DNA of 64,000 nt from contig NZ_MKQR01000016.1 in the NCBI RefSeq assembly GCF_001940455.1, positions 217,125 to 281,124 of the forward strand. The letters run 5' to 3'. This document shows positions 1 through 64,000 of this stretch, one piece after another (positions within the stretch are counted from its first letter, which is position 1; each line of letters begins with the position of its first letter). This stretch comes from Actinokineospora bangkokensis (lineage in GTDB: Bacteria; Actinomycetota; Actinomycetes; Mycobacteriales; Pseudonocardiaceae). Under the pieces are notes generated by a model. That model was not told the DNA's origin and searched no databases. It saw nothing but the letters and a program-made list of their open reading frames with translations. The position numbers and the translations under genes are program-made.

Positions 1-57
1 CCCCGTCGCGGCCTCGCCTAAGCGGGCCAGTTCACCACCGCGTTCGGTCAACAACAC
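1..57 (-). CDS. 5' end of an unidentified gene, cut by the window edge
   Basis: A GTG start at 57-55 is preceded by a strong ribosome-binding site (AGGAGGG, 6 bases upstream) and opens a stop-free frame running off the window: V-L-L-T-E-R-G-G-E-L-A-R-L-G-E-A-A-T-G. It begins 28 bases after the stop of the ornithine-cyclodeaminase-like gene on the same strand, so the two probably form an operon. The visible 19 residues are too few to assign a family. In staphyloferrin-B and diaminopropionate loci an OCD-like enzyme partners a cysteine-synthase-like enzyme, but nothing visible here proves that. Confidence 0.5.
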   Translation of the reverse strand, partial: MLLTERGGELARLGEAATG

Positions 58-85
58 CGTGCACCCTCCTCTGCTACCCCGGATC

Positions 86-970
86 TCACGTTCCGCACCC
101 CGTGCCCGCGCACCGCACACCCCCGGCGCCGAAGCCGCGCTCGCGCGCCGCCCCGTGCAGCACGCACGCGACCAGGTCCAACCCGGCCGCGCCGACCAGG
201 TCCACCAGCACCACCGCGTCGGCGGTGGCCCGCCCCGGGTGCGCGCCGGTGAGCACGTCGGCCAACCGCACCGCGTCCCCGGCGGCCGCCGGGTCGTCGG
301 TGAACCGCTGGTCGACCGCGGCCGCGGCGGCGCGCACCGGGCACGCCCCGGCGCGCACGACCAGCGCCCCCGGCGCCAGCCGGTCGGCGGGCACCACCCA
401 CGCCCCGTCGTGGGCGAACACCAACCGGGCACCCTCGACCGCGGCGCCCACGTCCTCGGCGACCGACAGGGTCACCGACGTCAGGTCGACCTCGGCCAGC
501 GCGCCGGGATCGATGCGCGCGCCCGCCGGGTGCACGGTGATGTGCCGGACCGTCGGCAGCCGCCGGACGATCATCGTCAGCTGCGGGCGCAGCACCGCGC
601 CCGTCCCCAGCACCACCGCCCGCACCGGCCCCGGCGCCACCAGTTCCCGCGCGGCCAGGGTGGCCAGCGCGGCGGCGTGCACCGCCCGCAACCCCGCGGC
701 GGGCACGAGGAAGCGCGCGTCGTCGTCCTCGACGAGCAGCAGGCCGTCCCCGTCCTGCCCGGCGGGGTCCAGGACCGCGGGGTCCAGGTCCACCGGGGTC
801 GGGTCGACGGCGGCGTCGTCGCCCGCGGGGGGTCCGGTCCACGGCCGCACCCGGCACGCCGGGACGGGTGCGCGTCCCGCCAGCGCGGCGGACAGCACGC
901 CGACGAGGTCTGCGACCGCCGTGGCGGCGGACAGCTCCTCGACCCCCAGAGGCAGGATCGGCGCGCCCAT
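86..970 (-). CDS. ornithine cyclodeaminase / mu-crystallin family protein
   Basis: A 294-residue protein of the OCD/mu-crystallin family, NAD(P)-dependent enzymes acting on amino acids or their imines (ornithine cyclodeaminase, alanine dehydrogenase, ketimine reductase, SbnB). The dinucleotide-binding motif reads VLGTGAVLRPQL, followed by the family's typical 'GALAEVDLTSVTLSV' region and a C-terminal 'GAHPGR' loop. The ATG at 970 is chosen because GGAAGGGG lies 8 bases upstream; the frame stays open further 5' but without an RBS. It is somewhat shorter than usual (320-350 aa). A partial gene follows after 28 bases. Substrate unknown; SbnB-like diaminopropionate synthesis is one possibility because of an SbnA-like gene 38 kb away, but that link is speculative. 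Confidence 0.75.
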   Translation of the reverse strand: MGAPILPLGVEELSAATAVADLVGVLSAALAGRAPVPACRVRPWTGPPAGDDAAVDPTPVDLDPAVLDPAGQDGDGLLLVEDDDARFLVPAAGLRAVHAAALATLAARELVAPGPVRAVVLGTGAVLRPQLTMIVRRLPTVRHITVHPAGARIDPGALAEVDLTSVTLSVAEDVGAAVEGARLVFAHDGAWVVPADRLAPGALVVRAGACPVRAAAAAVDQRFTDDPAAAGDAVRLADVLTGAHPGRATADAVVLVDLVGAAGLDLVACVLHGAARERGFGAGGVRCAGTGCGT

Positions 971-1290
971 CCCGTGCACCCCTTCCGTGTGTCGCGCGGG
1001 TGCCAGCAGGGTGCCGCACCGCGCTTTCACCTCGCTGCCACGGTGGTGAAAGCCGACCGGAAGCCGGCCGAAAGCGGTGAAGTGTCCACTGGACGCACGG
1101 TCCCCGACGGCGGCGAGGGAGGTCAGGCGCGATGTACCCGGACGACATGCACTGGTGACCCGGGGTTCTCCCGGCGTTCACCCCAGGCGGCACCCACCCA
1201 CGAGCGGACAGGTCCGGGCGCGACGCGGCACCCGGTCCCGCCGCCGGGATCGGGTGGGGCGCACCAGGACCGGGCACCGGCCCGGGGCGC
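971..1290. other. 320-bp intergenic region upstream of the OCD-like gene
   Basis: No convincing gene is visible. It should contain the promoter of the leftward OCD-like operon and the 3' end of the leftward AfsR-type gene. The only structured element noticed is a short perfect inverted repeat GTCCA-C-TGGAC at 1084-1094, a possible operator about 115 bases from the OCD-like start. Confidence 0.4.
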
Positions 1291-4200
1291 TCAGCTCACG
1301 CGCAGCTCGGCGCGCGCGTCCTCGGGGAGCGCCGCCTCCAGGGCGTCGAGGTGGTCGGCCCAGCGGGCGGCTTCCTTCGACGGGACGCCGTCGAGCAGCT
1401 GCCTGGCCCGCCTCAGCTCGTCGCCCACCGGGCCACCGGCACCGGACTTCGCCGCCGCCAGCAGCACCAGCGCCTTCGCGTGCCACAGCGCCGATCCCAG
1501 CTCCGCGAACAGCCCCACCGCGGTCGACAGCTCCGCCTCGGCGGCGCGCTGGTCGCCCAGGGCCAACCGGATCTCGCCGATGGCGACCATCGTCTGCCCC
1601 TGCACCAGCCGCTCGCCCACCCGCACCGCCAGCGCCATCGCGTTGCGCAGCACCGTCTCCGCGTCGACCAGCCGCCCCTGCCGGTACCGGGCCACGCCGA
1701 GCCCGTAGAGGGCGTAGGTCTCCCCGATCCGGTCACCGATCGAGCGCACTATCCGCAGCACGCCGGTGAACTCGCGCGCCGCCGCGGCGTGGTCGCGGGT
1801 TCCCAGGTGCAGGTGGGCGAACTGGTGCAGCACCTGCGCCTCGCCGCGCACGCAGCCGACCTCGCGGCAGATGCGCAGCGCGGACTCCAGCAGCTGCTTG
1901 CCCTGCTCGTGGTCGTGCTCGTCGATGCGGAACCGGGCGATGCTGCGCAGCACCTGCGCCTCGCCCATCCGGTCGCCCACCTCGCGCATGAGCGCCAGCG
2001 CGGAGTCCAACCGGGACACCATGGTGGTGACGTCGCCGAGCAGGCCGTCGGTGATGGCCATGTTCCGCAGCGCCAGCGCCCGGCCGTGGGTGTCGCCCCT
2101 GGCCTCGAACAGCGCCATGGCCGCGGCCAGGCAGCGCTGCGAGTCGGGCAGCCGCTTCTGGAACATGTGCAGCGTGCCCAGGGAGTAGAGCATCGCGGCC
2201 TGCCCGGTGCGGTTGCCGGTGCGCTCGCACAGGTCGAGCCCGAGCCGGGCGGTCTCGTGCCAGTCGTCGAAGTAGCCCTTGGTCTCGAACAGGGTCACCG
2301 CGGTCAGCGCCAGGTCCCAGCACAGCTCGTCGAGGCCCTCGGCGGCGGCCTGGCGCACGGCGGCCACCAGCGACCGGCGCTCGCTCTCCCACCAGTCCGC
2401 GGGCACGTCGAGCTCGTCGAGCAGGGTGCGCCCGGGCGGCAGCGGCGGCTGCCAGCGCGGGGCGGTGCCGTGCAGGATCGTGTAGTCGCCGCCGTACTCG
2501 GCGCGGTGGGCCTGCTCGGCCAGGCCCATCCAGGCGCCCAGCACTCGCTGGAGCGCGGCGTCGCGCTCCTGCCTGGTCTCGTTGTCCAGCAGGCGTTCCA
2601 GGGCGTAGACCCGGATCAGGTTGTGCAGCCGGTAGCGCACCTGCTCGCCGGGGAACTCCACGGTGTCGAGCAGCCGGGCGTCGATCAGCTGCTCCAGCAC
2701 CTCCTCGGCGTGCGGCAGGTCGGTGTCGAGCAGCGCCGCGGCGGTCCAGGCCGGGAAGTCGGGGGCGCGCAGCAGGGCGAACAGCCGGAACAGCCGCTTG
2801 GCCTGCGCGCTGAGCTCGTCGTAGGTGAGGCCGATGTTGAACCGCAGCTCGAAGCCGCGGTAGTTGAACTCGTCGAGCCTGCTGGTCTCGTCCTGCAACC
2901 GGCGCACCAGCGAGGCGATCCGCCAGTGCGGCTTGGACGCCAGCCGCGCCCCCGCGATCCGCAGCGCCAGCGGCAGCCCGCCGCAGAACCCGACCAGCTC
3001 GGCCGCGGGCCCCGGCTCGGCGCTGACCCGCGCCGGGCCGACGATCCTGGCCAGCAGCACCATCGACCGGGTGGTGTCGAAGGCGTCGACGTCCACCCAG
3101 TGCGCGCCGGGCAGCCCGGTCATCCGCATCCGGCTGGTGGCGATCACCGCGCAGGTGGGGCTGCCGGGCAGCAGCGGGAGCACCTGCTCCTCGCCCACCA
3201 CGTCGTCGAGGACCACGAGCACCCGCTTGGTGGCCAGCAGGCTGCGGTAGAGCTCGGCCTGCTCCTGCACGTCCTCGGGCACCATGGCGCCGTTGACGCC
3301 CAGCGCGCGCAGGAACCGCTCCAGCAGCTTGCCGGTGCGGTCGTCGCCGGGGAAGCGGAAGTCCCCGTAGAGCTGCCCGTCCGGGAACTCCTCGCGCAGC
3401 TCGTGGGCCACCCGCACGGCGAGGCTGGACTTGCCCACCCCGCCCTTGCCGGAGATGGCCACGATCCGCACGGCGTGGTCGGCGTGGTCGGCGCCGTCGC
3501 CGCCGCGGTCGAGCAGCACGTCGCGGATCTCGGCCAGCTGGTCCTCGCGGCCGGTGAAGTCCGCGATGCTCGCGGGCAGCTGCCGCGGCACCACCACCTG
3601 CTCCTCGACGACCGGCTCGCGGGCAGGCGCGGCCTCGGCGGGCGGGCGGGCGGCCAGCGCCGGGTCGCGGTTGAGGATGGCCTCCTCCAGCTCGCGCAGC
3701 TCCTGCCCCGGCTCGACGCCCAGCTCCTCGACCAGGGTCGCCCGCGCCCGCCTGGCCACCTCCAGCGCCTCGGCCTGCCGCTCGGCCCGGTAGAGGGCGA
3801 GCATGAGGAACCCGTACCGCCGCTCGCGCAGCGGTTCCTCCGCGACCAGCGCGGTCAGCTCACCGATGATCTCCTCGTGCCTGCCCAGGGCGAGGTCGAG
3901 GCGCACCCGCCGCTCGACCGCGGCCAGCCTGCTGTCCTCCAGGTGGGCGGCACCGCGCTGCACCAGCGCGCTGTTCACCCCGGCCAGCGCGGGCCCGCGC
4001 CACAGCGCCAGCGCCGCCCGCAGCTCCCCCGCGGCGTCGGCGAGCCTGCCCTCGGCCTCCAGGTCCACCGCCGCGGCCACCCCGCTGGTGAACCGCGCGC
4101 TGTCGAGGTCGAGGTCCGCGGCGTCGAGCAGGTACCCGGCCGGGTCGGTGACGATGACCCCGCCCCGCCCGGCGTCGGTGAACACCTTGCGCAGGGCGGA

Positions 4201-4437
4201 GATGCAGAACTGGATCTGACCGCGCGCGGTCGAGGGCGGCTCGTCGTCCCAGACGGCGTCGATCAACTGCTCCAGCGGGGTGACCCGCCCGGCGTTGAGC
4301 GCGAGCATGGACAGCACGACCCGCTGGCGCGCACCCCCCACGTTCAGCGCGCGCCGTCCATCGCTGAGTTCGAGCGGTCCCAGCAACTGGAGCCTCAAAA
4401 CGCCCCCAACAAGGTTTTCGAGCAGTCGTCGAATCAC
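1291..4437 (-). CDS. AfsR/SARP-family transcriptional regulator with NB-ARC and TPR domains
   Basis: A large STAND regulator of the AfsR type. In order: OmpR-like winged-helix DNA-binding domain (about residues 14-100), bacterial transcriptional activation domain (about 107-255), a linker, an NB-ARC ATPase with P-loop GKGGVGKS (330-337), Walker B VLVVLDDV near 407-413 and a GLPLAL motif, then a long helical TPR region to the end. Such proteins hydrolyse ATP to switch on secondary-metabolite or developmental genes. The frame opens with GTG at 4437 without a good RBS. A TTG at 4398 (giving L-R-L-Q-L-L-G-P-L-E, the typical start of SARPs) has GGGGG 4 bases upstream and may be the true start. Its neighbours give no clear target. 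Confidence 0.9.
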   Translation of the reverse strand: MIRRLLENLVGGVLRLQLLGPLELSDGRRALNVGGARQRVVLSMLALNAGRVTPLEQLIDAVWDDEPPSTARGQIQFCISALRKVFTDAGRGGVIVTDPAGYLLDAADLDLDSARFTSGVAAAVDLEAEGRLADAAGELRAALALWRGPALAGVNSALVQRGAAHLEDSRLAAVERRVRLDLALGRHEEIIGELTALVAEEPLRERRYGFLMLALYRAERQAEALEVARRARATLVEELGVEPGQELRELEEAILNRDPALAARPPAEAAPAREPVVEEQVVVPRQLPASIADFTGREDQLAEIRDVLLDRGGDGADHADHAVRIVAISGKGGVGKSSLAVRVAHELREEFPDGQLYGDFRFPGDDRTGKLLERFLRALGVNGAMVPEDVQEQAELYRSLLATKRVLVVLDDVVGEEQVLPLLPGSPTCAVIATSRMRMTGLPGAHWVDVDAFDTTRSMVLLARIVGPARVSAEPGPAAELVGFCGGLPLALRIAGARLASKPHWRIASLVRRLQDETSRLDEFNYRGFELRFNIGLTYDELSAQAKRLFRLFALLRAPDFPAWTAAALLDTDLPHAEEVLEQLIDARLLDTVEFPGEQVRYRLHNLIRVYALERLLDNETRQERDAALQRVLGAWMGLAEQAHRAEYGGDYTILHGTAPRWQPPLPPGRTLLDELDVPADWWESERRSLVAAVRQAAAEGLDELCWDLALTAVTLFETKGYFDDWHETARLGLDLCERTGNRTGQAAMLYSLGTLHMFQKRLPDSQRCLAAAMALFEARGDTHGRALALRNMAITDGLLGDVTTMVSRLDSALALMREVGDRMGEAQVLRSIARFRIDEHDHEQGKQLLESALRICREVGCVRGEAQVLHQFAHLHLGTRDHAAAAREFTGVLRIVRSIGDRIGETYALYGLGVARYRQGRLVDAETVLRNAMALAVRVGERLVQGQTMVAIGEIRLALGDQRAAEAELSTAVGLFAELGSALWHAKALVLLAAAKSGAGGPVGDELRRARQLLDGVPSKEAARWADHLDALEAALPEDARAELRVS

Positions 4438-5814
4438 ACGCTCTCAGCGTATACCGGGCCATTGAACCGGCACCAGAGACGCTGTCGCGGCAAAAAGACG
4501 TTAACACGCCAACACCCAGCCCAATGCCCGCTCGCCCCCGCCGACCACCCCCGGCGCCCCGCCCCGCCCGCACCCCCACCGGACCCGCGCGCGCCGCGCA
4601 CGAGGGGCAGATCACCTTCGATGTCGCAGGTCGATAGGGGTGCCCCCCACGCGGTGACCGACCGCCCGGACCCCGTGCCCGGAGCACAGCGCTCTGCTCC
4701 GAACAGGCCAACCGGTCCATCCGGGCACCCGCGCGCCCGAACCCCGGAACAGCCGGAACACCATCGGGTAAATCAGCGGTGACCCACACCCGGAATGGCA
4801 TGGATCACCAATGGAAATCGTTTCACGACCACGCAAGAATGCCCCACAGCAATCACGCGACCACTCCCCGCGACCCCCCTGCACCCCGCCCACGAACCGC
4901 AGGTAGTACCCCCCGGACCACCCGTCGGCCCCCGCCCGCTCGTCGCGGTCCAACCAGGTGACGCCCCGCGGGGAAATGTCGACCCCGACACCGGTGAACG
5001 CCCTGCCCCCGACCCCGGATCGCATGACCGCGCCGCCACCGGTTCCGGCGCCGCCCTTCACTCGAACGCGCCGATCCCCCATCCCCTCGCCCGCCGCGGG
5101 GACGCGGACCAGCGACCCCCGCCCCTGCGGGTGACCCCGGGCAGATTAGGGGTTGACATCTCACCGATACCGGTTCCACCACCCACGCCGCGACCCCACC
5201 CCGGACCACCCGATCGCCGCCCGAGCCCCCACTCGCAGGCCCCTCGCCCCCCAAAGTTTCCCGTCCACAATGGGACACCCCCGAAAATCCCACTACAACG
5301 CGTACGCCGAAAGCACCACTCCCCTACCCCGAACGCCCCGAGCACACCCCCACCTGACTGCTGGCCAACCCACCCCCGAAACCCCACCACACCCCCAACA
5401 TCCTCAAACCGCGTGCGCCTCACCAAACCCTCGGCGAAAGGCTCCGACCTGCCATCGGCGCCTGCGACCCACCAGGGCGGTCCCTGCCGCACATCGACAC
5501 CCACGCCCGGTGCAGGCTCCAAGAGCGACCAACTGCATCGTCACCAGGGGAAGAGTCGCGGTGGCCAACGCCCGACCGCGCGTCGATCGCTCAGGCTGGA
5601 TCGCAGGAGGCCGAGCAATGAAGCACCCAGCGTGCGCCGCCAGGGCAGGGTGCAGTCCTGCTGCCGCTGGCGGGAGAGCCACCGTCACAGAGGTAGACCC
5701 CGTAGCGATCATCGGGGCGGGAAGTCGGCCGCACCGGTCAGCCGAGCGGGAGTGACCGCGGCGGGGAGTGGGCAGCGTGGTGGTCGAGCCGAGCAGCGGG
5801 CCTCGGGGGAGGTG
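4438..5814. other. 1.4-kb gene-free, strongly C-rich stretch
   Basis: No frame here has the codon bias, RBS or recognisable protein sequence of its neighbours. The + strand is rich in C runs and poor in G, especially 5160-5480, so the - strand is G-rich with many GGG runs and could form quadruplexes. The promoter of the leftward AfsR-type gene should lie at the left end. A perfect TTGACA occurs near 5154 on the + strand, but no matching -10 is evident. The right end holds the 3' region of the HSP18-regulator-like gene. Confidence 0.5.
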
Positions 5815-6432
5815 TCACCCGCGGCCGTCGCGGCGCGCGGTGGTGATCTCGTGTCGGATGCGGGTCGTGCGGACGACGACCGCGTCGACCTGTTCGGCCA
5901 GGGCGGGGTGGTGCACCAGGTAGGTGCGGATGTCCACCAGCGGGCCCACCAGCCGAGCGGGGTCGCTGCCCCCCAGGGCCTCACCGACGCGGGCGGCGTG
6001 CCTGCGGGCCGCGTTGTCGAGGTCGGCCAGCGCCAGGATGCGGGCGGCCAGGGTGCGCAGGGCGGCGGCGTTGTCCTGGGCCCACGCCGAGGTCGCGCGC
6101 TCCACGGCCCGCTGATCGCGACGGGCGTGCACCCGCCCCTCCGCAGTCTGCTCGCCGGTCTCCGGGTGCAACCGCAGGAAGCGGCGCTCGGCGGCCTGCC
6201 TGCTCGCCACCCCCAGGGCCGGGGCGAGGGCCGCCCAACTGGCCCCGGCCGCGCGCGCGGCCTGGATCAGCTCGGGCTCCCACCCGGCCATCTCCTCGCG
6301 CAGCTCGCGCAACTGCGCCAGGGCGGACAGCAGCTCCTCGGGGTCCGCGGTGCCCGACCGGGCCTCACCGAGGCGGGCGACCAACCCGCGCACGACCTCA
6401 TCGGGCTCCTGCTCCACCTCGACCACCTCCAC
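5815..6432 (-). CDS. HSP18 transcriptional-regulator-like protein
   Basis: A 205-residue, mostly helical and charged protein of the kind found next to small heat-shock protein genes in actinobacteria, where it is annotated as HSP18 transcriptional regulator. A central segment (SWAALAPALGVASRQAAERR) looks like a helix-turn-helix: alanine-rich first helix, 'GVASRQAAERR' as recognition helix. GTG at 6432 is chosen because the sequence upstream becomes low-complexity (R/G/A-rich); GTG at 6417 is an alternative. It lies downstream of hsp20 on the same strand, separated by 291 bases holding a tandem repeat. A role in controlling hsp20 is inferred from family and position. Confidence 0.7.
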   Translation of the reverse strand: MEVVEVEQEPDEVVRGLVARLGEARSGTADPEELLSALAQLRELREEMAGWEPELIQAARAAGASWAALAPALGVASRQAAERRFLRLHPETGEQTAEGRVHARRDQRAVERATSAWAQDNAAALRTLAARILALADLDNAARRHAARVGEALGGSDPARLVGPLVDIRTYLVHHPALAEQVDAVVVRTTRIRHEITTARRDGRG

Positions 6433-6544
6433 GCGATCACCCTGCCGACGACCGGCCCGCCGACGACCAGCCTGCCGGCACCCGGCCGAGCGCGGACCAG
6501 CCCACCGGCACCGAGCCTGCCGGCCCCAGCGCCCACGGCACCAC

Positions 6545-6630
6545 GTCAATCAGCACCAGGTCGATCAGCACCGGTCGATCAGCACCGGTCGATCAGCACC
6601 GGGTCACTCGGCACCGGGTCACTCAGCACT
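6545..6630. repeat. six tandem copies of a 14-15-bp unit between hsp20 and its regulator gene
   Basis: Six consecutive copies of GTCGATCAGCACCG(G) start at 6545, 6560, 6574, 6588, 6603 and 6618. The copies at 6560 and 6574 are identical; the outer copies vary (GTCAATC..., GTCACTC...). There are no spacers, so it is not CRISPR. It lies in the non-coding gap between two genes read leftward and may affect mRNA folding, or simply be replication slippage. Confidence 0.8.
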
Positions 6631-6723
6631 GCGCCGCTCACGGCATCGGTGCCGACGCCCGCGGTGGGGGCGGAGGACCGCCCCCACCGCGTCGGACGGG
6701 GGTTCGCGGGAACACCGCCCGGG

Positions 6724-7155
6724 TCAGGCGTCGATCTCCTTCGGGGCCGAGCCGACGGTGATGCGGCGGGCCTTGGCCTGCTCGGCCACCGGGATGCGGA
6801 GGGTGAGGACACCGGCGTCGTAGTCGGCGGAGATGCGGTCGGTGTCGAGGGTGTCGCCGAGGAACAGCTGGCGGGAGAACACCCCCAGGGGCCGCTCGCT
6901 CACCTGGACCTGCACGTCGTCGCCCAGGGTGGGGCGCCGCTCGGCCTTGACGGTGAGGACGTTGCGCTCGACGTCGACCTCGATGGCCGAGGGGTCGACG
7001 CCGGGCAGGTCGAAGCTGACGACCAGCTCGCCGCCGGAGCGGTAGGCGTCCATCGGCATGGACGACGGCTTGGACCAGGTGCCGGACCCCGCGCCGCCGA
7101 ACAGCTGCTGGGTCAGGCGGTCGAACTCGCGGAACGGGTCGGTGCGCATCAACAT
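6724..7155 (-). CDS. hsp20: Hsp20/alpha-crystallin small heat-shock protein
   Basis: A 143-residue cytoplasmic holdase chaperone that binds unfolding proteins and hands them to ATP-dependent chaperones. The N-terminus MLMRTDPFREFDRL is typical of actinobacterial Hsp18. The alpha-crystallin domain spans about residues 36-130: YRSGGELVVSFDLPGVDPS, then DVERNVLTVKAERR, then 'ADYDAGVLTLRIPVAE'. The C-terminal tail is short. The ATG at 7155 has GGAGGA 5-6 bases upstream. The promoter/operator lies at 7206-7234 and the HSP18-regulator-like gene is downstream. Heat or stress induction is inferred. Confidence 0.95.
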   Translation of the reverse strand: MLMRTDPFREFDRLTQQLFGGAGSGTWSKPSSMPMDAYRSGGELVVSFDLPGVDPSAIEVDVERNVLTVKAERRPTLGDDVQVQVSERPLGVFSRQLFLGDTLDTDRISADYDAGVLTLRIPVAEQAKARRITVGSAPKEIDA

Positions 7156-7205
7156 CGCGGATCCTCCTGTGTCCCGACGGCCCCCGTGGCCGTCGCTCGA
7201 CACCA

Positions 7206-7234
7206 TTTGTACCCCGTCATCAACCCGATGACAA
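7206..7234 (-). promoter_or_regulatory. hsp20 promoter with a palindromic operator in its spacer
   Basis: Read leftward: -35 TTGTCA (7234-7229), a 17-bp spacer, and -10 TACAAA (7211-7206), 50 bases before the hsp20 ATG. A perfect inverted repeat GTCATC-n5-GATGAC (7216-7232) fills the spacer and overlaps the -35, an ideal position for a repressor. The HSP18-regulator-like protein is the natural candidate to bind it, but this is inference. Confidence 0.6.
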
Positions 7235-7284
7235 GTCTCGTGTCGTCCGGAAGATGACATGTCTGCGGTGTCACACCCCGCCGC

Positions 7285-7290
7285 TACGGT
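7285..7290 (+). promoter_or_regulatory. -10 box for a leaderless methyltransferase mRNA
   Basis: TACGGT lies 6 bases before the GTG of the rightward methyltransferase, which has no Shine-Dalgarno sequence. In actinobacteria this spacing means transcription starts at, or next to, the start codon. Confidence 0.5.
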
Positions 7291-7296
7291 CACCCC

Positions 7297-7941
7297 GTGA
7301 TCGAGCCCCACCACCTGAGCGCCACCCGCGCCGGCTACGACGCCATCGCGGACGAGTACGCCGAGGCGTTCGCCGCCGGGTTGTCCGACCAGCCCTACGC
7401 CCGGGCCATGCTCACCGCCTTCGCCGAGCTCGTCCGCGGCGGCGGCCCGGTCCTCGACGTCGGCTGCGGCACCGGCGACGCGACGGGGCACCTGCACGCG
7501 CTGGGCATCCCCGTCAGCGGCCTCGACCTGTCCGCGTCGATGCTCGCGATCGCCCGCCGCACCCACCCGGGCCCGGACTACCGCCTCGGCTCCCTGACCG
7601 ACCTCGACGTCGCGGACGGCTCCCTGGGCGGCATCTGCGCGTCCTACTCGCTCATCCACGTCCCCCCGCCGCACGTGCCCGCGGCGCTGGCCGGGTTCCA
7701 CCGCGCCCTGCGCCCCGGCGGCCACCTCCTGCTCGCCTTCCAGGTCGGCACGGGCGTCCGCCACTTCGACGAGGCGTTCGGCCACCGGGTCGACCTCGAC
7801 TACCACCGCTTCACCCCGGACGGGCTCACCCGCCTGCTGGCCGACGCGGGGTTCACGACGGAATCGGTGCTGCGGCGGACCGCGCGCGGCACCGAGCTGA
7901 CCCCGCACGCCCACCTGATCGCCCGCAAGCCGCCCGGGTGA
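7297..7941 (+). CDS. class I SAM-dependent methyltransferase
   Basis: A 214-residue Rossmann-fold methyltransferase transferring methyl from S-adenosylmethionine to an unknown substrate. Motif I is VLDVGCGTGDATGHL (about residues 51-65), the acidic ribose-binding residue lies in VSGLDLSASML, and the post-motif 'RALRPGGHLLLAF' is typical of UbiE/BioC-like enzymes. It starts at GTG 7297, apparently leaderless. It is divergent from hsp20 and converges on a glsB-like gene across a strong terminator. Nothing in the neighbourhood reveals the substrate. Confidence 0.88.
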   Translation: MIEPHHLSATRAGYDAIADEYAEAFAAGLSDQPYARAMLTAFAELVRGGGPVLDVGCGTGDATGHLHALGIPVSGLDLSASMLAIARRTHPGPDYRLGSLTDLDVADGSLGGICASYSLIHVPPPHVPAALAGFHRALRPGGHLLLAFQVGTGVRHFDEAFGHRVDLDYHRFTPDGLTRLLADAGFTTESVLRRTARGTELTPHAHLIARKPPG

Positions 7942-7977
7942 GCGGGAATCCGCCGCCCACGGGCGGGAGCGGACAGC

Positions 7978-8014
7978 AGAACGGCCCGGCGGGACAGTCC
8001 CGCCGGGCCGTTCT
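7978..8014. terminator. bidirectional hairpin terminator with perfect 18-bp stem
   Basis: AGAACGGCCCGGCGGGAC (7978-7995), one loop base, and its exact complement (7997-8014). It lies between the converging methyltransferase (stop 7941) and glsB-like gene (stop 8027), so it can end both transcripts. Confidence 0.9.
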
Positions 8015-8026
8015 GGGGTTCTGGTG

Positions 8027-8299
8027 TCAGCGCACGGATCGGCGCCCGTACACACCCGCCACGAGGGCGACGCCGACAGCGGCGAGCACGACCTGGATCA
8101 GGATCTCGATCCAGTCGATCCCCCTGGTGTCACCCACGCCGACGGCGCGGGCGATCAGGGTGCCCACCAGGGCGGCCACGATGCCGATGACGATGGTCAA
8201 CCAGATCGGGATGCTCTGCTTGCCCGGCACGACGAGCCTGCCGAGCGCCCCGATGATCAAACCGATGATCAACGCACTGATGATTCCGGCGACAGTCAC
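8027..8299 (-). CDS. GlsB/YeaQ/YmgE family stress-response membrane protein
   Basis: A 90-residue integral membrane protein with three hydrophobic segments. It starts M-T-V-A-G-I-I-S-A-L-I-I-G and contains the family hallmark IGALGRLVVPGKQ; the remaining two helices follow to a basic C-terminal GRRSVR. Family members (transglycosylase-associated domain) are small, stress-induced membrane proteins of unclear biochemistry. GTG at 8299 is preferred to the in-frame GTG at 8305 because AGGAG sits 5 bases before 8299 but directly abuts 8305. Confidence 0.9.
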   Translation of the reverse strand: MTVAGIISALIIGLIIGALGRLVVPGKQSIPIWLTIVIGIVAALVGTLIARAVGVGDTRGIDWIEILIQVVLAAVGVALVAGVYGRRSVR

Positions 8300-8488
8300 G
8301 TCCACTCCTAGCGGGTCGATTCAGGTTAGCGCTGAGATACCCACTCGGAACCCCCACCAATCACCGCGGGCCGCGGCAACGAACAACCTGTCCCGTTGGT
8401 CCGGTTCCTGGCCCCGCCGGGCACCCGGGTGGTCGCGAGTGGACGCGGGGGTACCGTCGATCGGAGCACCCGATCGGAGAGAGCACAC

Positions 8489-9745
8489 ATGTCGACAGCG
8501 CAGCACCCGGCGCGCAACTGGGCGGGCAACGTCACCTTCGGCGCACGCGCCGTGCACCGCCCGCACACCCTCGACGCGCTGCGCGAGGTCGTCGCGGAGT
8601 CCCCGCGCGTGCGCGCGCTCGGCAGCGGCCACTCCTTCAGCGCCGTGACCGACACCACCGGCGACCTCGTGGCCCTCGACGCCCTGCCGCCGCTGGTGGA
8701 GGTGTCCGGGTCGACGGCCACCGTCGGCGCGGGCATGACCTACGGCGAGGTGGCCGCCCGGCTGCACGCCGAGGGCGTGGCCCTTGGCGCGCTGGCGTCC
8801 CTGCCGCACATCTCCGTCGCGGGGTCGGTGGCCACGGCCACGCACGGATCGGGCACCGCGCACCGGTGCCTGGCCGCGGACGTGCGCGCGGTGCACCTGC
8901 TCACCCCCGAGGGCGACCTGACCACGATCTCCCGCGACACCACCCCGGACACCCTGCCCGGCGCGGTGGTCGCCCTGGGCGGGCTGGGCGTGGTGACCGC
9001 GCTGACCCTGGACGTGGAACCGACCTACGAGGTCGCCCAGGACGTGCTCCTGGACGTGCCGCTGGACGAGGTGGAGCGGGACTTCGCGGCCGTGCACACC
9101 GCGGCCTCCAGCGTGAGCACCTTCACCCGCTGGCAGGACGGCACGGCCTCGGTGTTCCTCAAGAACCGGGTGGGGCACACCGGGAGCGGCTGGCGCGCGG
9201 GGACCCCGGCGACCACGACCGTCCACCCCGTCCCCGGCATGTCCACCGCGTCGAGCACCCAGCAACTGGGCGTGCCGGGCCCGTGGTTCGAGCGCCTGCC
9301 GCACTTCCGCCCCGAGCTGAAGCCGAGCAGCGCGGGCGCGGAGCTCCAGTCGGAGGTGTACGTGCCGCTGGCCGGGGCACGGGAGGCGATCGGCGCCCTG
9401 CGCGCCATCGCGGACGTGGTGGCGCCGGTGCTCCAGATCGCCGAGATCCGCACGGTGGCCGCGGACGACCTGTGGTTGAGCCCGGCCCACCGGCGCGACT
9501 CGCTGACGATCCACTTCACCTGGGTGCACGACACCGGCGCCGCGCTGCCCGCGGTCAAGGCGGTAGAGGACGCGCTGCGCCCGCTGGGGGCCCGCCCGCA
9601 CTGGGGCAAGCTCACGACGATGGCGCCGGAGGAGGTCGTGGCGCACTACCCGCGCGCCCAGGACTTCACCACCCTGCTGCGGACGATGGACCCCGGCGGC
9701 AAGTTCACCAACGACCTGCTGGACGCGCACTTTCCCCGCGGCTGA
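8489..9745 (+). CDS. aldO: alditol oxidase-like FAD-binding oxidoreductase
   Basis: At 418 residues it has the same length as Streptomyces coelicolor alditol oxidase, which oxidises xylitol/sorbitol at C1 using O2 and releases H2O2. N-terminal PCMH-type FAD domain: 'NWAGNVTF', then LGSGHSFS whose His48 matches the covalent FAD-linking histidine of AldO, then 'SLPHISVAGSVATATHGSG'. The C-terminal substrate domain has EIRTVAADDLW and 'RPHWGK', matching the AldO active-site region. ATG at 8489 has GGAGAG about 8 bases upstream. A single gene; TACCGT near 8450 may be its -10. It could also act on related polyols. Confidence 0.9.
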   Translation: MSTAQHPARNWAGNVTFGARAVHRPHTLDALREVVAESPRVRALGSGHSFSAVTDTTGDLVALDALPPLVEVSGSTATVGAGMTYGEVAARLHAEGVALGALASLPHISVAGSVATATHGSGTAHRCLAADVRAVHLLTPEGDLTTISRDTTPDTLPGAVVALGGLGVVTALTLDVEPTYEVAQDVLLDVPLDEVERDFAAVHTAASSVSTFTRWQDGTASVFLKNRVGHTGSGWRAGTPATTTVHPVPGMSTASSTQQLGVPGPWFERLPHFRPELKPSSAGAELQSEVYVPLAGAREAIGALRAIADVVAPVLQIAEIRTVAADDLWLSPAHRRDSLTIHFTWVHDTGAALPAVKAVEDALRPLGARPHWGKLTTMAPEEVVAHYPRAQDFTTLLRTMDPGGKFTNDLLDAHFPRG

Positions 9746-9805
9746 CCCCACGCGCCCTCCAAGCCGAGGTGCGAGTGGTGGCCGGGGCGTCACCTGGGGC
9801 TTGTC

Positions 9806-10546
9806 CTAGCCCGGGACGGACTCGGTGACGGTGCGGGCCAGCTGGGCGAGCTTGACGTTCATCCGCTGGGAGGTGTCGCGCAGCAGGGCGAAGGCGTCGT
9901 CGGCGGAGATGTTCCTGCGCTGCATGAGGATGCCCTTGGCCTGCCCGATGACGTCGCGCGACTCCACGGCCTGCCGCAGCTGGGTCTCGCGCAGCGCGGC
10001 CCGCTCCGCGGCGCGGGCGCCCTGGATCGCCAGGGAGGCGTGCGTGGCGAGCACCAGCGCCATGTCCACCGCCTCGCCCGCGAGGGCGCCCGGCGTCCTG
10101 CTGTAGATGTTGAGCGCGCCGGAGCAGTCCGCGAGATCACCGTCGAGGACGAGCGCGGTGGCCAGCACCTCGCTGAACCCCGCGGCGGCCGCGGCGGGCC
10201 CGAACCGCGGCCAGTCCTGGCCGGAGGCCAGGTCGACGGCGCGCACGTAGCCCAGCCCGCTCTCGTCGGCGGCGTCGACGCACGGGCCCTCGCCCGCCTC
10301 GTACTGCACCCGGTCGAGCTCCAGCGCGAGCGGGTCGGACTCGGTGGGGGTGTGGTAGCGGCCGTCGGTGGTGCGCAGGGTGAACGAGACGAGGTCCGCG
10401 CCGGGGATGAGCCTGCAGGTCAGCGACACCACGCGGTCCAGCACCTCCCCGACGGTGCCTGCGGACATCAGCGAGCGGGTCAGGTCGCGCAGGTGCCGGG
10501 TGGCGTCCCACTGGGCGGCGGGGACCGCCGTGCTCTCCTCGGACAT
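9806..10546 (-). CDS. GAF and ANTAR domain regulatory protein
   Basis: A 246-residue putative RNA-binding antiterminator. Residues about 15-165 form a GAF sensor domain (DLTRSLMSAGTVGEVLDRVV; 'YEAGEGPCVDA' is typical of the actinobacterial GAF-ANTAR family). A short coiled linker leads to a C-terminal ANTAR domain (SRDVIGQAKGILMQRRNIS, AFALLRDTSQRMNVKLAQLA), whose three helices bind paired hairpins in nascent RNA. ATG at 10546 has AGGAGG 4 bases upstream. It stands alone; the sensed ligand and target transcripts are unknown. Confidence 0.92.
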   Translation of the reverse strand: MSEESTAVPAAQWDATRHLRDLTRSLMSAGTVGEVLDRVVSLTCRLIPGADLVSFTLRTTDGRYHTPTESDPLALELDRVQYEAGEGPCVDAADESGLGYVRAVDLASGQDWPRFGPAAAAAGFSEVLATALVLDGDLADCSGALNIYSRTPGALAGEAVDMALVLATHASLAIQGARAAERAALRETQLRQAVESRDVIGQAKGILMQRRNISADDAFALLRDTSQRMNVKLAQLARTVTESVPG

Positions 10547-10830
10547 CGGGCCTCCTGGGGTCCGTGCGGTCTGGCGGCGACCGGCGCCGTGCTCCTGCGC
10601 TGCTGAAGAGCGGCTGCGCACCGGCCACCTCGCGGCGCGGCAGGTGCAGCCGACCCGGCGGGCCGCTGGTGCTCTCTTACCCACTTCGCCACCGCGTCAC
10701 GCCTGGCCGGGCGGTCGTGGCGGCGCTCACCCCGTGGCCCGGCCCTGGTCGGCCCGGCCGGGGTGGCCCGTTCGACCGAGGCGGGACCGGTGGGGTGCCC
10801 GGCCAGGTCGGGCACCCGAACGGCGGCGGG

Positions 10831-11298
10831 TCAGGGCAGCTGCCGGGTGAAGAACGCGCTGTGCGGGTCGGGCCGGTAGTCGCCGAACGGCGGGCACGGG
10901 GTGAACCCGAACCGGGTGTAGAGCGTGCGCGCGGGCCGGAAGAACTCCGCCGACCCCGTCTCCAGGCTGATCCGGGTGCACCCCAGCGCGGTCGCCTCGG
11001 TGAGGATGTGGGTCAGCAGCAGCGAGGCGATCCCGGTCCGCCTGCGCGCCGGGTCGGTGCGCATGGACTTGAGCTCGGCGTGCTCGGGGGTGAGCAGCTT
11101 CAGCGCGCCGCACCCGAGGACGGACCCGTCGTCGTCGAGCACCGACCAGAAGGTCACGCCCGGCGCGCGCAGGCCGTCGAGGTCGAGGGCGTGCTTGCTC
11201 TCCGGCGGGCTGGTCGCGCGCATCTGCGCCAGGTGGGCGCCCAGGAACTCCGCGATCGCCGCGCCGGACAGGTCGTCCACGACGACCCGGGGGGTCAT
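10831..11298 (-). CDS. GNAT-family N-acetyltransferase
   Basis: A 155-residue GNAT acetyltransferase using acetyl-CoA. The acetyl-CoA-binding segment reads MRTDPARRRTGIASLLLTHI (R-x-x-G-x-A), followed by 'ISLETGSAEFFRPARTLY' and GFTPCPPFGDY, the pattern of the PhnO/ElaA-like putative acetyltransferases. Its ATG overlaps the stop of the thioesterase gene (ATGA), so the two are translationally coupled. Substrate unknown. Confidence 0.9.
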   Translation of the reverse strand: MTPRVVVDDLSGAAIAEFLGAHLAQMRATSPPESKHALDLDGLRAPGVTFWSVLDDDGSVLGCGALKLLTPEHAELKSMRTDPARRRTGIASLLLTHILTEATALGCTRISLETGSAEFFRPARTLYTRFGFTPCPPFGDYRPDPHSAFFTRQLP

Positions 11299-11843
11299 GA
11301 GGCCGCGCCGCCGCGCACGACGGTGGGCAGCGAGGCGCGCAGGTCGCCCGCCCACCGCTCCAACCACGGCGGGACGGTGGGGCCCGCGCCGAAGGCGGGG
11401 ACGGCCCCGGCCAGCTCCGCCGGGGTGATCGAGCCGCCGCGGCGGCTGAGGAACCGGGCGGCCACGAACGCCCTGGCGCACTCGTCCTGCCCGGCGCGGA
11501 AGACGTGCTCGAGGTAGGCGTTGCGGGTGTCCACCCCGACGAACCGGCTGGTCACGGTGAACCGCTCGAAGGGGAGCAGCGACCGCCGGTACTCGATGGT
11601 CTGCGCGGCGACGACCGGGTACCAGCCCCGGCGGGCGAGCACCGGCCACAGCCGCGTCCTGGTGTAGAGGTCCATCCTGGCCGCGTCGAGGGTGGACAGG
11701 TACTTGCCGTTGTTCATGTGCCGCAGCACGTCGAGGTCGGTGGGCGCGACCCGGAACCGGGTGGTCACCGGGGACCACAGGTCCGCGCGCCGGGCGAACC
11801 GCCCCGTGACCATCGTCCGCGCCATCCGCAACGCCATCAGCAC
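11295..11843 (-). CDS. hotdog-fold acyl-CoA thioesterase family protein
   Basis: A 182-residue single-hotdog protein of the 4HBT/THEM6-like group. The sequence FRVAPTDLDVLRHMNNGKYL carries the D-x-D-x-x-x-H-x-N-N pattern of FadM/YbgC-type thioesterases, where the Asp is catalytic, followed by 'ARMDLYTRTRLW' and an 'EYRRSLLPFERF' strand. GTG at 11843 is chosen because GGAGG lies 6 bases upstream; ATG at 11837 is the alternative. The GNAT gene overlaps its end by 4 bases. The acyl-CoA hydrolysed is unknown. Confidence 0.85.
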   Translation of the reverse strand: MLMALRMARTMVTGRFARRADLWSPVTTRFRVAPTDLDVLRHMNNGKYLSTLDAARMDLYTRTRLWPVLARRGWYPVVAAQTIEYRRSLLPFERFTVTSRFVGVDTRNAYLEHVFRAGQDECARAFVAARFLSRRGGSITPAELAGAVPAFGAGPTVPPWLERWAGDLRASLPTVVRGGAAS

Positions 11844-11973
11844 CCCACGCCTCCTCGACCGTGTCGCCAGAGTCTGCCAAACCGGGCACCGGGAGCGGAA
11901 CGAGCCCGATCTCACAGCTCGCGCCCGGTCGCACAGCCCCAGCGCCCGATCGCACAGCCCGCGCGGCCCCCGA

Positions 11974-12798
11974 CTAGGCCAGGTGCCGCAGCGCCCACTC
12001 CAGCGCCTCGGGCAGCTCCCGCAGGATCGACACGTGCCCGTCGTCGGGCCGGTACCACAGCTCCGCGTGCGGCAGCAGCGCGGCGAGGTGCCTGCCGTGG
12101 TCGGGGGGCACCACCCGGTCCAGGCCGCCCTGCACGAGCAGCACCGGCGTGCGGACGGCCGCGAAGTCGACCCCCCAGTCCCCGGCGAAGGCGACATCGT
12201 CGTCGACCTCTCCCCCGCCGCCCTCCCGCCCGGCGCGCTGGGCGTCGCGGCCCATCTCGCCCCACGGCCCGGCGAGCAGCTCGTAGTCGGCCTCGACGAA
12301 GCTGTCCGGGTCGAACTCCGGCGTCACCGCCTCCCGGGCGGCCAGGCCCGACCGCCCCGCGCGCAGGGCCTGCGGCGCCACCATCCCGCCGTACCAGTCG
12401 AACGCGTCGGACCAGGGCGCGGGCGCGGCGAACGCGACAGCCGCGAAGACCCGGTCGCCCAACCCGGCGGCGCACCCCAGCGCGTGCGAGCCGCCCCCGG
12501 ACGCCCCCACCACGCAGAACCGGTCGACCCCGAACGCGTCGGCGACGGCGGCCGCGTCCACCGCGGCCGACACCACCTGCCGCCCCGGTTGGCGGGTCGA
12601 CCCGCCGTACCCGGGTCTGCCATAGGAAAGAACCCGCACGCCCGTCGCTCGCGCGGCCCGGGCGACGGGTTCGATCGGGAAACCGGTTTGGGGCGTGCCG
12701 TGGTGCCAGAGCACCACAGCACGCCCCTGTTCACCGCTGTCGTGGGCGCGGACCACTCGGTCACCGACCCGCACGTCCAGGGATGTCACTGACTCCAC
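11974..12798 (-). CDS. alpha/beta hydrolase
   Basis: A 274-residue alpha/beta-hydrolase. The oxyanion region is WHHGTPQTG, the nucleophile elbow GASGGGSHAL supplies the Ser, and 'LLVQGGLDRVVPPDHG' and 'DDGHVS' give the acid and His of the triad. A lid insertion follows the elbow. GTG at 12798 is used (AGGG 8 bases upstream); GTG at 12789 is also possible. It lies 131 bases upstream of the thioesterase/GNAT pair on the same strand and might be cotranscribed. Substrate cannot be told. Confidence 0.9.
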   Translation of the reverse strand: MESVTSLDVRVGDRVVRAHDSGEQGRAVVLWHHGTPQTGFPIEPVARAARATGVRVLSYGRPGYGGSTRQPGRQVVSAAVDAAAVADAFGVDRFCVVGASGGGSHALGCAAGLGDRVFAAVAFAAPAPWSDAFDWYGGMVAPQALRAGRSGLAAREAVTPEFDPDSFVEADYELLAGPWGEMGRDAQRAGREGGGGEVDDDVAFAGDWGVDFAAVRTPVLLVQGGLDRVVPPDHGRHLAALLPHAELWYRPDDGHVSILRELPEALEWALRHLA

Positions 12799-12835
12799 GC
12801 GCCAGACCCTAGCCGCGACCCACGACAGGGACGGG

Positions 12836-13492
12836 TCACGAGGTCGGGGTCAGCACCGTGTCGATGAGGTACACGGTCGCGTTGGCGGTCTTGACGCCAC
12901 CGCAGATGACGTTGGCGTCGTTGACCTTCAGGCTGTCGCCCGAGCCGGTGACGTTGACGGTGCCCTTCTCCACGGTGGTCTGGGTGCCGACGATCTTGTC
13001 CGGCGCGATCTGGTTGGGGACCACGTGGTAGGTCAGGATCTTGGTCAGCAGGGCGTCGTCGGTCTTGAGCTTCTCGATGGTCGCCGGGTCCAGCTTGGCG
13101 AACGCGGAGTCGACCGGCGCGAAGACGGTGAACTGGCCGCCGTTGAGGGTCGAGACCAGGTCGACCTTGGGGTTGAGCTTGCCGGACACGGCCTGCACCA
13201 GGGTCTTGAGCAGCGGGTTGTTGCTCGCGGCGGTGGCGACCGGGTCGGCGGCCATGCCCTCGACCGAGCCCGCGCCGGACGGGACCTGCTTGGCGTAGTC
13301 CGCGCAGCCGGGGCCGACGAGGCCGCCCGCGGCGGCGTCGGAGGCCGAGGAGGACGCGGCGGCGGTGGTGGTCGTCGTGGCGGCACCGGTGGAGCCCGAC
13401 GCACCGGTGTCGCTGCTGCTGCACGCGGCGGACAGGGCGGCGGTGAGGGCGATGCCGGACACCGCGGTGACGACGCGAAGGCTGCGCTTCAT
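12836..13492 (-). CDS. fasciclin (FAS1) domain lipoprotein
   Basis: A 218-residue secreted lipoprotein. The signal peptide ends in the lipobox L-S-A-A-C, followed by an S/T/A-rich linker to about residue 55. One FAS1 domain fills the rest ([16 protein letters not shown], '[14 protein letters not shown]', 'YHVVPNQI', '[10 protein letters not shown]'). It resembles mycobacterial MPT83/MPT70, cell-envelope adhesion-type proteins. ATG at 13492. Two Cys (about 62 and 198) may form a disulfide. A direct-repeat site lies 155-173 bases upstream. Confidence 0.93.
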
Positions 13493-13646
13493 GGTGTATT
13501 CCGCTCCATTGCTGAGACGACAGGTAAATCCACTTAGGACTTGCACCACCCGGTTCCCCGGGCGGTTCGCGTCCCCGGTGGGTCCGGGGCTCGCTGACAA
13601 CCGGCATTCGGGGGTGGGTCGGGGAGCGGATGGGTCCGGACGCCCA

Positions 13647-13665
13647 CCGTTACCCTTCCGTTACC
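13647..13665. promoter_or_regulatory. 11-bp-spaced direct repeat, possible response-regulator site
   Basis: Two CGTTACC copies (from 13648 and 13659) are exactly 11 bp apart, the arrangement bound by OmpR/PhoB-type dimers. They lie about 160 bases upstream of the leftward FAS1 lipoprotein gene. Function inferred from spacing only. Confidence 0.35.
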
Positions 13666-13785
13666 GGAGGCGGGAAATCCACCCCAGCCCCAATCCACCC
13701 GCCGGAGGGCAACGAAAGCTTTCCCCACCGGCCCGCCGCCCGCACGCGGGACCATCCTCTGTGGAGGGTGATGGGCGGGCTCCGA

Positions 13786-14373
13786 TCACTGGTCAGCGGC
13801 CACGAAGAGCCGACCACCCAGCGCCTTGAGTCCCTCGATCAGGTCGTCTGGACCCGGCGCGCGGTCCGGGTCGATCACCCACTGCATGAGCACCCCGGTC
13901 ACCAGGGCCATCTGCACCGACCCGACCGAGCGAACTTCGCCGGGCCGGACGTCCACTTCGGCGACACCCAGCACGCCCGCGGCCAACCCGCCGCGCGCCT
14001 CGGCGATGGCGTCCGCGATCAGGTCGCGGACGCGCTGGTTGCGCTCGGCCTCCACCGCGGCCTCCACCGAGGCGACCCACAGGTTGCGGTGGGCGAGGAC
14101 CGAGGCGATGACCTGCTCCCAGAACCCCCGGTAGCGCTCCAACGGCGAGGCCTCCCCCGCGAGCCGGGCGCCCGCCGCCCCCAGTTCGTCGCCCCACTCC
14201 TGCATGGCCAGGTTGAACGCCTCGGTGAGCAGCGCCTCCCGGGAGCCGAAGTGGTAGCCGATGGCCGCGTGGTTGACCCCCGCCGCGGCGGCGATGTCGC
14301 GGACGGTGCTGCGCCACCCCTTGTCCTTGAGGCAGCGCACCGCGCCGTCCAGCAGGTCTTCCCGGTTGCCCAT
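13786..14373 (-). CDS. TetR-family repressor
   Basis: A 195-residue TetR regulator. The N-terminal HTH is STVRDIAAAAGVNHAAIGYH followed by FGSREALL, and the rest is a helical ligand-binding domain (W/F-rich near WEQVIASVL and 'LMQWVIDPDRAPG'). It is divergent from the FAD-monooxygenase gene, sharing a 117-bp gap that contains a 40-bp palindrome, its probable operator. It probably represses both genes until a ligand, perhaps the monooxygenase substrate, binds. ATG at 14373. Confidence 0.93.
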   Translation of the reverse strand: MGNREDLLDGAVRCLKDKGWRSTVRDIAAAAGVNHAAIGYHFGSREALLTEAFNLAMQEWGDELGAAGARLAGEASPLERYRGFWEQVIASVLAHRNLWVASVEAAVEAERNQRVRDLIADAIAEARGGLAAGVLGVAEVDVRPGEVRSVGSVQMALVTGVLMQWVIDPDRAPGPDDLIEGLKALGGRLFVAADQ

Positions 14374-14399
14374 GGCCGCAGAGCCTAGTCCGGGCGGTT

Positions 14400-14439
14400 C
14401 ATCCGGCTGGTTTATCCATATGGATTGACCAACCGGATG
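14400..14439. promoter_or_regulatory. 40-bp near-perfect palindrome, probable TetR operator
   Basis: Centred at 14419/14420, the sequence reads CATCCGG-n-TGGT-nn-ATCCAT and the mirror complement ATGGAT-nn-ACCA-n-CCGGATG. It is 26-65 bases upstream of the TetR start and 52-91 bases upstream of the monooxygenase start, so one site can control both promoters. Confidence 0.75.
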
Positions 14440-14490
14440 AACCGGGGCTACCGTGGCCGCGCACCACCGGGAGCGAGGAGAGGGGCGGAC

Positions 14491-15672
14491 ATGGGCAAGC
14501 GGGTCCTCATCAGCGGGATGGGCATCGCCGGACCAGCACTGGCGCACTGGCTCGGCCGGGCCGGGCACGAGGTCACCGTCGTCGAGCGCGCACCGGGGCC
14601 GCGGACTACCGGCGCCGCGGTCGACTTCCGCGGCGACCAGGTGGCGCTGCTGCACCGCATGGGCGTGCACGGCGCCCTGCACGCCCGGCGCACCGGCATG
14701 GGCGACCTGGTGGTCGTCGACCGCGCGGGCCGCGAGCGCGCCCGGGTGCCCGCCGCGCTGTTCAGCGGCGAGCTGGAGGTGGAGCGGGCGGACCTGGCCG
14801 AGGTGCTGGCCGCGCGCTGCGCGCCGGTCTCGACGCCGGTGTTCGGCGACCGCGCCACCGCGCTGCGCCAGGACCCCGGCGGGGTGGAGGTGGAGTTCGA
14901 GCGCGGCCCGGCGGCCCGGTACGACCTGGTGGTGGGCGCCGACGGGCAGCACTCCGGGGTCCGGGCGCTGGCCTTCGGCCCCGAGGAGCGCTACCGGCAC
15001 GACCTCGGCCACCTCACCGCCACCTACGGCGTGCCGAACACCTTCGGCCTGGAACGCGCGGGCGTCATCCACAACGCGCCGGGCCGCTACGCCAACGTCT
15101 CCAGCTGCCGCGACCCGCGCACGGCCACGGTCAGCCTGGTCTTCGCCTCGACCGCCCGGCCGGGCCGCGACCCCGGGGCGCAGCGCGCGCTGATCACCGA
15201 GCGGTACGCCGACCTCGGGTGGCGGGTGCCGGAGCTGCTGGCGGGGCTCGCGTCCGCCGACGACCTCTACTTCGCCCCCATCACCCAGCTCCGCCTGCCC
15301 GCCTGGTCGACCGGCAGGGTCGTGCTGCTCGGCGACGCGGCCTGGGGCGCGGGCCCGGGCGGCAACGGCAGCGGGCACGCCCTGCTCGGCGCGTACGTGC
15401 TGGCGGGCGAGCTGGAGGCCTCGGGGTGGGACGTCCCCCGCGCCCTCGCCCGGTACGAGGCGGCGCTGCGCCCGGCGGTCGAGCGCTCGCAGCGCCAAGC
15501 GGCGTCGATGCCGGGGTTCCTCGTGCCACCCACCGCGGCCCGGATCGCGCTGCGCAACGCCTCTTACCGCGTGCTCGGCTCCAAGCCCATGACCGCGCTG
15601 TTCGAGCGCCTGTCAGCGCGCACCGCCAACACCGGCGCGCTGCCCGAGTACCCCCTGCCGGTCACGGCCTGA
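14491..15672 (+). CDS. FAD-dependent monooxygenase (group A, PHBH fold)
   Basis: A 393-residue aromatic-hydroxylase-type flavoprotein. The FAD motif GMGIAG is at residues 9-14, the middle 'LVVGADGQHSGVR' motif is the DG loop, and the second FAD contact is GRVVLLGDAAWGAGPGGNGS (GD motif). Such enzymes use NAD(P)H and O2 to hydroxylate aromatic or polyketide substrates, including antibiotics such as tetracycline and rifampicin. ATG at 14491 follows GAGGAGAGG. Divergence from a TetR gene across a long operator suggests substrate-induced detoxification or catabolism; substrate unknown. Confidence 0.9.
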   Translation: MGKRVLISGMGIAGPALAHWLGRAGHEVTVVERAPGPRTTGAAVDFRGDQVALLHRMGVHGALHARRTGMGDLVVVDRAGRERARVPAALFSGELEVERADLAEVLAARCAPVSTPVFGDRATALRQDPGGVEVEFERGPAARYDLVVGADGQHSGVRALAFGPEERYRHDLGHLTATYGVPNTFGLERAGVIHNAPGRYANVSSCRDPRTATVSLVFASTARPGRDPGAQRALITERYADLGWRVPELLAGLASADDLYFAPITQLRLPAWSTGRVVLLGDAAWGAGPGGNGSGHALLGAYVLAGELEASGWDVPRALARYEAALRPAVERSQRQAASMPGFLVPPTAARIALRNASYRVLGSKPMTALFERLSARTANTGALPEYPLPVTA

Positions 15673-15681
15673 CGCGAGGGG

Positions 15682-16347
15682 TCACACCGGCTCGCCCAGG
15701 ACGCGCTTGAGGGCGGGGACGACGGCGTCGAGGTCCTTGGACGTGCGGAAGACGACGATGCCGCCCTCCGGGCCCGCGGCGGAGGGCGCGGTGAACAGGT
15801 CGACGGTCGTGGCCATCGCCGCGTCGAACTCCTGCTCCGGGCGCTCGGTCAGCCCGCGCAGCCAGCGGCGCAGCACGTGGTTGTGCGCGGTCACCACCGC
15901 CGCCGCCATCAGCTCCGCCTTGAGGGCGCTGTCCGGGGCGCCCCCCATCCAGCTCACGATGAACTCCCGGAAGATGCGCTGGAAGTGCTGCATCCCCGCG
16001 AACTCCCGCGAGCGCAGCGCGGGCACGCTGCGGGTGAGCCGGTAGCGGGCCAGCGCCAGGTCGCCCTCGGCCAGGTAGTGCCGCAGCACCAGGCGGGCCG
16101 CGTCGACCACCGCGGTCAGCGCCGTCTCGTGGCTCGACCCGCCCAACCGGGCCTCGATGGCGCCGAGCAGGGTGTCGCGGTCGGGGAAGATCACATCCTC
16201 CTTCGACCGGAAGGTCCGGAAGAAGGTGGTGCGCCCGACCTGCGCGCGCTCGGTGATGTCGTCGACCGTGGTCTGGTCGTAGCCGCGCTCCTCGAACAGC
16301 GCGAACGCCGCCTCGATCATCCGCTCCTTGGCGGGCCGCTGGGACAT
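15682..16347 (-). CDS. TetR-family regulator
   Basis: A 221-residue TetR protein with HTH TVDDITERAQVGRTTFFRTF and 'RSKEDVIF', followed by a ligand-binding domain with 'FQRIFREFIVSWMG'. It is divergent from the hydroxyacyl-CoA dehydrogenase/acyl-CoA dehydrogenase operon, so control of fatty-acid or branched-chain acyl-CoA oxidation is plausible. ATG at 16347 has GGAGGAG upstream. The intergenic region has inverted repeats at 16523-16538 and near 16373-16386 (CACCC-n4-GGGTG). Confidence 0.92.
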   Translation of the reverse strand: MSQRPAKERMIEAAFALFEERGYDQTTVDDITERAQVGRTTFFRTFRSKEDVIFPDRDTLLGAIEARLGGSSHETALTAVVDAARLVLRHYLAEGDLALARYRLTRSVPALRSREFAGMQHFQRIFREFIVSWMGGAPDSALKAELMAAAVVTAHNHVLRRWLRGLTERPEQEFDAAMATTVDLFTAPSAAGPEGGIVVFRTSKDLDAVVPALKRVLGEPV

Positions 16348-16522
16348 CCGCGCTCCTCCGTCCGGTCCAACCACCCTAGTGGGTGTTCCCCCGAAGGGGC
16401 GGCGCCAGCTCGTTCGTCGTCGTGCCGAGTGAGGACGCGAGGGGTGGTGGCGGGTCGTGGGGCGCAGCCCGGGTGTGCCACGCGTCACCGGAACCCCGTG
16501 GTCCCACGCCGAGGACACCAAG

Positions 16523-16538
16523 TACCGTGAGAGCGGTA
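16523..16538. promoter_or_regulatory. inverted repeat upstream of the acyl-CoA oxidation operon
   Basis: TACCG-n6-CGGTA lies about 45 bases before the 3-hydroxybutyryl-CoA dehydrogenase ATG and between it and the divergent TetR gene. It could be an operator or overlap the promoter; the arms are short. Confidence 0.35.
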
Positions 16539-16580
16539 TCGAGTTCCAAGGTGCGCTCTCCCAGTGGAGGACGGGACGAC

Positions 16581-17435
16581 ATGGGTGTGACGCGGGTCGG
16601 CGTTGTGGGCTGCGGGTTGATGGGCGCGGGGATCGCGGAGGTCTGCGCCCGCGCGGGGCTGGACGTGGTGGTCGTCGAGTCGACCGCCGAGGCGCTGGAG
16701 GCGGGCCGCGCGCGGCTGACCGGGTCGCTGCGGCGGGCCGAGGCCAAGGGCAAGGTCGACGACGCCGCGGCGGTGCTCGACCGCGTGCGGCTCACCGGCT
16801 CGCTCGACGAGCTGGCCGACCGCGAGGTCGTCGTGGAGGCCATCGTCGAGGACGAGAAGGCCAAGGTCGCGCTGTTCCGGGAGCTGGACAGGATCGTCAC
16901 CGCGCCGGACGCGCTGCTGGCGTCGAACACCTCCTCCATCCCCATCATGAAGCTGGCCACCGCCACCACGCGGCCCACGCACGTGCTGGGCATCCACTTC
17001 TTCAACCCGGTGCCGGTGCTCGAACTGGTCGAGCTGGTGCCGAGCCTGCTCACCCTGGACGAGACCACCGACCGGGCCGCGGAGTTCGTCGGCTCGGTGC
17101 TGGGCAAGCACGCCATCCGCTGCAAGGACCGGGCCGGGTTCGTGGTGAACTCGCTGCTCATCCCGTTCATCCTGGCCGCGATCCGGATGCTGGAGTCCGG
17201 CTTCGCCGAGCGCGACGACATCGATCAGGGCCTGGTGCGCGGCGCCGCGCACCCGCAGGGCCCGCTGGCGCTGGCCGACCTCATCGGCCTCGACACCACC
17301 AAGGCCGTCGCGGAGTCGCTGTACGAGGAGTTCAAGGAGCCCCTCTACGCCCCGCCGCCGCTGCTGGCCCGGATGGTCGACGCGGGCCTGCTCGGCCGCA
17401 AGGCCGGGCGCGGCTTCTACACCTACGACAAGTGA
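16581..17435 (+). CDS. 3-hydroxybutyryl-CoA dehydrogenase
   Basis: A 284-residue NAD(P)-dependent dehydrogenase interconverting 3-hydroxyacyl-CoA and 3-oxoacyl-CoA. The N-terminal Rossmann motif GVVGCGLMGAGIAE starts at residue 7. The active-site region is ASNTSSIPI and 'GIHFFNPVPVLELVEL' (catalytic His). The C-terminal dimerisation domain has 'DRAGFVVNSLL' and 'GLLGRKAGRGFY'. ATG at 16581 is preceded by GGAGG. The acyl-CoA dehydrogenase follows after 11 bases, so the pair probably acts in one beta-oxidation or butyrate/branched-chain pathway under the divergent TetR. Confidence 0.95.
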   Translation: MGVTRVGVVGCGLMGAGIAEVCARAGLDVVVVESTAEALEAGRARLTGSLRRAEAKGKVDDAAAVLDRVRLTGSLDELADREVVVEAIVEDEKAKVALFRELDRIVTAPDALLASNTSSIPIMKLATATTRPTHVLGIHFFNPVPVLELVELVPSLLTLDETTDRAAEFVGSVLGKHAIRCKDRAGFVVNSLLIPFILAAIRMLESGFAERDDIDQGLVRGAAHPQGPLALADLIGLDTTKAVAESLYEEFKEPLYAPPPLLARMVDAGLLGRKAGRGFYTYDK

Positions 17436-17446
17436 GGGGGGCCGAC

Positions 17447-18598
17447 GTGTTCGACCTGTTCCGCACCACCGACGACCACGACGCCCTGCGCGCGGCGGTC
17501 CGCGAGCTGGCCGAGGAGCGCATCGCGCCGCACGCCGCCGAGACCGACGAGCGCGCCGAGTTCCCCAAGGCCGCCTACGACGCGCTGGTCGCCTCGGACT
17601 TCCACGCCCCGCACGTGCCGGAGGAGTACGGCGGCGCGGGCGCGGACGCCCTGGCCACCTGCATCGTCATCGAGGAGGTCGCGCGGGTGTGCGCGTCGTC
17701 CTCGCTCATCCCGGCGGTGAACAAGCTGGGCAGCCTGCCGCTGGTGCTGGCCGCCTCCGACGACCTCAAGCGCAAGTACCTGCCGCCGCTGGCCTCCGGC
17801 GAGGCGATGTTCTCCTACGGTCTGTCCGAACGCGACGCGGGCTCCGACACCGCGTCCATGCGCTGCAAGGCCACCCCGTCCGGCGACGGGTGGGTCCTCA
17901 ACGGGCAGAAGTCGTGGATCTCCAACGCGGGCGAGTCGCAGTTCTACACCGTGCTGGCCGTCACCGACCCGCAGGGCGAGCGCGGGCGCAACATCTCCGC
18001 CTTCGTCGTGGAGCGCTCCGACCCCGGCTTCAGCTTCGGCGCCAAGGAGAAGAAGCTCGGCATCAAGGGCTCCCCCACCCGCGAACTGCTCTTCGACGAC
18101 GTCCCCCTCCCCGGCGACCGCATGGTGGGCGAGCCGGGCCAGGGCCTCAAGCTCGCCCTGCGCACCCTCGACCACACCAGGGTCACCATCGCCGCGCAGG
18201 CCGTCGGCATCGCCCAGGGCGCGCTCGACCACGCCCTCGCCTACGTCAAGGAGCGCAAGCAGTTCGGCAAGCACATCGCCGACTTCCAGGGCATCCAGTT
18301 CATGCTCGCGGACATGGCCATGGCCGTGGAGAGCGCCCGCCAGCTCGTCTACGTCGCCGCCGCCAAGTCCGAACGCGGCGACGCCGACCTCCCCTTCTTC
18401 GGCGCCGCCGCCAAGTGCCAGGCCTCCGACACCGCCATGCGCGTCACCACCGACGCCGTCCAGCTCCTCGGCGGCTACGGCTACACCCAGGACTTCCCCC
18501 TCGAACGCATGATGCGCGACGCCAAGATCACCCAGATCTACGAGGGCACCAACCAGATCCAGCGCGTCGTCATGGCCCGCCACCTGCTCAAGGGCTGA
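17447..18598 (+). CDS. acyl-CoA dehydrogenase (short/branched-chain type)
   Basis: A 383-residue FAD enzyme forming the 2,3-double bond in acyl-CoAs and passing electrons to ETF. Family signatures: FSYGLSERDAGSDTASMRC, 'KSWISNAG', 'QFGKHIADFQGIQFMLADMA', 'LLGGYGYTQDFPLERMMRDA' and QIYEGTNQIQR with the catalytic Glu at about 366, typical of butyryl/isobutyryl-type enzymes. GTG at 17447 has GAGGGGGG upstream. It is in an operon with the hydroxyacyl-CoA dehydrogenase. Exact chain length cannot be told. Confidence 0.95.
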   Translation: MFDLFRTTDDHDALRAAVRELAEERIAPHAAETDERAEFPKAAYDALVASDFHAPHVPEEYGGAGADALATCIVIEEVARVCASSSLIPAVNKLGSLPLVLAASDDLKRKYLPPLASGEAMFSYGLSERDAGSDTASMRCKATPSGDGWVLNGQKSWISNAGESQFYTVLAVTDPQGERGRNISAFVVERSDPGFSFGAKEKKLGIKGSPTRELLFDDVPLPGDRMVGEPGQGLKLALRTLDHTRVTIAAQAVGIAQGALDHALAYVKERKQFGKHIADFQGIQFMLADMAMAVESARQLVYVAAAKSERGDADLPFFGAAAKCQASDTAMRVTTDAVQLLGGYGYTQDFPLERMMRDAKITQIYEGTNQIQRVVMARHLLKG

Positions 18599-18608
18599 GA
18601 CCACCGCT

Positions 18609-18632
18609 GGCGGGCGCCCGGGGGCGCCTGCC
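18609..18632. terminator. hairpin between converging genes
   Basis: GGCGGGCGCC and GGCGCCTGCC (one mismatch) flank a 4-base loop, just after the acyl-CoA dehydrogenase stop and before the stop of the converging ABM gene. Confidence 0.55.
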
Positions 18633-18641
18633 GGGGTGGGG

Positions 18642-18974
18642 TCAGCTGTGGTGGACGGACTCCACCGTGTAGAGGTTGGGCTCGAAGCCCTCGGCCAGGG
18701 CGGCGGCGCGGCCCATGTGGGCCTTGGCGCGGTCGTCGGTGAAGACCGCCTGGTAGGCGTCGGGGGTGGCCCACTGGGCGTAGTTGATGACCTTGGTGCC
18801 GTCGGTGCTGGCGTGGATGTTGGCGGAGATGAAGCCGGGGACGTGGCGCATCACCTCGTCGGTGGCGGTGGCGAGGACGGCGACCAGGTCGGCCTGCTTG
18901 TCCGGGGACACCGTGAAGACGTTGACCAGGGTGGTGAGCCGGGCGGACTCGGTGATCGTCGTCGTGCCGGTCAT
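18642..18974 (-). CDS. antibiotic biosynthesis monooxygenase (ABM) family protein
   Basis: A 110-residue ferredoxin-like-fold protein (RLTTLVNVFTVSPDKQADLV, 'HVPGFISANIHAS', 'NYAQWATPDAYQAVF'). ABM proteins are cofactor-free monooxygenases, heme oxygenases or stress proteins. ATG at 18974. It is divergent from a MarR gene across an inverted-repeat operator, so it is probably induced by the MarR ligand. A role in polyketide or quinone detoxification is inferred only from family and partner. Confidence 0.9.
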   Translation of the reverse strand: MTGTTTITESARLTTLVNVFTVSPDKQADLVAVLATATDEVMRHVPGFISANIHASTDGTKVINYAQWATPDAYQAVFTDDRAKAHMGRAAALAEGFEPNLYTVESVHHS

Positions 18975-18991
18975 GGTGCGCTCCTCCGTGT

Positions 18992-19029
18992 CAGGATCCT
19001 TACAGCAGCCATTATGTGTAAGGTTCCTG
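18992..19029. promoter_or_regulatory. 13-bp inverted repeat between ABM and MarR genes
   Basis: CAGGATCCTTACA (18992-19004) and TGTAAGGTTCCTG (19017-19029) are complementary except at one position, with 12 bp between. The right arm sits directly before the MarR ATG and overlaps its AAGG ribosome-binding site; the left arm is 18 bases from the ABM start. Binding would block both genes. Confidence 0.7.
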
Positions 19030-19031
19030 CC

Positions 19032-19472
19032 ATGAGTCAAGCGGGACCGCTGGACCGGGCGGGGTACCTGGTGAAGCAGGTGCAGCAGGCGTTCCACCGG
19101 GCGTGCGAGGACCGGCTGCGGCCGCTGGGGGTGTCGATGTCGCAGTACGCGGTGCTGCGGGCGGTGGCCGACACCGGCGGCGCGCCCGCAGCCGAGCTGG
19201 CGCGGCGGACCTTCGTCACCCGGCAGTCGCTGCGCGACGTGCTGGCGGGCCTGACCGCCGCCGGTCTGGTGGAGGTCGGGGCGGTCACCACCGGCCGCGC
19301 CCGCCCGGTGACGCTCACCGGGCGGGGCGAGGACGTGCTGGCGCGCGCCGAGCAGGTGGTGCTCACCGTCGACGACCGGATGACCGCGTCGCTGACGGCC
19401 GAGCAGGTTGGTCAGCTCACCGCCCTGCTGCGCTCGTGCGCGGCCGACCTCGCCGCGCCCGACGAGGGCTGA
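19032..19472 (+). CDS. MarR-family transcriptional regulator
   Basis: A 146-residue winged-helix repressor. The recognition region PAAELARRTFVTRQSLRDVL and wing 'LVEVGAVTTGRARPVTLTGRG' are typical of MarR, flanked by dimerising helices. ATG at 19032 is only 2 bases after the inverted-repeat operator, suggesting autorepression. It probably controls the divergent ABM gene in response to a small phenolic or oxidant ligand (family knowledge). Confidence 0.93.
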   Translation: MSQAGPLDRAGYLVKQVQQAFHRACEDRLRPLGVSMSQYAVLRAVADTGGAPAAELARRTFVTRQSLRDVLAGLTAAGLVEVGAVTTGRARPVTLTGRGEDVLARAEQVVLTVDDRMTASLTAEQVGQLTALLRSCAADLAAPDEG

Positions 19473-19581
19473 CCCGCCACGAGCGGCCGAGCCCGGCACG
19501 GGGGCAGGCGCGTCCGGGGTGGCAGGTGGGGGACCATGCCGGGTGGGGACGCGGGTGAGTGGCGGGTCCGCGCAGCCCGGC

Positions 19582-20967
19582 CTAGTCCGCGAAGAGCTGG
19601 ACCCAGCGGCCGTCGAAGCCGCCGTTCTCGGGCCGGTCCCACCCCGCGGGCAGCCACGTGCCCGACTCGGTGCGCTCGCCGGTGTCGACCACGCCGGTGT
19701 GGACGAAGAAGTCGTGCTGGCGCCAGTAGGCGCCGTGGGAGGCCGGGTCGCCGCTGGCGGCGCCGCGGGTGCGGCCCTGGCTGTCGGTGCCGAGGCCCGC
19801 GAAGCCGCCGAAGTCGTCCGAGCCGGAGATGGTGTCGGCGTTCGCCTCGCCGGAGTAGGCGCCGTAGAACCAGGCCTTGGACAGGACGCCGTCGCGGCCG
19901 TCAGTGAGGTCGCCGGCGGCGGAGTCGCGGGAGGCGGTGTAGAAGCGCTGCGTTCCGGCGGGCACCTCGGCCGCGCCGGACTCCCCCACCACCGGGGTCT
20001 CCAGCAGCACGTCGACGGAGGTGTCGGGGAGCCAGTGGGTCGCCCAACCCCCGCCCGACCAGTGCGTCGGCACGACGTCGGCGAGGTCTTGCAGCTCGTA
20101 GGTCACCCGCTTCACCGCCGTCCACGGCACGTCGGTGTCGTCGTCGACGTTGGCCGCGAGGGCGCCCGCCGTGGCCCCGGTGATCGGCTGCGCGCCCCAC
20201 GCCGAGACCGCGCCCGCCGAGCCGGCGGGGACGAAGGCGTAGTGGACGTTCTTGTCGCTGTCGTTGTTGATGTCCACCTCCGCCTTGGCGCCGGTGTTCA
20301 TCCTCCCCGCCACGGTGGCCCAGCTGTCGGTGGCGAAGCGCAGCTCGTGGCCATGCCTGTTCACCGTCACCGAGTCCAGGTCGCTGCCGTCGGCCTGCCA
20401 CACCATGAGGTGCCTGCCGGTGCCCGCGGGCATGAAGTTCAGCGACGACGCGGGCCGCATCACGTGGTCCTTGTGGTCGGTGATGGTGGCGTAGACGGGG
20501 GTGTCGCCGGTGCCGGGGTCGCCGGTGACCCCGGTGATGCGCAGCTCGACGCGCTCCCAGTCGTGGATGTCCTTGAAGTCCTTGTCCGCCGCGTTGTACA
20601 GGTGGTAGATCAGCACCAGTTCCTTGGTGCCCGCGGAGGTGTACTCGATCAGCGCCGTGTAGGCGGTGGGGCGGATCTGCCAATCGGGGTGCGCGCCCGC
20701 GAGGTAGGCGGGCACGTCGCGCCAGTGGGCGCGGTTGTCGGAGAAGTCGCCGTCGCGGTCGAAGTCGTAGTTGCTCAACCAGTCGGTGCCCTCGCGCCCG
20801 GAGCTCTCGTCGGCGCGCTTGAGGATGAGCGGGGCGTAGTACGTCAGGTAGGCCTGGCGCTGGGCCGTGGTCAGCGTCCACGCCGCGGTCTGCGCCTGGG
20901 CGTGGCCTGGGACGGCGAGGGCGGCGGCGGTGAGGACGGCGGCGAGCAGGGCTCGGGGGGTGCGCAC
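19582..20967 (-). CDS. secreted protein, Vps62/NPP1-like 'HDWE' region, function unknown
   Basis: A 461-residue exported protein. GTG at 20967 is chosen: AGAGGAG lies 7 bases upstream and it yields a classic signal peptide (M-R-T-P-R-A-L-L-A-A-V-L, then A-rich, ending G-H-A-Q-A). The mature part begins with TTAQRQAYLTYYAPLILKRA and contains 'IYHLYNA...DIHDWERVELRITG', which resembles the HDWE signature of Vps62 and NPP1/necrosis-inducing-like proteins. Two Asp-rich stretches (DFDRDGDFSDN, DINNDSDKN) may bind Ca2+. No catalytic assignment is possible. A single gene converging with marR. Confidence 0.75.
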   Translation of the reverse strand: MRTPRALLAAVLTAAALAVPGHAQAQTAAWTLTTAQRQAYLTYYAPLILKRADESSGREGTDWLSNYDFDRDGDFSDNRAHWRDVPAYLAGAHPDWQIRPTAYTALIEYTSAGTKELVLIYHLYNAADKDFKDIHDWERVELRITGVTGDPGTGDTPVYATITDHKDHVMRPASSLNFMPAGTGRHLMVWQADGSDLDSVTVNRHGHELRFATDSWATVAGRMNTGAKAEVDINNDSDKNVHYAFVPAGSAGAVSAWGAQPITGATAGALAANVDDDTDVPWTAVKRVTYELQDLADVVPTHWSGGGWATHWLPDTSVDVLLETPVVGESGAAEVPAGTQRFYTASRDSAAGDLTDGRDGVLSKAWFYGAYSGEANADTISGSDDFGGFAGLGTDSQGRTRGAASGDPASHGAYWRQHDFFVHTGVVDTGERTESGTWLPAGWDRPENGGFDGRWVQLFAD

Positions 20968-21068
20968 CTGGGGGCTCCTCTGGCGGGGCACGGGTCGCAG
21001 CCGAGCCTAGTGGTGGGACATTCACCAGATGAGACCCAAATGAAGTGATCTGTGCGCATCCAGTCGGC

Positions 21069-22145
21069 CTAGCCGGGCAGCACCACCGTCCGCTGGAAGG
21101 GCCCGCTGTGCGCCGCGGCGTGCTCGACGGCCTCGTTGACCTGTGCCAACGAGAAGGTCGTGACGCTGTCCCCGGTGAGGTCCAGGCTGCCCGCGCGCAC
21201 CAGGTTGAGCAGCGGCTGGACGGCCTCGCGCGGGCACATCCACTGCCCGCGCAAGGTGATGCCGTTGCGCATCAGCCACGGGTAGGGCAGGGCCAGGTCG
21301 TCGCCGCCGAGCATGCCCACCCCGCCCATGAGCACCACCCTGCCCTGCTCCCGCACCGCCATCACCGCCGTGCGCACCACGTCCGCCCCCGCCGAGGGCG
21401 GCAGCAGGTCGATCACCACGTCGACCGGGCCGTGCGCGCGCAAGGCCTCCTGGTCACCCCGACCCGTCAACGGCACCGGGACGAACCGCGGGCCGAACCG
21501 GGCGGCGAGGTCGTCGAGCACCCGCCGGTTGCGGCCGGGGCCGATGACGGTGGTGGCGCCCATCGCGAACGCCACCGCCACGGCGGCGCTGCCGAAGTTG
21601 CCGGTCGCGCCGCTCACCAGCACCGTCTCCCCCGCTCGCAGGCCGACCGCGCGCAGGCCGCCGTAGGGGACGAGCGGCACGCTGATGCCCGCCCACCGGG
21701 CCGCGTCCTCGTCGCTGAGCGCGTCCACCCCCAGCGGCACGGCGCACTCGGCCGGGATCAGGGCGCGCTCGGCGTAGGCCCCGTCGTGGTAGTGCCGCGA
21801 CAGGCGCAGCCCGCCCTCTCCGCGACTGCTCCACCCCTGCAGGGTGATGTCGGGGGTGTGGGCGTCGTCGCGCGAGCGCACCGTTGGGTCGCACCAGACC
21901 AGTGCCCCGGGCCGCAGGCGGGTCAGGTCCGGCCCCACCTCGCGGACCCTGCCGATGCCGCCGACGCCGGGGATCACCGGTGTCTCCAGCGGGTAGCGGC
22001 GGGCCCCGCTGAACACCTCCGCCGCGTACGGCAGCACCCCGGCGGCGAGCACGTCCACCACGACCTCACCCACGCCGGGGTGCGGGTCGGGGACGTCCAC
22101 GACGGACAGCGGGACACCGAAGTCCTCCAGCACAGCTGCTTTCAC
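21069..22145 (-). CDS. MDR-superfamily (quinone/alcohol) oxidoreductase
   Basis: A 358-residue medium-chain dehydrogenase/reductase. It has a GroES-like N-terminal half, with 'TPVIPGVGGIGRVREVG' at the usual position but not the Cys ligand of catalytic zinc enzymes (AAGVLPYAAEVF there). A Rossmann domain follows with VLVSGATGNFGSAAVAVA. It is therefore more like a quinone oxidoreductase or enoyl reductase than a zinc alcohol dehydrogenase. GTG at 22145 follows GGAGAGG. It is divergent from a LysR gene, its probable regulator. Confidence 0.88.
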   Translation of the reverse strand: MKAAVLEDFGVPLSVVDVPDPHPGVGEVVVDVLAAGVLPYAAEVFSGARRYPLETPVIPGVGGIGRVREVGPDLTRLRPGALVWCDPTVRSRDDAHTPDITLQGWSSRGEGGLRLSRHYHDGAYAERALIPAECAVPLGVDALSDEDAARWAGISVPLVPYGGLRAVGLRAGETVLVSGATGNFGSAAVAVAFAMGATTVIGPGRNRRVLDDLAARFGPRFVPVPLTGRGDQEALRAHGPVDVVIDLLPPSAGADVVRTAVMAVREQGRVVLMGGVGMLGGDDLALPYPWLMRNGITLRGQWMCPREAVQPLLNLVRAGSLDLTGDSVTTFSLAQVNEAVEHAAAHSGPFQRTVVLPG

Positions 22146-22204
22146 CGGACACCTCTCCTCGTGATCAGGTTCTCCCTCAACACAAGCAGCGGACAAGCCA
22201 TGCG

Positions 22205-22222
22205 TCCAACGACTGTTGCGGA
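22205..22222. promoter_or_regulatory. possible LysR-box in the divergent promoter region
   Basis: CAAC-n4-GTTG (22207-22218) within imperfect flanking symmetry lies about 25 bases upstream of the lysR start and 60 bases from the oxidoreductase start. LysR proteins commonly bind short T-n11-A-like dyads in such positions. Weak symmetry. Confidence 0.3.
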
Positions 22223-22243
22223 TGTCTGGTATGCACAACGGTC

Positions 22244-23179
22244 ATGGACCTGTCACCGCTGCCGCTGCGCACCCTCTGCGCCATCGCGGACCGCGGCACC
22301 TTCACCGCGGCGGCCGAGGAACTGGGCTACACGCAGTCGTCGGTGTCGCGGCAGGTGGCCGCGCTGGAACGGGAGGTGGGCGCGCGGCTGTTCGACCGCA
22401 AGCAGGGCGGGCCCGCCCTGACCGCGGCGGGCCAAACCCTGCTGAGGCACGCGCGGGCCATCCTCGCCGCGCTCGACGCCGCCGAGCGGGACCTGCGCGG
22501 GACGCCCGCGCAGGAGCGCCGGGTGCGGCTCGGCGCGTTCCCCGCCGCCGGGTGGGCGCTGCTGCCCAGGCTGCTGGCCACCCTGGGCCGCACCCACCCG
22601 TCGCTCACCGTCACCTCGCGGGAGGCGACCAGCCCGGCGCTGCTGCGCGCGGTGCGAGCGGGCACCCTCGACGTGGCCGTGGTCTCCTCCCGGCCGCCGC
22701 ACCGGCCGCGCGACACCGGGCTGCCTCAGCTCACCGTCGTCGACCTGGCCGACCTGGGGCTGCGGGTGGCGGTGCCCGCCACCGGGCGGTTCGCCGGGCG
22801 CGGCGGCGTCACCGCCGAGGAGCTGGCCGGGCAGCCGTGGATCGCCTCACCGCAGGTGGGGGCCGAGCCGCTGCTGGGCGTGTGGCCGGGCCTGCCCGGC
22901 AAGCCCCGGGTGGCCCACCGCACCCGCGACTGGCTGACCAAGCTGCGCCTGGTCGCGGCGGGCTGCGGGGTGACCACGGTCCCCGACGGCCTCGACCTGG
23001 ACCTGCCGCCCGGGGTCGTGGCCCTGCCGGTCACCGGCGCGCCCCCGGAGTCCCGCCGCCTGCACGCGGTGCACCTGGCGGGCTCCCCCGAGGTGGGCGC
23101 CACTGTGGACGCGCTGCGCGCGGTGCTCGCCGGGTCGGGCGGGTCGCATCCCCGAGCCCGGACGGCGCAACCGGGTTAG
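22244..23179 (+). CDS. LysR-family transcriptional regulator
   Basis: A 311-residue LTTR. The N-terminal winged helix reads LRTLCAIADRGTFTAAAEEL and GYTQSSVSRQVAALEREVGA, the canonical LysR HTH. The periplasmic-binding-like effector domain begins VRLGAFPAAGWALLP. Starts at ATG 22244. It is divergent from the MDR oxidoreductase, so that gene is the likely target. Its TAG stop forms part of the -10 box of the next gene. Confidence 0.93.
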   Translation: MDLSPLPLRTLCAIADRGTFTAAAEELGYTQSSVSRQVAALEREVGARLFDRKQGGPALTAAGQTLLRHARAILAALDAAERDLRGTPAQERRVRLGAFPAAGWALLPRLLATLGRTHPSLTVTSREATSPALLRAVRAGTLDVAVVSSRPPHRPRDTGLPQLTVVDLADLGLRVAVPATGRFAGRGGVTAEELAGQPWIASPQVGAEPLLGVWPGLPGKPRVAHRTRDWLTKLRLVAAGCGVTTVPDGLDLDLPPGVVALPVTGAPPESRRLHAVHLAGSPEVGATVDALRAVLAGSGGSHPRARTAQPG

Positions 23180-23182
23180 GGT
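23177..23182 (+). promoter_or_regulatory. -10 box for a leaderless mRNA, overlapping the lysR stop
   Basis: TAGGGT lies 6 bases before the GTG at 23189, which has no Shine-Dalgarno sequence. The first three bases are also the lysR stop codon. Confidence 0.5.
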
Positions 23183-23188
23183 CGGGGC

Positions 23189-24232
23189 GTGGCGACCAGC
23201 GATCACCCAGAGCACTCCCAGGGCGGGCAGTACACCGTCAAGGGCAAGGAGTTCACCCGCGACACCAACTACATCACCACCCGCATCACCGCCGACGGCG
23301 CGGACGGCTTCCCGGTGGAGCCGGGCCGATACCGGCTGATCGCGGCGCGGGCCTGCCCGTGGGCCAACCGCGCGATCATCGTGCGGCGCCTGCTCGGCCT
23401 GGAGGACGTGCTGTCGATGGGCCTGGCGGGCCCGACGCACGACGAGCGGTCGTGGACCTTCGACCTCGACCCCGGCGGCAAGGACCCGGTGCTGGGCATC
23501 GAGCGGTTGCAGGAGGCGTACTTCCGCCGCGACCCGGACTACCCGCGCGGCATCACCGTGCCCGCCGTCGTCGACACCACCACCGGCGCGGTCGTCACCA
23601 ACGACTTCCCGCAGATCACCGAGGACTTGTCGACCCAGTGGCGCGAGCACCACCGCGACGGGGCCCCCGACCTGTGGCCCGAGGCGCTGCGCGAGGAGAT
23701 GGCGGCGGTGAACAAGCGGGTGTTCACCGAGGTCAACAACGGGGTGTACCGGTGCGGCTTCGCGGGCAGCCAGGAGGCCTACGACAGCGCCTACGACCGG
23801 CTGTGGACGGCGCTGGACTGGCTGGAGGAGCGGCTGAGCACCCAGCGCTACCTGGTGGGCGACACCCTCACCGAGGCCGACGTGCGGCTGTTCACCACGC
23901 TCGTCCGGTTCGACCCCGTCTACCACGGCCACTTCAAGTGCAACCGCTCCAAGCTCAGCGAGCTGCCCGCGCTGTGGGCCTACGCCAGGGACCTGTTCCA
24001 GACCCCCGGCTTCGGCGACACCGTGGACTTCGAGCAGATCAAGCGGCACTACTACGTGGTGCACGCCGACATCAACCCCACGGGCATCGTCCCCCAGGGC
24101 CCGGACCTCTCCGGCTGGCTCACCCCGCACGGCCGCGAGGCGCTGGGTGGTCGCCCGTGGGGCGACGGGACGCCGCCGGGCCCGGTCTCCGACGACGAAC
24201 GGGTCCCGGAGTCGGCCACCCCGCTGCGCTGA
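23189..24232 (+). CDS. glutathionyl-hydroquinone-reductase-like (Xi-class GST/ECM4 family) protein
   Basis: A 347-residue thioredoxin-fold/GST-fold protein of the YqjG/ECM4 family. The N-terminal domain carries AARACPWANRAIIVRRLLGL with the catalytic Cys at 56, and 'GITVPAVVD' gives the cis-Pro. The all-helical domain has 'RYLVGDTLTEADVRLFTTLVRFD' and 'HFKCN'. These enzymes reductively remove a thiol from thiol-hydroquinone adducts. Actinomycetes use mycothiol rather than glutathione, so the physiological thiol is uncertain. Apparently leaderless. Confidence 0.92.
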   Translation: MATSDHPEHSQGGQYTVKGKEFTRDTNYITTRITADGADGFPVEPGRYRLIAARACPWANRAIIVRRLLGLEDVLSMGLAGPTHDERSWTFDLDPGGKDPVLGIERLQEAYFRRDPDYPRGITVPAVVDTTTGAVVTNDFPQITEDLSTQWREHHRDGAPDLWPEALREEMAAVNKRVFTEVNNGVYRCGFAGSQEAYDSAYDRLWTALDWLEERLSTQRYLVGDTLTEADVRLFTTLVRFDPVYHGHFKCNRSKLSELPALWAYARDLFQTPGFGDTVDFEQIKRHYYVVHADINPTGIVPQGPDLSGWLTPHGREALGGRPWGDGTPPGPVSDDERVPESATPLR

Positions 24233-24317
24233 GGTGCACGGACCGTGGTGGAGAAGTAACCTGGGATGACTCTCGGTGGTGAACGGGCACCGCCGGGCCG
24301 GGCACGCGGAGGGCTCT

Positions 24318-24650
24318 GTGCGGGGAGCGCTGGCGACGATCTCGAACGAACGGGCCCCCGACCGGGTCACCGTGCGCGTGCGCGGCGACATCGACATGAC
24401 CACCGCGGGGTCGCTGCGCGCCACCCTCGCGGACGCCGTGGCCGAGGAGGGCCCGCGGGAGGTGGTGGTGGACCTGTCCGCCACCACCTTCTTCGGGTCC
24501 TCCGGCCTGGCCGCCCTGGTCAGCGCGGGCGAGGACGCCACCGCGGCGGGCAAGGGCTACCTGGTCGTGGCCCCGCTGGGCACCGTCGCCCACCGCGCCA
24601 TCACCGCCACGGGCCTGGACGAGCTGATCCCCGTCTCCGCCTCGGACTGA
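24318..24650 (+). CDS. anti-sigma factor antagonist (STAS domain)
   Basis: A 110-residue STAS protein of the SpoIIAA/RsbV type. The domain reads RVTVRVRGDIDMTTAGSLRA, 'REVVVDLSATTFFGSSGLAAL' with the phosphorylatable Ser at about 61/62, then 'VVAPLGTVAHRAITATGLDEL'. When dephosphorylated such proteins bind an anti-sigma kinase and free its sigma factor; no kinase or sigma gene is adjacent. GTG at 24318 is chosen because GGAGGG lies 4 bases upstream. Its stop is 1 bp from the stop of the converging gene. Confidence 0.93.
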   Translation: MRGALATISNERAPDRVTVRVRGDIDMTTAGSLRATLADAVAEEGPREVVVDLSATTFFGSSGLAALVSAGEDATAAGKGYLVVAPLGTVAHRAITATGLDELIPVSASD

Positions 24651-24651
24651 G

Positions 24652-25272
24652 TCATTCCGCGAGCAGGCGCTCCAGCCGCTCGTCGACGCCCGTGTGCAGC
24701 TCGCGCAGCGCCGAGGCGTGCGCGCGGACGTACTCCGCCAGCTGCACCAGCGCCACCACCTCCGGTGCCTGGTGCCCGGCGAAGCGCCCGGTCTCGGCCA
24801 CGTGGGCGATCAGCTCGGCGGCCCGCTCCAGCACCTGGTGGTGGCCGGCCAGCTGGTGCCGGGCGATGCCCTCGCCCTCGTGGTCGGGCAGCTCCCCCGG
24901 GCCGGGCGAGGCGCCGAGCAGCAGCGCCGCCAGCTCCCGCACCCGCTCGACGAGCCTGCGCCCGCCCTCCCCCAGCCGGGGGGTCGCGGCCAGCTCGGCG
25001 CTGAGGTAGGCGCCCAGGTCAGCGAGCCTGGCCACGCCCCGGTCGGCGGGCGGCACCGGGTCGCGCAGCGCCGCGACCCGCCCGCAGTCGGCGGCCACGC
25101 ACGCCAGCCGCTCGGCGTCGGCCAGGCCCCCCGGCCTGCGCGCGGCCGCGTTCGCGGCGGCGAGGAACTCGGCGGCCAAGGCGCGCAGCCTGCCTGCCGG
25201 GTGGTGCCCACCCGGTGGCAACGGGGCTGTGGCGGACAGGGCTGCCTCCTCGGGACGTCCGACAGCGTTCAT
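24652..25272 (-). CDS. hypothetical helical protein
   Basis: A 206-residue Ala/Leu/Arg/Glu-rich protein, probably all-helical and cytoplasmic, not recognised. Conserved-looking segments are 'RRLVERVRELAALLLG' and 'EVVALVQLAEYVRAHASALR'. Codon use matches real genes here. ATG at 25272 has no RBS, but TAAGGT (25287-25282) lies 9 bases upstream, consistent with a nearly leaderless mRNA. It converges tightly on the STAS gene, which gives no functional link. Confidence 0.7.
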   Translation of the reverse strand: MNAVGRPEEAALSATAPLPPGGHHPAGRLRALAAEFLAAANAAARRPGGLADAERLACVAADCGRVAALRDPVPPADRGVARLADLGAYLSAELAATPRLGEGGRRLVERVRELAALLLGASPGPGELPDHEGEGIARHQLAGHHQVLERAAELIAHVAETGRFAGHQAPEVVALVQLAEYVRAHASALRELHTGVDERLERLLAE

Positions 25273-25462
25273 CGGGGGTTCACCTTAGGCGCTGCACCCC
25301 GGGAAAGCTCCCGGATCCGCAGGCAGACCACCAGGACAGGCGAATCCGCCGCGCTTGCCGGTGGTGCGCGGCGGGCGGGCACCGGATCGGGGCCGTGTTG
25401 CTCGTTCACCGACCGTTAACCGCAGGTGGGTACGCCTTGGCTGTCCGGTGACAGGAGGAGCC

Positions 25463-25690
25463 ATGACCGACCAGACCGAATCGACGATCGACGCCCTCAC
25501 CTCGGAGGGGTTGGACGCGCACAAGCACCAGCTGGGTGAGCGACTGGCGGGGGCCTACCAGGACGTGCCGGAGCAGCAGGTGCGGGCGCGGGTGAACGCC
25601 GGGTTCGAGCGGTTCGAGGACGCGAAGGTGCACGCGTTCGTGCCGATCCTCGTGGAGCGAAGGGTGCGCGCTGAGCTGGACGGCGCTTGA
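25463..25690 (+). CDS. small three-helix-bundle dimerisation-domain protein
   Basis: A 75-residue protein resembling the actinobacterial 'three-helix bundle dimerization domain' family: helix 1 with LDAHKHQLGERLAGAYQDV, helix 2 'EQQVRARVNAGFERFEDAKV', helix 3 'FVPILVERRVRAEL'. Role unknown; small proteins of this kind recur near stress genes. ATG at 25463 has AGGAGGAG upstream. It is divergent from the hypothetical gene and followed by hairpin element A. Confidence 0.8.
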   Translation: MTDQTESTIDALTSEGLDAHKHQLGERLAGAYQDVPEQQVRARVNAGFERFEDAKVHAFVPILVERRVRAELDGA

Positions 25691-25762
25691 GGGGGGTTCA
25701 AGGCCTCGGGTGGTCGCCTCGCCTTCGGCTTCGGGGGGAAGAGCCCGGTCGTTTGGTGGCTG

Positions 25763-25907
25763 GCTCGATGCGGTGGTCTCGTTTGGCCGGGGCCCCTGCG
25801 GCGATCATGTGCTCGGGGTGGGGAAAAGGTGAGGCCTGCGGCCCCACCCCCCGCCGTGGGTAGCACATGATCGCCCACCCCAGCCAAACAAGACCACCGC
25901 ATCGAGC
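25763..25907. repeat. 145-bp palindromic element, copy A
   Basis: The outer stem GCTCGATGCGGTGGTCT (25763-25779) pairs perfectly with 25891-25907. Within it GGCGATCATGTGCT (from 25800) pairs with AGCACATGATCGCC (25862-25875), and the centre (CGGGGTGGGG.../CCCCACCCC...) can also pair, so the whole element can fold into one long hairpin. Its left inner arm GGCCGGGGCCCCTGC, with the following GGCGATCATGTGCT, is the exact reverse complement of the right arm of copy B (43230-43377). No coding sequence inside. Confidence 0.85.
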
Positions 25908-25930
25908 ACTGGCGTAGCCGGGCCGCCTGT

Positions 25931-26027
25931 TGCGTGGGTGTTGCGTTGTGGGCAAAGACGAAGACAGGGGCTGGGTTGGGGGGGGAATGGCTGCCTGGTG
26001 CGTGGGGGTGGCGTTGTGGGCAAAGAC
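25931..26027. repeat. 29-bp direct repeat, 68-bp period
   Basis: TGCGTGGG-T-GTTGCG... at 25931-25959 recurs at 25999-26027 with two mismatches; both copies end TTGTGGGCAAAGAC. It lies in a G-rich, gene-free stretch (25691-26207) directly beside palindromic element A. Nothing else was recognised in this stretch apart from the terminator at its right end. Confidence 0.7.
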
Positions 26028-26133
26028 CATCACATTGAGGCAGTGCTCAGGGTCGGCTTCCTGGTGCTCCGACCGTTGCGTGTGGAGCGAGGCAGGGGTG
26101 GGAGCTGGAAGTCTTGGGGGGGGCGGGGAAACA

Positions 26134-26177
26134 CCCGTGATCCGCCCCGCGCGGGGGGACGCGGGACGGATCACGGG
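26134..26177. terminator. hairpin downstream of the secreted hydrolase gene
   Basis: CCCGTGATCCGCCCCGCG (26134-26151) pairs with CGCGGGACGGATCACGGG (26160-26177), one mismatch, 8-base loop. It lies 31 bases beyond the stop of the leftward hydrolase gene. Confidence 0.8.
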
Positions 26178-26207
26178 GATGGAGGACCTTCGGCCGGGGC
26201 TCCCGGG

Positions 26208-27626
26208 TCAGGGGATGGCGGCGGCCTGGGCGCGGGCGATGGCCTCCGCGCGGTCCTCGGGGAGGAGGAAGCCGGACCGCTGCGCGGAATCCGCGGCGGC
26301 GGTGAACTTCTTCACGTAGGTGGCGTGGTCGGGGTAGAGCTGGGTGATGCGGGACCGGGGCAGGGGTTTGGTGGTGCCGAGCAGGAGGCAGGCGCCCAGG
26401 ACGTTGCCGCCGGAGTTGTTGGGGCCGTAGGTGTTGACCGGGACCGCGAGGTCGGGCAGGCGGACGCCGCCGAGGGCGTTGCCGTCCTTGTCGCGTTGGA
26501 CCAGGACGCCGAAGGTGGTGGTGATGGGTTGTGCGGTGGGCGGGGGTGTGCCGCCCTGGGCCCAGCGGGTGAGGTGGTCGAGGGCGGCGTTCTCCGCGTA
26601 GCGGAAGGTCATCGCGTTGATGGGGGTGTCGCAGACCGTGGGGGCGCCGTTGTTGATGGACTTGTCGCGGGCGTTGACCGCGTCGTAGAGGTCCATGCCG
26701 TAGCGGTCGGCGTGGGCGGTGCCCGCGACCTCCCAGGTGCGGACGCGGTCGCTGTCCTGGCGGACGCCGGAGGACAGCGGCACGTCGGTCTCGGACTGGA
26801 GCACGAAGACCGGGGCGGTCAGGTCGGTGCGGATCCTGGCGTTGGCGTTGGGCAGCAACCCGGAGATGCCGGTGGAGAAGCTCGCCCGGCCGTGGACCAG
26901 GAAGCCGTCGTAGGCCTTCTCCTGGGGCTGCACCGCGTTGACGTAGGTGACCAGGCGGGCCGCGGACTGGGAGTGGCCGGTGGCGAGCACGGTGCGGACG
27001 GTGCCGCCGCCGGTGATCGCGGGGTCGGCGCGCACGGCTCGGGCGGCCTGGGTGAGCACGTCGTAGGAGATGTCGTCGTTGGGCAGCGACACCCCCTGGT
27101 AGCGGGCGGGGTCGAGGGCGACCAGCTTGTCCGCGCCCGCCTTCTGCGCGGTGACGCCGACGTAGGCGTAGCCGTGCTTGGCGGCGTAGGTGTAGGACTG
27201 CGACAGGTCGACGGGGATGTCCACGCCGAAGGTCACGTTCATCCACTCGACGATGACCGTGCCGTTGAACTTCGCCGGGTCCTTCGGGCGCTCCACCAGC
27301 AAGCGGGTCTTGTACGGGGTCGGGCTGCCGGTGGCCTTGGCGTCCCAGAAGCCGTTGTCGGTCCAGAAGCCCTGCTGCCCGTAGGTCGTCGCGCTGCCGG
27401 ACATCAGGTACTCGGCTTCCTCGTACCCCATGCCGTCGAAATCGACGACGCCCGCGCCACCGCTGAGGGCGTGCCCGCCACCCGCGCCCGCCGGGACCTC
27501 GACGACGGTGGGCGCACCCCGCTCCGCTGCCTCGGCGCCCGGCACGGCCACCGCGGCGGCACCCGCCACCAGGCAGGACACCGCGGTCACCACCCACGGC
27601 CACCGGGAACGGAGCTGTGCACCCAT
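26208..27626 (-). CDS. secreted alpha/beta hydrolase-domain protein (Abhydrolase_10 type)
   Basis: A 472-residue exported protein. The signal sequence (WPWVVTAVSCLVAGAAAVAV, ending A-E-A-A) is followed by a large alpha/beta-hydrolase domain. Visible marks are 'RPKDPAKFNGTVIVEWMNVT', nucleophile elbow ATGHSQSAARLV (Ser), 'VLQSETDVPL' as a likely acid-residue strand and 'GTAHADRYG' with a candidate His. This family holds large uncharacterised bacterial esterase-like proteins. ATG at 27626, GGAGGT about 10 bases upstream. A monocistronic gene with terminator at 26134-26177; a perfect palindrome upstream may be its operator. Confidence 0.88.
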   Translation of the reverse strand: MGAQLRSRWPWVVTAVSCLVAGAAAVAVPGAEAAERGAPTVVEVPAGAGGGHALSGGAGVVDFDGMGYEEAEYLMSGSATTYGQQGFWTDNGFWDAKATGSPTPYKTRLLVERPKDPAKFNGTVIVEWMNVTFGVDIPVDLSQSYTYAAKHGYAYVGVTAQKAGADKLVALDPARYQGVSLPNDDISYDVLTQAARAVRADPAITGGGTVRTVLATGHSQSAARLVTYVNAVQPQEKAYDGFLVHGRASFSTGISGLLPNANARIRTDLTAPVFVLQSETDVPLSSGVRQDSDRVRTWEVAGTAHADRYGMDLYDAVNARDKSINNGAPTVCDTPINAMTFRYAENAALDHLTRWAQGGTPPPTAQPITTTFGVLVQRDKDGNALGGVRLPDLAVPVNTYGPNNSGGNVLGACLLLGTTKPLPRSRITQLYPDHATYVKKFTAAADSAQRSGFLLPEDRAEAIARAQAAAIP

Positions 27627-27696
27627 GGTTCGCCCGACCTCCGGTTCGACGCTGGCCCGGACCCGCGCTGGTCCGTGTTCCGAGTGTTCCACCGGG

Positions 27697-27714
27697 GATT
27701 GCGGCGCCGCAATC
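27697..27714. promoter_or_regulatory. perfect 18-bp palindrome in the divergent 393-bp gap
   Basis: GATTGCGGCGCCGCAATC is fully self-complementary. It lies 71-88 bases upstream of the leftward secreted hydrolase. The rest of this gap (27627-28019) has a locally AT-rich stretch with CGGAAT-n10-ATTCCG (27724-27745), probably the promoter region, and no gene. I saw no fluoride-riboswitch sequence before crcB. Confidence 0.5.
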
Positions 27715-28019
27715 ACCCTGCGCCGGAATAATCCTATCAATTCCGCGATAATGCGGAGGCTTCTTTGCGCGTTCAACGCACAGCTTCGCCCGCTGGTGAC
27801 ATCCCGCGCGGTGGACAGCGCAACGCAATGACAAACCCAGTCCGCAGCATATCCACACGTGACCCTCGGCTTGCGGGGACCCCTCGGAGAAGATTGGCCG
27901 CCCCGCAGCCTCCTGACCCGCCAGCGTTCCGCACCGCGAGCACGGAACCGGGAGACGATCCGCGTGGCGGCGTGGGGGCTCTCCCCCGCGCGTCGAGGCT
28001 GACCTGGTAGGACGCGGGT

Positions 28020-28382
28020 ATGCGCAGTGACGGGGCCGTCGTGGCGGCCATCTCGGCGGGCGGGGTGCTCGGGGCGCTGGCCCGCTACGGGCTCAGCCTG
28101 CTCCTCCCGGTGCCCTGGGGCACGTGGGTGATCAATGTGACGGGGTGCCTGCTGATCGGCGTGCTGATGTCGGTCATCGCGCACGGCCGACCGCGGCACC
28201 CGCTGCTGCGCCCGTTCCTGGGCATCGGGTTCCTCGGGGGCTACACGACGTTCTCGACAGCGATGGTGGACGCGCTGCACCTGGCGCTGCCCGTGGCACT
28301 GCTCTACCTGGTGGGGACGCTGGTGCCCGCGCTGGTCGCCGTGGCGGCGGGGTGGGCGCTGACCGCCCGGGTCGTGCGGTGA
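28020..28382 (+). CDS. crcB: fluoride efflux channel subunit CrcB/FluC
   Basis: A 120-residue four-helix membrane protein of the Fluc fluoride-channel family, which exports F- as a dual-topology or hetero-dimer. Family motifs: GGVLGALARYGLSL, 'WVINVTGCLLIGVLMS' (Asn lining the pore) and 'GFLGGYTTFSTAMVD' (Na+ site and Phe box). ATG at 28020 with a weak AGGA about 10 bases upstream. The second crcB overlaps its stop by 4 bases (GTGA), so the two subunits are made together. Confidence 0.95.
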   Translation: MRSDGAVVAAISAGGVLGALARYGLSLLLPVPWGTWVINVTGCLLIGVLMSVIAHGRPRHPLLRPFLGIGFLGGYTTFSTAMVDALHLALPVALLYLVGTLVPALVAVAAGWALTARVVR

Positions 28383-28726
28383 CGCCGCTGCTGGTCGCGC
28401 TCGGGGCCGCGGTGGGGGCGCCCGCCCGCTACCTGGTGGACCGCGCCGTGGACCGGTGGGTGGGCACCCGGTTCCCCGCGGGGACGGTGGTGGTGAACGT
28501 CGTGGGGAGCTTCGTGCTCGGGGTCGTGGCGGGGCTCCCGGCCGGGCCCGCGGTGTCGGCCCTGGTCGGCACCGGCTTCTGCGGCGCGTTGACGACGTAC
28601 TCGACGTTCGGGTTCGACGCGTTCCGGCTCGCGCGGGAGAAGCGGGTCGTGGTGGCGGCGGCCTACGTCGTGGGGAGCTTGGTGCTGGGGCTGACAGCGG
28701 CCTGGGTGGGCATGCGCGTCGCGTGA
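28379..28726 (+). CDS. crcB: fluoride efflux channel subunit CrcB/FluC (second copy)
   Basis: A 115-residue partner of the preceding gene with the same fold: APARYLVDRAVDRWV, 'VVVNVVGSFVLGVVAG', 'GFCGALTTYSTFGFDAF'. GTG at 28379 overlaps the upstream stop. Tandem non-identical crcB genes usually encode opposite-topology halves of a heterodimeric channel; the visible charge pattern differs between the two copies, consistent with this. It converges with the ABC-FhuF fusion gene, 3 bases apart. Confidence 0.95.
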   Translation: MTPLLVALGAAVGAPARYLVDRAVDRWVGTRFPAGTVVVNVVGSFVLGVVAGLPAGPAVSALVGTGFCGALTTYSTFGFDAFRLAREKRVVVAAAYVVGSLVLGLTAAWVGMRVA

Positions 28727-28729
28727 ACT

Positions 28730-29953
28730 TCAGCAGGCCCGGTCCATGGCGGCGCGCTGTCCCAGTGGGCAGTCATGGCACGTGGTCGCCGCGCTGGTGC
28801 GGTAGTGCAGGCAGCAGCTGCGGCGGACCCCCTCGGATGTGAGCGCCCCGCGCAGCTCGGGCAGCTGGACGAGGCCCCGGGTCGCGGGATCTGGTGAGGC
28901 GGCGAGGCGGTGGGCGAGCGACGCGGCGACGTTGCCCCACATCAGCGGCACCGGAAGCTTGGCGGTGGTGCGCAGCGCGTCGTGGAGGGGGTGCAAGCGG
29001 TCCCGCAGGACGCGGGTCAGCAGCGGGAGGGCCGCGGGCGTCCGCCAGCCCCTCGGTTCCGGCAGTGAGAGCCGGATCGTGGTCGTGGCGTCGGCGCGCA
29101 CCCGCAACCTGCTGAGGTCCGGCACCACGCCCGGGGCGCCCAGGGCGAGCGAGACCAGCGCGGCCACCAAGCGGAAGTGCAGCAGCGACGCGGCCACCCG
29201 GCGCTCCTGGGTGCCGACGACCGCCGCGGCCGAGTCGATGAGCTGGGACAACGCGGCAGACCCCGCGGTCAGCCGGGGCAGGGGCACGCCCTCGTCGGCG
29301 GTGTCGAGGTAGCGGCAGCCAGCGGCGGCCTCCGCGATGGCGCGGCGGACGTCCTCCTCCGGGGCGACCCGGATCTCCCGCGCGGCGGCTTCCTCGGCGG
29401 GTTCGGTGGGGACCGGGTGCCAGCGGGGGCGCTGCGCGACGGCCAGGGCGGGCCTGCCCGCGCTCACGTGCGGGAGCAGGCCCGCGCGGGTCAACTGCTC
29501 CGGGGTGCCCGTCCGCAGGCCACCCGCCTGCGTGAGCAGCCAGACGGAGTCCGCCAGGTCGCGGACCAGGTGCGGGTCGCGGGTGCTCACGAGCACCGTG
29601 CGGTTGCGGGCGCGGGCCAGGCCGTGCAGGTGGTCGGCCAGGCGGGCGCGGGCGTGCGGGTCCAGCGCGGTCTCGGGGCTGTCGACCAGCACCAGGGCGG
29701 GCGGCACCTGCGCCTCCGGGAAGGTGACGAGCCGCGCCCGACGGGGGCGTTCAGCCGCGGGCAGGGCCGTGAGGTCGGTGCCGTCCAGGGACACCGCGCC
29801 CGCGAGGACGGGGTGCAGGCCCGCGAGGGCGCCCAGCAGCGTCGACTTTCCCGTGCCCGCAGGGCCCAGCACCACCGTCACCGCGCCCGCGCGGGCGTGC
29901 GCGGTGCGGTCGCGCAGCACCACGCGGTCGCCGTGGCCGACGCTGAGGTTCAT
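28730..29953 (-). CDS. truncated ABC-type ATPase fused to FhuF-like ferric-siderophore reductase
   Basis: A 407-residue protein in two parts. Residues about 1-155 resemble an ABC ATPase: Walker A GPAGTGKST (30-38), Walker B PALVLVDSPE (Asp91), 'STRDPHLV' in the H-loop place. Only about 53 residues separate Walker A and B, instead of about 120, so the helical domain with the LSGGQ signature is missing and the switch His is Arg. Residues about 175-407 resemble FhuF-type reductases, ending C-C-x10-C-x2-C (Cys380, 381, 392, 395) for a [2Fe-2S] cluster. It probably reduces an imported ferric chelate; the ATPase role is unclear. ATG 29953 lacks an RBS; GTG 29968 has GAGGA upstream. Divergent from the ATP-grasp operon. 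Confidence 0.75.
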   Translation of the reverse strand: MNLSVGHGDRVVLRDRTAHARAGAVTVVLGPAGTGKSTLLGALAGLHPVLAGAVSLDGTDLTALPAAERPRRARLVTFPEAQVPPALVLVDSPETALDPHARARLADHLHGLARARNRTVLVSTRDPHLVRDLADSVWLLTQAGGLRTGTPEQLTRAGLLPHVSAGRPALAVAQRPRWHPVPTEPAEEAAAREIRVAPEEDVRRAIAEAAAGCRYLDTADEGVPLPRLTAGSAALSQLIDSAAAVVGTQERRVAASLLHFRLVAALVSLALGAPGVVPDLSRLRVRADATTTIRLSLPEPRGWRTPAALPLLTRVLRDRLHPLHDALRTTAKLPVPLMWGNVAASLAHRLAASPDPATRGLVQLPELRGALTSEGVRRSCCLHYRTSAATTCHDCPLGQRAAMDRAC

Positions 29954-30054
29954 CAGGTGGACACACACAGGGGTGAATCCTCGCTCACATGAGGTAATTT
30001 TCGGTACCTGGAGAAAAGGGCCGTTCACGAATCTGCTCACACCAGGCTGGATGG

Positions 30055-30119
30055 CATTTCGCGCGTCGATGGGACGAGATTTTGACGAACCTCCCGACAT
30101 TTCGCGAGTCGGCGTGACG
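30055..30119. repeat. 22-bp direct repeat in the promoter region of the ATP-grasp operon
   Basis: CATTTCGCG-n-GTCG-n4-GACG occurs at 30055-30076 and 30098-30119, 43 bp apart (about four helical turns), 18 of 22 positions equal. It lies in the 322-bp gap between the divergent ABC-FhuF gene and the ATP-grasp operon, a region of lower GC than its surroundings. It may bind a regulator; no classical IdeR/DmdR iron box was found. Confidence 0.45.
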
Positions 30120-30275
30120 CGGATCACTTCTGACGCGGCAATTCGGGTGAACACCAAGAAATCCGCGCGAACGCGGGAACTGGACGGCGTCGCGGTACGA
30201 CGCGCACGCGGGCGGGAACCGAACCGCCCCTGCGCCCGACCACTGGGTGTCGGTTGGGGCGGACGAGGAGGTCTG

Positions 30276-31484
30276 GTGGCTGTCGCGGCGCTGGAGGCGT
30301 TGACGTTCGGGCTCGGGCGGCTGGTGGACGCGGCCGAGGACGCGGGCCACCGGCTGTGGCTGCTGACCGGCGTGCGCGGGGTGTACCGGCACGAGCTGTC
30401 CACACTGGACCCGGCCAGGCTGGAGGTGCTGGACATCGACACCCACGACACCGCGGCCTGCGAGGACGCGCTCAAGGGCATCCCCGACCTGGCAGGCCTC
30501 GTCAACTCCACCGACACGTGGCTGCGCGCGGGCGCCGACCTGGCCGCGCGCTTCGGCCTCCCCGGCCCCGACCCCGCCGCCGTGCGCACCATCCGCGACA
30601 AGCACGCCGTCCGCACCGTCCTGCGCGAGCGCGGCCTCACGCGGGTGCGGTCGGTGGAGGTGCCTGGCGGTGCGCGGGCGCGGGAGGTGCTGGCCGATTT
30701 CGGCTACCCGTTCGTGCTGAAGGACTCCGCGGGCACCGGGTCGAAGAACGTGTGGGCGGTGCGCTCAGCCGACGAGCTGGAGACCGCGCTCGCGGAGTCG
30801 AGCCGCGCGGCGCTGATGGGCGGGCTCTTCGCCGAGTCGCTGGTGCTCGGACCGGTCTTCAGCGCCGAGACGCTGAGCTGGGCCGGTGAGACGCGGCTGC
30901 TCGGCGTCACCGGGCGGCTGATCTCGCACCGGTGGTTCGGGCGCGAGGACCTGATGTCCTTCCCCGCCGACCTGCCCGCCGCCGACCGCGACGCCGTCGC
31001 CGCGTGGGTGGCCGACGTGCTCGCCGCGGTGGGCCACGACCGCGGGTTCGCCCACGTCGAGTTCGCGCTGACCGACGAGGGCCCCGAGCTGGTGGAGGTG
31101 AACGCGCGCATCGGCGGGTGCCTGGCGGGCGAGGCGCTGTGCCGGTCGCTGGGCACCAACGTCTACCGCGCGGTGGTGGACGTGGCGCTGGGGCGGCGCC
31201 CCGCGCTGCTCGACGCCGACCTGCCCGAGCACGGGCGCCCGTCGGCGGTCGTGCTGGTGTACCCGGAGCGCACCGGCACCTTCACCGGGGTCGAGGGCGT
31301 CGACCGGCTCGGCGCCTACCCCGGGTCGCCGGAGTGGTTCCCCACCATGGCCGAGGGCACCGAGGTCACCCAGCTGGGTGATCAGCGGGCCAGCTCCGGG
31401 CTGCTCATGGCGGAGGCGGGCACCACGGAGCTGGCCATCTACCGCGCGCTCGCGGCGGCGAACGCGCTGCGGCCGCTGACCTGA
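30276..31484 (+). CDS. ATP-grasp ligase (carboxylate-amine ligase type)
   Basis: A 402-residue ATP-grasp enzyme forming an amide or peptide bond through an acyl-phosphate. The central domain has YPFVLKDSAGTGSKNVW (Lys149, glycine-rich ATP loop), then 'DEGPELVEVNARIGGCLAGEAL' with the Mg/ATP ligands Glu274, Asn276, Arg278. The sequence is of the carnosine-synthase/L-amino-acid-ligase sort. GTG at 30276 has GAGGAGG 4 bases upstream. First gene of an operon with an MFS exporter and a flavin oxygenase; probably joins building blocks of the inferred metallophore. Confidence 0.9.
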   Translation: MAVAALEALTFGLGRLVDAAEDAGHRLWLLTGVRGVYRHELSTLDPARLEVLDIDTHDTAACEDALKGIPDLAGLVNSTDTWLRAGADLAARFGLPGPDPAAVRTIRDKHAVRTVLRERGLTRVRSVEVPGGARAREVLADFGYPFVLKDSAGTGSKNVWAVRSADELETALAESSRAALMGGLFAESLVLGPVFSAETLSWAGETRLLGVTGRLISHRWFGREDLMSFPADLPAADRDAVAAWVADVLAAVGHDRGFAHVEFALTDEGPELVEVNARIGGCLAGEALCRSLGTNVYRAVVDVALGRRPALLDADLPEHGRPSAVVLVYPERTGTFTGVEGVDRLGAYPGSPEWFPTMAEGTEVTQLGDQRASSGLLMAEAGTTELAIYRALAAANALRPLT

Positions 31485-31500
31485 CCACCGCGGGCCGGTG

Positions 31501-32691
31501 ATGTTCGCCAAGCTGCGCCAGGTCAGCGGGGTCCAGCGCTTCCTGCTCGCCAGCTCCTTCGTGACCACCCTGGGCAGCTTCGCGGTGCTGCCGTACATGT
31601 CGGTGCTGCTGGAGCGGCGGTTGGGCTTCGGCCTGGGCGCGGTGGGCACGGTCCTCGCCGTCACCTCCTTCCTCCAGTTCGCTGGGTGCGTCGCGGGGGC
31701 CGGGGTGGCGGAGTGGGCGGGTCTGCAACGCACGCTGCTGGTGGCGCTGGTGCTGCACGTGCTGGGCTTCGGCGGGTTCCTGGCGGGCCTGCACTGGCCC
31801 GCGGCCACCGTCGCCGGGCTGATCAGCATCTCCTGCGGGTCCGCGCTCTACCTGCCCGCCGCCAAGGCGTACCTGGTCGCGGGCGTGGACGAGGAGCGCC
31901 GCCCGCTGCTGCTGTCGATGAGCAACTCGGCGCTGAACTCCGGGCTGGCGCTGGGACCGGTGGTGTCCGGGCCGTTCGTGCTCGACCGGTCGGGGGTGGT
32001 GTTCGGCGTTGTCGCGGCCTTGTTCGCGGTGATGGCGGTCGGGCACGCGCTGCTCCCGCGGGAGGGCCCGGAGGCGCGCGAGGGCGTCGGCGGGCAGCCG
32101 TGGCGGGTGCTGAGCGGGATCGCGGTCGTCCCGTTCTCCGTGACCGGGTTGACGATCTACCTGCACATGTTCTTCTACTACTACCTGCCGGTGTTCACCG
32201 TGCCGCGCGTGTCGTCGTCGTTCTACGGCGCGGTGCTCATGGCGCACTCGATCGGGCTGGTGGTGCTGCAACCGCTGCTGGCCGAGCGGGTCGGGCGGAT
32301 GCGGTACTCCACCGCGGTGCTGCTGGGCTTCGGCGCGATGGCCGCGGGGATGGCGGTGCTGGCCACCGGCGGGGCCGCGGGCATCGCGGCGGGGACCATG
32401 GTGATCTGCGCGGGCGAGGCGGTGCTGTTCCTCAAGAACGACCTGGAGGCGCTGGGGCGGTCCCGGCGCTCCTCGGCCGTGGTGTTCGGCCAGCAGCGGC
32501 TCGCCTACGGGCTCGGCGCGTTCGCCAGTTCCCTGCTGGGCGGCGCCGGGTACGCCGCGCTCGACGGCGCGGGCCGGGCCCCGGTGTTCTGGTTGGCGGT
32601 GGCCGCGCAGTGCGTGGTGCTGCCCCTGGTGTTGCTGGCCGCGGTCCGGGTCGACCGGGTGCCGCGCGCGGAGATGGTGAGGGGAACATGA
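31501..32691 (+). CDS. MFS transporter, probable exporter of the cluster product
   Basis: A 396-residue major-facilitator protein with about 12 hydrophobic segments. The N-half begins FLLASSFVTTLGSFAVLPYM and the loop 'PAAKAYLVAGVDEERRPLLL' is in the position of the conserved MFS motif after TM4; the central loop is near residue 190. It starts 17 bases after the ATP-grasp stop and overlaps the next gene by 4 bases (ATGA), so it is cotranscribed and probably carries the made compound out of the cell. The best start is ATG 31501; no clear RBS. Confidence 0.9.
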   Translation: MFAKLRQVSGVQRFLLASSFVTTLGSFAVLPYMSVLLERRLGFGLGAVGTVLAVTSFLQFAGCVAGAGVAEWAGLQRTLLVALVLHVLGFGGFLAGLHWPAATVAGLISISCGSALYLPAAKAYLVAGVDEERRPLLLSMSNSALNSGLALGPVVSGPFVLDRSGVVFGVVAALFAVMAVGHALLPREGPEAREGVGGQPWRVLSGIAVVPFSVTGLTIYLHMFFYYYLPVFTVPRVSSSFYGAVLMAHSIGLVVLQPLLAERVGRMRYSTAVLLGFGAMAAGMAVLATGGAAGIAAGTMVICAGEAVLFLKNDLEALGRSRRSSAVVFGQQRLAYGLGAFASSLLGGAGYAALDGAGRAPVFWLAVAAQCVVLPLVLLAAVRVDRVPRAEMVRGT

Positions 32692-33833
32692 GCGAGCACC
32701 TGGCCGCCGCGGCGGCCGTGGCCGACCGGCTGCGCGCCGACGCCGCCGAGCGGGACCGGGCGGCCCGGCCGCCGGTGCGCGAGGTGGGCCTGCTGCGCGA
32801 CGCGGGGCTGCTGGGCGTGCGGCCCGACGACCACGCCACCACGCACGCGGTGGTGCGGGTCGTGGCGGCGGCCGACGCCTCGATCGGGCACCTGCTGGCC
32901 TACCACTACCTGCACCTGTGGCGGGTCGGACTGTTCGACCACGGCGGCGCCGCGCGGCGGATCTGGCGCGACACCGCGGCCCGCGGCTGGTTCTGGGGCG
33001 GGGCCAGCAATCCCGGTGACGTGCTCACCGTCCGGCCCGAGGGGGGCAGGCTCCTGCTAAGCGGCACGCGGGCCTTCGCCACCGGCTGCGCGGTGGGCGA
33101 CCGGCTCGTGGTCAACGCGACCCGCACCGACACCGGCGCCAAGCTCACCCTCGACGTCGACGCGCGCGCCCCCGGCGTCCACCACCCGCACGACTGGGAC
33201 AACACCGGGCAACGCCTCACCGCCAGCGGCAGCGTGCGGTTCACCGACGTGGTCGTCGACGAGGACCAGGTGGTCGGCATCCTGCCGACGGACCCGGACG
33301 ACCCGCGCACGCCGCGGCTGATGCTGTCCTCGATCGGCTACCAGTCCGGGCTGGCGCAGGTGCTCGTGGGGCTCACCGAGGGCGCGCTGGCGGCGGCCGC
33401 CGAGTACACGCGCACGACCACGAAGCCGTTCGCGCTCAGCGGGGTGGACAGGGCGGTCGACGACCCGTACGTGCTGGCGGGCTACGGCGGGGCCGTCGCG
33501 CAGACCCGCGGCGCGCAGCTCGCCGTCGAAGCTGGGATCGCCGCCCTGCAAGCCGCGTCCGACGCGGGCCCGGCGTTGACACCGCGGCAGCGCGGCGAGA
33601 CCGGCGTGGTCGTGTCCGTGGGCAAAGTGCTGGCCTGCGACACCGCCAACCGGGTCACAGCGGAAGTCCTGGAGTTCACCGGTGCCCGCGCCACGGCCAC
33701 CGAGCACGGCTTCGACCGCTTCTGGCGCAACGCCCGCACGCTCACCCTGCACGACCCCGTGGCGTACAAGGCCAAGGAGATCGGCGCGCATTACCTGACC
33801 GGGCAGCTGCCCACCACCACCGCCTTCAGCTGA
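32688..33833 (+). CDS. acyl-CoA-dehydrogenase-fold flavin monooxygenase (DszC/SfnB type)
   Basis: A 381-residue protein with the acyl-CoA dehydrogenase fold but without the catalytic Glu motif. It has 'DASIGHLLAYHYLHLWRVGLF', 'GWFWGGASNPGDVL', 'WDNTGQRLTASGSVRFTDVVV' and 'FTGARATATEHGFDRFWRNARTLTLHDPVAYK', typical of two-component FMN/FAD monooxygenases (DszC, SfnB) and of amine N-oxygenases such as KijD3. In this operon N-oxygenation of an amine to a metal-binding group would make sense. ATGA overlap with the MFS gene. A separate flavin reductase is not visible nearby. Confidence 0.85.
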   Translation: MSEHLAAAAAVADRLRADAAERDRAARPPVREVGLLRDAGLLGVRPDDHATTHAVVRVVAAADASIGHLLAYHYLHLWRVGLFDHGGAARRIWRDTAARGWFWGGASNPGDVLTVRPEGGRLLLSGTRAFATGCAVGDRLVVNATRTDTGAKLTLDVDARAPGVHHPHDWDNTGQRLTASGSVRFTDVVVDEDQVVGILPTDPDDPRTPRLMLSSIGYQSGLAQVLVGLTEGALAAAAEYTRTTTKPFALSGVDRAVDDPYVLAGYGGAVAQTRGAQLAVEAGIAALQAASDAGPALTPRQRGETGVVVSVGKVLACDTANRVTAEVLEFTGARATATEHGFDRFWRNARTLTLHDPVAYKAKEIGAHYLTGQLPTTTAFS

Positions 33834-33836
33834 CGC

Positions 33837-33880
33837 GCGCGAACCGGGGTGGCGCCGAGAGGCACCACCCCGGTTCGCGC
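33837..33880. terminator. bidirectional hairpin terminator, 16-bp stem
   Basis: GCGCGAACCGGGGTGG (33837-33852) pairs perfectly with CCACCCCGGTTCGCGC (33865-33880). It lies between the stop codons of the flavin oxygenase (33833) and the converging methyltransferase (33888). Confidence 0.9.
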
Positions 33881-33887
33881 TGCTCCG

Positions 33888-34634
33888 CTAGCGGACCGCC
33901 ACCAGCACGACGTCGTTGCCCGAGCGCCACACCGTGCCGACCTCGCTGAACCCGGCGTCGCGCAGCAGCTGCTCGTGCGGGCCCACGCCCCACTCGGTGA
34001 TCCCGTGCCGGGGCCCGCGCCGCGCACGCTCGGCGAACGCCTCCGCGAGCTGCGGCTCGGCCGCGGCGGCGTCCCACCAGCTGGTCCACTCCTCGTTGTC
34101 GGTCACGCCCACCCGCTCGGCGCGCGCGTCGAGGACCGCGGTCTCCAGCTTGGCCACGGTCGGCTGGGCGTCGTAGAGGTTGTCCCCGTTGACCAGCACG
34201 CCCCCCGGGCGCAGCAGCGCGAACACCTCCTCGTACACCGCGCCGAGCCGGTTCTCCGGCAGCCAGTGCAGCGCCGTGGTGGACACCGCGACGTCCACCG
34301 GACCGGGCAGGTCCAGGCCACCGGACCACCCGGCGGCGGCCAGGTCGCCGTCGACGAAGCGCACGGTGTCGCCGTACCCGGCGCGGGCCAGGGCGAGCAG
34401 CACCGGGTCCTGGTCCACGCCGACCACCCTGGCCTTGGGCAGCCGCGCGGCCACCCGGGTCGCCAGCGAACCGGGGCCGCAGCCCAGGTCCAGCACCAGC
34501 GGCTCGGCGGCGTCGGCGGTCACCGCCGCCACCACGTCGCCGATGACGGTGAAGCGCTCCTCGCGGTCGGCGATGTAGCGCTCCTGCTGGCGGTCCCACC
34601 GGTCGACCCAACCGCGCGCGGTCTGGGTGTCCAT
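33888..34634 (-). CDS. SAM-dependent methyltransferase
   Basis: A 248-residue class I methyltransferase of the trans-aconitate-methyltransferase-like kind. Motif I LVLDLGCGPGSLA, 'RVVGVDQDPVLLALAR', then 'DVAVSTTALHWLPENRLGAVYEEVFALLRPGGVLVNGDN', a typical motif IV/post-II run. ATG at 34634. It is transcribed against its neighbours between the two halves of the inferred metallophore region and diverges from a second methyltransferase. Substrate unknown; it may or may not belong to the cluster. Confidence 0.9.
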   Translation of the reverse strand: MDTQTARGWVDRWDRQQERYIADREERFTVIGDVVAAVTADAAEPLVLDLGCGPGSLATRVAARLPKARVVGVDQDPVLLALARAGYGDTVRFVDGDLAAAGWSGGLDLPGPVDVAVSTTALHWLPENRLGAVYEEVFALLRPGGVLVNGDNLYDAQPTVAKLETAVLDARAERVGVTDNEEWTSWWDAAAAEPQLAEAFAERARRGPRHGITEWGVGPHEQLLRDAGFSEVGTVWRSGNDVVLVAVR

Positions 34635-34839
34635 GCCTGCTCCCTCCCCGAACCGGGTCGTGGGTGCGCGTCCGCGGCGCGGGCGCCCCCAGGGGTTGTC
34701 GGATCGCGCAGGGGTGTGGTTCCCGTTGCTCATCCCGGGAAGATCCGCATCCCGCCGGGAACCAACCGGGCGATCGCCCCGACTGCTCACCCAACAGCGA
34801 CCGGGGGTCCGGGTCAACCGGCGACAGCGGGAGGCGCGC

Positions 34840-35583
34840 ATGCAGTGGTTCGAGGACGACGTGCTGTGGTCCGGGTTCTCGGAGGTCGTGTTCTCCCCGG
34901 CGCGGGCGGCGCGCGCGGCCACCGCGGTCGAGGAGTCGCCCCTGCTGCGCTTCCCCGCCGGTGCGCGGGTTCTCGACCAGTGCTGCGGCCCGGCGGTGTT
35001 CACGGTGCCGCTGGCGGCCGAGGGCTACCGGGTGACGGGGATCGACCTGAGCCCGGTGATGCTCTCGCGCGCGGAGAAGGCGCTGGCCGACGCGGGTGTG
35101 GAGGCCGAGCTGGTCCAGGCGGACATGCGCGAGTTCGCCCGCGCAGGCGCGTTCGACGCGATCGTCAACCTCTACACCTCGTTCGGCTACTTCGACGACC
35201 ACGAGGACAACCAGCGCACCTTGCAGAACGCCTACGACTCACTGGCCCCCGGTGGTGTCCTCGTCATCGACCTGATGGGCAAGGAGACCTACGCGCGCTG
35301 GGCGGGTGAGGCCAAGGCGGTGCCCCTCCCGGATGGTGGGAAGGTCTTCATGCACGACCAGATCCTCGACAACTGGACGCGCTACCGCACCGACTGGACC
35401 CTGGTGCGCGGTTCCGAGGCCCGGTACACCCACCTGCTGTGCTGGGTCTACTCGGGAGCCGAGCTGATGGCGATGTTCCGCCAGGCGGGTTTCACCGAGG
35501 TGGAGTGCTTCGGGGACTTCGACGGCTCCCCGTATGACAACAACGCGGACCGGCTCATCGTGCGCGGCAGGAAGGCCGCTTGA
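34840..35583 (+). CDS. SAM-dependent methyltransferase
   Basis: A 247-residue methyltransferase. Motif I is LDQCCGPAVFTVPLA (unusual D-Q-C-C-G-P), the acidic residue is in VTGIDLSPVMLSRAE, motif IV is 'FDAIVNLYTSFGYFDDHEDN', followed by 'LAPGGVLVIDLMGKE'. The end, 'GDFDGSPYDNNADRLIVRGRK', is typical of UbiE/Erm-neighbour small-molecule methyltransferases. ATG at 34840 has GGGAGG upstream. It precedes the siderophore importer genes by 106 bases on the same strand and could modify the same compound. Confidence 0.9.
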   Translation: MQWFEDDVLWSGFSEVVFSPARAARAATAVEESPLLRFPAGARVLDQCCGPAVFTVPLAAEGYRVTGIDLSPVMLSRAEKALADAGVEAELVQADMREFARAGAFDAIVNLYTSFGYFDDHEDNQRTLQNAYDSLAPGGVLVIDLMGKETYARWAGEAKAVPLPDGGKVFMHDQILDNWTRYRTDWTLVRGSEARYTHLLCWVYSGAELMAMFRQAGFTEVECFGDFDGSPYDNNADRLIVRGRKAA

Positions 35584-35596
35584 CAGCGGCCGTCGA

Positions 35597-35628
35597 TCAC
35601 CGGTTGGTTCCAGGGGGTGGACCGGTGA
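35597..35628. promoter_or_regulatory. 8-bp inverted repeat before the importer operon
   Basis: TCACCGGT (35597-35604) and ACCGGTGA (35621-35628) are perfect complements separated by 16 bases, in the 106-bp gap before the FecCD permease gene. It may be an operator or a weak hairpin. Confidence 0.4.
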
Positions 35629-35689
35629 CCGCCGTCACCCGCCAGCGCCCCGCGATCACCGCCCGGACGAGCACCCGAGAGGACCCGCC

Positions 35690-36829
35690 GTGACGAGCGC
35701 CCGAACCGAGACCGCGACCGGTGCCGCGGCCGACCCCGCCACGACCGGCCCCCCGTCGGTCCGGCCCTCCCCCGCCGAGGCCGAGCGCGCCAAGCAGCGC
35801 AGGCTGGTGTGGGTGACGGCCGGGTTGTCCGCGCTGCTCGCGGTGTCGGTGCTGGTGGCGATCGCGTTGGGCGCCAGCGTGATCCCGTTCCGCGAGACGC
35901 TGCACTACCTCGGCGTGGCGCTGACCGGCGGCACGATCTCCCCCGACGAGGTGCCGCGCTACTCGGTGGTGTGGCAGGTGCGCACCCCGCGCGTGCTGCT
36001 CGCGGTGCTGGTGGGCGCCGGGCTGAGCGTCATCGGCGTCGCGTTGCAGGCCATGGTGCGCAACGCCCTCGCGGAACCGTTCGTGCTCGGCATCTCCTCC
36101 GGCGCCTCGGTGGGCGGCTCGGCGGTGGTGATCTTCGGCGCCACGGCCGGGTTGGGCGTCTACACCACCTCCGTCGCCGCGCTGGCCAGCGCCCTGGCGG
36201 CGGCGGTGCTGGTGTACCTGGCGGCGCGCACGCGCGCCGGGCTGACCCCGCTGCGGCTGGTGCTGACCGGCATCGCGATGGCCTACGGCTTCCAGGCCGT
36301 GACCGGGCTGCTGGTCTTCCTGTCCCCCAACTACACCGACGCGGTGTCCGGGGTGCTGTTCTGGTTGATGGGCAGCCTGGGCGGGGCCACCTGGGGCGCC
36401 CTCCCGCCGTCGGCCATCGGCGTCGTGACCTGCGTGGTGGTGCTGCTGTGGCGCAGCCGCACCCTCGACGTGCTCTCGCTGGGCGACGAGACCGCGGCCA
36501 GCCTGGGGGTGGACGCGGGCAGGACGCGGCGCTGGGTGTTCGTGCTCACCTCGGTCGTCACCGGGCTGCTGGTGGCGGTCAGCGGCGCGGTCGGGTTCGT
36601 GGGCCTCATCATGCCGCACCTGGTGCGCATGGTCGTGGGCTCCAGCCACCGGCGCGTGCTGGTGGTGGCCCCGCTGGCGGGCGCGGTGTTCATGGTGTGG
36701 GCCGACGTGGTGGCCCGCACCTTCTTCTCGCCGCAGGAGCTGCCGCTGGGCGTGGTGACCGCGCTCGTGGGCGTCCCGGTGTTCGTGGTGCTGCTGCGGC
36801 GGCGCGGCTACCTGTTCGGGGGCCGGTGA
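35690..36829 (+). CDS. FecCD-family siderophore ABC transporter permease
   Basis: A 379-residue inner-membrane permease with about 9-10 helices. It has a long cytoplasmic N-terminus (Pro/Ala rich), then VLVAIALGASVIPF, 'RTPRVLLAVLVGAGLSVIGVALQAMVRNALAEPFVLGISSGA', the hallmark of FecCD/BtuC-type iron-siderophore permeases, and 'GFVGLIMPHLVRM', the coupling-helix region contacting the ATPase. GTG at 35690. As the only permease it probably works as a homodimer. The ATPase start overlaps its stop (TGATG). Confidence 0.95.
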   Translation: MTSARTETATGAAADPATTGPPSVRPSPAEAERAKQRRLVWVTAGLSALLAVSVLVAIALGASVIPFRETLHYLGVALTGGTISPDEVPRYSVVWQVRTPRVLLAVLVGAGLSVIGVALQAMVRNALAEPFVLGISSGASVGGSAVVIFGATAGLGVYTTSVAALASALAAAVLVYLAARTRAGLTPLRLVLTGIAMAYGFQAVTGLLVFLSPNYTDAVSGVLFWLMGSLGGATWGALPPSAIGVVTCVVVLLWRSRTLDVLSLGDETAASLGVDAGRTRRWVFVLTSVVTGLLVAVSGAVGFVGLIMPHLVRMVVGSSHRRVLVVAPLAGAVFMVWADVVARTFFSPQELPLGVVTALVGVPVFVVLLRRRGYLFGGR

Positions 36830-37662
36830 TGGACCTGCGGCTCGACGCCCTGTGCGTCGACATCGACGGCGCGCGGCTGGTGCACGAGCTGGACATCGAC
36901 GTGCCCAGCGGCAAGGTCGTGGGGCTGCTGGGCCCCAACGGCAGCGGCAAGTCGACCGCGCTGCGCTGCGTCTACCGCGCGCTGCGGCCCAGCGCGGGCG
37001 CGGTGCTGCTCGACGGCACCGACCTGGCCGGGCTGGCCCTGCGCGACAGCGCGCGCTCCATCGCGGCGATGACCCAGGACAGCCACGCCGAGCTGGACTT
37101 CACCGTCGAGGAGATCGTCGCCCTGGGCCGCGCCCCGCACCTGCGCGACAGCCAGGCCCTCGGCGCCGAGGAGCACGAGCTGTGCCGGTGGGCGATGGAG
37201 CAGACCGAGGTCGGGCACCTGGCCGACCGCAGCGTGCTCACCCTCTCCGGCGGCGAGCGGCAGCGGGTGCTCATCGCCCGCGCCCTGGTGCAGCAGCCCC
37301 GGGTCCTGGTGCTCGACGAGCCGACCAACCACCTCGACATCCGCCACCAGGTCGACCTGGCCGCGCTGCTGCGCCGCCTCGGCGTCACCGTCGTCGTCGC
37401 CCTGCACGACCTGAACCTGGCCGCGGCGGCCTGCGACGCGTTGGCCGTGCTCAGCCGCGGGCGCCTGGTCGCCACCGGCACCCCGCACGAGGTGCTCACC
37501 CCCGAGCTGGTGCACCAGGTGTTCGGGGTGCAGGCGTCCATCGTGCGCCACCCCAGGACCGGCGCGACCCAGCTGCTCTACGACCTCTCCCCCGTCGAGG
37601 CCGTCGAGGGCCCCGGCACCGACCCCGACCCCGCAGCCGTCCCGGAGGGCAGCCGTCCATGA
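36829..37662 (+). CDS. siderophore ABC transporter ATP-binding protein
   Basis: A 277-residue FecE/FepC-type ATPase, complete in contrast to the truncated ABC part at 28.7-30 kb. Walker A GLLGPNGSGKSTALR, Q-loop 'AAMTQDSHAELDFTVEEIV', signature LTLSGGERQRVLIARALVQQ, Walker B VLVLDEPTNHLD, H-loop 'VALHDLNLA'. The gene overlaps both neighbours (TGATG, ATGA), so permease, ATPase and binding protein are translationally coupled. Confidence 0.97.
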   Translation: MDLRLDALCVDIDGARLVHELDIDVPSGKVVGLLGPNGSGKSTALRCVYRALRPSAGAVLLDGTDLAGLALRDSARSIAAMTQDSHAELDFTVEEIVALGRAPHLRDSQALGAEEHELCRWAMEQTEVGHLADRSVLTLSGGERQRVLIARALVQQPRVLVLDEPTNHLDIRHQVDLAALLRRLGVTVVVALHDLNLAAAACDALAVLSRGRLVATGTPHEVLTPELVHQVFGVQASIVRHPRTGATQLLYDLSPVEAVEGPGTDPDPAAVPEGSRP

Positions 37663-38654
37663 CCCGCACCCCACGCCGCCACCTCGTCGCGACCCTCGCG
37701 GTGGTCGGCGCGCTCACCGCCGGATGCGGTGCCACCGTCGCGGACACCGGGCGGCCGTCCGCCGACGTCAGCGTCACCGACTGCGGCGAACAGCTGTCCT
37801 ACCCCACCCCGAAGCAGCCGGTCGCCTACGACGTCAGCGCCATCGAGAAGATGTTCTCCCTGGGCCTGGCCGACCGGATGCGCGGCTACGTCGTCAACGC
37901 CCTGTTCGACGGCTCGATCGACAGCTCCCCCTGGGCCGCGGACTACCGCAAGGTCCCCCGGCTGGGCACCGGCCGCATCTCCAAGGAGATCGTCGTCGAC
38001 GCCAAGGCCGATTGGGTGATGTCCTACTGGGGCGGCGGGTTCAGCGAGGAGCGGGGCATCACCCCCGCGCTGCTGAAGCAGATCGGCATCAACAGCTACG
38101 TGCAGACCGAGAGCTGCTTCGGCTACGGCGACCGCAAACCGGTGGCCCCCATGGACTCGGTCTTCCTGGACCTGGAGAACCTGGGCCGCATCTTCGGCGT
38201 GGAGCAGAAGGCCACCGAGGTCGTCTCCGGGCTCAAGGCGCGCCTGGACAAGCTCAAGGCCGGCATCCCGCGGGGCACCACCCCCGCTCGCGTGCTGGTC
38301 TACGACTCGGGGCAGGACGCGCCCTACACCGCGGGCAAGTACGCCTCCCCCACCGGCGTCATCGAGGCCGCGGGCGGCAGGAACGTGCTCGACGGGGTGG
38401 AGAACGGGTGGACGACGGTGGGCTGGGAGACCGTCGCCGCGGCCAACCCCGAGGTCGTCGTGGTCATCGACTACGGCAACGAGTCGGCGGGGGACAAGGA
38501 AGCGTTCGTCAAGGCCCACCCCGCGCTCAAGGGCGTCCCGGCGGTGACCCAGGACCACTTCGTCGTGCTCAACTACGGCGAGGCGGTCAGCGGTCCGCGC
38601 AACGTCGACGCGGCCGAGAAGCTCGGGGCCTACCTGCGATCCATCGGGAAGTGA
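37659..38654 (+). CDS. siderophore-binding lipoprotein of the ABC importer
   Basis: A 331-residue FepB/FhuD-like solute-binding lipoprotein. Lipobox L-T-A-G-C near residues 20-24. The two-lobed helical-hinge fold shows 'VPRLGTGRISKEIVVDAKADWV', 'ESCFGYGDRKPVAPMDSVFLDLENLGRIFG', 'NPEVVVVIDYG' and 'FVVLNYGEAVSGPRNVDAAEKL'. It binds the metal chelate outside the membrane and delivers it to the permease. ATGA overlap with the ATPase; the kinase gene starts 6 bases after its stop, linking uptake with biosynthesis. Confidence 0.93.
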   Translation: MTRTPRRHLVATLAVVGALTAGCGATVADTGRPSADVSVTDCGEQLSYPTPKQPVAYDVSAIEKMFSLGLADRMRGYVVNALFDGSIDSSPWAADYRKVPRLGTGRISKEIVVDAKADWVMSYWGGGFSEERGITPALLKQIGINSYVQTESCFGYGDRKPVAPMDSVFLDLENLGRIFGVEQKATEVVSGLKARLDKLKAGIPRGTTPARVLVYDSGQDAPYTAGKYASPTGVIEAAGGRNVLDGVENGWTTVGWETVAAANPEVVVVIDYGNESAGDKEAFVKAHPALKGVPAVTQDHFVVLNYGEAVSGPRNVDAAEKLGAYLRSIGK

Positions 38655-38660
38655 GCCGCC

Positions 38661-39587
38661 GTGACCACCGCAGCGCAGACCTCGCTCGCGCCTGACCCGC
38701 CCGTGCACGCCCGCACGCCGCTGACCACGGTGTCCGGGGTGTGCAACGGAACCCTGGGCGAGCTGTTCCAGGGCCCGGTGCGCCACCGCGGGCAGCCGGG
38801 GATCGGCCTGGTGTCCTTCCCGGTCGACCGCTACGCCTTCGCGCACTTCAGCCCGGACGGCTCGGCGGCGGGCGACCCGCTCCCGGACCAGGCCAAGTCG
38901 GCCGCCGCGGTGCGGCTGTTCTGCGAGCACTACGGGGTGGTCCTGCCGCCGGGGCGGTGGTCGCGGCACACGGAGCTGGACGTGGGGGTGGGCATGGCCA
39001 GCTCCACAGCGGACATCGTCGCCACGCTGCGCTGCCTGTTCGCCCTGTTCGGCCTGCCCTGGGACACCGGGGTGGTGCGGGCGGTGCTGCACGGCATCGA
39101 ACGCGCCGACAGCGTATTCCTCGACGAGTTCGCGCTCTACCTGTCCGACCGGCACGAGGTCGTCGCGCCGCTGGGCGACGGCATCGGGTTCCACACCTGC
39201 TACGTGGTGGAGCCCGGCGCGGTCGACACCACGGCGGTGACCCCGCTGCTGCTGGAGCACTACCGGCGCCGGGTGGAGCCCTACCGGCGCTGCCTGGACG
39301 GGATGCTGGCCGCCTTCCGCCGCGACGACCCGGTGGGGGTGGCCCGCGCCGCGTCCACCAGCGCGGCGCTGTCGCAGGAGGTGCTGCCCAAGGCGAGCTA
39401 CGACGCCGTCATGGGTCACCGCCGCGAGTTCGGCGCGGACGGGGTGTTCGTCGCCCACACCGGCCGGGTCATCGGCTACCTGTTCGCCCGGCGCCTGGGC
39501 CGCCGCCGGATGGACGAGCTGTCCGCGTTCTTCCACGGTCTCGGCCACCAGTGCTCGTTCGCCTGGGGTGGCCATGGTCGTGCATGA
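38661..39587 (+). CDS. PduX-like amino-acid kinase (GHMP superfamily)
   Basis: A 308-residue GHMP kinase closest in motif to PduX, the L-threonine kinase that makes O-phospho-L-threonine. The N-terminal strand is VCNGTLGELFQGPV, the ATP loop VGVGMASSTADI (108-119), and the third motif region is 'GVFVAHTGRVIGYLF'. There is no cobalamin or propanediol gene nearby, so here it probably supplies O-phospho-Ser/Thr to the following SbnA-like enzyme, the job of the unrelated serine kinase SbnI in staphyloferrin B synthesis. GTG at 38661; overlaps the next gene. Confidence 0.85.
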   Translation: MTTAAQTSLAPDPPVHARTPLTTVSGVCNGTLGELFQGPVRHRGQPGIGLVSFPVDRYAFAHFSPDGSAAGDPLPDQAKSAAAVRLFCEHYGVVLPPGRWSRHTELDVGVGMASSTADIVATLRCLFALFGLPWDTGVVRAVLHGIERADSVFLDEFALYLSDRHEVVAPLGDGIGFHTCYVVEPGAVDTTAVTPLLLEHYRRRVEPYRRCLDGMLAAFRRDDPVGVARAASTSAALSQEVLPKASYDAVMGHRREFGADGVFVAHTGRVIGYLFARRLGRRRMDELSAFFHGLGHQCSFAWGGHGRA

Positions 39588-40596
39588 GCACATCACCGAC
39601 GCGGTCAAGGTCCCGCACCTGGTCCGGCTGGGGCCCGGGGTGGTGCTGGCCCGGTTCGAGACCATCAAGGTCTACTCGGCGCTGGCCGCGGTGCGGACCC
39701 TGCTGGAGCGCGGCGTGGTGCGGCCGGGGCAGACCCTGGTGGACAGCTCCAGCGGCATCTACGCCACGTCGCTGGCGCTGGCCTGCCACCGCTACGGGAT
39801 GCGCTGCCACATCGTCGCCTCCACCACCGTCGACGCCGCGGTGCGCGCCCAGCTGGAGGTGCTGGGCGCCACGGTGGACCCGATGCCGCCGTCGGACTCG
39901 CTGGAGCTCGACCAGCGGGCGCGGGTGGCCAGGGTGCGCGAGCTGCTGGCCACCCACCCGGACGCGCACTGGATGCGCCAGTACCACGACGGCGTGCACT
40001 ACCACGGCTACCGGGAGTTCGCCGACCTCGTGCGCGTCGAGCTGGGCACCGACGGGCTCACCGTGGTGGGCGGGGTCGGCTCGGGCGCCTCCACCGGCGG
40101 GGTCACCGGCTACCTGCGCGAGACCGACCCCGCCGTGCGCCTGGTGGGGTTGCAGCCCTTCGGCAGCGTCACCTTCGGCTCGGAGGACTTCCACGACCCG
40201 GAGGCGATCATCGCGGGCATCGGCAGCTCGATCGTGTTCGACAACGTCCACCACGAGCTCTACGACGAGGTCCACTGGGTCGACTTCCGGCACGCGATGG
40301 CCGGGGCGGTGGCGCTGCTGCGCGGGCACGCGGTGTTCGCGGGCCTGTCCACCGGGGCGGCGTACCTGGTGGGGTCGTGGCTGTCCCGGCGCGACCCCGA
40401 CCGCACGCACCTGGTGATCGGCGCGGACACCGGGCACCGGTACGTGGAGAAGGTGTTCGCCCGGCACCGGGAGGCCCCCGACCCCGCCGACCTCGCGCCG
40501 CGGCAGATCGGGGCGCTGTCGGAGCTGAGCATGCCCTGGTCGGCGCTGGCCTGGAACCGCCGCCGCCACACCCCGCCGACCCCCACGCCGGTGTGA
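39574..40596 (+). CDS. cysteine-synthase-family (SbnA-like) PLP enzyme
   Basis: A 340-residue fold-type II PLP enzyme. The Schiff-base Lys is in RFETIKVYSAL (Lys32), and the phosphate-binding loop is 'VVGGVGSGASTGGVTGYLR'. The substrate loop reads DSSSGIYATSLALA, where the usual Asn of S-S-G-N is Ile, an important deviation. SbnA joins O-phosphoserine to glutamate on the way to 2,3-diaminopropionate; the adjacent kinase fits an O-phospho-amino-acid substrate. ATG 39574 overlaps the kinase end by 14 bases; GTG 39568 is also possible. Confidence 0.82.
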   Translation: MVVHEHITDAVKVPHLVRLGPGVVLARFETIKVYSALAAVRTLLERGVVRPGQTLVDSSSGIYATSLALACHRYGMRCHIVASTTVDAAVRAQLEVLGATVDPMPPSDSLELDQRARVARVRELLATHPDAHWMRQYHDGVHYHGYREFADLVRVELGTDGLTVVGGVGSGASTGGVTGYLRETDPAVRLVGLQPFGSVTFGSEDFHDPEAIIAGIGSSIVFDNVHHELYDEVHWVDFRHAMAGAVALLRGHAVFAGLSTGAAYLVGSWLSRRDPDRTHLVIGADTGHRYVEKVFARHREAPDPADLAPRQIGALSELSMPWSALAWNRRRHTPPTPTPV

Positions 40597-40645
40597 CCGG
40601 TTCGTCTGGTTGGAACGGTGCGGCCGATTCCCGCGTCCCACCCGC

Positions 40646-41674
40646 ATGAGCCACCCGCAGCAGCCGCCGCACGACCCCGGCCACCCGCAGTTCGGCCAGC
40701 CGCAGCTCGGTCAGCCCCAGTACGGTCAGCCGCAGTTCGGTCAGCCCCAGTACGGCCAGCCCCAGGGTCAGCCGCAGCCCGGCGGGTTCGGCGCGCCGCC
40801 GCCGGTGCCGCCCAAGGGCAAGACCGGGCCGATCGTCGCGGTGGTGGCGGTCGTGCTGCTGCTGGGCGGGCTGGCGTTCACCGGGTTCGTCGCGCCGGGC
40901 TTCTTCCTGTCCGACGAGACCCCCACCGGGCAGCCGCCCACCTCCGCCCCCACCTCGTCGAGCGCCCCCGCGGACAAGGGCGCCCAGGACGCCGTGAAGG
41001 CGATCGTGGCCGGTTTGGACTCCGGCGACAAGGACGCGCTGGAGGAGCTGGTCTGCTCGAACGCGGACAGCAACGTCGAGAGCGCGATCCGCAGCATCAG
41101 CGCGGTCAAGGGCGCCGAGCTGGTCAAGACCAAGGAGGACGGCGACGACGTCGTCGCCACCGTCAAGGTCACCACCGCCCGGGGCGACGAGGAGGACGAC
41201 GTCACCGTCACCGAGTCCGGCGGTCGCTGGTGCTGGAGCGACATCGCCCGCGCCCGGGGCACCACGACGGGCAAGCCCACCGCGAGCGCCCCCAGGACCA
41301 CCGCGCCCAGGTCGAGCGCCCCCGCCGGGGACGACACCCCCACCGCGGGCGGCAAGCCGATCGACCCGCAGGCCCTGGCGTTCATGCGCGGCTTCCTCGA
41401 CGACCTCAACGCCGGTCGGCTGGAGGGCATGACGAGCAAGCTGTGCGCGGACAGCACGGTCACCCCCGACAAGCTCAAGCAGTTCGTCGAGGACAAGACC
41501 TCGCTGTCCATCGACGCGGCCGAGGACGGCATCTCCTCGGGCCCCGAGTCGTTCCAGGCGTACCTGAAGGGCACCTCGAAGGGCCAGGACATCGAGGGGC
41601 CGTCGGGCAACCTGTGGGTCACCAGCTACGACGGCCCGTGGTGCGTCCACAACCTCCGCGTGGTCACCACCTGA
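40646..41674 (+). CDS. single-pass membrane protein with Gln/Pro repeats and two DUF4878-like extracellular domains
   Basis: A 342-residue protein. Residues 1-58 are a cytoplasmic Pro/Gln/Gly/Tyr tail with G-Q-P-Q-[YFL] repeats (tandem 15-bp DNA repeats at about 40690-40770). One transmembrane helix (VAVVAVVLLLGGLAFTGFVA) follows, then a Ser/Thr/Pro linker and two similar extracellular domains, each with a Cys pair (LVCSNADSN/RWCWSD and KLCADS/WCVHN), separated by another T/S/P linker. They look like lumazine-binding-like DUF4878 domains. Role unknown; such proteins are common in actinomycete envelopes. No clear RBS at ATG 40646. Confidence 0.85.
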   Translation: MSHPQQPPHDPGHPQFGQPQLGQPQYGQPQFGQPQYGQPQGQPQPGGFGAPPPVPPKGKTGPIVAVVAVVLLLGGLAFTGFVAPGFFLSDETPTGQPPTSAPTSSSAPADKGAQDAVKAIVAGLDSGDKDALEELVCSNADSNVESAIRSISAVKGAELVKTKEDGDDVVATVKVTTARGDEEDDVTVTESGGRWCWSDIARARGTTTGKPTASAPRTTAPRSSAPAGDDTPTAGGKPIDPQALAFMRGFLDDLNAGRLEGMTSKLCADSTVTPDKLKQFVEDKTSLSIDAAEDGISSGPESFQAYLKGTSKGQDIEGPSGNLWVTSYDGPWCVHNLRVVTT

Positions 41675-41806
41675 GCTGTCACCGGCGTCACCCGGCCGTC
41701 AGGACGGCGCCAAGAACGCCCGCCCCGGCGTCAAGGTCGCGTCCGGACCAGGTGCGGGGTGGACCCCGCGGGCGTGTGCTGGGGGCACGCACACGAGGAG
41801 GACACG

Positions 41807-43099
41807 GTGACACTGGCGGAGTTGCTGCCCAGCCTGGGCGCGGTCGAACCCCTGACCGGGCAGTGCTGGCCCCGCGGGACCCACCTCGGCCCGGACGCCG
41901 ACCTGGTGGTCGACGGCACGGGCCTGGTGGGCCTCGCGGCGCGCTTCGGGACCCCCTGCCACGTCCTGTCGGAGGGCCACGCCCGCGCGGCCGCCCGGGA
42001 CTTCCGGCGGGCCCTGCCCAGGGCCGAGGTGCTCTTCGCGGGCAAGTCCGCCCCGATCCGCGCCGTCTACTCCTGGATGGCCGACGAGGGCCTGTCCCTG
42101 GACGTCTGCTCGGCGGGCGAGGTCGAGGTGGGCCGGGCGGCGGGCGTGCCCGGCGCCCGGATGGTCCTGCACGGCAACGCCAAGACCGACGACGACCTCA
42201 AGGCCGCCGTGGCCCACGGCGTCCGCCGCGTCGTCGTCGACTCCGCCAGCGAACTGCCCGCCCTCGCCGCGCTGTGCCCGGCGGGCCAGGAAGTCCTCAT
42301 CCGCGTCATCCCCGAGGTCGACGCCCACACCCACGCCGCCATCACCACCGGTGTCCGCGGCCAGAAGTTCGGCGTCCCCGCCGAGGACCTGCCCGCCGTC
42401 GCCGCCGCCATCGCCCGGCACCCCAACCTCACCCTGGTCGGCCTGCACTGCCACATCGGCTCCCAGGTCACCCGCGTGGCGGCCTACGAGACCGCCGTGC
42501 GCAGGATGGTCCACCTGCTGCCCGGCCCGCTGCGCGACCTCGACCTCGGCGGCGGCTTCGCCGCCCCCTACCACCCCGGCGAACCCACCTTCGACGTCCA
42601 GGGCTTCGCCACCCGCGTCCAGATCGCCCTCCAGCAGGAGTGCGCCGCCCGCCGCCTCCCCCAGCCCACCCTCCTGGTCGAGCCGGGACGCTCCATCGTC
42701 GCCAACGCGGGCATCACCCTGTACCGGGTGGTCTCGGTCAAACCCGGCTTCGCCGCGGTGGACGGCGGCATGAGCGACAACCCCCGCCCCTCCCTCTACG
42801 GCGCCCGCTACGCCCCCCGCCTCCTCGGCCGCACCACCCGCGCCCACCGCACCCCCACCACGGTCGTCGGCCGCCACTGCGAATCCGGCGACATCATCGC
42901 CGAGAACGCCCCCCTCCCCGCCGACCTCCACCCCGGCGACCTCCTGGCGGTCCCCGCCACCGGCGCCTACCACACCGCCCTGGCCAGCAACTACAACATG
43001 GTCTGCCGACCCCCCGTCATCTCAGTCCACAACGGACACGCCACCCCCCGCATCCGCCGCGAGTCCCTCTCCGACCTCATGGCGAGGGACCTGGGCTGA
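41807..43099 (+). CDS. diaminopimelate-decarboxylase-family (LysA/SbnH-like) PLP decarboxylase
   Basis: A 430-residue fold-type III PLP decarboxylase. The PLP Lys is in VLFAGKSAP (Lys80), 'LVGLHCHIGSQV' is the His loop, 'LDLGGGFA' and 'LLVEPGRSIVANAG' are phosphate-binding motifs, and 'HCESGDIIAENA' supplies the catalytic Cys of the partner subunit. Either the lysine-pathway enzyme (meso-diaminopimelate to lysine) or, as SbnH in staphyloferrin B synthesis, a decarboxylase of a metallophore intermediate. No other lysine or threonine gene is adjacent. GTG at 41807 has GGAGG 5 bases upstream. Confidence 0.88.
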   Translation: MTLAELLPSLGAVEPLTGQCWPRGTHLGPDADLVVDGTGLVGLAARFGTPCHVLSEGHARAAARDFRRALPRAEVLFAGKSAPIRAVYSWMADEGLSLDVCSAGEVEVGRAAGVPGARMVLHGNAKTDDDLKAAVAHGVRRVVVDSASELPALAALCPAGQEVLIRVIPEVDAHTHAAITTGVRGQKFGVPAEDLPAVAAAIARHPNLTLVGLHCHIGSQVTRVAAYETAVRRMVHLLPGPLRDLDLGGGFAAPYHPGEPTFDVQGFATRVQIALQQECAARRLPQPTLLVEPGRSIVANAGITLYRVVSVKPGFAAVDGGMSDNPRPSLYGARYAPRLLGRTTRAHRTPTTVVGRHCESGDIIAENAPLPADLHPGDLLAVPATGAYHTALASNYNMVCRPPVISVHNGHATPRIRRESLSDLMARDLG

Positions 43100-43229
43100 C
43101 TCCCCCGCTTCCCCTCCCTCTCCAGCACTCTCCCCCCACCCCATCTCTCGCACCTCATCCCAAGCCGCTCACTCTCTTCTCGTGCAGCAGCGCAACCACC
43201 ACCTCGACGCAACACGCCCCACCCGACCT

Positions 43230-43377
43230 GCTCGATGGGGTGGTCCTGTGTAGCTGGGGAAGGCGATCATGTGCTACCCACAGCGGACGGGCGGGCATCT
43301 TTTCAGCCCGCCTTTTCCCGCCCGACAGCACATGATCGCCGCAGGGGCCCCGGCCACACAGGACCACCCCATCGAGC
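43230..43377. repeat. 148-bp palindromic element, copy B
   Basis: The outer stem GCTCGATGGGGTGGTCCTGTGT (22 bp, split here as GCTCGATGGGG and TGGTCCTGTGT, 43230-43251) pairs perfectly with 43356-43377. The inner GGCGATCATGTGCT (43262-43275) pairs with 43327-43340. The element is inverted relative to copy A, shares its inner arms almost base for base, and differs in the outer stem by paired (compensatory) changes. It lies in the 377-bp gap between the lysA-like and kdpE genes, whose left part is pyrimidine-rich and gene-free. Confidence 0.85.
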
Positions 43378-43476
43378 CCCCACAGCAATCCGCGTTTCCC
43401 CCAGGCGGGGCGAAGCCCCGCGCCCCACGCACGCAAAGCCCCCACACCCCCAAAGCGAACCCCCAGCACAGCCCTG

Positions 43477-44154
43477 TCAAGCCTGGAACCGGTACCCCAT
43501 CCCCGGTTCCGTGATCAAGTGCCGCGGCCGCCCCGCGTCCACCTCCAACTTCCGCCGCAACTGCGCCAGGTACACCCGCAGGTACTGCGTCTCGTGCACG
43601 TACGACGGCCCCCACACCTCGGTCAGCAGCTGCCGCTGCGGCACCAACCGCCCCGGGTTGCGCACCAGGATCTCCAGGATCCCCCACTCGGTCGGCGTCA
43701 GGTGCACCTCCGCCCCCTCCCGCCACACCCGCTTGGCGGTCAGGTCCACCGAGAAGCTGCCCGCCTCGACCACCGGCTCCCCCGCGGGCAGGTTCGCCGA
43801 CCGGCGCACCGCCGCCCGCAGCCGCGCCAGCAGCTCGTCCATCCCGAACGGCTTGGTGACGTAGTCGTCGGCGCCCGCGTCCAGGGCGGCGACCTTGCCG
43901 CCGGAGTCGGTGCGCGCGGACAGCACGATGATCGGCACGGGGTTCCACCCGCGCAGGCCCGCGATGACCTCCACCCCGTCCATGTCCGGCAGCCCGAGGT
44001 CGAGCAGCACGAGGTCGGGGCGGCCGTCGGCGGCCAGGTCGAGCGCCGAGCGGCCGGTGTGGGCCACCGACACCTCGTACCCGCGGGCGGTGAGGTTGAT
44101 CCGCAGGGCGCGGGCGATCTGCGGTTCGTCGTCGACGACGAGGACCTTGGTCAT
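43477..44154 (-). CDS. kdpE: KdpE response regulator
   Basis: A 225-residue OmpR-family regulator. Receiver domain with acidic pair VDDEPQ, phospho-acceptor Asp52 in LVLLDLGLPDMDG, Thr/Ser in IIVLSARTD and Lys in YVTKPFG. C-terminal winged helix 'HLTPTEWGILEILVRNPGRLV' and 'HETQYLRVYLAQLRRKLE', the KdpE variant. Phosphorylated by KdpD under potassium limitation or salt stress, it activates the kdp operon. ATG overlaps the kdpD stop (ATGA). The 11-bp repeat array at 51106-51159 is its likely target. Confidence 0.97.
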   Translation of the reverse strand: MTKVLVVDDEPQIARALRINLTARGYEVSVAHTGRSALDLAADGRPDLVLLDLGLPDMDGVEVIAGLRGWNPVPIIVLSARTDSGGKVAALDAGADDYVTKPFGMDELLARLRAAVRRSANLPAGEPVVEAGSFSVDLTAKRVWREGAEVHLTPTEWGILEILVRNPGRLVPQRQLLTEVWGPSYVHETQYLRVYLAQLRRKLEVDAGRPRHLITEPGMGYRFQA

Positions 44155-46613
44155 GGTGCCACCGGTAGGGAGACGACGACGGTGAGCCCGCCGCCGGGGG
44201 TGTCCTCAAGGGTGATCTCGCCCGCCATGGCCGCCACGAAGCCCTTGGCGACGGTGAGGCCGAGGCCGGTCCCGGTGGCCGAGCGGTCACCGAGGCGCTG
44301 GAAGGGCTCGAAGGCGGCCGCGCCGGACTTCTTCGGCAGGCCGGGGCCGCGGTCGACCACGCGCAGCTCCACCCGGTCGCCGTGGGCGCTGGCGCGCACG
44401 GCGACCGCGGCGCGGCGGCCGTGGCGCAGGGCGTTGTCGACCAGGTTGGCCACCACCCGCTCCAGCAGGCCGATGTCGGCGAGCACCAGGGGCAGCGCCT
44501 CGTCGACGGCGACCTCCACCGCCGCCCGGTCCTGGGCCGAGCCCAGCGAGGCCAGCGCGCGGGCCACCACCTCGTAGTAGCCCACCGGCTTGAGCGCGGG
44601 CAGCACGGCGCCGGTGGCCAGCCGCGAGGAGTCCAGCAGGTTGTCGACCAGGGCGGTGAGCCGGTCGGTGGACTCCTCCACCGTCTCCAGCAGCTCGTCG
44701 ACGTCGGAGGGCGGCAGGGTCAGCGCCGGGTCGCGCAGGCTGCCCACGGACGCCTTGATCGACGTCAGCGGCGTGCGCAGGTCGTGGCCCACGGCCGAGA
44801 GCAGGGCGGTGCGCAGCTCGGTGTCGGCCGCCTTGCGCTGGGCCTGGGCCTTCTCCTCGGCCAACCGCTGCTGGCGCAGGGCGAGGAAGGCCTGGCGGGC
44901 CGCGGCCTCCAGCACCCGCTGGTCGCTGGCGGGCAGCGCGCGCCCGCAGAGCACCAGGCGCACGTCGTCGGTCACCGGCACGTCCGCGGCCGGGTCGGCG
45001 CCCACCTCGTCGCCCGCGACCCGCACCCAGTCGCCGTCGCGGCGTTCGAGCAGGGCCACCGCGTCCACCGCGAAGTTCTCCCTGACCTTCTCCAGCAGCC
45101 GGGCCAGCGGCCGCGAGCTCATCATCACGGTGCGGGCGTAGGAGGCCAGCAGCGCCGCCTCGGTGCGCGCCCGCGCGGCCTGCACCGCCAGCCGGGCGGC
45201 GCGGTCGACGACCGCGGCCACCAGCACGGCGACCACCACCATCGCCGCCAGCGCCACCACGTTCTCCGGGCTGGCGACCAGCAGGCTGTAGTAGGGCGGG
45301 GTGAAGAAGTAGTTGAGCAGCCCCGCCGCGAGGAACGCCGACAGCAGCGCGGGCCACATGCCCCCGGCCACGGCCACCGCGCAGGTCGCCAGGATGAACG
45401 CGGCCAGGTCGGTGGAGTAGCCCGCCTGCGCCTGCCACAGCAGCCCCAGCCCGGTGACCAGCGCGGGCAGCGCCACCGCGAGCGCCCAGCCCAGCAGCCG
45501 GGTCCGCCGGGGCGAGGGCTCCCGGCGGGCCCGGCGGGCCTGGGGGTGGGTGACCATGTGCACGTCGATCGAGCCGGACGCGGCGATCACCGCCGCGCCG
45601 ATGCCCTCGTCGAACGCCCTGGCCACCCGGGAGCGGCGGGAGGTGCCCAGCACCAACTGGGTCGCGTTCACCCCGCGGGCGAACTCCAGCAGGGCGCTGG
45701 GCACGTCGTCGCCCACGACCGAGTGGAACGTCGCGGACAGGTCCAGGGCGGTGCGCCTGCACCGGGCCACCACGTCCGGGGAGGCCCCGGCGAGGCCGTC
45801 GCCGCGCAGGACGTGCACCACCAGCAGCTCGGCGCCCGCCCGCTGGGCGATGCGCCTGCCCCGGCGGATCAGCGTCTCGCTCTCCGGGCCGCCGGTGATG
45901 GCGACCACGACGCGCTCGCGGGTCTCCCAGGTGTCGGTGATGTCCTGCTCGGCCCGGTAGCGCTGGAGGGCGACGTCGACCTGGTCGGCCACCCACAGCA
46001 GCGCCAGCTCGCGCAGCGCGGTGAGGTTGCCGACGCGGAAGTAGTTGCCCAGCGCCGCGTCCACCTTGTCCGCGGCGTAGACGTTGCCGTGCGCGAGCCG
46101 CCTGCGCAGCGCCTGCGGGGTCAGGTCCACCAGCTCGATCTGCTCGGCCCGGCGCACCACCTCGTCGGGCACCGACTCGCGCTGCGGCACCCCGGTGATC
46201 CGGGCCACCACGTCGTTGAGCGACTCCAGGTGCTGGACGTTGACCGCGGAGAGCACGTCGATGCCCGCCTCCAGCAGCTCCTCGACGTCCTGCCAGCGCT
46301 TGGCGTTGCGCGAGCCGGGGGCATTGGTGTGCGCCAGCTCGTCGACCACGGCCACCTCGGGGCGGCGGGCCAGCAGGGCGTCGAGGTCGAGCTCGGTGAC
46401 CTCGACACCGCCGGTGCGCACCACCCGCCTCGGCAGCACCTCCAGGCCCTCGACCAGCTCGGCGGTCTTGGCCCGGCCGTGCGTCTCGACCAGGCCGACC
46501 ACCACGTCGGTGCCGCGCTCCCGGCGCCGGTGCGCCTCGCCGAGCACGGCGAAGGTCTTGCCGACGCCGGGGGCGGCCCCGAGGTAGATGCGCAGCTCAC
46601 CGCGTGTGCTCAC
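44151..46613 (-). CDS. kdpD: KdpD sensor histidine kinase
   Basis: An 820-residue membrane kinase for K+ sensing. N-terminal KdpD domain with Walker A GAAPGVGKT (12-20) and 'VDELAHTNAPGSRNAKRWQDVEELL', a universal-stress-protein domain (about 230-360), four transmembrane helices (about 380-480), a GAF-like region, then HisKA with His610 in AVGHDLRTPLTS and a HATPase with 'NLVDNALRHG' and GTGLGLTVA. GTG at 46613 is preferred since it gives the usual M-S-T-R-G-E-L-R-I-Y-L start; ATG 46649 would overlap kdpC. Lies between kdpC and kdpE. Confidence 0.97.
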   Translation of the reverse strand: MSTRGELRIYLGAAPGVGKTFAVLGEAHRRRERGTDVVVGLVETHGRAKTAELVEGLEVLPRRVVRTGGVEVTELDLDALLARRPEVAVVDELAHTNAPGSRNAKRWQDVEELLEAGIDVLSAVNVQHLESLNDVVARITGVPQRESVPDEVVRRAEQIELVDLTPQALRRRLAHGNVYAADKVDAALGNYFRVGNLTALRELALLWVADQVDVALQRYRAEQDITDTWETRERVVVAITGGPESETLIRRGRRIAQRAGAELLVVHVLRGDGLAGASPDVVARCRRTALDLSATFHSVVGDDVPSALLEFARGVNATQLVLGTSRRSRVARAFDEGIGAAVIAASGSIDVHMVTHPQARRARREPSPRRTRLLGWALAVALPALVTGLGLLWQAQAGYSTDLAAFILATCAVAVAGGMWPALLSAFLAAGLLNYFFTPPYYSLLVASPENVVALAAMVVVAVLVAAVVDRAARLAVQAARARTEAALLASYARTVMMSSRPLARLLEKVRENFAVDAVALLERRDGDWVRVAGDEVGADPAADVPVTDDVRLVLCGRALPASDQRVLEAAARQAFLALRQQRLAEEKAQAQRKAADTELRTALLSAVGHDLRTPLTSIKASVGSLRDPALTLPPSDVDELLETVEESTDRLTALVDNLLDSSRLATGAVLPALKPVGYYEVVARALASLGSAQDRAAVEVAVDEALPLVLADIGLLERVVANLVDNALRHGRRAAVAVRASAHGDRVELRVVDRGPGLPKKSGAAAFEPFQRLGDRSATGTGLGLTVAKGFVAAMAGEITLEDTPGGGLTVVVSLPVAP

Positions 46614-46635
46614 GCCCCGAGTCTGCGCCTGCCCC

Positions 46636-47178
46636 TCAGGCCCCGGCATCCAGGGCCCGGTTCAGCTCGGTGACGTTGACGGTCTCCTCGCCGACGAACC
46701 CCAGCGCCCGGCCGCTGGTGGCGGCCGCGACCAGCTCCCGCACCCGCTGCTCGGGCAGGCCGCGCTCGCGGGCCACCCTGGGCACCTGGAGCTGGGCGTA
46801 GGCCGGGCTGATGTCGGGGTCCAACCCGGACGCCGACGCGGTGACGGCGTCCTGCGGCACGGCCGATTCGGCGACGCCCTCGCGCTGGGCCACCTCGGCC
46901 TTGCGCTGCGCGACCACCTGGTCGTAGTCGGCGTTCACCTCCGACTTGTTGGACCCGCCCGAGGCGGGCAGGGTCGCGGCGGAGGGTCGTGGGACGAAGT
47001 ACCCGCCACCCTCCCGGGCGACCGCCACCAGGGTGGTGTCGACGGCCTCGGCGTTGCCGTGCAGGCCCGGCAGGCGGCTCACCGCCCAGATGCCCGCGGG
47101 GTAGAGGACGCCGGTGATGACGGTGAGCACCAGCAGGACGCGCAGCCCGGCCAGGGACTGCTTGACGAACGAGGGCAC
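46636..47178 (-). CDS. kdpC: K+-transporting ATPase subunit C
   Basis: A 180-residue single-pass subunit. N-terminal helix (LRVLLVLTVITGVLYPAGIW), then the periplasmic domain with 'YFVPRPSAATLPASGGSNKSEVNADY', 'VTASASGLDPDISPAYAQLQVPRVA' and 'LPEQRVRELVAA', all KdpC hallmarks. It stabilises the KdpA-KdpB complex and increases K+ affinity. GTG at 47178, six bases after the kdpB stop. Confidence 0.97.
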   Translation of the reverse strand: MPSFVKQSLAGLRVLLVLTVITGVLYPAGIWAVSRLPGLHGNAEAVDTTLVAVAREGGGYFVPRPSAATLPASGGSNKSEVNADYDQVVAQRKAEVAQREGVAESAVPQDAVTASASGLDPDISPAYAQLQVPRVARERGLPEQRVRELVAAATSGRALGFVGEETVNVTELNRALDAGA

Positions 47179-47184
47179 GGCGGG

Positions 47185-49236
47185 TCACCCGATTCCAGGG
47201 ATCAGTCGGACGAGCAGGTCGATCAGCCAGATCCCGGCGAACGGCGTGATGATGCCGCCGACGCCGTAGACCAGCAGGTTGCGCCGCAGCAGCGCCGAGG
47301 CGCTGGCGGGCTGGTAGCGCACGCCGCGCAGGGCGAGCGGGATCAGCACCACGATGATCAGCGCGTTGAACACCACCGCGGACAGGATCGCGCTCCGCGG
47401 GGTGGCCAGGTGCATGATGTCGAGCCCGCCGAGCTGCGGGTAGATCGCGGCGAACATCGCGGGCAGGATGGCGAAGTACTTCGCCAGGTCGTTGGCCACC
47501 GAGAAGGTGGTCAGCGCCCCCCGGGTGATCAGCAGCTGCTTGCCGATCTCCACGACCTCGATGAGCTTGGTCGGGTCGGAGTCCAGGTCCACCATGTTCC
47601 CGGCCTCCTTGGCGGCCGAGGTGCCGGTGTTCATCGCCACCCCCACGTCGGCCTGGGCCAGCGCCGGGGCGTCGTTGGTGCCGTCGCCGGTCATCGCGAC
47701 CAGCCTGCCGCCCTCCTGCTCGCGCTTGATCAGCGCCATCTTGTCCTCGGGCTTGGCCTCGGCCAGGAAGTCGTCCACCCCGGCCTCGTCGGCGATCGCC
47801 CGCGCGGTCAGCGGGTTGTCGCCGGTGACCATGACGGTCCGGATGCCCATGCTGCGCAGCTCCGCGAACCGCGCGGCCATGCCGGGTTTGACCACGTCGG
47901 ACATCCGGATGACGCCCAGCACGCGGTCGTCGACGGCCACCACCAGCGGCGTGCCGCCCCCCGCGCTGATCCCGTCCACGACGCCCTGGGCCTGGTGGCT
48001 GAGCACGAACCCGCTCGCGGCGCCCTTGCGCACCCGGCTGCCGTCGAGGTCGATGCCGCTCATCCTGGTCTGGGCGGTGAACGGGATGAACTCGCCGGTC
48101 TTCTCGTGCGCCGAGGGCTCGGCGGGCAGGCCGTGCTCGGTCGCGCACAGGTCGAGGACGCTGCGCCCCTCGGGGGTGCCGTCGGCGAGGCTGGACAGCC
48201 GGGCCGCCGCCACCAGCTCGGCCGCGGCGACGCCGTCGACCGGGATCAGCTCGGTGGCCCGGCGGTTGCCGAAGGTGATCGTGCCGGTCTTGTCCAGCAG
48301 CAGGGTGTCGATGTCGCCCGCGGCCTCGACGGCCTTGCCGGAGGTGGCCAGCACGTTGCGCTGCACCAGCCGGTCCATGCCCGCGATGCCGATGGCCGAG
48401 AGCAGCGCGCCGATGGTGGTGGGGATCAGGCAGACCAGCAGCGCGGTCAGCACGACCACCGACTGCTCGCCGCCGGAGAAGATCGCGAACGGCTGCAGGG
48501 CCACCACCGCGAGCAGGAAGATGATCGTCAGGGTGGACAGCAGGATCGTCAGCGCGACCTCGTTCGGCGTCTTCTGCCGCTGCGCGCCCTCCACGAGCGC
48601 GATCATCCGGTCCACGAAGGACTCGCCGGGCCGGGTGGAGATCCGCACGACCACCCGGTCGGAGAGCACGGTGGTGCCGCCGGTGACCGCGCACCGGTCG
48701 CCGCCCGCCTCGCGCACGACCGGGGCCGACTCGCCGGTGATGGCCGACTCGTCGACCGTGGCGATGCCCTCGACGACGTCGCCGTCGCCGGGCACCAGCT
48801 CACCCGCCGCCACCACGACCCGGTCCCCGACGCGCAGGTCGGTGCCCGCCACGCGCTCCTCGGAGCCGTCGTCGAGCAGCCTGCGGGCCACCGCGTCCTG
48901 CTTGGTGCGGCGCAGCGAGTCGGCCTGCGCCTTGCCCCGGCCCTCGGCGACGGCCTCGGCCAGGTTGGCGAACAGCACGGTGAACCACAGCCACAGGGCC
49001 ACCGCCACGGTGAACACCCCGGGGTCGGCGACGGCGAACGCGGTGACGAGCACCGAGCCGACCCACACGACGAACATGACGGGGTTGCGCACCTGGTGAC
49101 GCGGGTGGAACTTGCGCAGCGCGTCGGGGAACGACTCGACGAGCTGGCGGGCGCTGAACGCCCCGGCCCGGACCTGCCGCGGTTCGGGCTCCCGCTCCCG
49201 CGGCGGGCTGGGCCGGGTGGTGGTCGTGGTGCTCAC
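47185..49236 (-). CDS. kdpB: K+-transporting P-type ATPase subunit B
   Basis: A 683-residue P-type ATPase that hydrolyses ATP to drive high-affinity K+ uptake through KdpA. Actuator motif [10 protein letters not shown] (TGES), phosphorylated Asp315 in [13 protein letters not shown], nucleotide site 'KGAASGFV', hinge '[26 protein letters not shown]' and '[25 protein letters not shown]'. GTG at 49236 overlaps the kdpA stop (GTGA). The N-terminal T/P/R-rich extension of about 20 residues is typical of actinobacterial KdpB. Confidence 0.98.
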
Positions 49237-50846
49237 AGCATGGCCTCCGCGATGGGACCGAGGGCGAGGGCGGGGACGAAGGTCAGCGCGGCGACGAGCA
49301 CGACGGCCCCGCCGAGCAGGCCCGCGAACAGCGGCCCGGTGGTGGGCAGGGTCCCGGCGGTCACCGGGGCCTTCTTCTGCGCGGCCAGCGACCCGGCCAG
49401 CGCGAGCACGGCGATGATCGGCACGAACCGCCCGACGGCCATGCAGACCCCGAGCGAGGCCTGGAACCAGTCGCTGGTGGCGGTGATGCCCGCGAACGCG
49501 CTGCCGTTGTTGTTCGAGGCCGACGCGTAGGCGTAGAGGACCTCCGAGAGCCCGTGCGGCCCGTCGTTGTTCAGCGCGGCGGGCGTGCCGGGCAGCACCG
49601 CCGCGATGCCCGCGCCGACCAGCAGCACGGTCGGCATGGCCAGGATGGACACGGCCGCGGCGGTGACCTCCCGGCGCCCGAGCTTCTTGCCCAGGTACTC
49701 CGGGGTGCGCCCGACCATCAGCCCGGCCAGGAACATCGCGATGATGGCCATGACCAGGATGCTGTAGAGCCCGGTGCCCACCCCGCCCGGGGTCATCTCG
49801 CCGAAGAGCATGTTGAGCAGCACCCCACCGCCGCCGAGGCCGGTGTAGCTGTCGTGCAGGGAGTTGACCGCGCCGGTGGAGGTGGCCGTGGTGGTGTTGG
49901 CGAACAGGGCCGACCCGGCGATGCCGAACCGCAGCTCCTTGCCCTCCAGCGGCCGCGCGCCGCTGGCCTCCGCCGCCCAGACCAGCGCGAGCATGGCCGC
50001 CCACAGCGCGCCCATGACGCCGAGCAGCACGTAGCCCTGCCTGCGCTCGCGCACCATGGTGCCGAACGTGCGGGTCAGGCTCACCGGGATCACCAGGATG
50101 AGGAACACCTCGATCAGGTTCGACCAGGCGTTGGGGTTCTCGAAGGGGTGGGCGGAGTTGGCGTTGAAGACGCCGCCGCCGTTGGTGCCCAGCTCCTTGA
50201 TGGCCTCCTGGCTCGCCGTGGGCGCCTGCGCGACGGTCTGCCCGTCGACGGTGACCCCGCTCTTGAGGCTCATGGTGACGCCGGTGGCGATGAGCACCAC
50301 CGCGAACACCGCGGCCAGCGGCAGCAGGACGCGGATCGTGCCGCGCACCAGGTCCACCCAGAAGTTGCCCAGCCGGTCGGTGCGCGTGCGGACGAACCCG
50401 CGCACCAGCGCGATGGCCACCGCCAGCCCGACCGCCGCGGAGACGAAGTTCTGCACCGTGAACCCGACCATTTGGACGGTGTGCCCCATGGCGTTCTCGG
50501 GCACGTACGACTGCCAGTTGGTGTTGGTCACGAAGCTGATGGCGTTGTTGAACGCCATCCCCGGCGGCACGGCCCCCCGCCCGTAGTCGAAGGGCAGCAG
50601 CCCTTGCAGGCGCTGGAGCAGGTAGAGCAGCGCGACGCCCATCACCGAGAACCCGAGCACGCCCAGGGCGTAGGTGCCCCACCGCTGCTCGGAGTCGGGG
50701 TCGACGCGCACCCACCGGTAGAGGCGGCGCTCGAACGCGGAGTGCTCCTCGCGCTCGAACACCCGCGCCATGTAGTCACCCAGCGGCCGGTAGGCCACGG
50801 CCAGCGCGAGCAGCACCAGCGCCACCTGCGCGAGACCCGCCCACAT
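49233..50846 (-). CDS. kdpA: K+-transporting ATPase subunit A
   Basis: A 537-residue channel-like subunit with four pore-loop repeats, e.g. '[17 protein letters not shown]', '[20 protein letters not shown]', '[21 protein letters not shown]' and '[14 protein letters not shown]', each holding the modified selectivity filter Gly/Asn/Thr residues. It forms the K+ path from which the ion passes into KdpB. ATG at 50846 overlaps the kdpF stop (TGATG). Confidence 0.98.
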
Positions 50847-50941
50847 CAGAACTTCTCCGGTCGGATCAGCGCGACGAACAGGTACACGATCAGGCCCAGG
50901 GCCACCACGCCGCCGACGGCGTTGCCCACCACCCCGCTCAC
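50846..50941 (-). CDS. kdpF: KdpF small subunit
   Basis: A 31-residue membrane peptide (GTG 50941): M-S-G-V-V-G-N-A-V-G-G, then VVALGLIVYLFVALIRPEKF. One helix ending in R-P-E-(K/R)-F is the KdpF signature; it acts as a lipid-like stabiliser of the KdpABC complex. The stop overlaps the kdpA ATG and the start overlaps the stop of the preceding small ORF. Confidence 0.93.
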   Translation of the reverse strand: MSGVVGNAVGGVVALGLIVYLFVALIRPEKF

Positions 50942-51021
50942 AACCGCTCCAACCCGCGCACCGCGAGCGCCAGACCCGCGAACACCACGATGATCAGCAG
51001 CGCATAGGCCAGGTCAGCCAC
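50938..51021 (-). CDS. 27-residue membrane peptide upstream of kdpF
   Basis: GTG at 51021 opens M-A-D-L-A-Y-A-L-L-I-I-V-V-F-A-G, then LALAVRGLERL and stop TGA that overlaps the kdpF start (GTGA). It is one hydrophobic helix with a short basic end, GAGGG about 10 bases upstream. I recall similar tiny ORFs before kdpF in other actinobacteria, but no function. It could be an extra subunit of the pump or a translational leader for kdpF. Tight coupling and membrane character support a real gene. Confidence 0.7.
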   Translation of the reverse strand: MADLAYALLIIVVFAGLALAVRGLERL

Positions 51022-51105
51022 GCCGCACCATCCCTCACACCTCGCGGCTCACCCGTTCGTGAGCACCTCGGCGTGGAGCGTGCCCCCCGGCCGCCACCGC
51101 GGTGA

Positions 51106-51159
51106 GCCCGCCTGACGGCGTCTTGACGCGGGGGACGGCGATCTTTACGCGATCCTGAC
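51106..51159. promoter_or_regulatory. four 11-bp repeats, probable KdpE-binding array
   Basis: Units GCCCGCCTGAC (51106), GGCGTCTTGAC (51117), GCGATCTTTAC (51138) and GCGATCCTGAC (51149) follow the pattern G-n-C-n-n-C-n-T-n-A-C. Adjacent pairs are 11 bp apart, the spacing bound by OmpR-family dimers. The array lies 85-138 bases upstream of the first small ORF of the kdp operon. Confidence 0.55.
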
Positions 51160-51173
51160 GCGCGCCCGGCCCC

Positions 51174-51208
51174 TCGGTGGGTCGACCCGCAGCGAGCCGA
51201 CCCACCGA
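51174..51208. terminator. hairpin at the end of the TPR gene
   Basis: TCGGTGGGTCG (51174-51184) pairs perfectly with CGACCCACCGA (51198-51208). It starts 3 bases after the stop of the leftward TPR gene and separates it from the kdp regulatory region. Confidence 0.75.
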
Positions 51209-51210
51209 CC

Positions 51211-53292
51211 TCACCCAGCGGCGGCCCGGCACCGCTCCACGGCCGACGAGACGTCCTCGTCGTCGGGGGCGGACTCGGCGGCCACCGCCAAATCCCGCAG
51301 CGCCGCGTCCCACCGGGAGGCGGCCTCGTGCAGCACGGCCCGGTTGTACCGGACCGTCGGGTCCTCCGGCGCGAGCCCCACGGCCCGGTCGAGGTCGCGC
51401 AGCGCCGCCGACGGGTCCCCCAGCTCGTGCAGCAGCGCCGCCCGCCCCACCAGCGCGGCCACCAGCTCGGGGTCCGCGGCGAGCGCGCGGTCGAAGGCGG
51501 CCAGCGCCGCGGTGGGGTCACCGGCGGCGTGCACCTGCGCGAGCACCAGGTGCAGGTGGGCGTTGTCCGGGTCCAGCGACAACCCCCGGTGGGCGTCGGC
51601 GGCGGCCGCGGCGAGGTCGTCGCGGTCGAGGTGGATCCCCGCCCGGTTCACCAGCGCGTCGACCATGTCCGGGTCCAGCTCCAGCACGTAGTCCAGGGCC
51701 GCCAGCGCCGCGTCCACCTCGTCGTGCTCCAGGAGCAGGTCCGCGCGGTTGTAGTGGGCCTCGGGGAACGGGGGCCCCAGCCGCGCGGCGCGGTCGTAGT
51801 CGGCCATGGCCTCGGCGTCACGGCCGAGGGTGTGCAGGAGGTTGCCCCGGTCGAGGTGGTAGTCGGGGTGGTTGGGGTCGATGGCGATGACGCGATCGAG
51901 GTGGGTCAGCGCCTCCTCGGCGCGGCCGAGCCTGGCCAGCAGTTGCGCCCGGTTGTGCAGCAGCACCGAGCGGTGCAGCGCGTGGTCGTCGGGGCCGATG
52001 GTGCGGTCGAGCCACTCCGCGCCCTCGGTGACCAGGCGCAGGGCCTCCTCCAGCTCGCCCAGGTGCATCTCGACCAGGGCAAGGCCGTTCTGGTGGAACA
52101 CCGTGGAGAAGACGTGGTCGTCGCTGTCGTCGGGCATCAGGCGGGAGAACGCGATGGCCTGCTTGACCAACCCCTTGGCGCGGATGTGGTCGCGGCGGTC
52201 GCGGTGCCGGGTGTGGATCATCGCGCGGGCGTAGGCGGCCTGCATGTGCGCGCGCGGCGCCTCGGAGGAGGCGACCAGCTCGTCGTAGATGTCCTCGGCC
52301 TCCTCGGTGCGGCGCAGCATCATCAGCGAGGTGGTCACCTTGGTGCTGAACATCCACCACAGGCCGAAGCTCCCCACCGGGTCGACCAGCGCCCGCCCAC
52401 GCCGCCCCAGGTCGATGGTCGCGTGGTAGAAGCCCATGTCGACGCAGTGGTTGATGGCCTCGTCCAGCGCCCGCACGCCCGCCCCGCGGGAGTCGGAGCC
52501 GTGCTCGCGGTGGAACGGCAGCGCCCCCAGCGCCGCGGACGGCTCCCCCGCCTCGGCCAGCTCGTCAGCGCGCCGGTCGTGCAGCTCCGCGCGGGCCTCG
52601 GCGGGGATCCGGGCGTACGCGTCGACGAACTCGGGCAGATCGACGGTGCAGTCCCCGGCGACGTAGGCGGCAGCGGCGGCGAGGTCGTCCATTCCAGACT
52701 GCGCGGGCGCGGGTGCGGCGATGTCGAGCCGTTCGGCGTGGTCGGCCAGCACCGCCTCCAGCGGCTCGCCCGGGTCGGTGCCGCTGTCGCACACGACCAC
52801 CGCCAGCCGCGCGGGGTCGGTGCGGCGCACCAGGGCGACCAGGAACTCCAGGTCAGTCCGGTCGGCGTCGACGACCCGCACCACCAGGCAGCGGGGCCCG
52901 GCGCCCAACTCCCGCAGCCGGGCGTGGACGAACTCGACGACACCGTGCCCGAGCCGCTGGGTGCGCACGGCCGCGTAGAAGCGGGTGCGCTCGGCCGGGA
53001 TCGCCAGCGACGTCAAAGTCTCCCGCGGCACCGCCACCACCGAGCGCAGCTCGGGCGCCACCGACAGCAGCTCCACCTGGTGCCGCTCCACCAGCTCAGC
53101 CGACGCGCCGGGCGCCAGTTGCCGCACCAGCGCGCCCGTCGCGGTGAACGGACCGCGGCGCCGGTGGGCGTCGACGGGCGGCAGCAGCGGCGCGGGGAGG
53201 TCCACACCGGACAACAGCGCGGGCAGCTCGGCGGGGTCGACGTGGCGGTCGAACCTCACCCACAGGTGGTGGGGCGCAGCGCGTCCGGACAT
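51211..53292 (-). CDS. TPR protein with degenerate AAA/STAND-like N-terminal domain
   Basis: A 693-residue protein. The first ~250 residues look like a helicase/AAA-type region ('PRCLVVRVVDADRTDLEFLVALVRRTDPARLAVVVCDSG' as a Walker-B/sensor-like strand run), but I see no Walker A. Residues about 290-690 are TPR repeats, with clear units such as 'LLARLGRAEEALTHLDRVIAIDPNHPDYHLDRGNLL' near the middle and seven or more degenerate copies after. It lies 11 bases after the M50-type peptidase gene, so it is probably part of the same peptide-processing operon as scaffold, recognition or regulatory protein. ATG 53292 has GGAGG upstream; terminator follows. Confidence 0.82.
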   Translation of the reverse strand: MSGRAAPHHLWVRFDRHVDPAELPALLSGVDLPAPLLPPVDAHRRRGPFTATGALVRQLAPGASAELVERHQVELLSVAPELRSVVAVPRETLTSLAIPAERTRFYAAVRTQRLGHGVVEFVHARLRELGAGPRCLVVRVVDADRTDLEFLVALVRRTDPARLAVVVCDSGTDPGEPLEAVLADHAERLDIAAPAPAQSGMDDLAAAAAYVAGDCTVDLPEFVDAYARIPAEARAELHDRRADELAEAGEPSAALGALPFHREHGSDSRGAGVRALDEAINHCVDMGFYHATIDLGRRGRALVDPVGSFGLWWMFSTKVTTSLMMLRRTEEAEDIYDELVASSEAPRAHMQAAYARAMIHTRHRDRRDHIRAKGLVKQAIAFSRLMPDDSDDHVFSTVFHQNGLALVEMHLGELEEALRLVTEGAEWLDRTIGPDDHALHRSVLLHNRAQLLARLGRAEEALTHLDRVIAIDPNHPDYHLDRGNLLHTLGRDAEAMADYDRAARLGPPFPEAHYNRADLLLEHDEVDAALAALDYVLELDPDMVDALVNRAGIHLDRDDLAAAAADAHRGLSLDPDNAHLHLVLAQVHAAGDPTAALAAFDRALAADPELVAALVGRAALLHELGDPSAALRDLDRAVGLAPEDPTVRYNRAVLHEAASRWDAALRDLAVAAESAPDDEDVSSAVERCRAAAG

Positions 53293-53303
53293 GGGGTGCC
53301 TCC

Positions 53304-54500
53304 TCAGGCGGGTCGGGTGCGGCGCTCGCGGCGGGCGAGCACCCCGGCGAGGACGAACTGGCCGAAGGTGAGGACCAGGAAGACCACGGCGTCGAGCAGG
53401 CCCAGCGCGCCGGGGTCCCCGGCGACCCGGTCCACCACGATGTCGAGGGTGAGCACGACCGCGGGCACGATCGCCCACGCGATGCTCGCCAGCACGAACC
53501 CGTAGCCCGCCACCAGCAACCACGCGTACCAGCGGGCGACCTCGCGGTCGCGGGGGTGCCAGTCGGACTCGTCGACGCGGGTGGCCCGGCCGCGCAGGCG
53601 GTCGAGCTTGGCGCGCAGCAGGGCGAACGCCACCGCGTGCAGGTCGACGCACCCGAGCGCCGTGCAGATGAGGTAGTACAGGTCGGTGCGCAGGAAGAAG
53701 TAGAACTGCCAGACCAGCCGCATGAGGGTGAAGAAGGCCAGCGCCAGGCAGATCCGGCCGAGCAGACCCGCATCGCCGGTGGCCGGGTCGCGCACGGCGG
53801 CGGCGAGCAGCGTCAGCCCGCCCACGCACACCGCGTCCGCGACCATCCCGGCCAGGATCGGCAGGTAGCGCTGCCTGCGCGGCACCGCGACCAACCCGTC
53901 CAGCGAGGTCTCGAACACGACGAAGATCAGCCTGCGCCCGATGCCCAGCGACGACGGGATGCCCAGCCTGCGCCCGGCGAGCGCGTGGAACCCCTCGTGC
54001 ACCAGGATCAGCGGCACCTGGCCGAACAGGGCGAACAGCTGCACCACCACCAGCGACGGCACGAAGAAGATGTGCGAGTAGCGCGGTGCCAACTCCGGCG
54101 AGCGGACCATCACCACCACCGAGGCGACCACCACCGCCGCGTACGCGACCCACGCCACCGGCGAGAACAGCGCGGCCCCCAGCCGCCGCCAGCGCACCGG
54201 GGCCGCGGCGGCCGCGGTCTCGCCCGCGCGCACCACCATCCCGAACTCGTCGAGGACCTCGACGAACTCCGCGATGTCGACGGTCTCGCCGTAGGTGCGC
54301 TCGTACCAGTCGACGGCCTCGCCCAGCGGTCCGCCCTCGGCGATCCTGGCCAGCAGCGCGGCGCCGTCGGCCGGGAACACCCCGAACTCACCGGTGTCGG
54401 CGCGCCCGATGGTCACCTCGCCGCCCGCGGCGTCCTCGGTGTGGAAGGTCAGCGGGTGCAGCGGCAGCGGACTGGCCAGGTCGAACGCGATGGCGGTCAT
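53304..54500 (-). CDS. PqqD-like domain fused to M50-type membrane zinc peptidase
   Basis: A 398-residue protein. Residues about 20-92 resemble a PqqD-like RiPP-recognition domain (GEVTIGRADTGEFGVFP, 'WYERTYGETVDIAEFVEVLDEFGMV'). Then about 8 transmembrane segments with the zinc motif HEGFH (168-172) in 'LILVHEGFHALAGRRLGIP' and a likely third ligand Asp273 in 'FFLRTDLYYLICTALGCVDLHA'. This is the architecture of 'putative peptide zinc metalloprotease' proteins. It would cleave a peptide bound through its N-terminal domain, in or near the membrane. ATG 54500 has GAGGGG 5 bases upstream; a small precursor-like gene lies just upstream. Confidence 0.85.
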   Translation of the reverse strand: MTAIAFDLASPLPLHPLTFHTEDAAGGEVTIGRADTGEFGVFPADGAALLARIAEGGPLGEAVDWYERTYGETVDIAEFVEVLDEFGMVVRAGETAAAAAPVRWRRLGAALFSPVAWVAYAAVVVASVVVMVRSPELAPRYSHIFFVPSLVVVQLFALFGQVPLILVHEGFHALAGRRLGIPSSLGIGRRLIFVVFETSLDGLVAVPRRQRYLPILAGMVADAVCVGGLTLLAAAVRDPATGDAGLLGRICLALAFFTLMRLVWQFYFFLRTDLYYLICTALGCVDLHAVAFALLRAKLDRLRGRATRVDESDWHPRDREVARWYAWLLVAGYGFVLASIAWAIVPAVVLTLDIVVDRVAGDPGALGLLDAVVFLVLTFGQFVLAGVLARRERRTRPA

Positions 54501-54521
54501 GCTCACCCCTCGGTGGTGGGA

Positions 54522-54555
54522 GGTGGTCCCCCGGCCCGCGGGCCGGGGGACCACC
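54522..54555. terminator. 34-bp perfect palindrome between precursor and peptidase genes
   Basis: The 17-base arm GGTGGTCCCCCGGCCCG (54522-54538) is followed directly by its exact complement. In the leftward transcript it forms a very stable hairpin between the 29-residue gene (stop 54580) and the peptidase gene (ATG 54500). No U tract follows, so it may act as an attenuator or RNA-processing/stability element giving more precursor than enzyme. Confidence 0.75.
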
Positions 54556-54579
54556 GGTGCTACCGGACGACCGACCGGG

Positions 54580-54669
54580 TCAGTTCGGCCAGCACAGCGG
54601 GGTCGCGTAGCCCGCGGCCGCGGTGGTCAGGCGGACGGTGCCGGCCTTGCGGACCTTGATCTTCTTCAT
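54580..54669 (-). CDS. 29-residue peptide, candidate RiPP precursor
   Basis: ATG 54669 with GGAGG 7 bases upstream opens a 29-codon gene ending TGA at 54580. N-terminal part M-K-K-I-K-V-R-K-A-G-T-V-R-L (basic, leader-like), C-terminal part T-T-A-A-A-G-Y-A-T-P-L-C-W-P-N (one Cys, Trp and two Pro). Its position, one gene before a PqqD-like/M50 peptidase and a TPR protein, and the strong hairpin after it suggest a ribosomally made peptide processed by these proteins. I do not recognise a named family. Confidence 0.7.
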   Translation of the reverse strand: MKKIKVRKAGTVRLTTAAAGYATPLCWPN

Positions 54670-54794
54670 GGGAGCCTCCGCTCATCGGTGACGTGCCCGA
54701 CCGGACCGGCAGGGGGCCCGGCGGCCACAGGGAGCCCAGCGCGCCCGGTACCCGGGAGGAGCGTCCGGGAGACCGAACCGCTTGTGCCCCACCC

Positions 54795-54823
54795 ACTCTC
54801 ATCCCGAGGCGGTGCCGGGTCAA
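54795..54823 (-). promoter_or_regulatory. possible promoter of the peptide operon
   Basis: Read leftward: TTGACC (54823-54818), 17 bp, then GAGAGT (54800-54795). The -35 is good, the -10 poor. It lies about 125 bases before the 29-residue gene. The rest of the 318-bp gap (54670-54987) shows no gene, only a short dyad CCGGCGTTAACACCGG (54910-54925) that may belong to the divergent secreted-protein gene. Confidence 0.3.
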
Positions 54824-54987
54824 TGCAGCGGCCCGGTCAGCTTCCGGACGCCCGCCGCGGTCACGAAGCTGACCTTGCGCGCGGGCGCCGTCGCCCTTCT
54901 GTCCGGTTTCCGGCGTTAACACCGGGATCAACCGCAGCGATGAAGCCGAGCGTGTCGTACACCAGCAACCCCGGGGGACGGAACCAC

Positions 54988-55914
54988 ATGCGCACCACAG
55001 CACGCGCGACCGCGGTCGTCGCGGCCGCACTCGCCGCGACCGCGGCGCTGACCGGCGTCGCGAGCGCCAAGGGCGGCTCGATCGGCGGCAGCGGCCCGCA
55101 GTACTACCTCAACGACTCGTTGTCGGGCTCGGCCAACCGGGTGTTCGTCTACGGCGACCCGGCCGACGAGGTATTCTTCGGCGACTTCGACGGCAACGGC
55201 ACCGACACCCCCATGATCCGCCGCGCGGGCACCTTCTACGTCCGCAACAGCCTGTCCTCGGGCCCCGCCGACGCGGTCTACGCCTACGGCAACCCCGGCG
55301 ACGTCATCCTCACCGGCGACTGGGACGGCAACGGCACCGACACCCCCGCCGTCCGCCGCGGCGGGGTCTACTACATCAAGAACTCCACCGGCAGCGGCCC
55401 GGCCGACGCCGTGATCGCCTACGGCGACCCGGGCGACCAGGTGCTCGTGGGCGACTGGAACGCCGACGGCGTCGACACCCTCACCGTGCGCCGGGGCGGG
55501 GTGTACTACGTCAAGAACTCCATCTCCGGCGGCAACGCCGACGCGGTGGTGGCCTACGGCGACCCGGGCGACCGCGTGCTGGTGGGCGACTGGGACGGCA
55601 ACGGCACCGACACCCTGGGCATCCGCCGGGGCGGGACGTACTACCTCCGCAACAGCCTGTCCTCCGGCCCGGCCGAGTCGGTCTTCGGCTACGGCAACCC
55701 CGGCGACACGGTGTTCGTCGGGGACTGGGACGGCAACGGCACCGACACCCTGGGCGCGCGCCGCCCGGTCAACCCCGGTGACTCCAAGAACTGCACGGAC
55801 TTCCGCACCCAGCGCGAGGCCCAGGCGTGGTTCGACTACTACTTCCCCTACTACGGCGACGTCGCGGGCCTCGACTCAGACCGCGACGGCATCGCCTGCG
55901 AGCTGAACCCCTGA
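54988..55914 (+). CDS. secreted repeat protein with C-terminal excalibur domain
   Basis: A 308-residue exported protein. The signal peptide (ATAVVAAALAATAALTGVAS-A) is followed by five repeats of about 42 residues, each like 'YYLRNSLSSGPA...YGNPGDTVFVGDWDGNGTDTLGIRRGG', with D-x-D-G-N-G calcium-binding loops (FG-GAP/VCBS-like beta-propeller blades). The end is an excalibur domain, 'NCTDFRTQREAQAWFDYY' and DSDRDGIACE with two Cys and an Asp-rich loop. Probably an extracellular Ca2+-binding surface protein; no enzymatic motif. ATG 54988, divergent from the peptide operon. Confidence 0.9.
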   Translation: MRTTARATAVVAAALAATAALTGVASAKGGSIGGSGPQYYLNDSLSGSANRVFVYGDPADEVFFGDFDGNGTDTPMIRRAGTFYVRNSLSSGPADAVYAYGNPGDVILTGDWDGNGTDTPAVRRGGVYYIKNSTGSGPADAVIAYGDPGDQVLVGDWNADGVDTLTVRRGGVYYVKNSISGGNADAVVAYGDPGDRVLVGDWDGNGTDTLGIRRGGTYYLRNSLSSGPAESVFGYGNPGDTVFVGDWDGNGTDTLGARRPVNPGDSKNCTDFRTQREAQAWFDYYFPYYGDVAGLDSDRDGIACELNP

Positions 55915-55932
55915 CGTGACGAGGGCGGTGCG

Positions 55933-58077
55933 TCAGACCGAGACGGCGTCCTTCGTGGACTTCTCCAGCCCGGCGCCCTCGACGTCGAGGGTGGGCAGCC
56001 AGCCCAGCCACTTCGGCAGCCACCAGGCGCGCTCGCCCAGCAGCGCCAGCGCGGCGGGCACCAGCGCCATGCGGACCACGAACGCGTCGAAGAAGATGCC
56101 GATGGCCAGGGCGAACGCGATGGACTTGATGGTCGGCTCGCCGGTCGGGATGAAGCCCGCGAACACCGAGAACATGATCAGCGCGGCCGCCACGACGACC
56201 GGGGCCGCCTGCCGGAAGCCGGTGGTGATCGCCGAGCGCGGGTCGTGGCCGTGGTGGTGCGCCTCGTGCATCCGCGACACCAGGAACACCTGGTAGTCCA
56301 TGGCCAGGCCGAACAGGATGCCCACCACGACGATCGGGGTGAGGCTGATCAGCGGGCCGGTGCTGTCGAGGTTGACCACGTCGGCCAGCCAGCCCCACTG
56401 GAACACCGCCACCGTCGAGCCCAGCGAGGCGCCGACCGTGAGCAGGAAGCCGAGCACGCCGACCAGCGGCACCAGCAGCGACCGGAACACCAGCACCAGC
56501 AGCACCAGGGCCAGGCCCACCACCAGGATGAGGTAGACCGGCAGCGCCTCGTCGACGGTCACGGCCACGTCCACGCTGACGGCGGTGGACCCGGTGACGT
56601 AGGCGGACACGCCGCCCAACCCGGCCAGGTAGGCGCGCAGGTCGGTCACCAGCTGCTCGGTGTCGGCCGAGGTGGGGCCGGACTTGGGGATCACCTGCAT
56701 GAGCGCGGCGGTGCCGGTCCGGTTCGGCACGGCGGGCGCGGCCACGGCGACGTCGCGCAGGCCGGTGATCGCGGGCAGTGCCTGGTTGGCCGCCTGCGCG
56801 GCGCCCTGGCCCTCGAACAGCACCACGAGCGGGCCGTTGAAGCCGGGGCCGAACCCGGCGGAGATGAGGTCCTGGGCCTTGGCCTGGGTGCTGCCCGTGG
56901 CGGGGGTCTGCACCAGCGTCGTCTGCATCGACGCCGCGGGGATGGCCAGCAGCCCGAGCACCACCACCCCGCCGAGCAGGGTCAGCGCGCGGCGCTTGGT
57001 GACCCCGGCGATCCAGCCGCGGAAGAAGCCGCGGTCGCGGTGGGCGGCGTCCTCGGCGCGCTGCTTGCGCGGCAGGGCGCGCCTGCCCAGGTAGCTCAGC
57101 ACGGCCGGGACGAGCGTCACCGCGACCAGCACGGCGATGATGATGGTCAGCGCGGCGGCGATGCCCATCTGGGTCAGGAACGGGATCCCCGCCACCGACA
57201 GCCCCGCCAGCGCGATCACGACGGTGAGCCCGGCGGCGACCACGGCGGACCCGGCGGTGCCGACCGCGGTGGGGATGGCGTCGGCCACCGAGGCGCCCAG
57301 CCGCAGCTCCTGGCGGTAGCGGTTGATGATGAACAACGCGTAGTCGATGCCGACGGCCAGCCCGAGCATGGCGGCGAGGATCGTGGTGGTCGAGGACAGG
57401 TCCATGAAGCCGGTCGCGATGGTGATGCCCAGCACGCCGACGCCAACGCCGACCGTGGCGGTCAGCAGGTTCATCCCCGCCACGACCAGCGCGCCGTAGG
57501 TCAGCGCCAGCACCAGCAGCGCGATGAGCACGCCGATGACCTCGACGACCCCGCCCAGCGGCGGCACGCCCTGCAACGCGTCGCCCGCGGCCTCGACGGT
57601 CAGCCCGCTGGTGGAGCGCGCCTGCTCCACGGCGGCCTTGAGCGCGTCCTGCTGGTCCGCGGGGACCTCACCGGTGCCGACCCGGTAGGTGACGGTGGAG
57701 AACGCGGTGTTCTGGGCGGCGTTGACGGTGGGCTGCGCGGGGTCCAGCGGGTTGGTCACCGCGGCGACGCCCGGCAGCGCGGACAGCTCCTTGACCAGCG
57801 CGCCGATCGCCTGCGCGTTCTCCGGGGTGGTGAGCTTGCCGTCCCCGGGCGCCTGCACGACGACCCGGGCGCTGGCACCACCGGCCCCGAACTCCTGGCG
57901 GATCTTCTCCAGGGCGGTGGTGGACTCCTGGCCGGGGATGGAGAAGCTGTCGGCGGTCTTGCCCCCGAGGGTGACCGCGCCGACCGCGGCGCCCACGAGC
58001 ACCGCCAACCAGAGCACGACGACGAGGAGCCTGCGCCGGTGCGCGGCGGCTCCCAACCGGTACAGCAAACGGGCCAT
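55933..58077 (-). CDS. MMPL/RND-family transporter
   Basis: A 714-residue exporter with 12 predicted helices and two large extracellular loops. The N-terminus RRRLLVVVLWLAVLVGAAVG starts TM1; 'GIDYALFIINRYRQEL' after the first helix bundle and 'GLAMDYQVFLVSRMHEAHHHG' in the second are the MMPL signature with the proton-relay Asp-Tyr pairs. MMPL proteins export lipids or hydrophobic drugs using the proton gradient. ATG 58077 is 6 bases after the TetR stop, so the two are cotranscribed and repressed together. Confidence 0.95.
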   Translation of the reverse strand: MARLLYRLGAAAHRRRLLVVVLWLAVLVGAAVGAVTLGGKTADSFSIPGQESTTALEKIRQEFGAGGASARVVVQAPGDGKLTTPENAQAIGALVKELSALPGVAAVTNPLDPAQPTVNAAQNTAFSTVTYRVGTGEVPADQQDALKAAVEQARSTSGLTVEAAGDALQGVPPLGGVVEVIGVLIALLVLALTYGALVVAGMNLLTATVGVGVGVLGITIATGFMDLSSTTTILAAMLGLAVGIDYALFIINRYRQELRLGASVADAIPTAVGTAGSAVVAAGLTVVIALAGLSVAGIPFLTQMGIAAALTIIIAVLVAVTLVPAVLSYLGRRALPRKQRAEDAAHRDRGFFRGWIAGVTKRRALTLLGGVVVLGLLAIPAASMQTTLVQTPATGSTQAKAQDLISAGFGPGFNGPLVVLFEGQGAAQAANQALPAITGLRDVAVAAPAVPNRTGTAALMQVIPKSGPTSADTEQLVTDLRAYLAGLGGVSAYVTGSTAVSVDVAVTVDEALPVYLILVVGLALVLLVLVFRSLLVPLVGVLGFLLTVGASLGSTVAVFQWGWLADVVNLDSTGPLISLTPIVVVGILFGLAMDYQVFLVSRMHEAHHHGHDPRSAITTGFRQAAPVVVAAALIMFSVFAGFIPTGEPTIKSIAFALAIGIFFDAFVVRMALVPAALALLGERAWWLPKWLGWLPTLDVEGAGLEKSTKDAVSV

Positions 58078-58083
58078 CGGGGT

Positions 58084-58677
58084 TCAGTCCTCCACCTGGT
58101 GCGTGCCGCGCGCCCCGGTCGGCGGCCCGGGGTGCCCGAGCGCGTCGACGCAGGTCGCGATGATCAGAGGTCGCCACGCGGCGCGCTCACCGGCGTGGTT
58201 GGCCGCGAGGGACAGCACGGCCAGCGCGGCCAGCGCGCCGACCACGCGCACCCGCCGCTCCTGGTCGCCGCCCGCGGGGTCGATGGCGAACAGCCCGGTG
58301 ATCAGGTCCTCGCCGTCGATCACCACCTGCTCGGGCCGGGTGACCGCGTGGAACGCCAGGGCCACCAGCCCGGGCCGGTCCAGCGCGATGTCGGTCAGCA
58401 GCTCCAGCGCCCGCCGGTCGCGCTCGGATCCGGGCGCCACCCCGGACAGCCGCTCCAGCACCGCCCTGGCCTGCGCGTCGCCCACCTCCCGCGCGGCGCT
58501 GTAGAGCGCTTCCTTGCTGGGGAAGTGGTGCAGCAGCCCGGCCTTGGACAGCCCCACCGACTCCGCCAGCGACCGCAGCGAGGTGTGCTCGTACCCGTGC
58601 CGGGCGAACAGCGCGGCGGCGCGGTCGAGGATCTCCTCGTCCGCCCGCTGCCGGATCACGTTCGCCACGCAGGCCAC
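58084..58677 (-). CDS. TetR-family repressor of the MMPL exporter
   Basis: A 197-residue TetR regulator with HTH TSLRSLAESVGLSKAGLLHH and 'FPSKEALYSAA'. GTG at 58677 is chosen with AGGTGGG 4 bases upstream; the frame continues 5' through its own operators, so longer starts are unlikely. First gene of the TetR-MMPL operon. Two operator-like palindromes lie 13-51 bases upstream, indicating autorepression relieved by an exported ligand. Confidence 0.92.
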   Translation of the reverse strand: MACVANVIRQRADEEILDRAAALFARHGYEHTSLRSLAESVGLSKAGLLHHFPSKEALYSAAREVGDAQARAVLERLSGVAPGSERDRRALELLTDIALDRPGLVALAFHAVTRPEQVVIDGEDLITGLFAIDPAGGDQERRVRVVGALAALAVLSLAANHAGERAAWRPLIIATCVDALGHPGPPTGARGTHQVED

Positions 58678-58689
58678 GGTACCCACCTG

Positions 58690-58728
58690 CCGACCGGATC
58701 GGTCGGCGGACCTACCGAATCGGTAGGT
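58690..58728. promoter_or_regulatory. two TetR operators centred 21 bp apart
   Basis: CCGACCGGATCGGTCGG (58690-58706; 7-bp arms) and ACCTACCGAATCGGTAGGT (58710-58728; 9-bp arms) share the core C-C-n-A-C-C-G-n-A-T-C-G-G-T-n-G-G. Centres at 58698 and 58719 are two helical turns apart, so two dimers could bind the same face. Directly upstream of the tetR start. Confidence 0.8.
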
Positions 58729-58836
58729 GACTTGCCTCGCACCCGGGTTCCCGCCCAGGGCGTTCCACCTCACGAGCGTCGCGAAACCCACCCGAACGAG
58801 CGTCCACCTGGTACTCGCGCCCGGCCCACCGCCGCC

Positions 58837-59700
58837 TCAGGCCTGGGACTGCGGCAGCTTCCCGCCTCGCCGCGGCGCCCCGGCCGACGGCGGCGGCACC
58901 ATCGGTCCCACGTCCCCGTCCGGTGCCTCGTCGAGGTCGAGCACCACCGGCGCGTGGTCGCTGGGCTTGCTGCCCTTGCGCGCGGCCCGGTCCACCCACG
59001 CCGCCGCCCGCCGCGGCGCCACCTCCGAGCCCGCCAGGACGAGGTCGATCCGCATCCCCCGGTTCTGGTGGAACATCCCCGCCCGGTAGTCCCAGTAGCT
59101 GAACACGACCTCGTCCGGCCACCGCTCGCGCACCACGTCGTGCAGCCCCAGGCCCACCAGCTCGGCCAGCTCCGCCCGCTCCGGCGCGGTCACGTGGGTG
59201 TGCCCGGCGAACGCGGCCGGGTCGAACACGTCGGCGTCGGTCGGGGCGATGTTGACGTCCCCGCACACCACCGCCGAGGCGGCGTGCGGCGCCACCGCCC
59301 CGCGCAGTGCGCGCAGCCACTCCAGCTTGTACCGGTAGTGGTCGGAGTCCGGTTCGCGGCCGTTGGGCACGTACACCGACCACACGCGCAGCCCGCCGCA
59401 CACCGCCGAGACCGCCCTGGCCTCCTGGTGCGGGAAGCCGGGCCCACCGGGCAGGCCGCGCACCACGTCGGACAGCCCCACCCGCGACAGCAGGGCCACC
59501 CCGTTCCACTGCCCCTCGCCGTGGCCCGCGACCTCGTACCCGCGCTCGGCGAGGTCGTCGGCCAGCAGCTCGGTGAACGCCTCGTCGGAGAGCTTGGTCT
59601 CCTGCAGGCACACCACGTCCGGGGCGCGCTCGTCGAGCCAGGGCAGCAGGCGGGGCACGCGCTGCTTGACGGAGTTCACGTTCCAGGTGGCGATCCGCAC
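58837..59700 (-). CDS. xthA: exodeoxyribonuclease III
   Basis: A 287-residue AP endonuclease/3'-exonuclease of base-excision repair. The EEP-fold motifs are all present: MRIATWNVNSVKQR, 'PDVVCLQETKLSD' (Glu metal ligand), 'VYVPNG' (Tyr), 'CGDVNIAPTDADVFDP' (Asp, Asn), 'FSYWDYRAGMFHQNRGMRIDLVL' and 'SDHAPVV' (Asp-His). GTG at 59700, apparently leaderless after TAGGGT. The C-terminal ~25 residues are a Pro/Gly-rich tail beyond the fold. Confidence 0.96.
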   Translation of the reverse strand: MRIATWNVNSVKQRVPRLLPWLDERAPDVVCLQETKLSDEAFTELLADDLAERGYEVAGHGEGQWNGVALLSRVGLSDVVRGLPGGPGFPHQEARAVSAVCGGLRVWSVYVPNGREPDSDHYRYKLEWLRALRGAVAPHAASAVVCGDVNIAPTDADVFDPAAFAGHTHVTAPERAELAELVGLGLHDVVRERWPDEVVFSYWDYRAGMFHQNRGMRIDLVLAGSEVAPRRAAAWVDRAARKGSKPSDHAPVVLDLDEAPDGDVGPMVPPPSAGAPRRGGKLPQSQA

Positions 59701-59707
59701 CGGCCCG

Positions 59708-59713
59708 ACCCTA
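59708..59713 (-). promoter_or_regulatory. -10 box for leaderless xthA mRNA
   Basis: TAGGGT (59713-59708) lies 7 bases before the xthA GTG, which lacks a Shine-Dalgarno sequence. Confidence 0.5.
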
Positions 59714-59836
59714 GTGGCTCGCGGCCGGGGTCACACTTCGCGATCGGTTCCCCGACAAGCCGACCCCGGTCACCCGTTCGTGGCGCCGCAGGGTCGATCA
59801 TGGGCGGGCCGTCGCAGGAGGACCGGGGAGGACCGC

Positions 59837-60490
59837 GTGGTCAAGGGCAAGAAGGCGTGGCTGTCGCTGCTGGTGGCCGTGGTGGTGCTGGGCGTGGCCA
59901 TCTGGTTCAGCCAGCGCGAGGACACGCCCGGGGGTCCCTCGACCGGGACCGCCACCGCCGCCGACGTGCAGCGGGCCCGCGACGAGCTGGCCAGGCTGGT
60001 CGTCGCGCCGGAGGACACCGGCAAGCCCTACGACCGCGACGACTGGCCGCACTGGGTCTCCCAGGGCGACGGCTGCGACACCCGGGAGGAAGCGCTCAAG
60101 CTCCAGGGCACGGCCGTCACCACCGGCGCCGCCTGCAAGATCACCAGCGGCAGCTGGACCAGCCGCTACGACGGGCTGGTCATCACCGACTCGACCAAGA
60201 CCGACCTCGACCACGTCGTGCCGCTGGCCGAGGCCAACCGCTCGGGCACCCGCGGCTGGACGAAGAAGCAGCGGCAGGCCTTCGCCAACGACCTCGACCA
60301 GCTGCTGGTGGTCTCGGCCAGCTCGAACCGCAGCAAGGGCGACCAGGACCCCGCGCGGTGGCTGCCCGACGCCGCCTACAGCTGCGACTACGCGGTGCGC
60401 TGGGTCGACGTGAAGAGCAAGTACGCCCTCACCGTCGACCAGGCCGAGCACGAGGCGCTCAACTCGCTGCTGCTGCGCTGCCCGCGCTGA
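59837..60490 (+). CDS. membrane-anchored/secreted HNH nuclease (DUF1524 type)
   Basis: A 217-residue protein. It has a basic start V-V-K-G-K-K, then a signal anchor (AWLSLLVAVVVLGVAIWF), and an extracellular domain of the GmrSD C-terminal/DUF1524 HNH type: 'GCDTREEAL', 'DLDHVVPLAEANRSG' (metal-finger His), 'FANDLDQLLVVSASSNRSKGDQDPARWLP' (Asn and Lys of the H-N-H). It probably degrades DNA outside the cell, for nutrient use or competition. GTG 59837 follows GGGGAGG. No immunity gene seen, in keeping with export. Confidence 0.9.
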   Translation: MVKGKKAWLSLLVAVVVLGVAIWFSQREDTPGGPSTGTATAADVQRARDELARLVVAPEDTGKPYDRDDWPHWVSQGDGCDTREEALKLQGTAVTTGAACKITSGSWTSRYDGLVITDSTKTDLDHVVPLAEANRSGTRGWTKKQRQAFANDLDQLLVVSASSNRSKGDQDPARWLPDAAYSCDYAVRWVDVKSKYALTVDQAEHEALNSLLLRCPR

Positions 60491-60500
60491 CCCGCAGCCG

Positions 60501-61562
60501 TCATCGGCGGCCCGCGGTGAGCCGCAGCACGGCGTCGACGTCACGGGCGCCGCGCAGGGGGTAGGCCCGTTCCTCCCCCGCCTGCTTGACAGTCACCGAC
60601 TGAGCGGGGGTGTGGCGCAGGACCGCCGACGTGAGGTCGTCGGCCACCTTGAACACCATCTCCACGGTGGTGCCGGAGGAGGCGTCGTCCACCTCCAGGC
60701 TCACCGGGCGGTCCGAGCCCAGGGTGAAGCTCTCCCTGCCCGGTTCCGGTTGCACGAGGCTGAACGTGTTGGGCGCGGGCACGTACTGCACGCCCGCCCG
60801 GACGGTGAGCCACGCCGACCCGTCCGGCGCCCACCCCAGCTGCCGCCCCTCGGCGTAGAGGTCCTTCGACGCCGAGTAGACCGTCAGCGTGAACCCCACG
60901 CCCGCGCCCTCCAACCCGCCCGACGCGCCTTCCAGCGACCCGGAACCGGTGGCCTCCAGCACCTGCCCGGGAGCGATCCGCAGCCCTCCCCGGTAGAACT
61001 CCGCGCGGCGGGAGTCGGCGTCGGTGGCGTAGGCGTGCTCGCGAAGGTCGTAGCGGATCGTCCGGCCGATGTCGCTGACCTCCAGCCACACCGGCTGCCC
61101 CACCGGCACGCTCGCCACCACCGCGAAGCCCTGCGGCCCCGCCTCCCACTCGTCGAGGTCCACGGGCGCGCGCTTGTCGCCCACCACCACCGCCACGCCG
61201 TCCGGACCCGGCTGCTCGTCGGTGCTCGCGCTGCCCGGCAGCCGCTCGCGCAGCACCGAGGCGAGCAGGAACTCGTGCCCGTCGGCGGCGGTGTAGCCGT
61301 GGCTGTCGTCGAGCCCGACGGCCATCGCGTTGAACGTCGTCAGCTCCCGCTCGACGCGGACCTTGTCCACCCGGGCGGCCAGGCGCGGCGAGTCGACGGC
61401 GCCGTCCTCCTCGGGCACCCGCGCCTCCGGCCCGCCGATGGCGACGCCCTTGTCCACCCGCACCTGGAGCAGGTCGGCGGCGGCCCGCACCGGACCGCCG
61501 CCCGACGAGCACCCCGACGCCAGCGCGGCCACCACCGCGACCCCAGCCACAACCCGCTTCAC
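60501..61562 (-). CDS. secreted lipoprotein, function unknown
   Basis: A 353-residue lipoprotein: signal V-K-R-V-V-A-G-V-A-V-V-A-A-L with lipobox L-A-S-G-C. The mature part looks all-beta; segments such as 'FLLASVLRERLPG', 'GQPVWLEVSDIGRTIRYDLR' and 'SLEVDDASSGTTVEMVFKVADD' suggest two related beta domains. It contains a long G/S-rich internal loop ('ATGSGSLEGASGGLEGAG'). I do not recognise a family. GTG 61562; converges on the HNH nuclease gene with an 10-base gap. Confidence 0.8.
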   Translation of the reverse strand: MKRVVAGVAVVAALASGCSSGGGPVRAAADLLQVRVDKGVAIGGPEARVPEEDGAVDSPRLAARVDKVRVERELTTFNAMAVGLDDSHGYTAADGHEFLLASVLRERLPGSASTDEQPGPDGVAVVVGDKRAPVDLDEWEAGPQGFAVVASVPVGQPVWLEVSDIGRTIRYDLREHAYATDADSRRAEFYRGGLRIAPGQVLEATGSGSLEGASGGLEGAGVGFTLTVYSASKDLYAEGRQLGWAPDGSAWLTVRAGVQYVPAPNTFSLVQPEPGRESFTLGSDRPVSLEVDDASSGTTVEMVFKVADDLTSAVLRHTPAQSVTVKQAGEERAYPLRGARDVDAVLRLTAGRR

Positions 61563-61675
61563 GTGCCGCTCCCCGCTCGTCCGGTCCCCGAGTGTGACCG
61601 ATTCCCGCCGCCGGTGCAGGGCGTCCGGCGGCGGCCCGCGCCCCGCGATGTCACACGGGCACAACCTGGCGCCGC

Positions 61676-61681
61676 TAACCT
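61676..61681 (+). promoter_or_regulatory. -10 box for leaderless gntR mRNA
   Basis: TAACCT lies 7 bases before the ATG of the GntR gene; no Shine-Dalgarno sequence is present. Confidence 0.5.
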
Positions 61682-61688
61682 GCCCGCC

Positions 61689-62420
61689 ATGCCAGGACCC
61701 CGCCGCCGGTCGGCGCTGATCGCCCTGCTCACCCGCGAGCCGGGTGCCGCGCCGCAGGCGGCGATCCTGGACGAACTGCGCCGCGCCCTGCTGGAGGGCG
61801 GGGTGCCGCCGGGCACGGCCATCCCGCTCGACGAGGTCGCCGCCGTGTTCGGGGTCAGCCGCATCCCGGTGCGCGAGGCGCTCAAGACGCTCATCGGCGA
61901 GGGGCTGGTGGAGCACCGCACCAACGCCGGGTACACGGTCGCGAAGCTGACGCCCGCGGAGCTGGCCGAGATGTACCTGGTGCGCGAGGCGCTGGAGACC
62001 GCCGCGCTGGCCGCCGCCCTGCCCGCCGCGGGTCCCGCCGACGACGACGCCGCCCGCGCCGCGCACGAGGCGCTGGAGGCCGCGATCGCCGCGGGCGACG
62101 TCACCGCCCACCACCGGGAGAGCAGGCGGTTCCACTTCGCCCTGGTGTCCCCGTGCGGGATGCACCGGCTGCTCAAGATGTTCGAATCCGCCTGGAACAT
62201 CACCGAACCGGTGCGCCCCATGGCCCACATCGCCCCCGGGGACCGCTCGGTGCTGCACGACGACCACGCGGACATGCTGGCCGCGTTCGTCGCCCGCGAC
62301 GCCGAGGCGCTGCTGTCGGCCGCGCGCGCCCACCACAGCAGGCTCGCGTCCCTGCTCGGCGCCGTCCCGCAGCACACCGGTCTGCTGGCCGAACGCGGGC
62401 CAGGGGAAATATACGATTGA
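61689..62420 (+). CDS. GntR-family regulator (FCD/FadR subfamily)
   Basis: A 243-residue regulator. The N-terminal winged helix 'ILDELRRALLEGGVPPGTAI' and FGVSRIPVREALKTLIGEGLV followed by the wing 'HRTNAGYTVAKL' is the GntR signature. The helical FCD effector domain includes 'EMYLVREALETAALAAAL', 'HHRESRRFHFALV' and 'HDDHADMLAAFVARD', whose His/Asp residues can bind a metal and a carboxylate effector. It lies 81 bases before an NCS1 permease on the same strand and probably controls it. Confidence 0.93.
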   Translation: MPGPRRRSALIALLTREPGAAPQAAILDELRRALLEGGVPPGTAIPLDEVAAVFGVSRIPVREALKTLIGEGLVEHRTNAGYTVAKLTPAELAEMYLVREALETAALAAALPAAGPADDDAARAAHEALEAAIAAGDVTAHHRESRRFHFALVSPCGMHRLLKMFESAWNITEPVRPMAHIAPGDRSVLHDDHADMLAAFVARDAEALLSAARAHHSRLASLLGAVPQHTGLLAERGPGEIYD

Positions 62421-62501
62421 GTTGATGGCCGCGTAACACCGCGCTCCTAGCCTCGTTCCGCAGCGGCGCCCCCTCCCCCGCCGCGCGCTAGGAGAGTGAC
62501 G

Positions 62502-64000
62502 ATGTCCGACACCGCACTGCCCTACCAGGAACACCCCCGCCCCCTCCCGCCCGGCGCGAGCACCGGCCACGACGACCTCGTCGAAGCGGCGGGGGCGCCC
62601 GTCGGCGGCGGGCTCGTCAAACCGGGCTACGACCCCCGGCTCACCAACGAGGACCTGGCCCCGCTGAAGAAGCAGACCTGGGGCTCCTACAACATCTTCG
62701 CCTTCTGGATGTCCGATGTGCACAGCGTCGGCGGGTACGTCACCGCGGGCAGCCTGTTCGCGCTCGGGCTCAGCAGCTGGCAGGTGCTGGTGGCGCTGCT
62801 CATCGGGATCAGCGTCGTCTACCTGTTCTGCAACTGGGTCGCCAAGCCCAGCCAGCGCGCGGGCGTGCCGTACCCGGTCATCTGCCGGGCCTCGTTCGGC
62901 GTGCTCGGCGCGAACGTGCCCGCCATCATCCGCGGCCTGATCGCCGTGGCCTGGTACGGCATCCAGACCTACCTGGCCTCGGCGGCGCTGGACGTGGTGC
63001 TGCTCAAGCTCTTCCCCGGCCTGCTGCCCTACGCCCAGGTGGAGCAGTACGGGTTCGCCGGGCTCCCGCTGCTGGGCTGGGGGACCTTCGCCCTGCTGTG
63101 GGTGCTGCAGGCGGCGGTGTTCTGGACCGGCATGGAGACCATCCGCCGGTTCATCGACTTCTGCGGCCCCGCGGTCTACGTGGTCATGTTCGTCCTCGCG
63201 GGCTACCTGCTGGTCAAGGCGGGCTGGGGCGCGGTCGACCTGAACCTGGGCGAGGTCGAGCACACCGGCCTGGACTCCATCCCGGTGATGCTCGGGGCCA
63301 TCGCGCTGGTGGTGTCCTACTTCTCCGGGCCGATGCTCAACTTCGGCGACTTCTCCCGCTACGGCAAGGACTTCGCCGCGGTGAAGCGGGGCAACCTGCT
63401 GGGGCTGCCGCTGAACTTCCTGGTGTTCTCGATCCTGGTCGTGGTCACCGCGTCGCTGACCGTGCCGGTGTTCGGCGAGCTGATCACCGACCCGGTGGCC
63501 ACCGTGGCCCGCATCGACTCCACCTTCGCGATCGTGCTGGGGGCGCTGACGTTCACCACCGCGACCATCGGCATCAACATCGTCGCGAACTTCATCTCCC
63601 CCGCATTCGACTTCTCCAACGTCAACCCGCAGCGGATCAGCTGGCGCGCGGGCGGCATGATCGCCGCCGTCGGCTCGGTGCTGATCACGCCGTGGAACCT
63701 CTACAACAACCCCGAGGTCATCCACTACACGCTGGAGACCCTGGGCGCGTTCATCGGGCCGCTGTTCGGCGTGCTCATCGCGGACTACTACCTGGTGCGC
63801 AAGCAGGAGGTGGTCGTCGACGACCTGTTCACCCTCAAGCCCACCGGCCGCTACCACTACCGGCGCGGCTACAACCCCGCCGCGATCGCGGCCACGGTGG
63901 TCGGCGCGGTGGTGGCGATGGTGCCGGTGCTGTGGCAGAGCGGGCCCGGGATGGCCACCGCCTCGCAGTACAGCTGGTTCATCGGCATGCTGCTCGGCCT
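62502..64000 (+). CDS. NCS1-family nucleobase/hydantoin/allantoin permease, 3' end cut by the window
   Basis: 499 codons are visible from ATG 62502 (TAGGAGAG upstream) with no stop. Family marks are 'NEDLAPLKKQTWGSYNIFAFWMSDVHSVGGY' (TM1 region of NCS1 carriers), 'AGVPYPVICRASFGVLGANVPAIIRGLIAVAWYGIQTY', 'VSYFSGPMLNFGDFSRYGKD' and 'FVANFISPAFDFSNVNPQ'-like sequence (here starting I-V-A-N-F). It takes up nucleobases, hydantoins or allantoin with Na+ or H+. The GntR gene upstream suggests induction by the substrate; catabolic genes would lie beyond the window. Confidence 0.95.
   Translation, partial: MSDTALPYQEHPRPLPPGASTGHDDLVEAAGAPVGGGLVKPGYDPRLTNEDLAPLKKQTWGSYNIFAFWMSDVHSVGGYVTAGSLFALGLSSWQVLVALLIGISVVYLFCNWVAKPSQRAGVPYPVICRASFGVLGANVPAIIRGLIAVAWYGIQTYLASAALDVVLLKLFPGLLPYAQVEQYGFAGLPLLGWGTFALLWVLQAAVFWTGMETIRRFIDFCGPAVYVVMFVLAGYLLVKAGWGAVDLNLGEVEHTGLDSIPVMLGAIALVVSYFSGPMLNFGDFSRYGKDFAAVKRGNLLGLPLNFLVFSILVVVTASLTVPVFGELITDPVATVARIDSTFAIVLGALTFTTATIGINIVANFISPAFDFSNVNPQRISWRAGGMIAAVGSVLITPWNLYNNPEVIHYTLETLGAFIGPLFGVLIADYYLVRKQEVVVDDLFTLKPTGRYHYRRGYNPAAIAATVVGAVVAMVPVLWQSGPGMATASQYSWFIGMLLG

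Follow-up and report, generated by a model that had tools for sequence, protein, structure and literature searches.

Staphyloferrin B, whose SbnA, SbnB and SbnH enzymes work with NIS synthetases and are encoded together with exporter and importer genes, is among the closest described counterparts of the locus studied here. EDDS and EDHA are non-NRPS aminopolycarboxylate metallophores in which an SbnA-like first step gives an N-substituted diaminopropionate, and the route to 2,3-diaminobutyrate (DABA) combines a GHMP kinase, an SbnA-like enzyme and argininosuccinate lyase. FhuF and Ferric_reduct proteins are usually tied to iron, and FecCD importers often carry iron siderophores. As for regulation, the accessible part of PMC7924339 reports that SigC of M. 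tuberculosis activates expression of ctpB and of the nrp chalkophore operon and protects the cell from copper starvation, a link to copper also drawn in the accessible part of PMC9600254; no SigC consensus is given in that part of PMC7924339.

The locus lies at positions 28730 to 43099 of a 64-kb window, the whole stretch of Actinokineospora bangkokensis DNA that was analysed. It resembles the staphyloferrin B genes in having an SbnA-family-like PLP enzyme with an exporter and an importer, but neither SbnB (OCD) nor an NIS synthetase was found in it, its SbnA model score is far below cut-off and its regulation differs; a staphyloferrin-B-type pathway is not supported. EDDS and EDHA (a class in antiSMASH 7; EDHA is BGC0002567) would share with it the proposed SbnA-like first step and synthesis without an NRPS. 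With the L-amino acid ligases BL00235 (3vot), BacD and RizA it shares the ATP-grasp fold, the LAL_C2 domain and a ligase gene beside an MFS gene, whereas here the ATP-grasp enzyme is joined with putative diaminoacid-type chemistry and an importer. The DABA-type sets L048, L050, L052 and L053 likewise pair a kinase with an SbnA-like enzyme in a single locus, both distantly related to those here (about 30-38%); they contain an argininosuccinate lyase-like gene (recognized by eye) and in some cases an NRPS, neither of which occurs here, and their kinases differ in clade, with the conserved motif PTDGV.Y where the alignment shows RADSVFLDEFAL in this locus. The nrp isonitrile lipopeptide operon of M. 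tuberculosis has ECF control of the SigC type in common with the locus, and the SigC regulon also offers a copper P-type ATPase and a proposed role in copper acquisition (accessible parts of PMC7924339 and PMC9600254); the nrp operon encodes an NRPS and isonitrile enzymes, in place of the SbnA-like enzyme, ATP-grasp ligase, methyltransferase and FecCD importer found here.

All gene classes named in the original prediction were recovered by open reading frames and domain profiles, and its chains of overlapping stops and starts were measured as four overlaps of 1-14 nt, namely MFS/oxygenase (4 nt), FecCD/ATPase (1 nt), ATPase/lipoprotein (4 nt) and kinase/PLP enzyme (14 nt). Its statement that IucA/C and NRPS genes are absent also held, as no NRPS or NIS domain was detected in the 12 locus proteins profiled. 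At 28730-29953 on the minus strand, one gene joins an FhuF_C domain (PF11575, 25.6 bits) to a short ABC-ATPase domain (PF00005, 37.5 bits); this FhuF-type [2Fe-2S] fusion is probably an accessory reductase for metal release. The remaining transport genes, all on the plus strand, are an MFS exporter (31498-32691; PF07690, 52.3 bits), a FecCD-family importer permease (35690-36829; PF01032, 294 bits), an importer ATPase (36829-37662), assigned by sequence rather than by a profile and with tblastn homologues that adjoin FecCD in relatives, and a metal-chelate binding lipoprotein with a Peripla_BP_2 domain (37659-38654; PF01497, 71.5 bits).

Conservation was followed in 84 relative loci: the 80 most similar of 471, and four from the same family. 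Because of this choice the proportions are not unbiased, and some of the loci end at contig ends. The SbnA-like enzyme was present in 84/84 of them, the ATP-grasp ligase in 83, the core methyltransferase (B) in 77, the MFS exporter in 58 and the FecCD permease in 52, and this core is kept across Streptomyces, Amycolatopsis, Saccharothrix, Kibdelosporangium, Actinokineospora and Sphaerisporangium. Since the same sets recur together in other genera, the grouping is more than chance, and the locus and its relatives form a true conserved unit of SbnA-like enzyme, ATP-grasp ligase and methyltransferase, often with MFS and FecCD. The expected joint conservation of kinase, SbnA-like, ATP-grasp and FecCD genes was thus borne out for the last three and failed for the kinase, which is present in 34/84 loci and is an optional member rather than a core gene. 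Methyltransferase A occurred in five of the 84 loci and a standalone FhuF gene in three, all Saccharothrix, while a Ferric_reduct gene (one member profiled) was found in 35. The flavin oxygenase, originally placed at the heart of the pathway as an N-oxygenase, is a lineage extra shared with two loci, both from Sphaerisporangium.

The SbnA-like enzyme is common: at E 1e-60 or better, it was found in 26/394 sampled genomes of the class and 7/16 genomes of the genus, the own genome being counted in both; the SbnA tree leaves out L086 and L129, where the gene was not called. Of six loci from the same genus, L246 carries the core genes and no SigC-type site, exact or loose; L251 has an SbnA-like gene with no ATP-grasp match within 19 kb; and L247, L248 and L249 add no new evidence, as they apparently duplicate L078, L107 and L124.

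The SbnA-like PLP enzyme (PALP; 39574-40596, plus strand), a core member placed by family comparison, has TIGR03945 (SbnA-family 2,3-diaminopropionate synthase) as its best model, at 143 bits against a cut-off of 350; in a profile search it finds SbnA structures with E-values of 5e-22 to 6e-23, and SbnA structures and cysteine synthases tie in the fold comparison. The core ATP-grasp protein (30276-31484, plus strand) has a ligase fold and a LAL_C2 domain, and family and fold predict it to be an L-amino acid ligase. The GHMP kinase (38661-39587, plus strand) forms its own clade, and the earlier label of a PduX-like kinase stands as far as its GHMP_N domain (PF00288, 33.9 bits) but not beyond, as no NCBIfam family, PduX included, gave a match, nor did any PDB sequence at E 0.001. 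As a separate observation, distant kinases with PTDGV.Y adjoin argininosuccinate lyase-like genes, the latter labelled by eye.

Of the tailoring candidates, the acyl-CoA-dehydrogenase-fold flavin oxygenase (32688-33833, plus strand; PF08028, 56.8 bits) has DszC and SfnB as best NCBIfam models, both far under their cut-offs (DszC 212 against 850 bits). The SAM methyltransferases A (33888-34634, minus strand) and B (34840-35583, plus strand) both carry PF13649 (63.3 and 69.4 bits), and glycine/sarcosine N-methyltransferase is among the weak matches of the latter (NF051855, 59 against 350 bits). The LysA-type decarboxylase (41807-43099), listed earlier as LysA/SbnH-like, exceeds the curated diaminopimelate decarboxylase cut-off (TIGR01048, 366.7 against 297.9 bits), a better-scoring lysA (473.5 bits) lies elsewhere in the genome, and the gene recurs beside only one of the 84 relatives, as a 34% match about 9 kb away; it was therefore rejected as a cluster enzyme and is a neighbour.

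SigC-type promoters precede the biosynthetic units of the locus. The motif GGGAACY-N16-CGAC, found de novo in this analysis, has four exact sites serving three transcription units, with no others in the window: two upstream of the ATP-grasp gene (30175-30201, GGGAACT-N16-CGAC, and 30214-30240, 35 nt before the start; both plus strand), one upstream of methyltransferase A (34698-34724, minus strand) and one upstream of methyltransferase B and the import/kinase/PLP operon (34757-34783, plus strand), while the FhuF fusion gene has no exact or loose site upstream. A Markov model expects 0.065 sites in the locus, and never gave more than one in 400 trials. The promoter is common to 49/84 relative loci. 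Over the 1.60 Mb of all 84 loci the motif has 128 sites, compared with 12 when the sequence is reversed; 38 of the 128 precede methyltransferase B, seven precede Ferric_reduct and two FhuF. Flanking bases outside the search pattern are conserved as well, with C before the -35 element in 89/106 sites and T four bases after the -10 element in 92/106. Genome-wide, forward and backward counts were 23 and 12 in the own genome, with modest enrichment in S. algeriensis (31 and 17) and none in S. microflavus (14 and 20).

An ECF sigma gene lies in 22/84 loci, of which 21 are promoter loci and none riboswitch loci, and in the three of these 22 proteins that were profiled SigC (NF007231) was the first or second NCBIfam match, at 163-179 bits against a cut-off of 219. 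The own genome has one intact SigC-like homologue outside the locus, 52% identical to the L056 protein, with a promoter site between its gene and a zf-HC2 gene. Among 23 CtaG loci in 12 genomes, the two with a promoter site are the two in which CtaG is followed by a CopA-type ATPase, the other 21 CtaG genes having no site (upstream DNA is short for at least one, L216); a third CtaG-CopA case, in S. algeriensis, was found from the motif side. The CopA-type genes (L211, L228, L229) were labelled by eye without a model, as were PanD, argininosuccinate lyase, DJ-1/PfpI, SodF and ergothioneine. In the relative L072, PCuAC and a copper-type P-ATPase adjoin the MFS gene. The association of the promoter with SigC-like ECF genes and CtaG-CopA operons suggests that regulation of the locus points to copper.

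The gene set, its conservation, the shared promoter, the regulator family and the two-way regulatory split described below were established in silico, and on balance we lean towards a non-NRPS, non-NIS chalkophore locus for copper, of which we infer both product and metal. The metallophore-type layout of synthesis, export and re-import claimed earlier is retained in this reading, with SbnA-like, ATP-grasp and FecCD genes conserved together without NRPS or NIS. The locus would be turned on by an ECF sigma factor of SigC-like type whose gene lies outside it; the kinase would phosphorylate Ser or Thr, and the SbnA-like enzyme, judging by its family, would eliminate the phosphate and add an amine nucleophile, while kinase-free relatives would use O-phosphoserine from primary metabolism. 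Neither SbnB/OCD nor argininosuccinate lyase, which would release a free 2,3-diamino acid, was found among the open reading frames and domains at 28730-43099, and the SbnA-like step would yield an aminopolycarboxylate-type 2,3-diaminoacid that carries an N-substituent. Tailoring would fall to methyltransferase B, joined in this locus by methyltransferase A and the flavin oxygenase, and the ATP-grasp ligase would join an amino acid through an amide bond, yielding a small, N-rich, amide-bearing copper chelator. The MFS protein would export it, and the lipoprotein-FecCD-ATPase system would re-import the metal complex. Reductive release of the metal may be the task of FhuF, or of the Ferric_reduct and PepSY_TM proteins encoded in relatives and at other places in this genome.

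A second mode of control separates many relatives from this pattern. Cobalamin riboswitches precede the kinase or the importer in 29/34 kinase loci, which suggests cobalt for those relatives. Matches to RF00174 above the gathering score stand immediately upstream of the import/biosynthesis operon in L045 and L046 and upstream of the kinase operon in L076, L079, L092, L098 and L118. In L103, the only positive among 13 loci without the kinase that were searched with Rfam at that score, the riboswitch precedes the importer operon. Model R1 placed a riboswitch before 27 kinase operons, although it was built from 10 riboswitches later found by R1 and favours the Streptomyces lineage from which these come. 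The Ferric_reduct gene is commoner in riboswitch loci (24/35) than in promoter loci (9/35). The window and two Sphaerisporangium loci have the kinase under SigC-type control, and the window is best read as lying between a SigC/copper and a B12/cobalt branch. It is conceivable, though we hold this tentatively, that one SbnA-like/ATP-grasp/methyltransferase scaffold was rewired into a SigC-type branch for copper and a kinase-plus-riboswitch branch for cobalt, of which these three loci would be surviving intermediates.

That the whole family, the window included, makes a cobaltophore under B12 shortage, with only the switch altered in the ECF branch, would accord with the kinase in the window and its frequent riboswitch control elsewhere. 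We consider this unlikely, given that no riboswitch was found in the window at the gathering threshold, at a permissive one over 28000-44000 or with the relative-built model, that kinase-free loci rarely have one and that in relatives the SigC-type promoter occurs together with copper genes; the cobalt reading was dropped for the window once the shared promoter had been found.

The product might instead be a secreted and re-imported peptide-like metabolite (a signal, antimetabolite or cofactor precursor) rather than a metallophore, as the top NCBIfam match of the lipoprotein, a putative F420-0 transporter protein (156 against 392 bits), and the distant kinase/SbnA/ATP-grasp sets in or near NRPS clusters (by eye) would allow, but metal-type regulation on both branches and the reductase-type genes that share the promoter render this unlikely. 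An ordinary iron siderophore locus, which the FhuF fusion, the Ferric_reduct genes of relatives, the FecCD importer and the SbnA-like enzyme could suggest, is also unlikely, as no iron box was found in the window with up to five mismatches, the seven matches in the 84 loci all lie away from the positions before core genes, and 78/84 loci have SigC-type or B12 control.

If the copper chalkophore reading is true, it would add a new biosynthetic type to the short list of chalkophores and extend the SigC-type response to copper starvation well outside the mycobacteria, and the SbnA-like, ATP-grasp, methyltransferase and FecCD genes with one of the two switches could serve as markers for copper, and perhaps cobalt, metallophores; the cobalamin-riboswitch branch, if true, would be a dedicated cobaltophore pathway. 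A literature search, with most subscription papers outside its reach, found nothing joining SbnA, GHMP kinase and ATP-grasp, chalkophore and ATP-grasp, or cobalamin riboswitch, metallophore and Streptomyces, and nothing on a cobaltophore.

Iron and Zur boxes were sought with consensus patterns, allowing up to five mismatches for iron and 3-4 for Zur; none was found in the window within these limits, and the iron or zinc regulation envisaged earlier gives way to SigC-type sites that point to copper. The 84 relative loci gave 18 matches over four iron/Zur patterns, and no core biosynthetic gene has one upstream; in L106 a weak Zur-like match coincides with the beginning of a FecE-like gene. The upstream dyad search of the operons returned mostly lineage-specific repeats.

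The genes listed in the original prediction were borne out by open reading frames and domains, and their arrangement suggests three transcription units in this locus of a 7.45-Mb genome. The first (30276-33833, +) holds ATP-grasp, MFS, and flavin oxygenase; methyltransferase A makes up the second (33888-34634, -); and the third (34840-40596, +) runs from methyltransferase B through FecCD, ATPase, lipoprotein, and GHMP kinase to the SbnA-like enzyme. A fusion of FhuF with a short ABC-ATPase domain is encoded divergently (28730-29953, -). The best PF00005 stretch of this fusion stops at profile position 91/137, hence the short ABC-ATPase part; by eye, no signature region separates Walker A from Walker B in it, and it is perhaps a degenerate ATPase. 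The ORF at 40646-41674 (+) had no Pfam match; its Gln/Pro-rich N-terminus is followed by an apparent membrane anchor and a domain without assignment.

Scanning the SbnA-like alignment against the genome collection gave 471 relatives, the best 80 of which, together with four same-family loci, made up 84 loci, some cut by contig ends. The SbnA-like gene was present in all 84, ATP-grasp in 83, and methyltransferase B in 77 (absent from the four same-family loci), along with MFS (58), FecE-type ATPase (56), FecCD (52), and lipoprotein (47). Judged from sequence, the locus belongs to a real and common type of predicted metallophore locus, undescribed in the literature searched, and the metallophore idea put forward originally holds. 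The kinase-centred pathway proposed with it was not upheld, since the kinase occurred in 34/84 loci; methyltransferase A (5), FhuF (3), and flavin oxygenase (2) were rarer still. Nor could the decarboxylase be retained as a pathway member, given its presence in a single locus and a score of the LysA-like gene (41807-43099) above the curated LysA cut-off; a better lysA lies elsewhere in the same genome.

At E 1e-60 or better, the SbnA-like enzyme was found in 26/394 genomes drawn from the class and 7/16 of the genus, including L251, a same-genus stretch with no ATP-grasp match in 19 kb. The closest relatives among the best 80 of 471 plus four were Sphaerisporangium album and Sphaerisporangium melleum, which share the gene order from ATP-grasp to SbnA-like enzyme, with oxygenase and methyltransferase A; no MFS match was found in Sphaerisporangium album, and no decarboxylase in either within the stretch compared. 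A close kinase (57-63% identity) occurred in only four others among 297 same-family genomes, all with the conserved order kinase, SbnA-like, ATP-grasp, MFS, and two with an extra ATP-grasp ahead of MFS. The same-family riboswitch loci L045 (5974-7212, -) and L046 (13244-14482, +) both carry a second ATP-grasp gene, which would permit one more ligation step. The neighbours of the kinase, SbnA-like, ATP-grasp, and MFS quartet in L043 and L044 resemble ergothioneine biosynthesis genes by eye, and importer, promoter site, and riboswitch were not found there.

Both large units have GGGAACC-N16-CGAC upstream. Searched as GGGAAC[CT]-N15-17-CG[AT]C, this SigC-type pattern was found four times in the 64-kb window, each time ahead of one of the three units of the locus, compared with a mean of 0.065 and a maximum of 1 in 400 trials of a first-order Markov model of the locus. 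The 84 loci contained 128 sites versus 12 in reversed sequences, and conservation extended to bases outside the pattern. The called gene following a site was most commonly methyltransferase B (38), then FecCD (8), Ferric_reduct (7), SbnA-like (5), MFS (4), and FhuF (2); for 48 sites, no gene start had been called at a suitable distance. A sigma gene of ECF family f9 was present in 22/84 loci, of which 21 were promoter loci and none a riboswitch locus; in the three of these 22 proteins that were profiled, SigC ranked first or second among the NCBIfam matches but scored below cut-off. The window's own genome has one intact homologue, and a site lies in the gap separating it from a divergently oriented zf-HC2 gene.

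Kinase-bearing Streptomyces loci had no SigC-type promoter ahead of core genes; all except L127 had a cobalamin riboswitch (RF00174 or R1, a model built from ten of the riboswitches that it then detects) upstream of the kinase, mostly accompanied by another upstream of the adjacent FecCD-type importer. In L045 and L046, too, the FecCD-ATPase-lipoprotein-kinase-SbnA operon is preceded by a riboswitch that exceeds the gathering score. Overall, 48 loci had the promoter only, 29 the riboswitch only, six neither, and one (L103) both, the riboswitch before the importer and the promoter before the SbnA-like gene. The riboswitch tracked the kinase (29/34 kinase loci versus 1/50 kinase-free loci). L079 (7254-7431, -) and L098 (7272-7451, -) showed a third cobalamin riboswitch by a small ORF, beside a Ferric_reduct gene; the ORF of L079 has a ferredoxin-like CRDCCCGSPK motif, and this locus contains a ZigA/CobW-type GTPase (516.6 bits; cut-off 600), while L098 contains a SodF-like gene (by eye) with sodF sRNA.

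An SbnA tree was built with 83 rows (the window and 82/84 loci); in it the window, on a long branch (0.39), formed a clade with the two Sphaerisporangium loci (support 98/89). Because this clade is flanked by the riboswitch branch (32 rows; 93/70) on one side and the kinase-free SigC branch (48 rows; 100/99) on the other, the window's combination of kinase and SigC-type control looks like an intermediate, the root of the drawing being arbitrary.

According to passages of PMC7924339 and PMC9600254, SigC keeps M. tuberculosis from starving for copper and switches on ctpB as well as the nrp chalkophore operon. As a test of this link, 12 genomes were examined for CtaG (copper/cytochrome oxidase assembly), and each of the 23 loci obtained was inspected. 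A site preceded CtaG in two, Kibdelosporangium aridum L228 and Saccharothrix obliqua L229, exactly those in which a CopA-type ATPase (by eye) follows CtaG; the other 21 had neither, with truncated upstream DNA for at least L216. S. algeriensis shows the same arrangement, with CopD/CtaG-CopA 10 nt downstream of a site. Other sites lie ahead of a PepSY_TM protein in the window's own genome and, in S. microflavus, in front of a small membrane protein whose next neighbour is PepSY_TM-like (by eye). Across whole genomes, the pattern is enriched weakly or not at all (forward versus backward, 23 versus 12 in the window's own genome, 31 versus 17 in S. algeriensis, and 14 versus 20 in S. microflavus), so that single sites outside the loci are no evidence by themselves. 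In locus L072, a PCuAC copper chaperone and a copper-type P-ATPase adjoin the MFS gene. Judged by regulation only, copper is the best-supported metal for the window. DJ-1/PfpI-like genes (by eye) in the window's own genome (L156) and S. algeriensis (L182) have a site 60-90 nt upstream, a possible regulon member.

The SbnA-like enzyme, modelled as a cysteine-synthase fold with SbnA among many tied matches, keeps the lysine (K32; invariant 15/15) aligned with SbnA's PLP lysine. Domain, profile, and fold identify the ATP-grasp protein as an L-amino acid ligase. The GHMP kinase forms its own clade. The 2,3-diaminobutyrate route combines a kinase, an SbnA-like enzyme, and an argininosuccinate lyase, and other clusters resemble it, their distant kinases (~30% identity) being accompanied in one locus by an SbnA-like enzyme, an argininosuccinate lyase-like gene (by eye), and ATP-grasp. 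In contrast, neither lyase nor SbnB was found in the window locus; therefore, the N-substituted diaminoacid may remain uncleaved, as in chelators of the aminopolycarboxylate type. L048 and L050, with no NRPS seen within 20 kb, each hold at 5.8-10.8 kb a compact set of PanD-like, SbnA-like, argininosuccinate lyase-like, ATP-grasp, and GHMP kinase genes (labels partly by eye), apparently a separate small Pseudonocardiaceae cluster.
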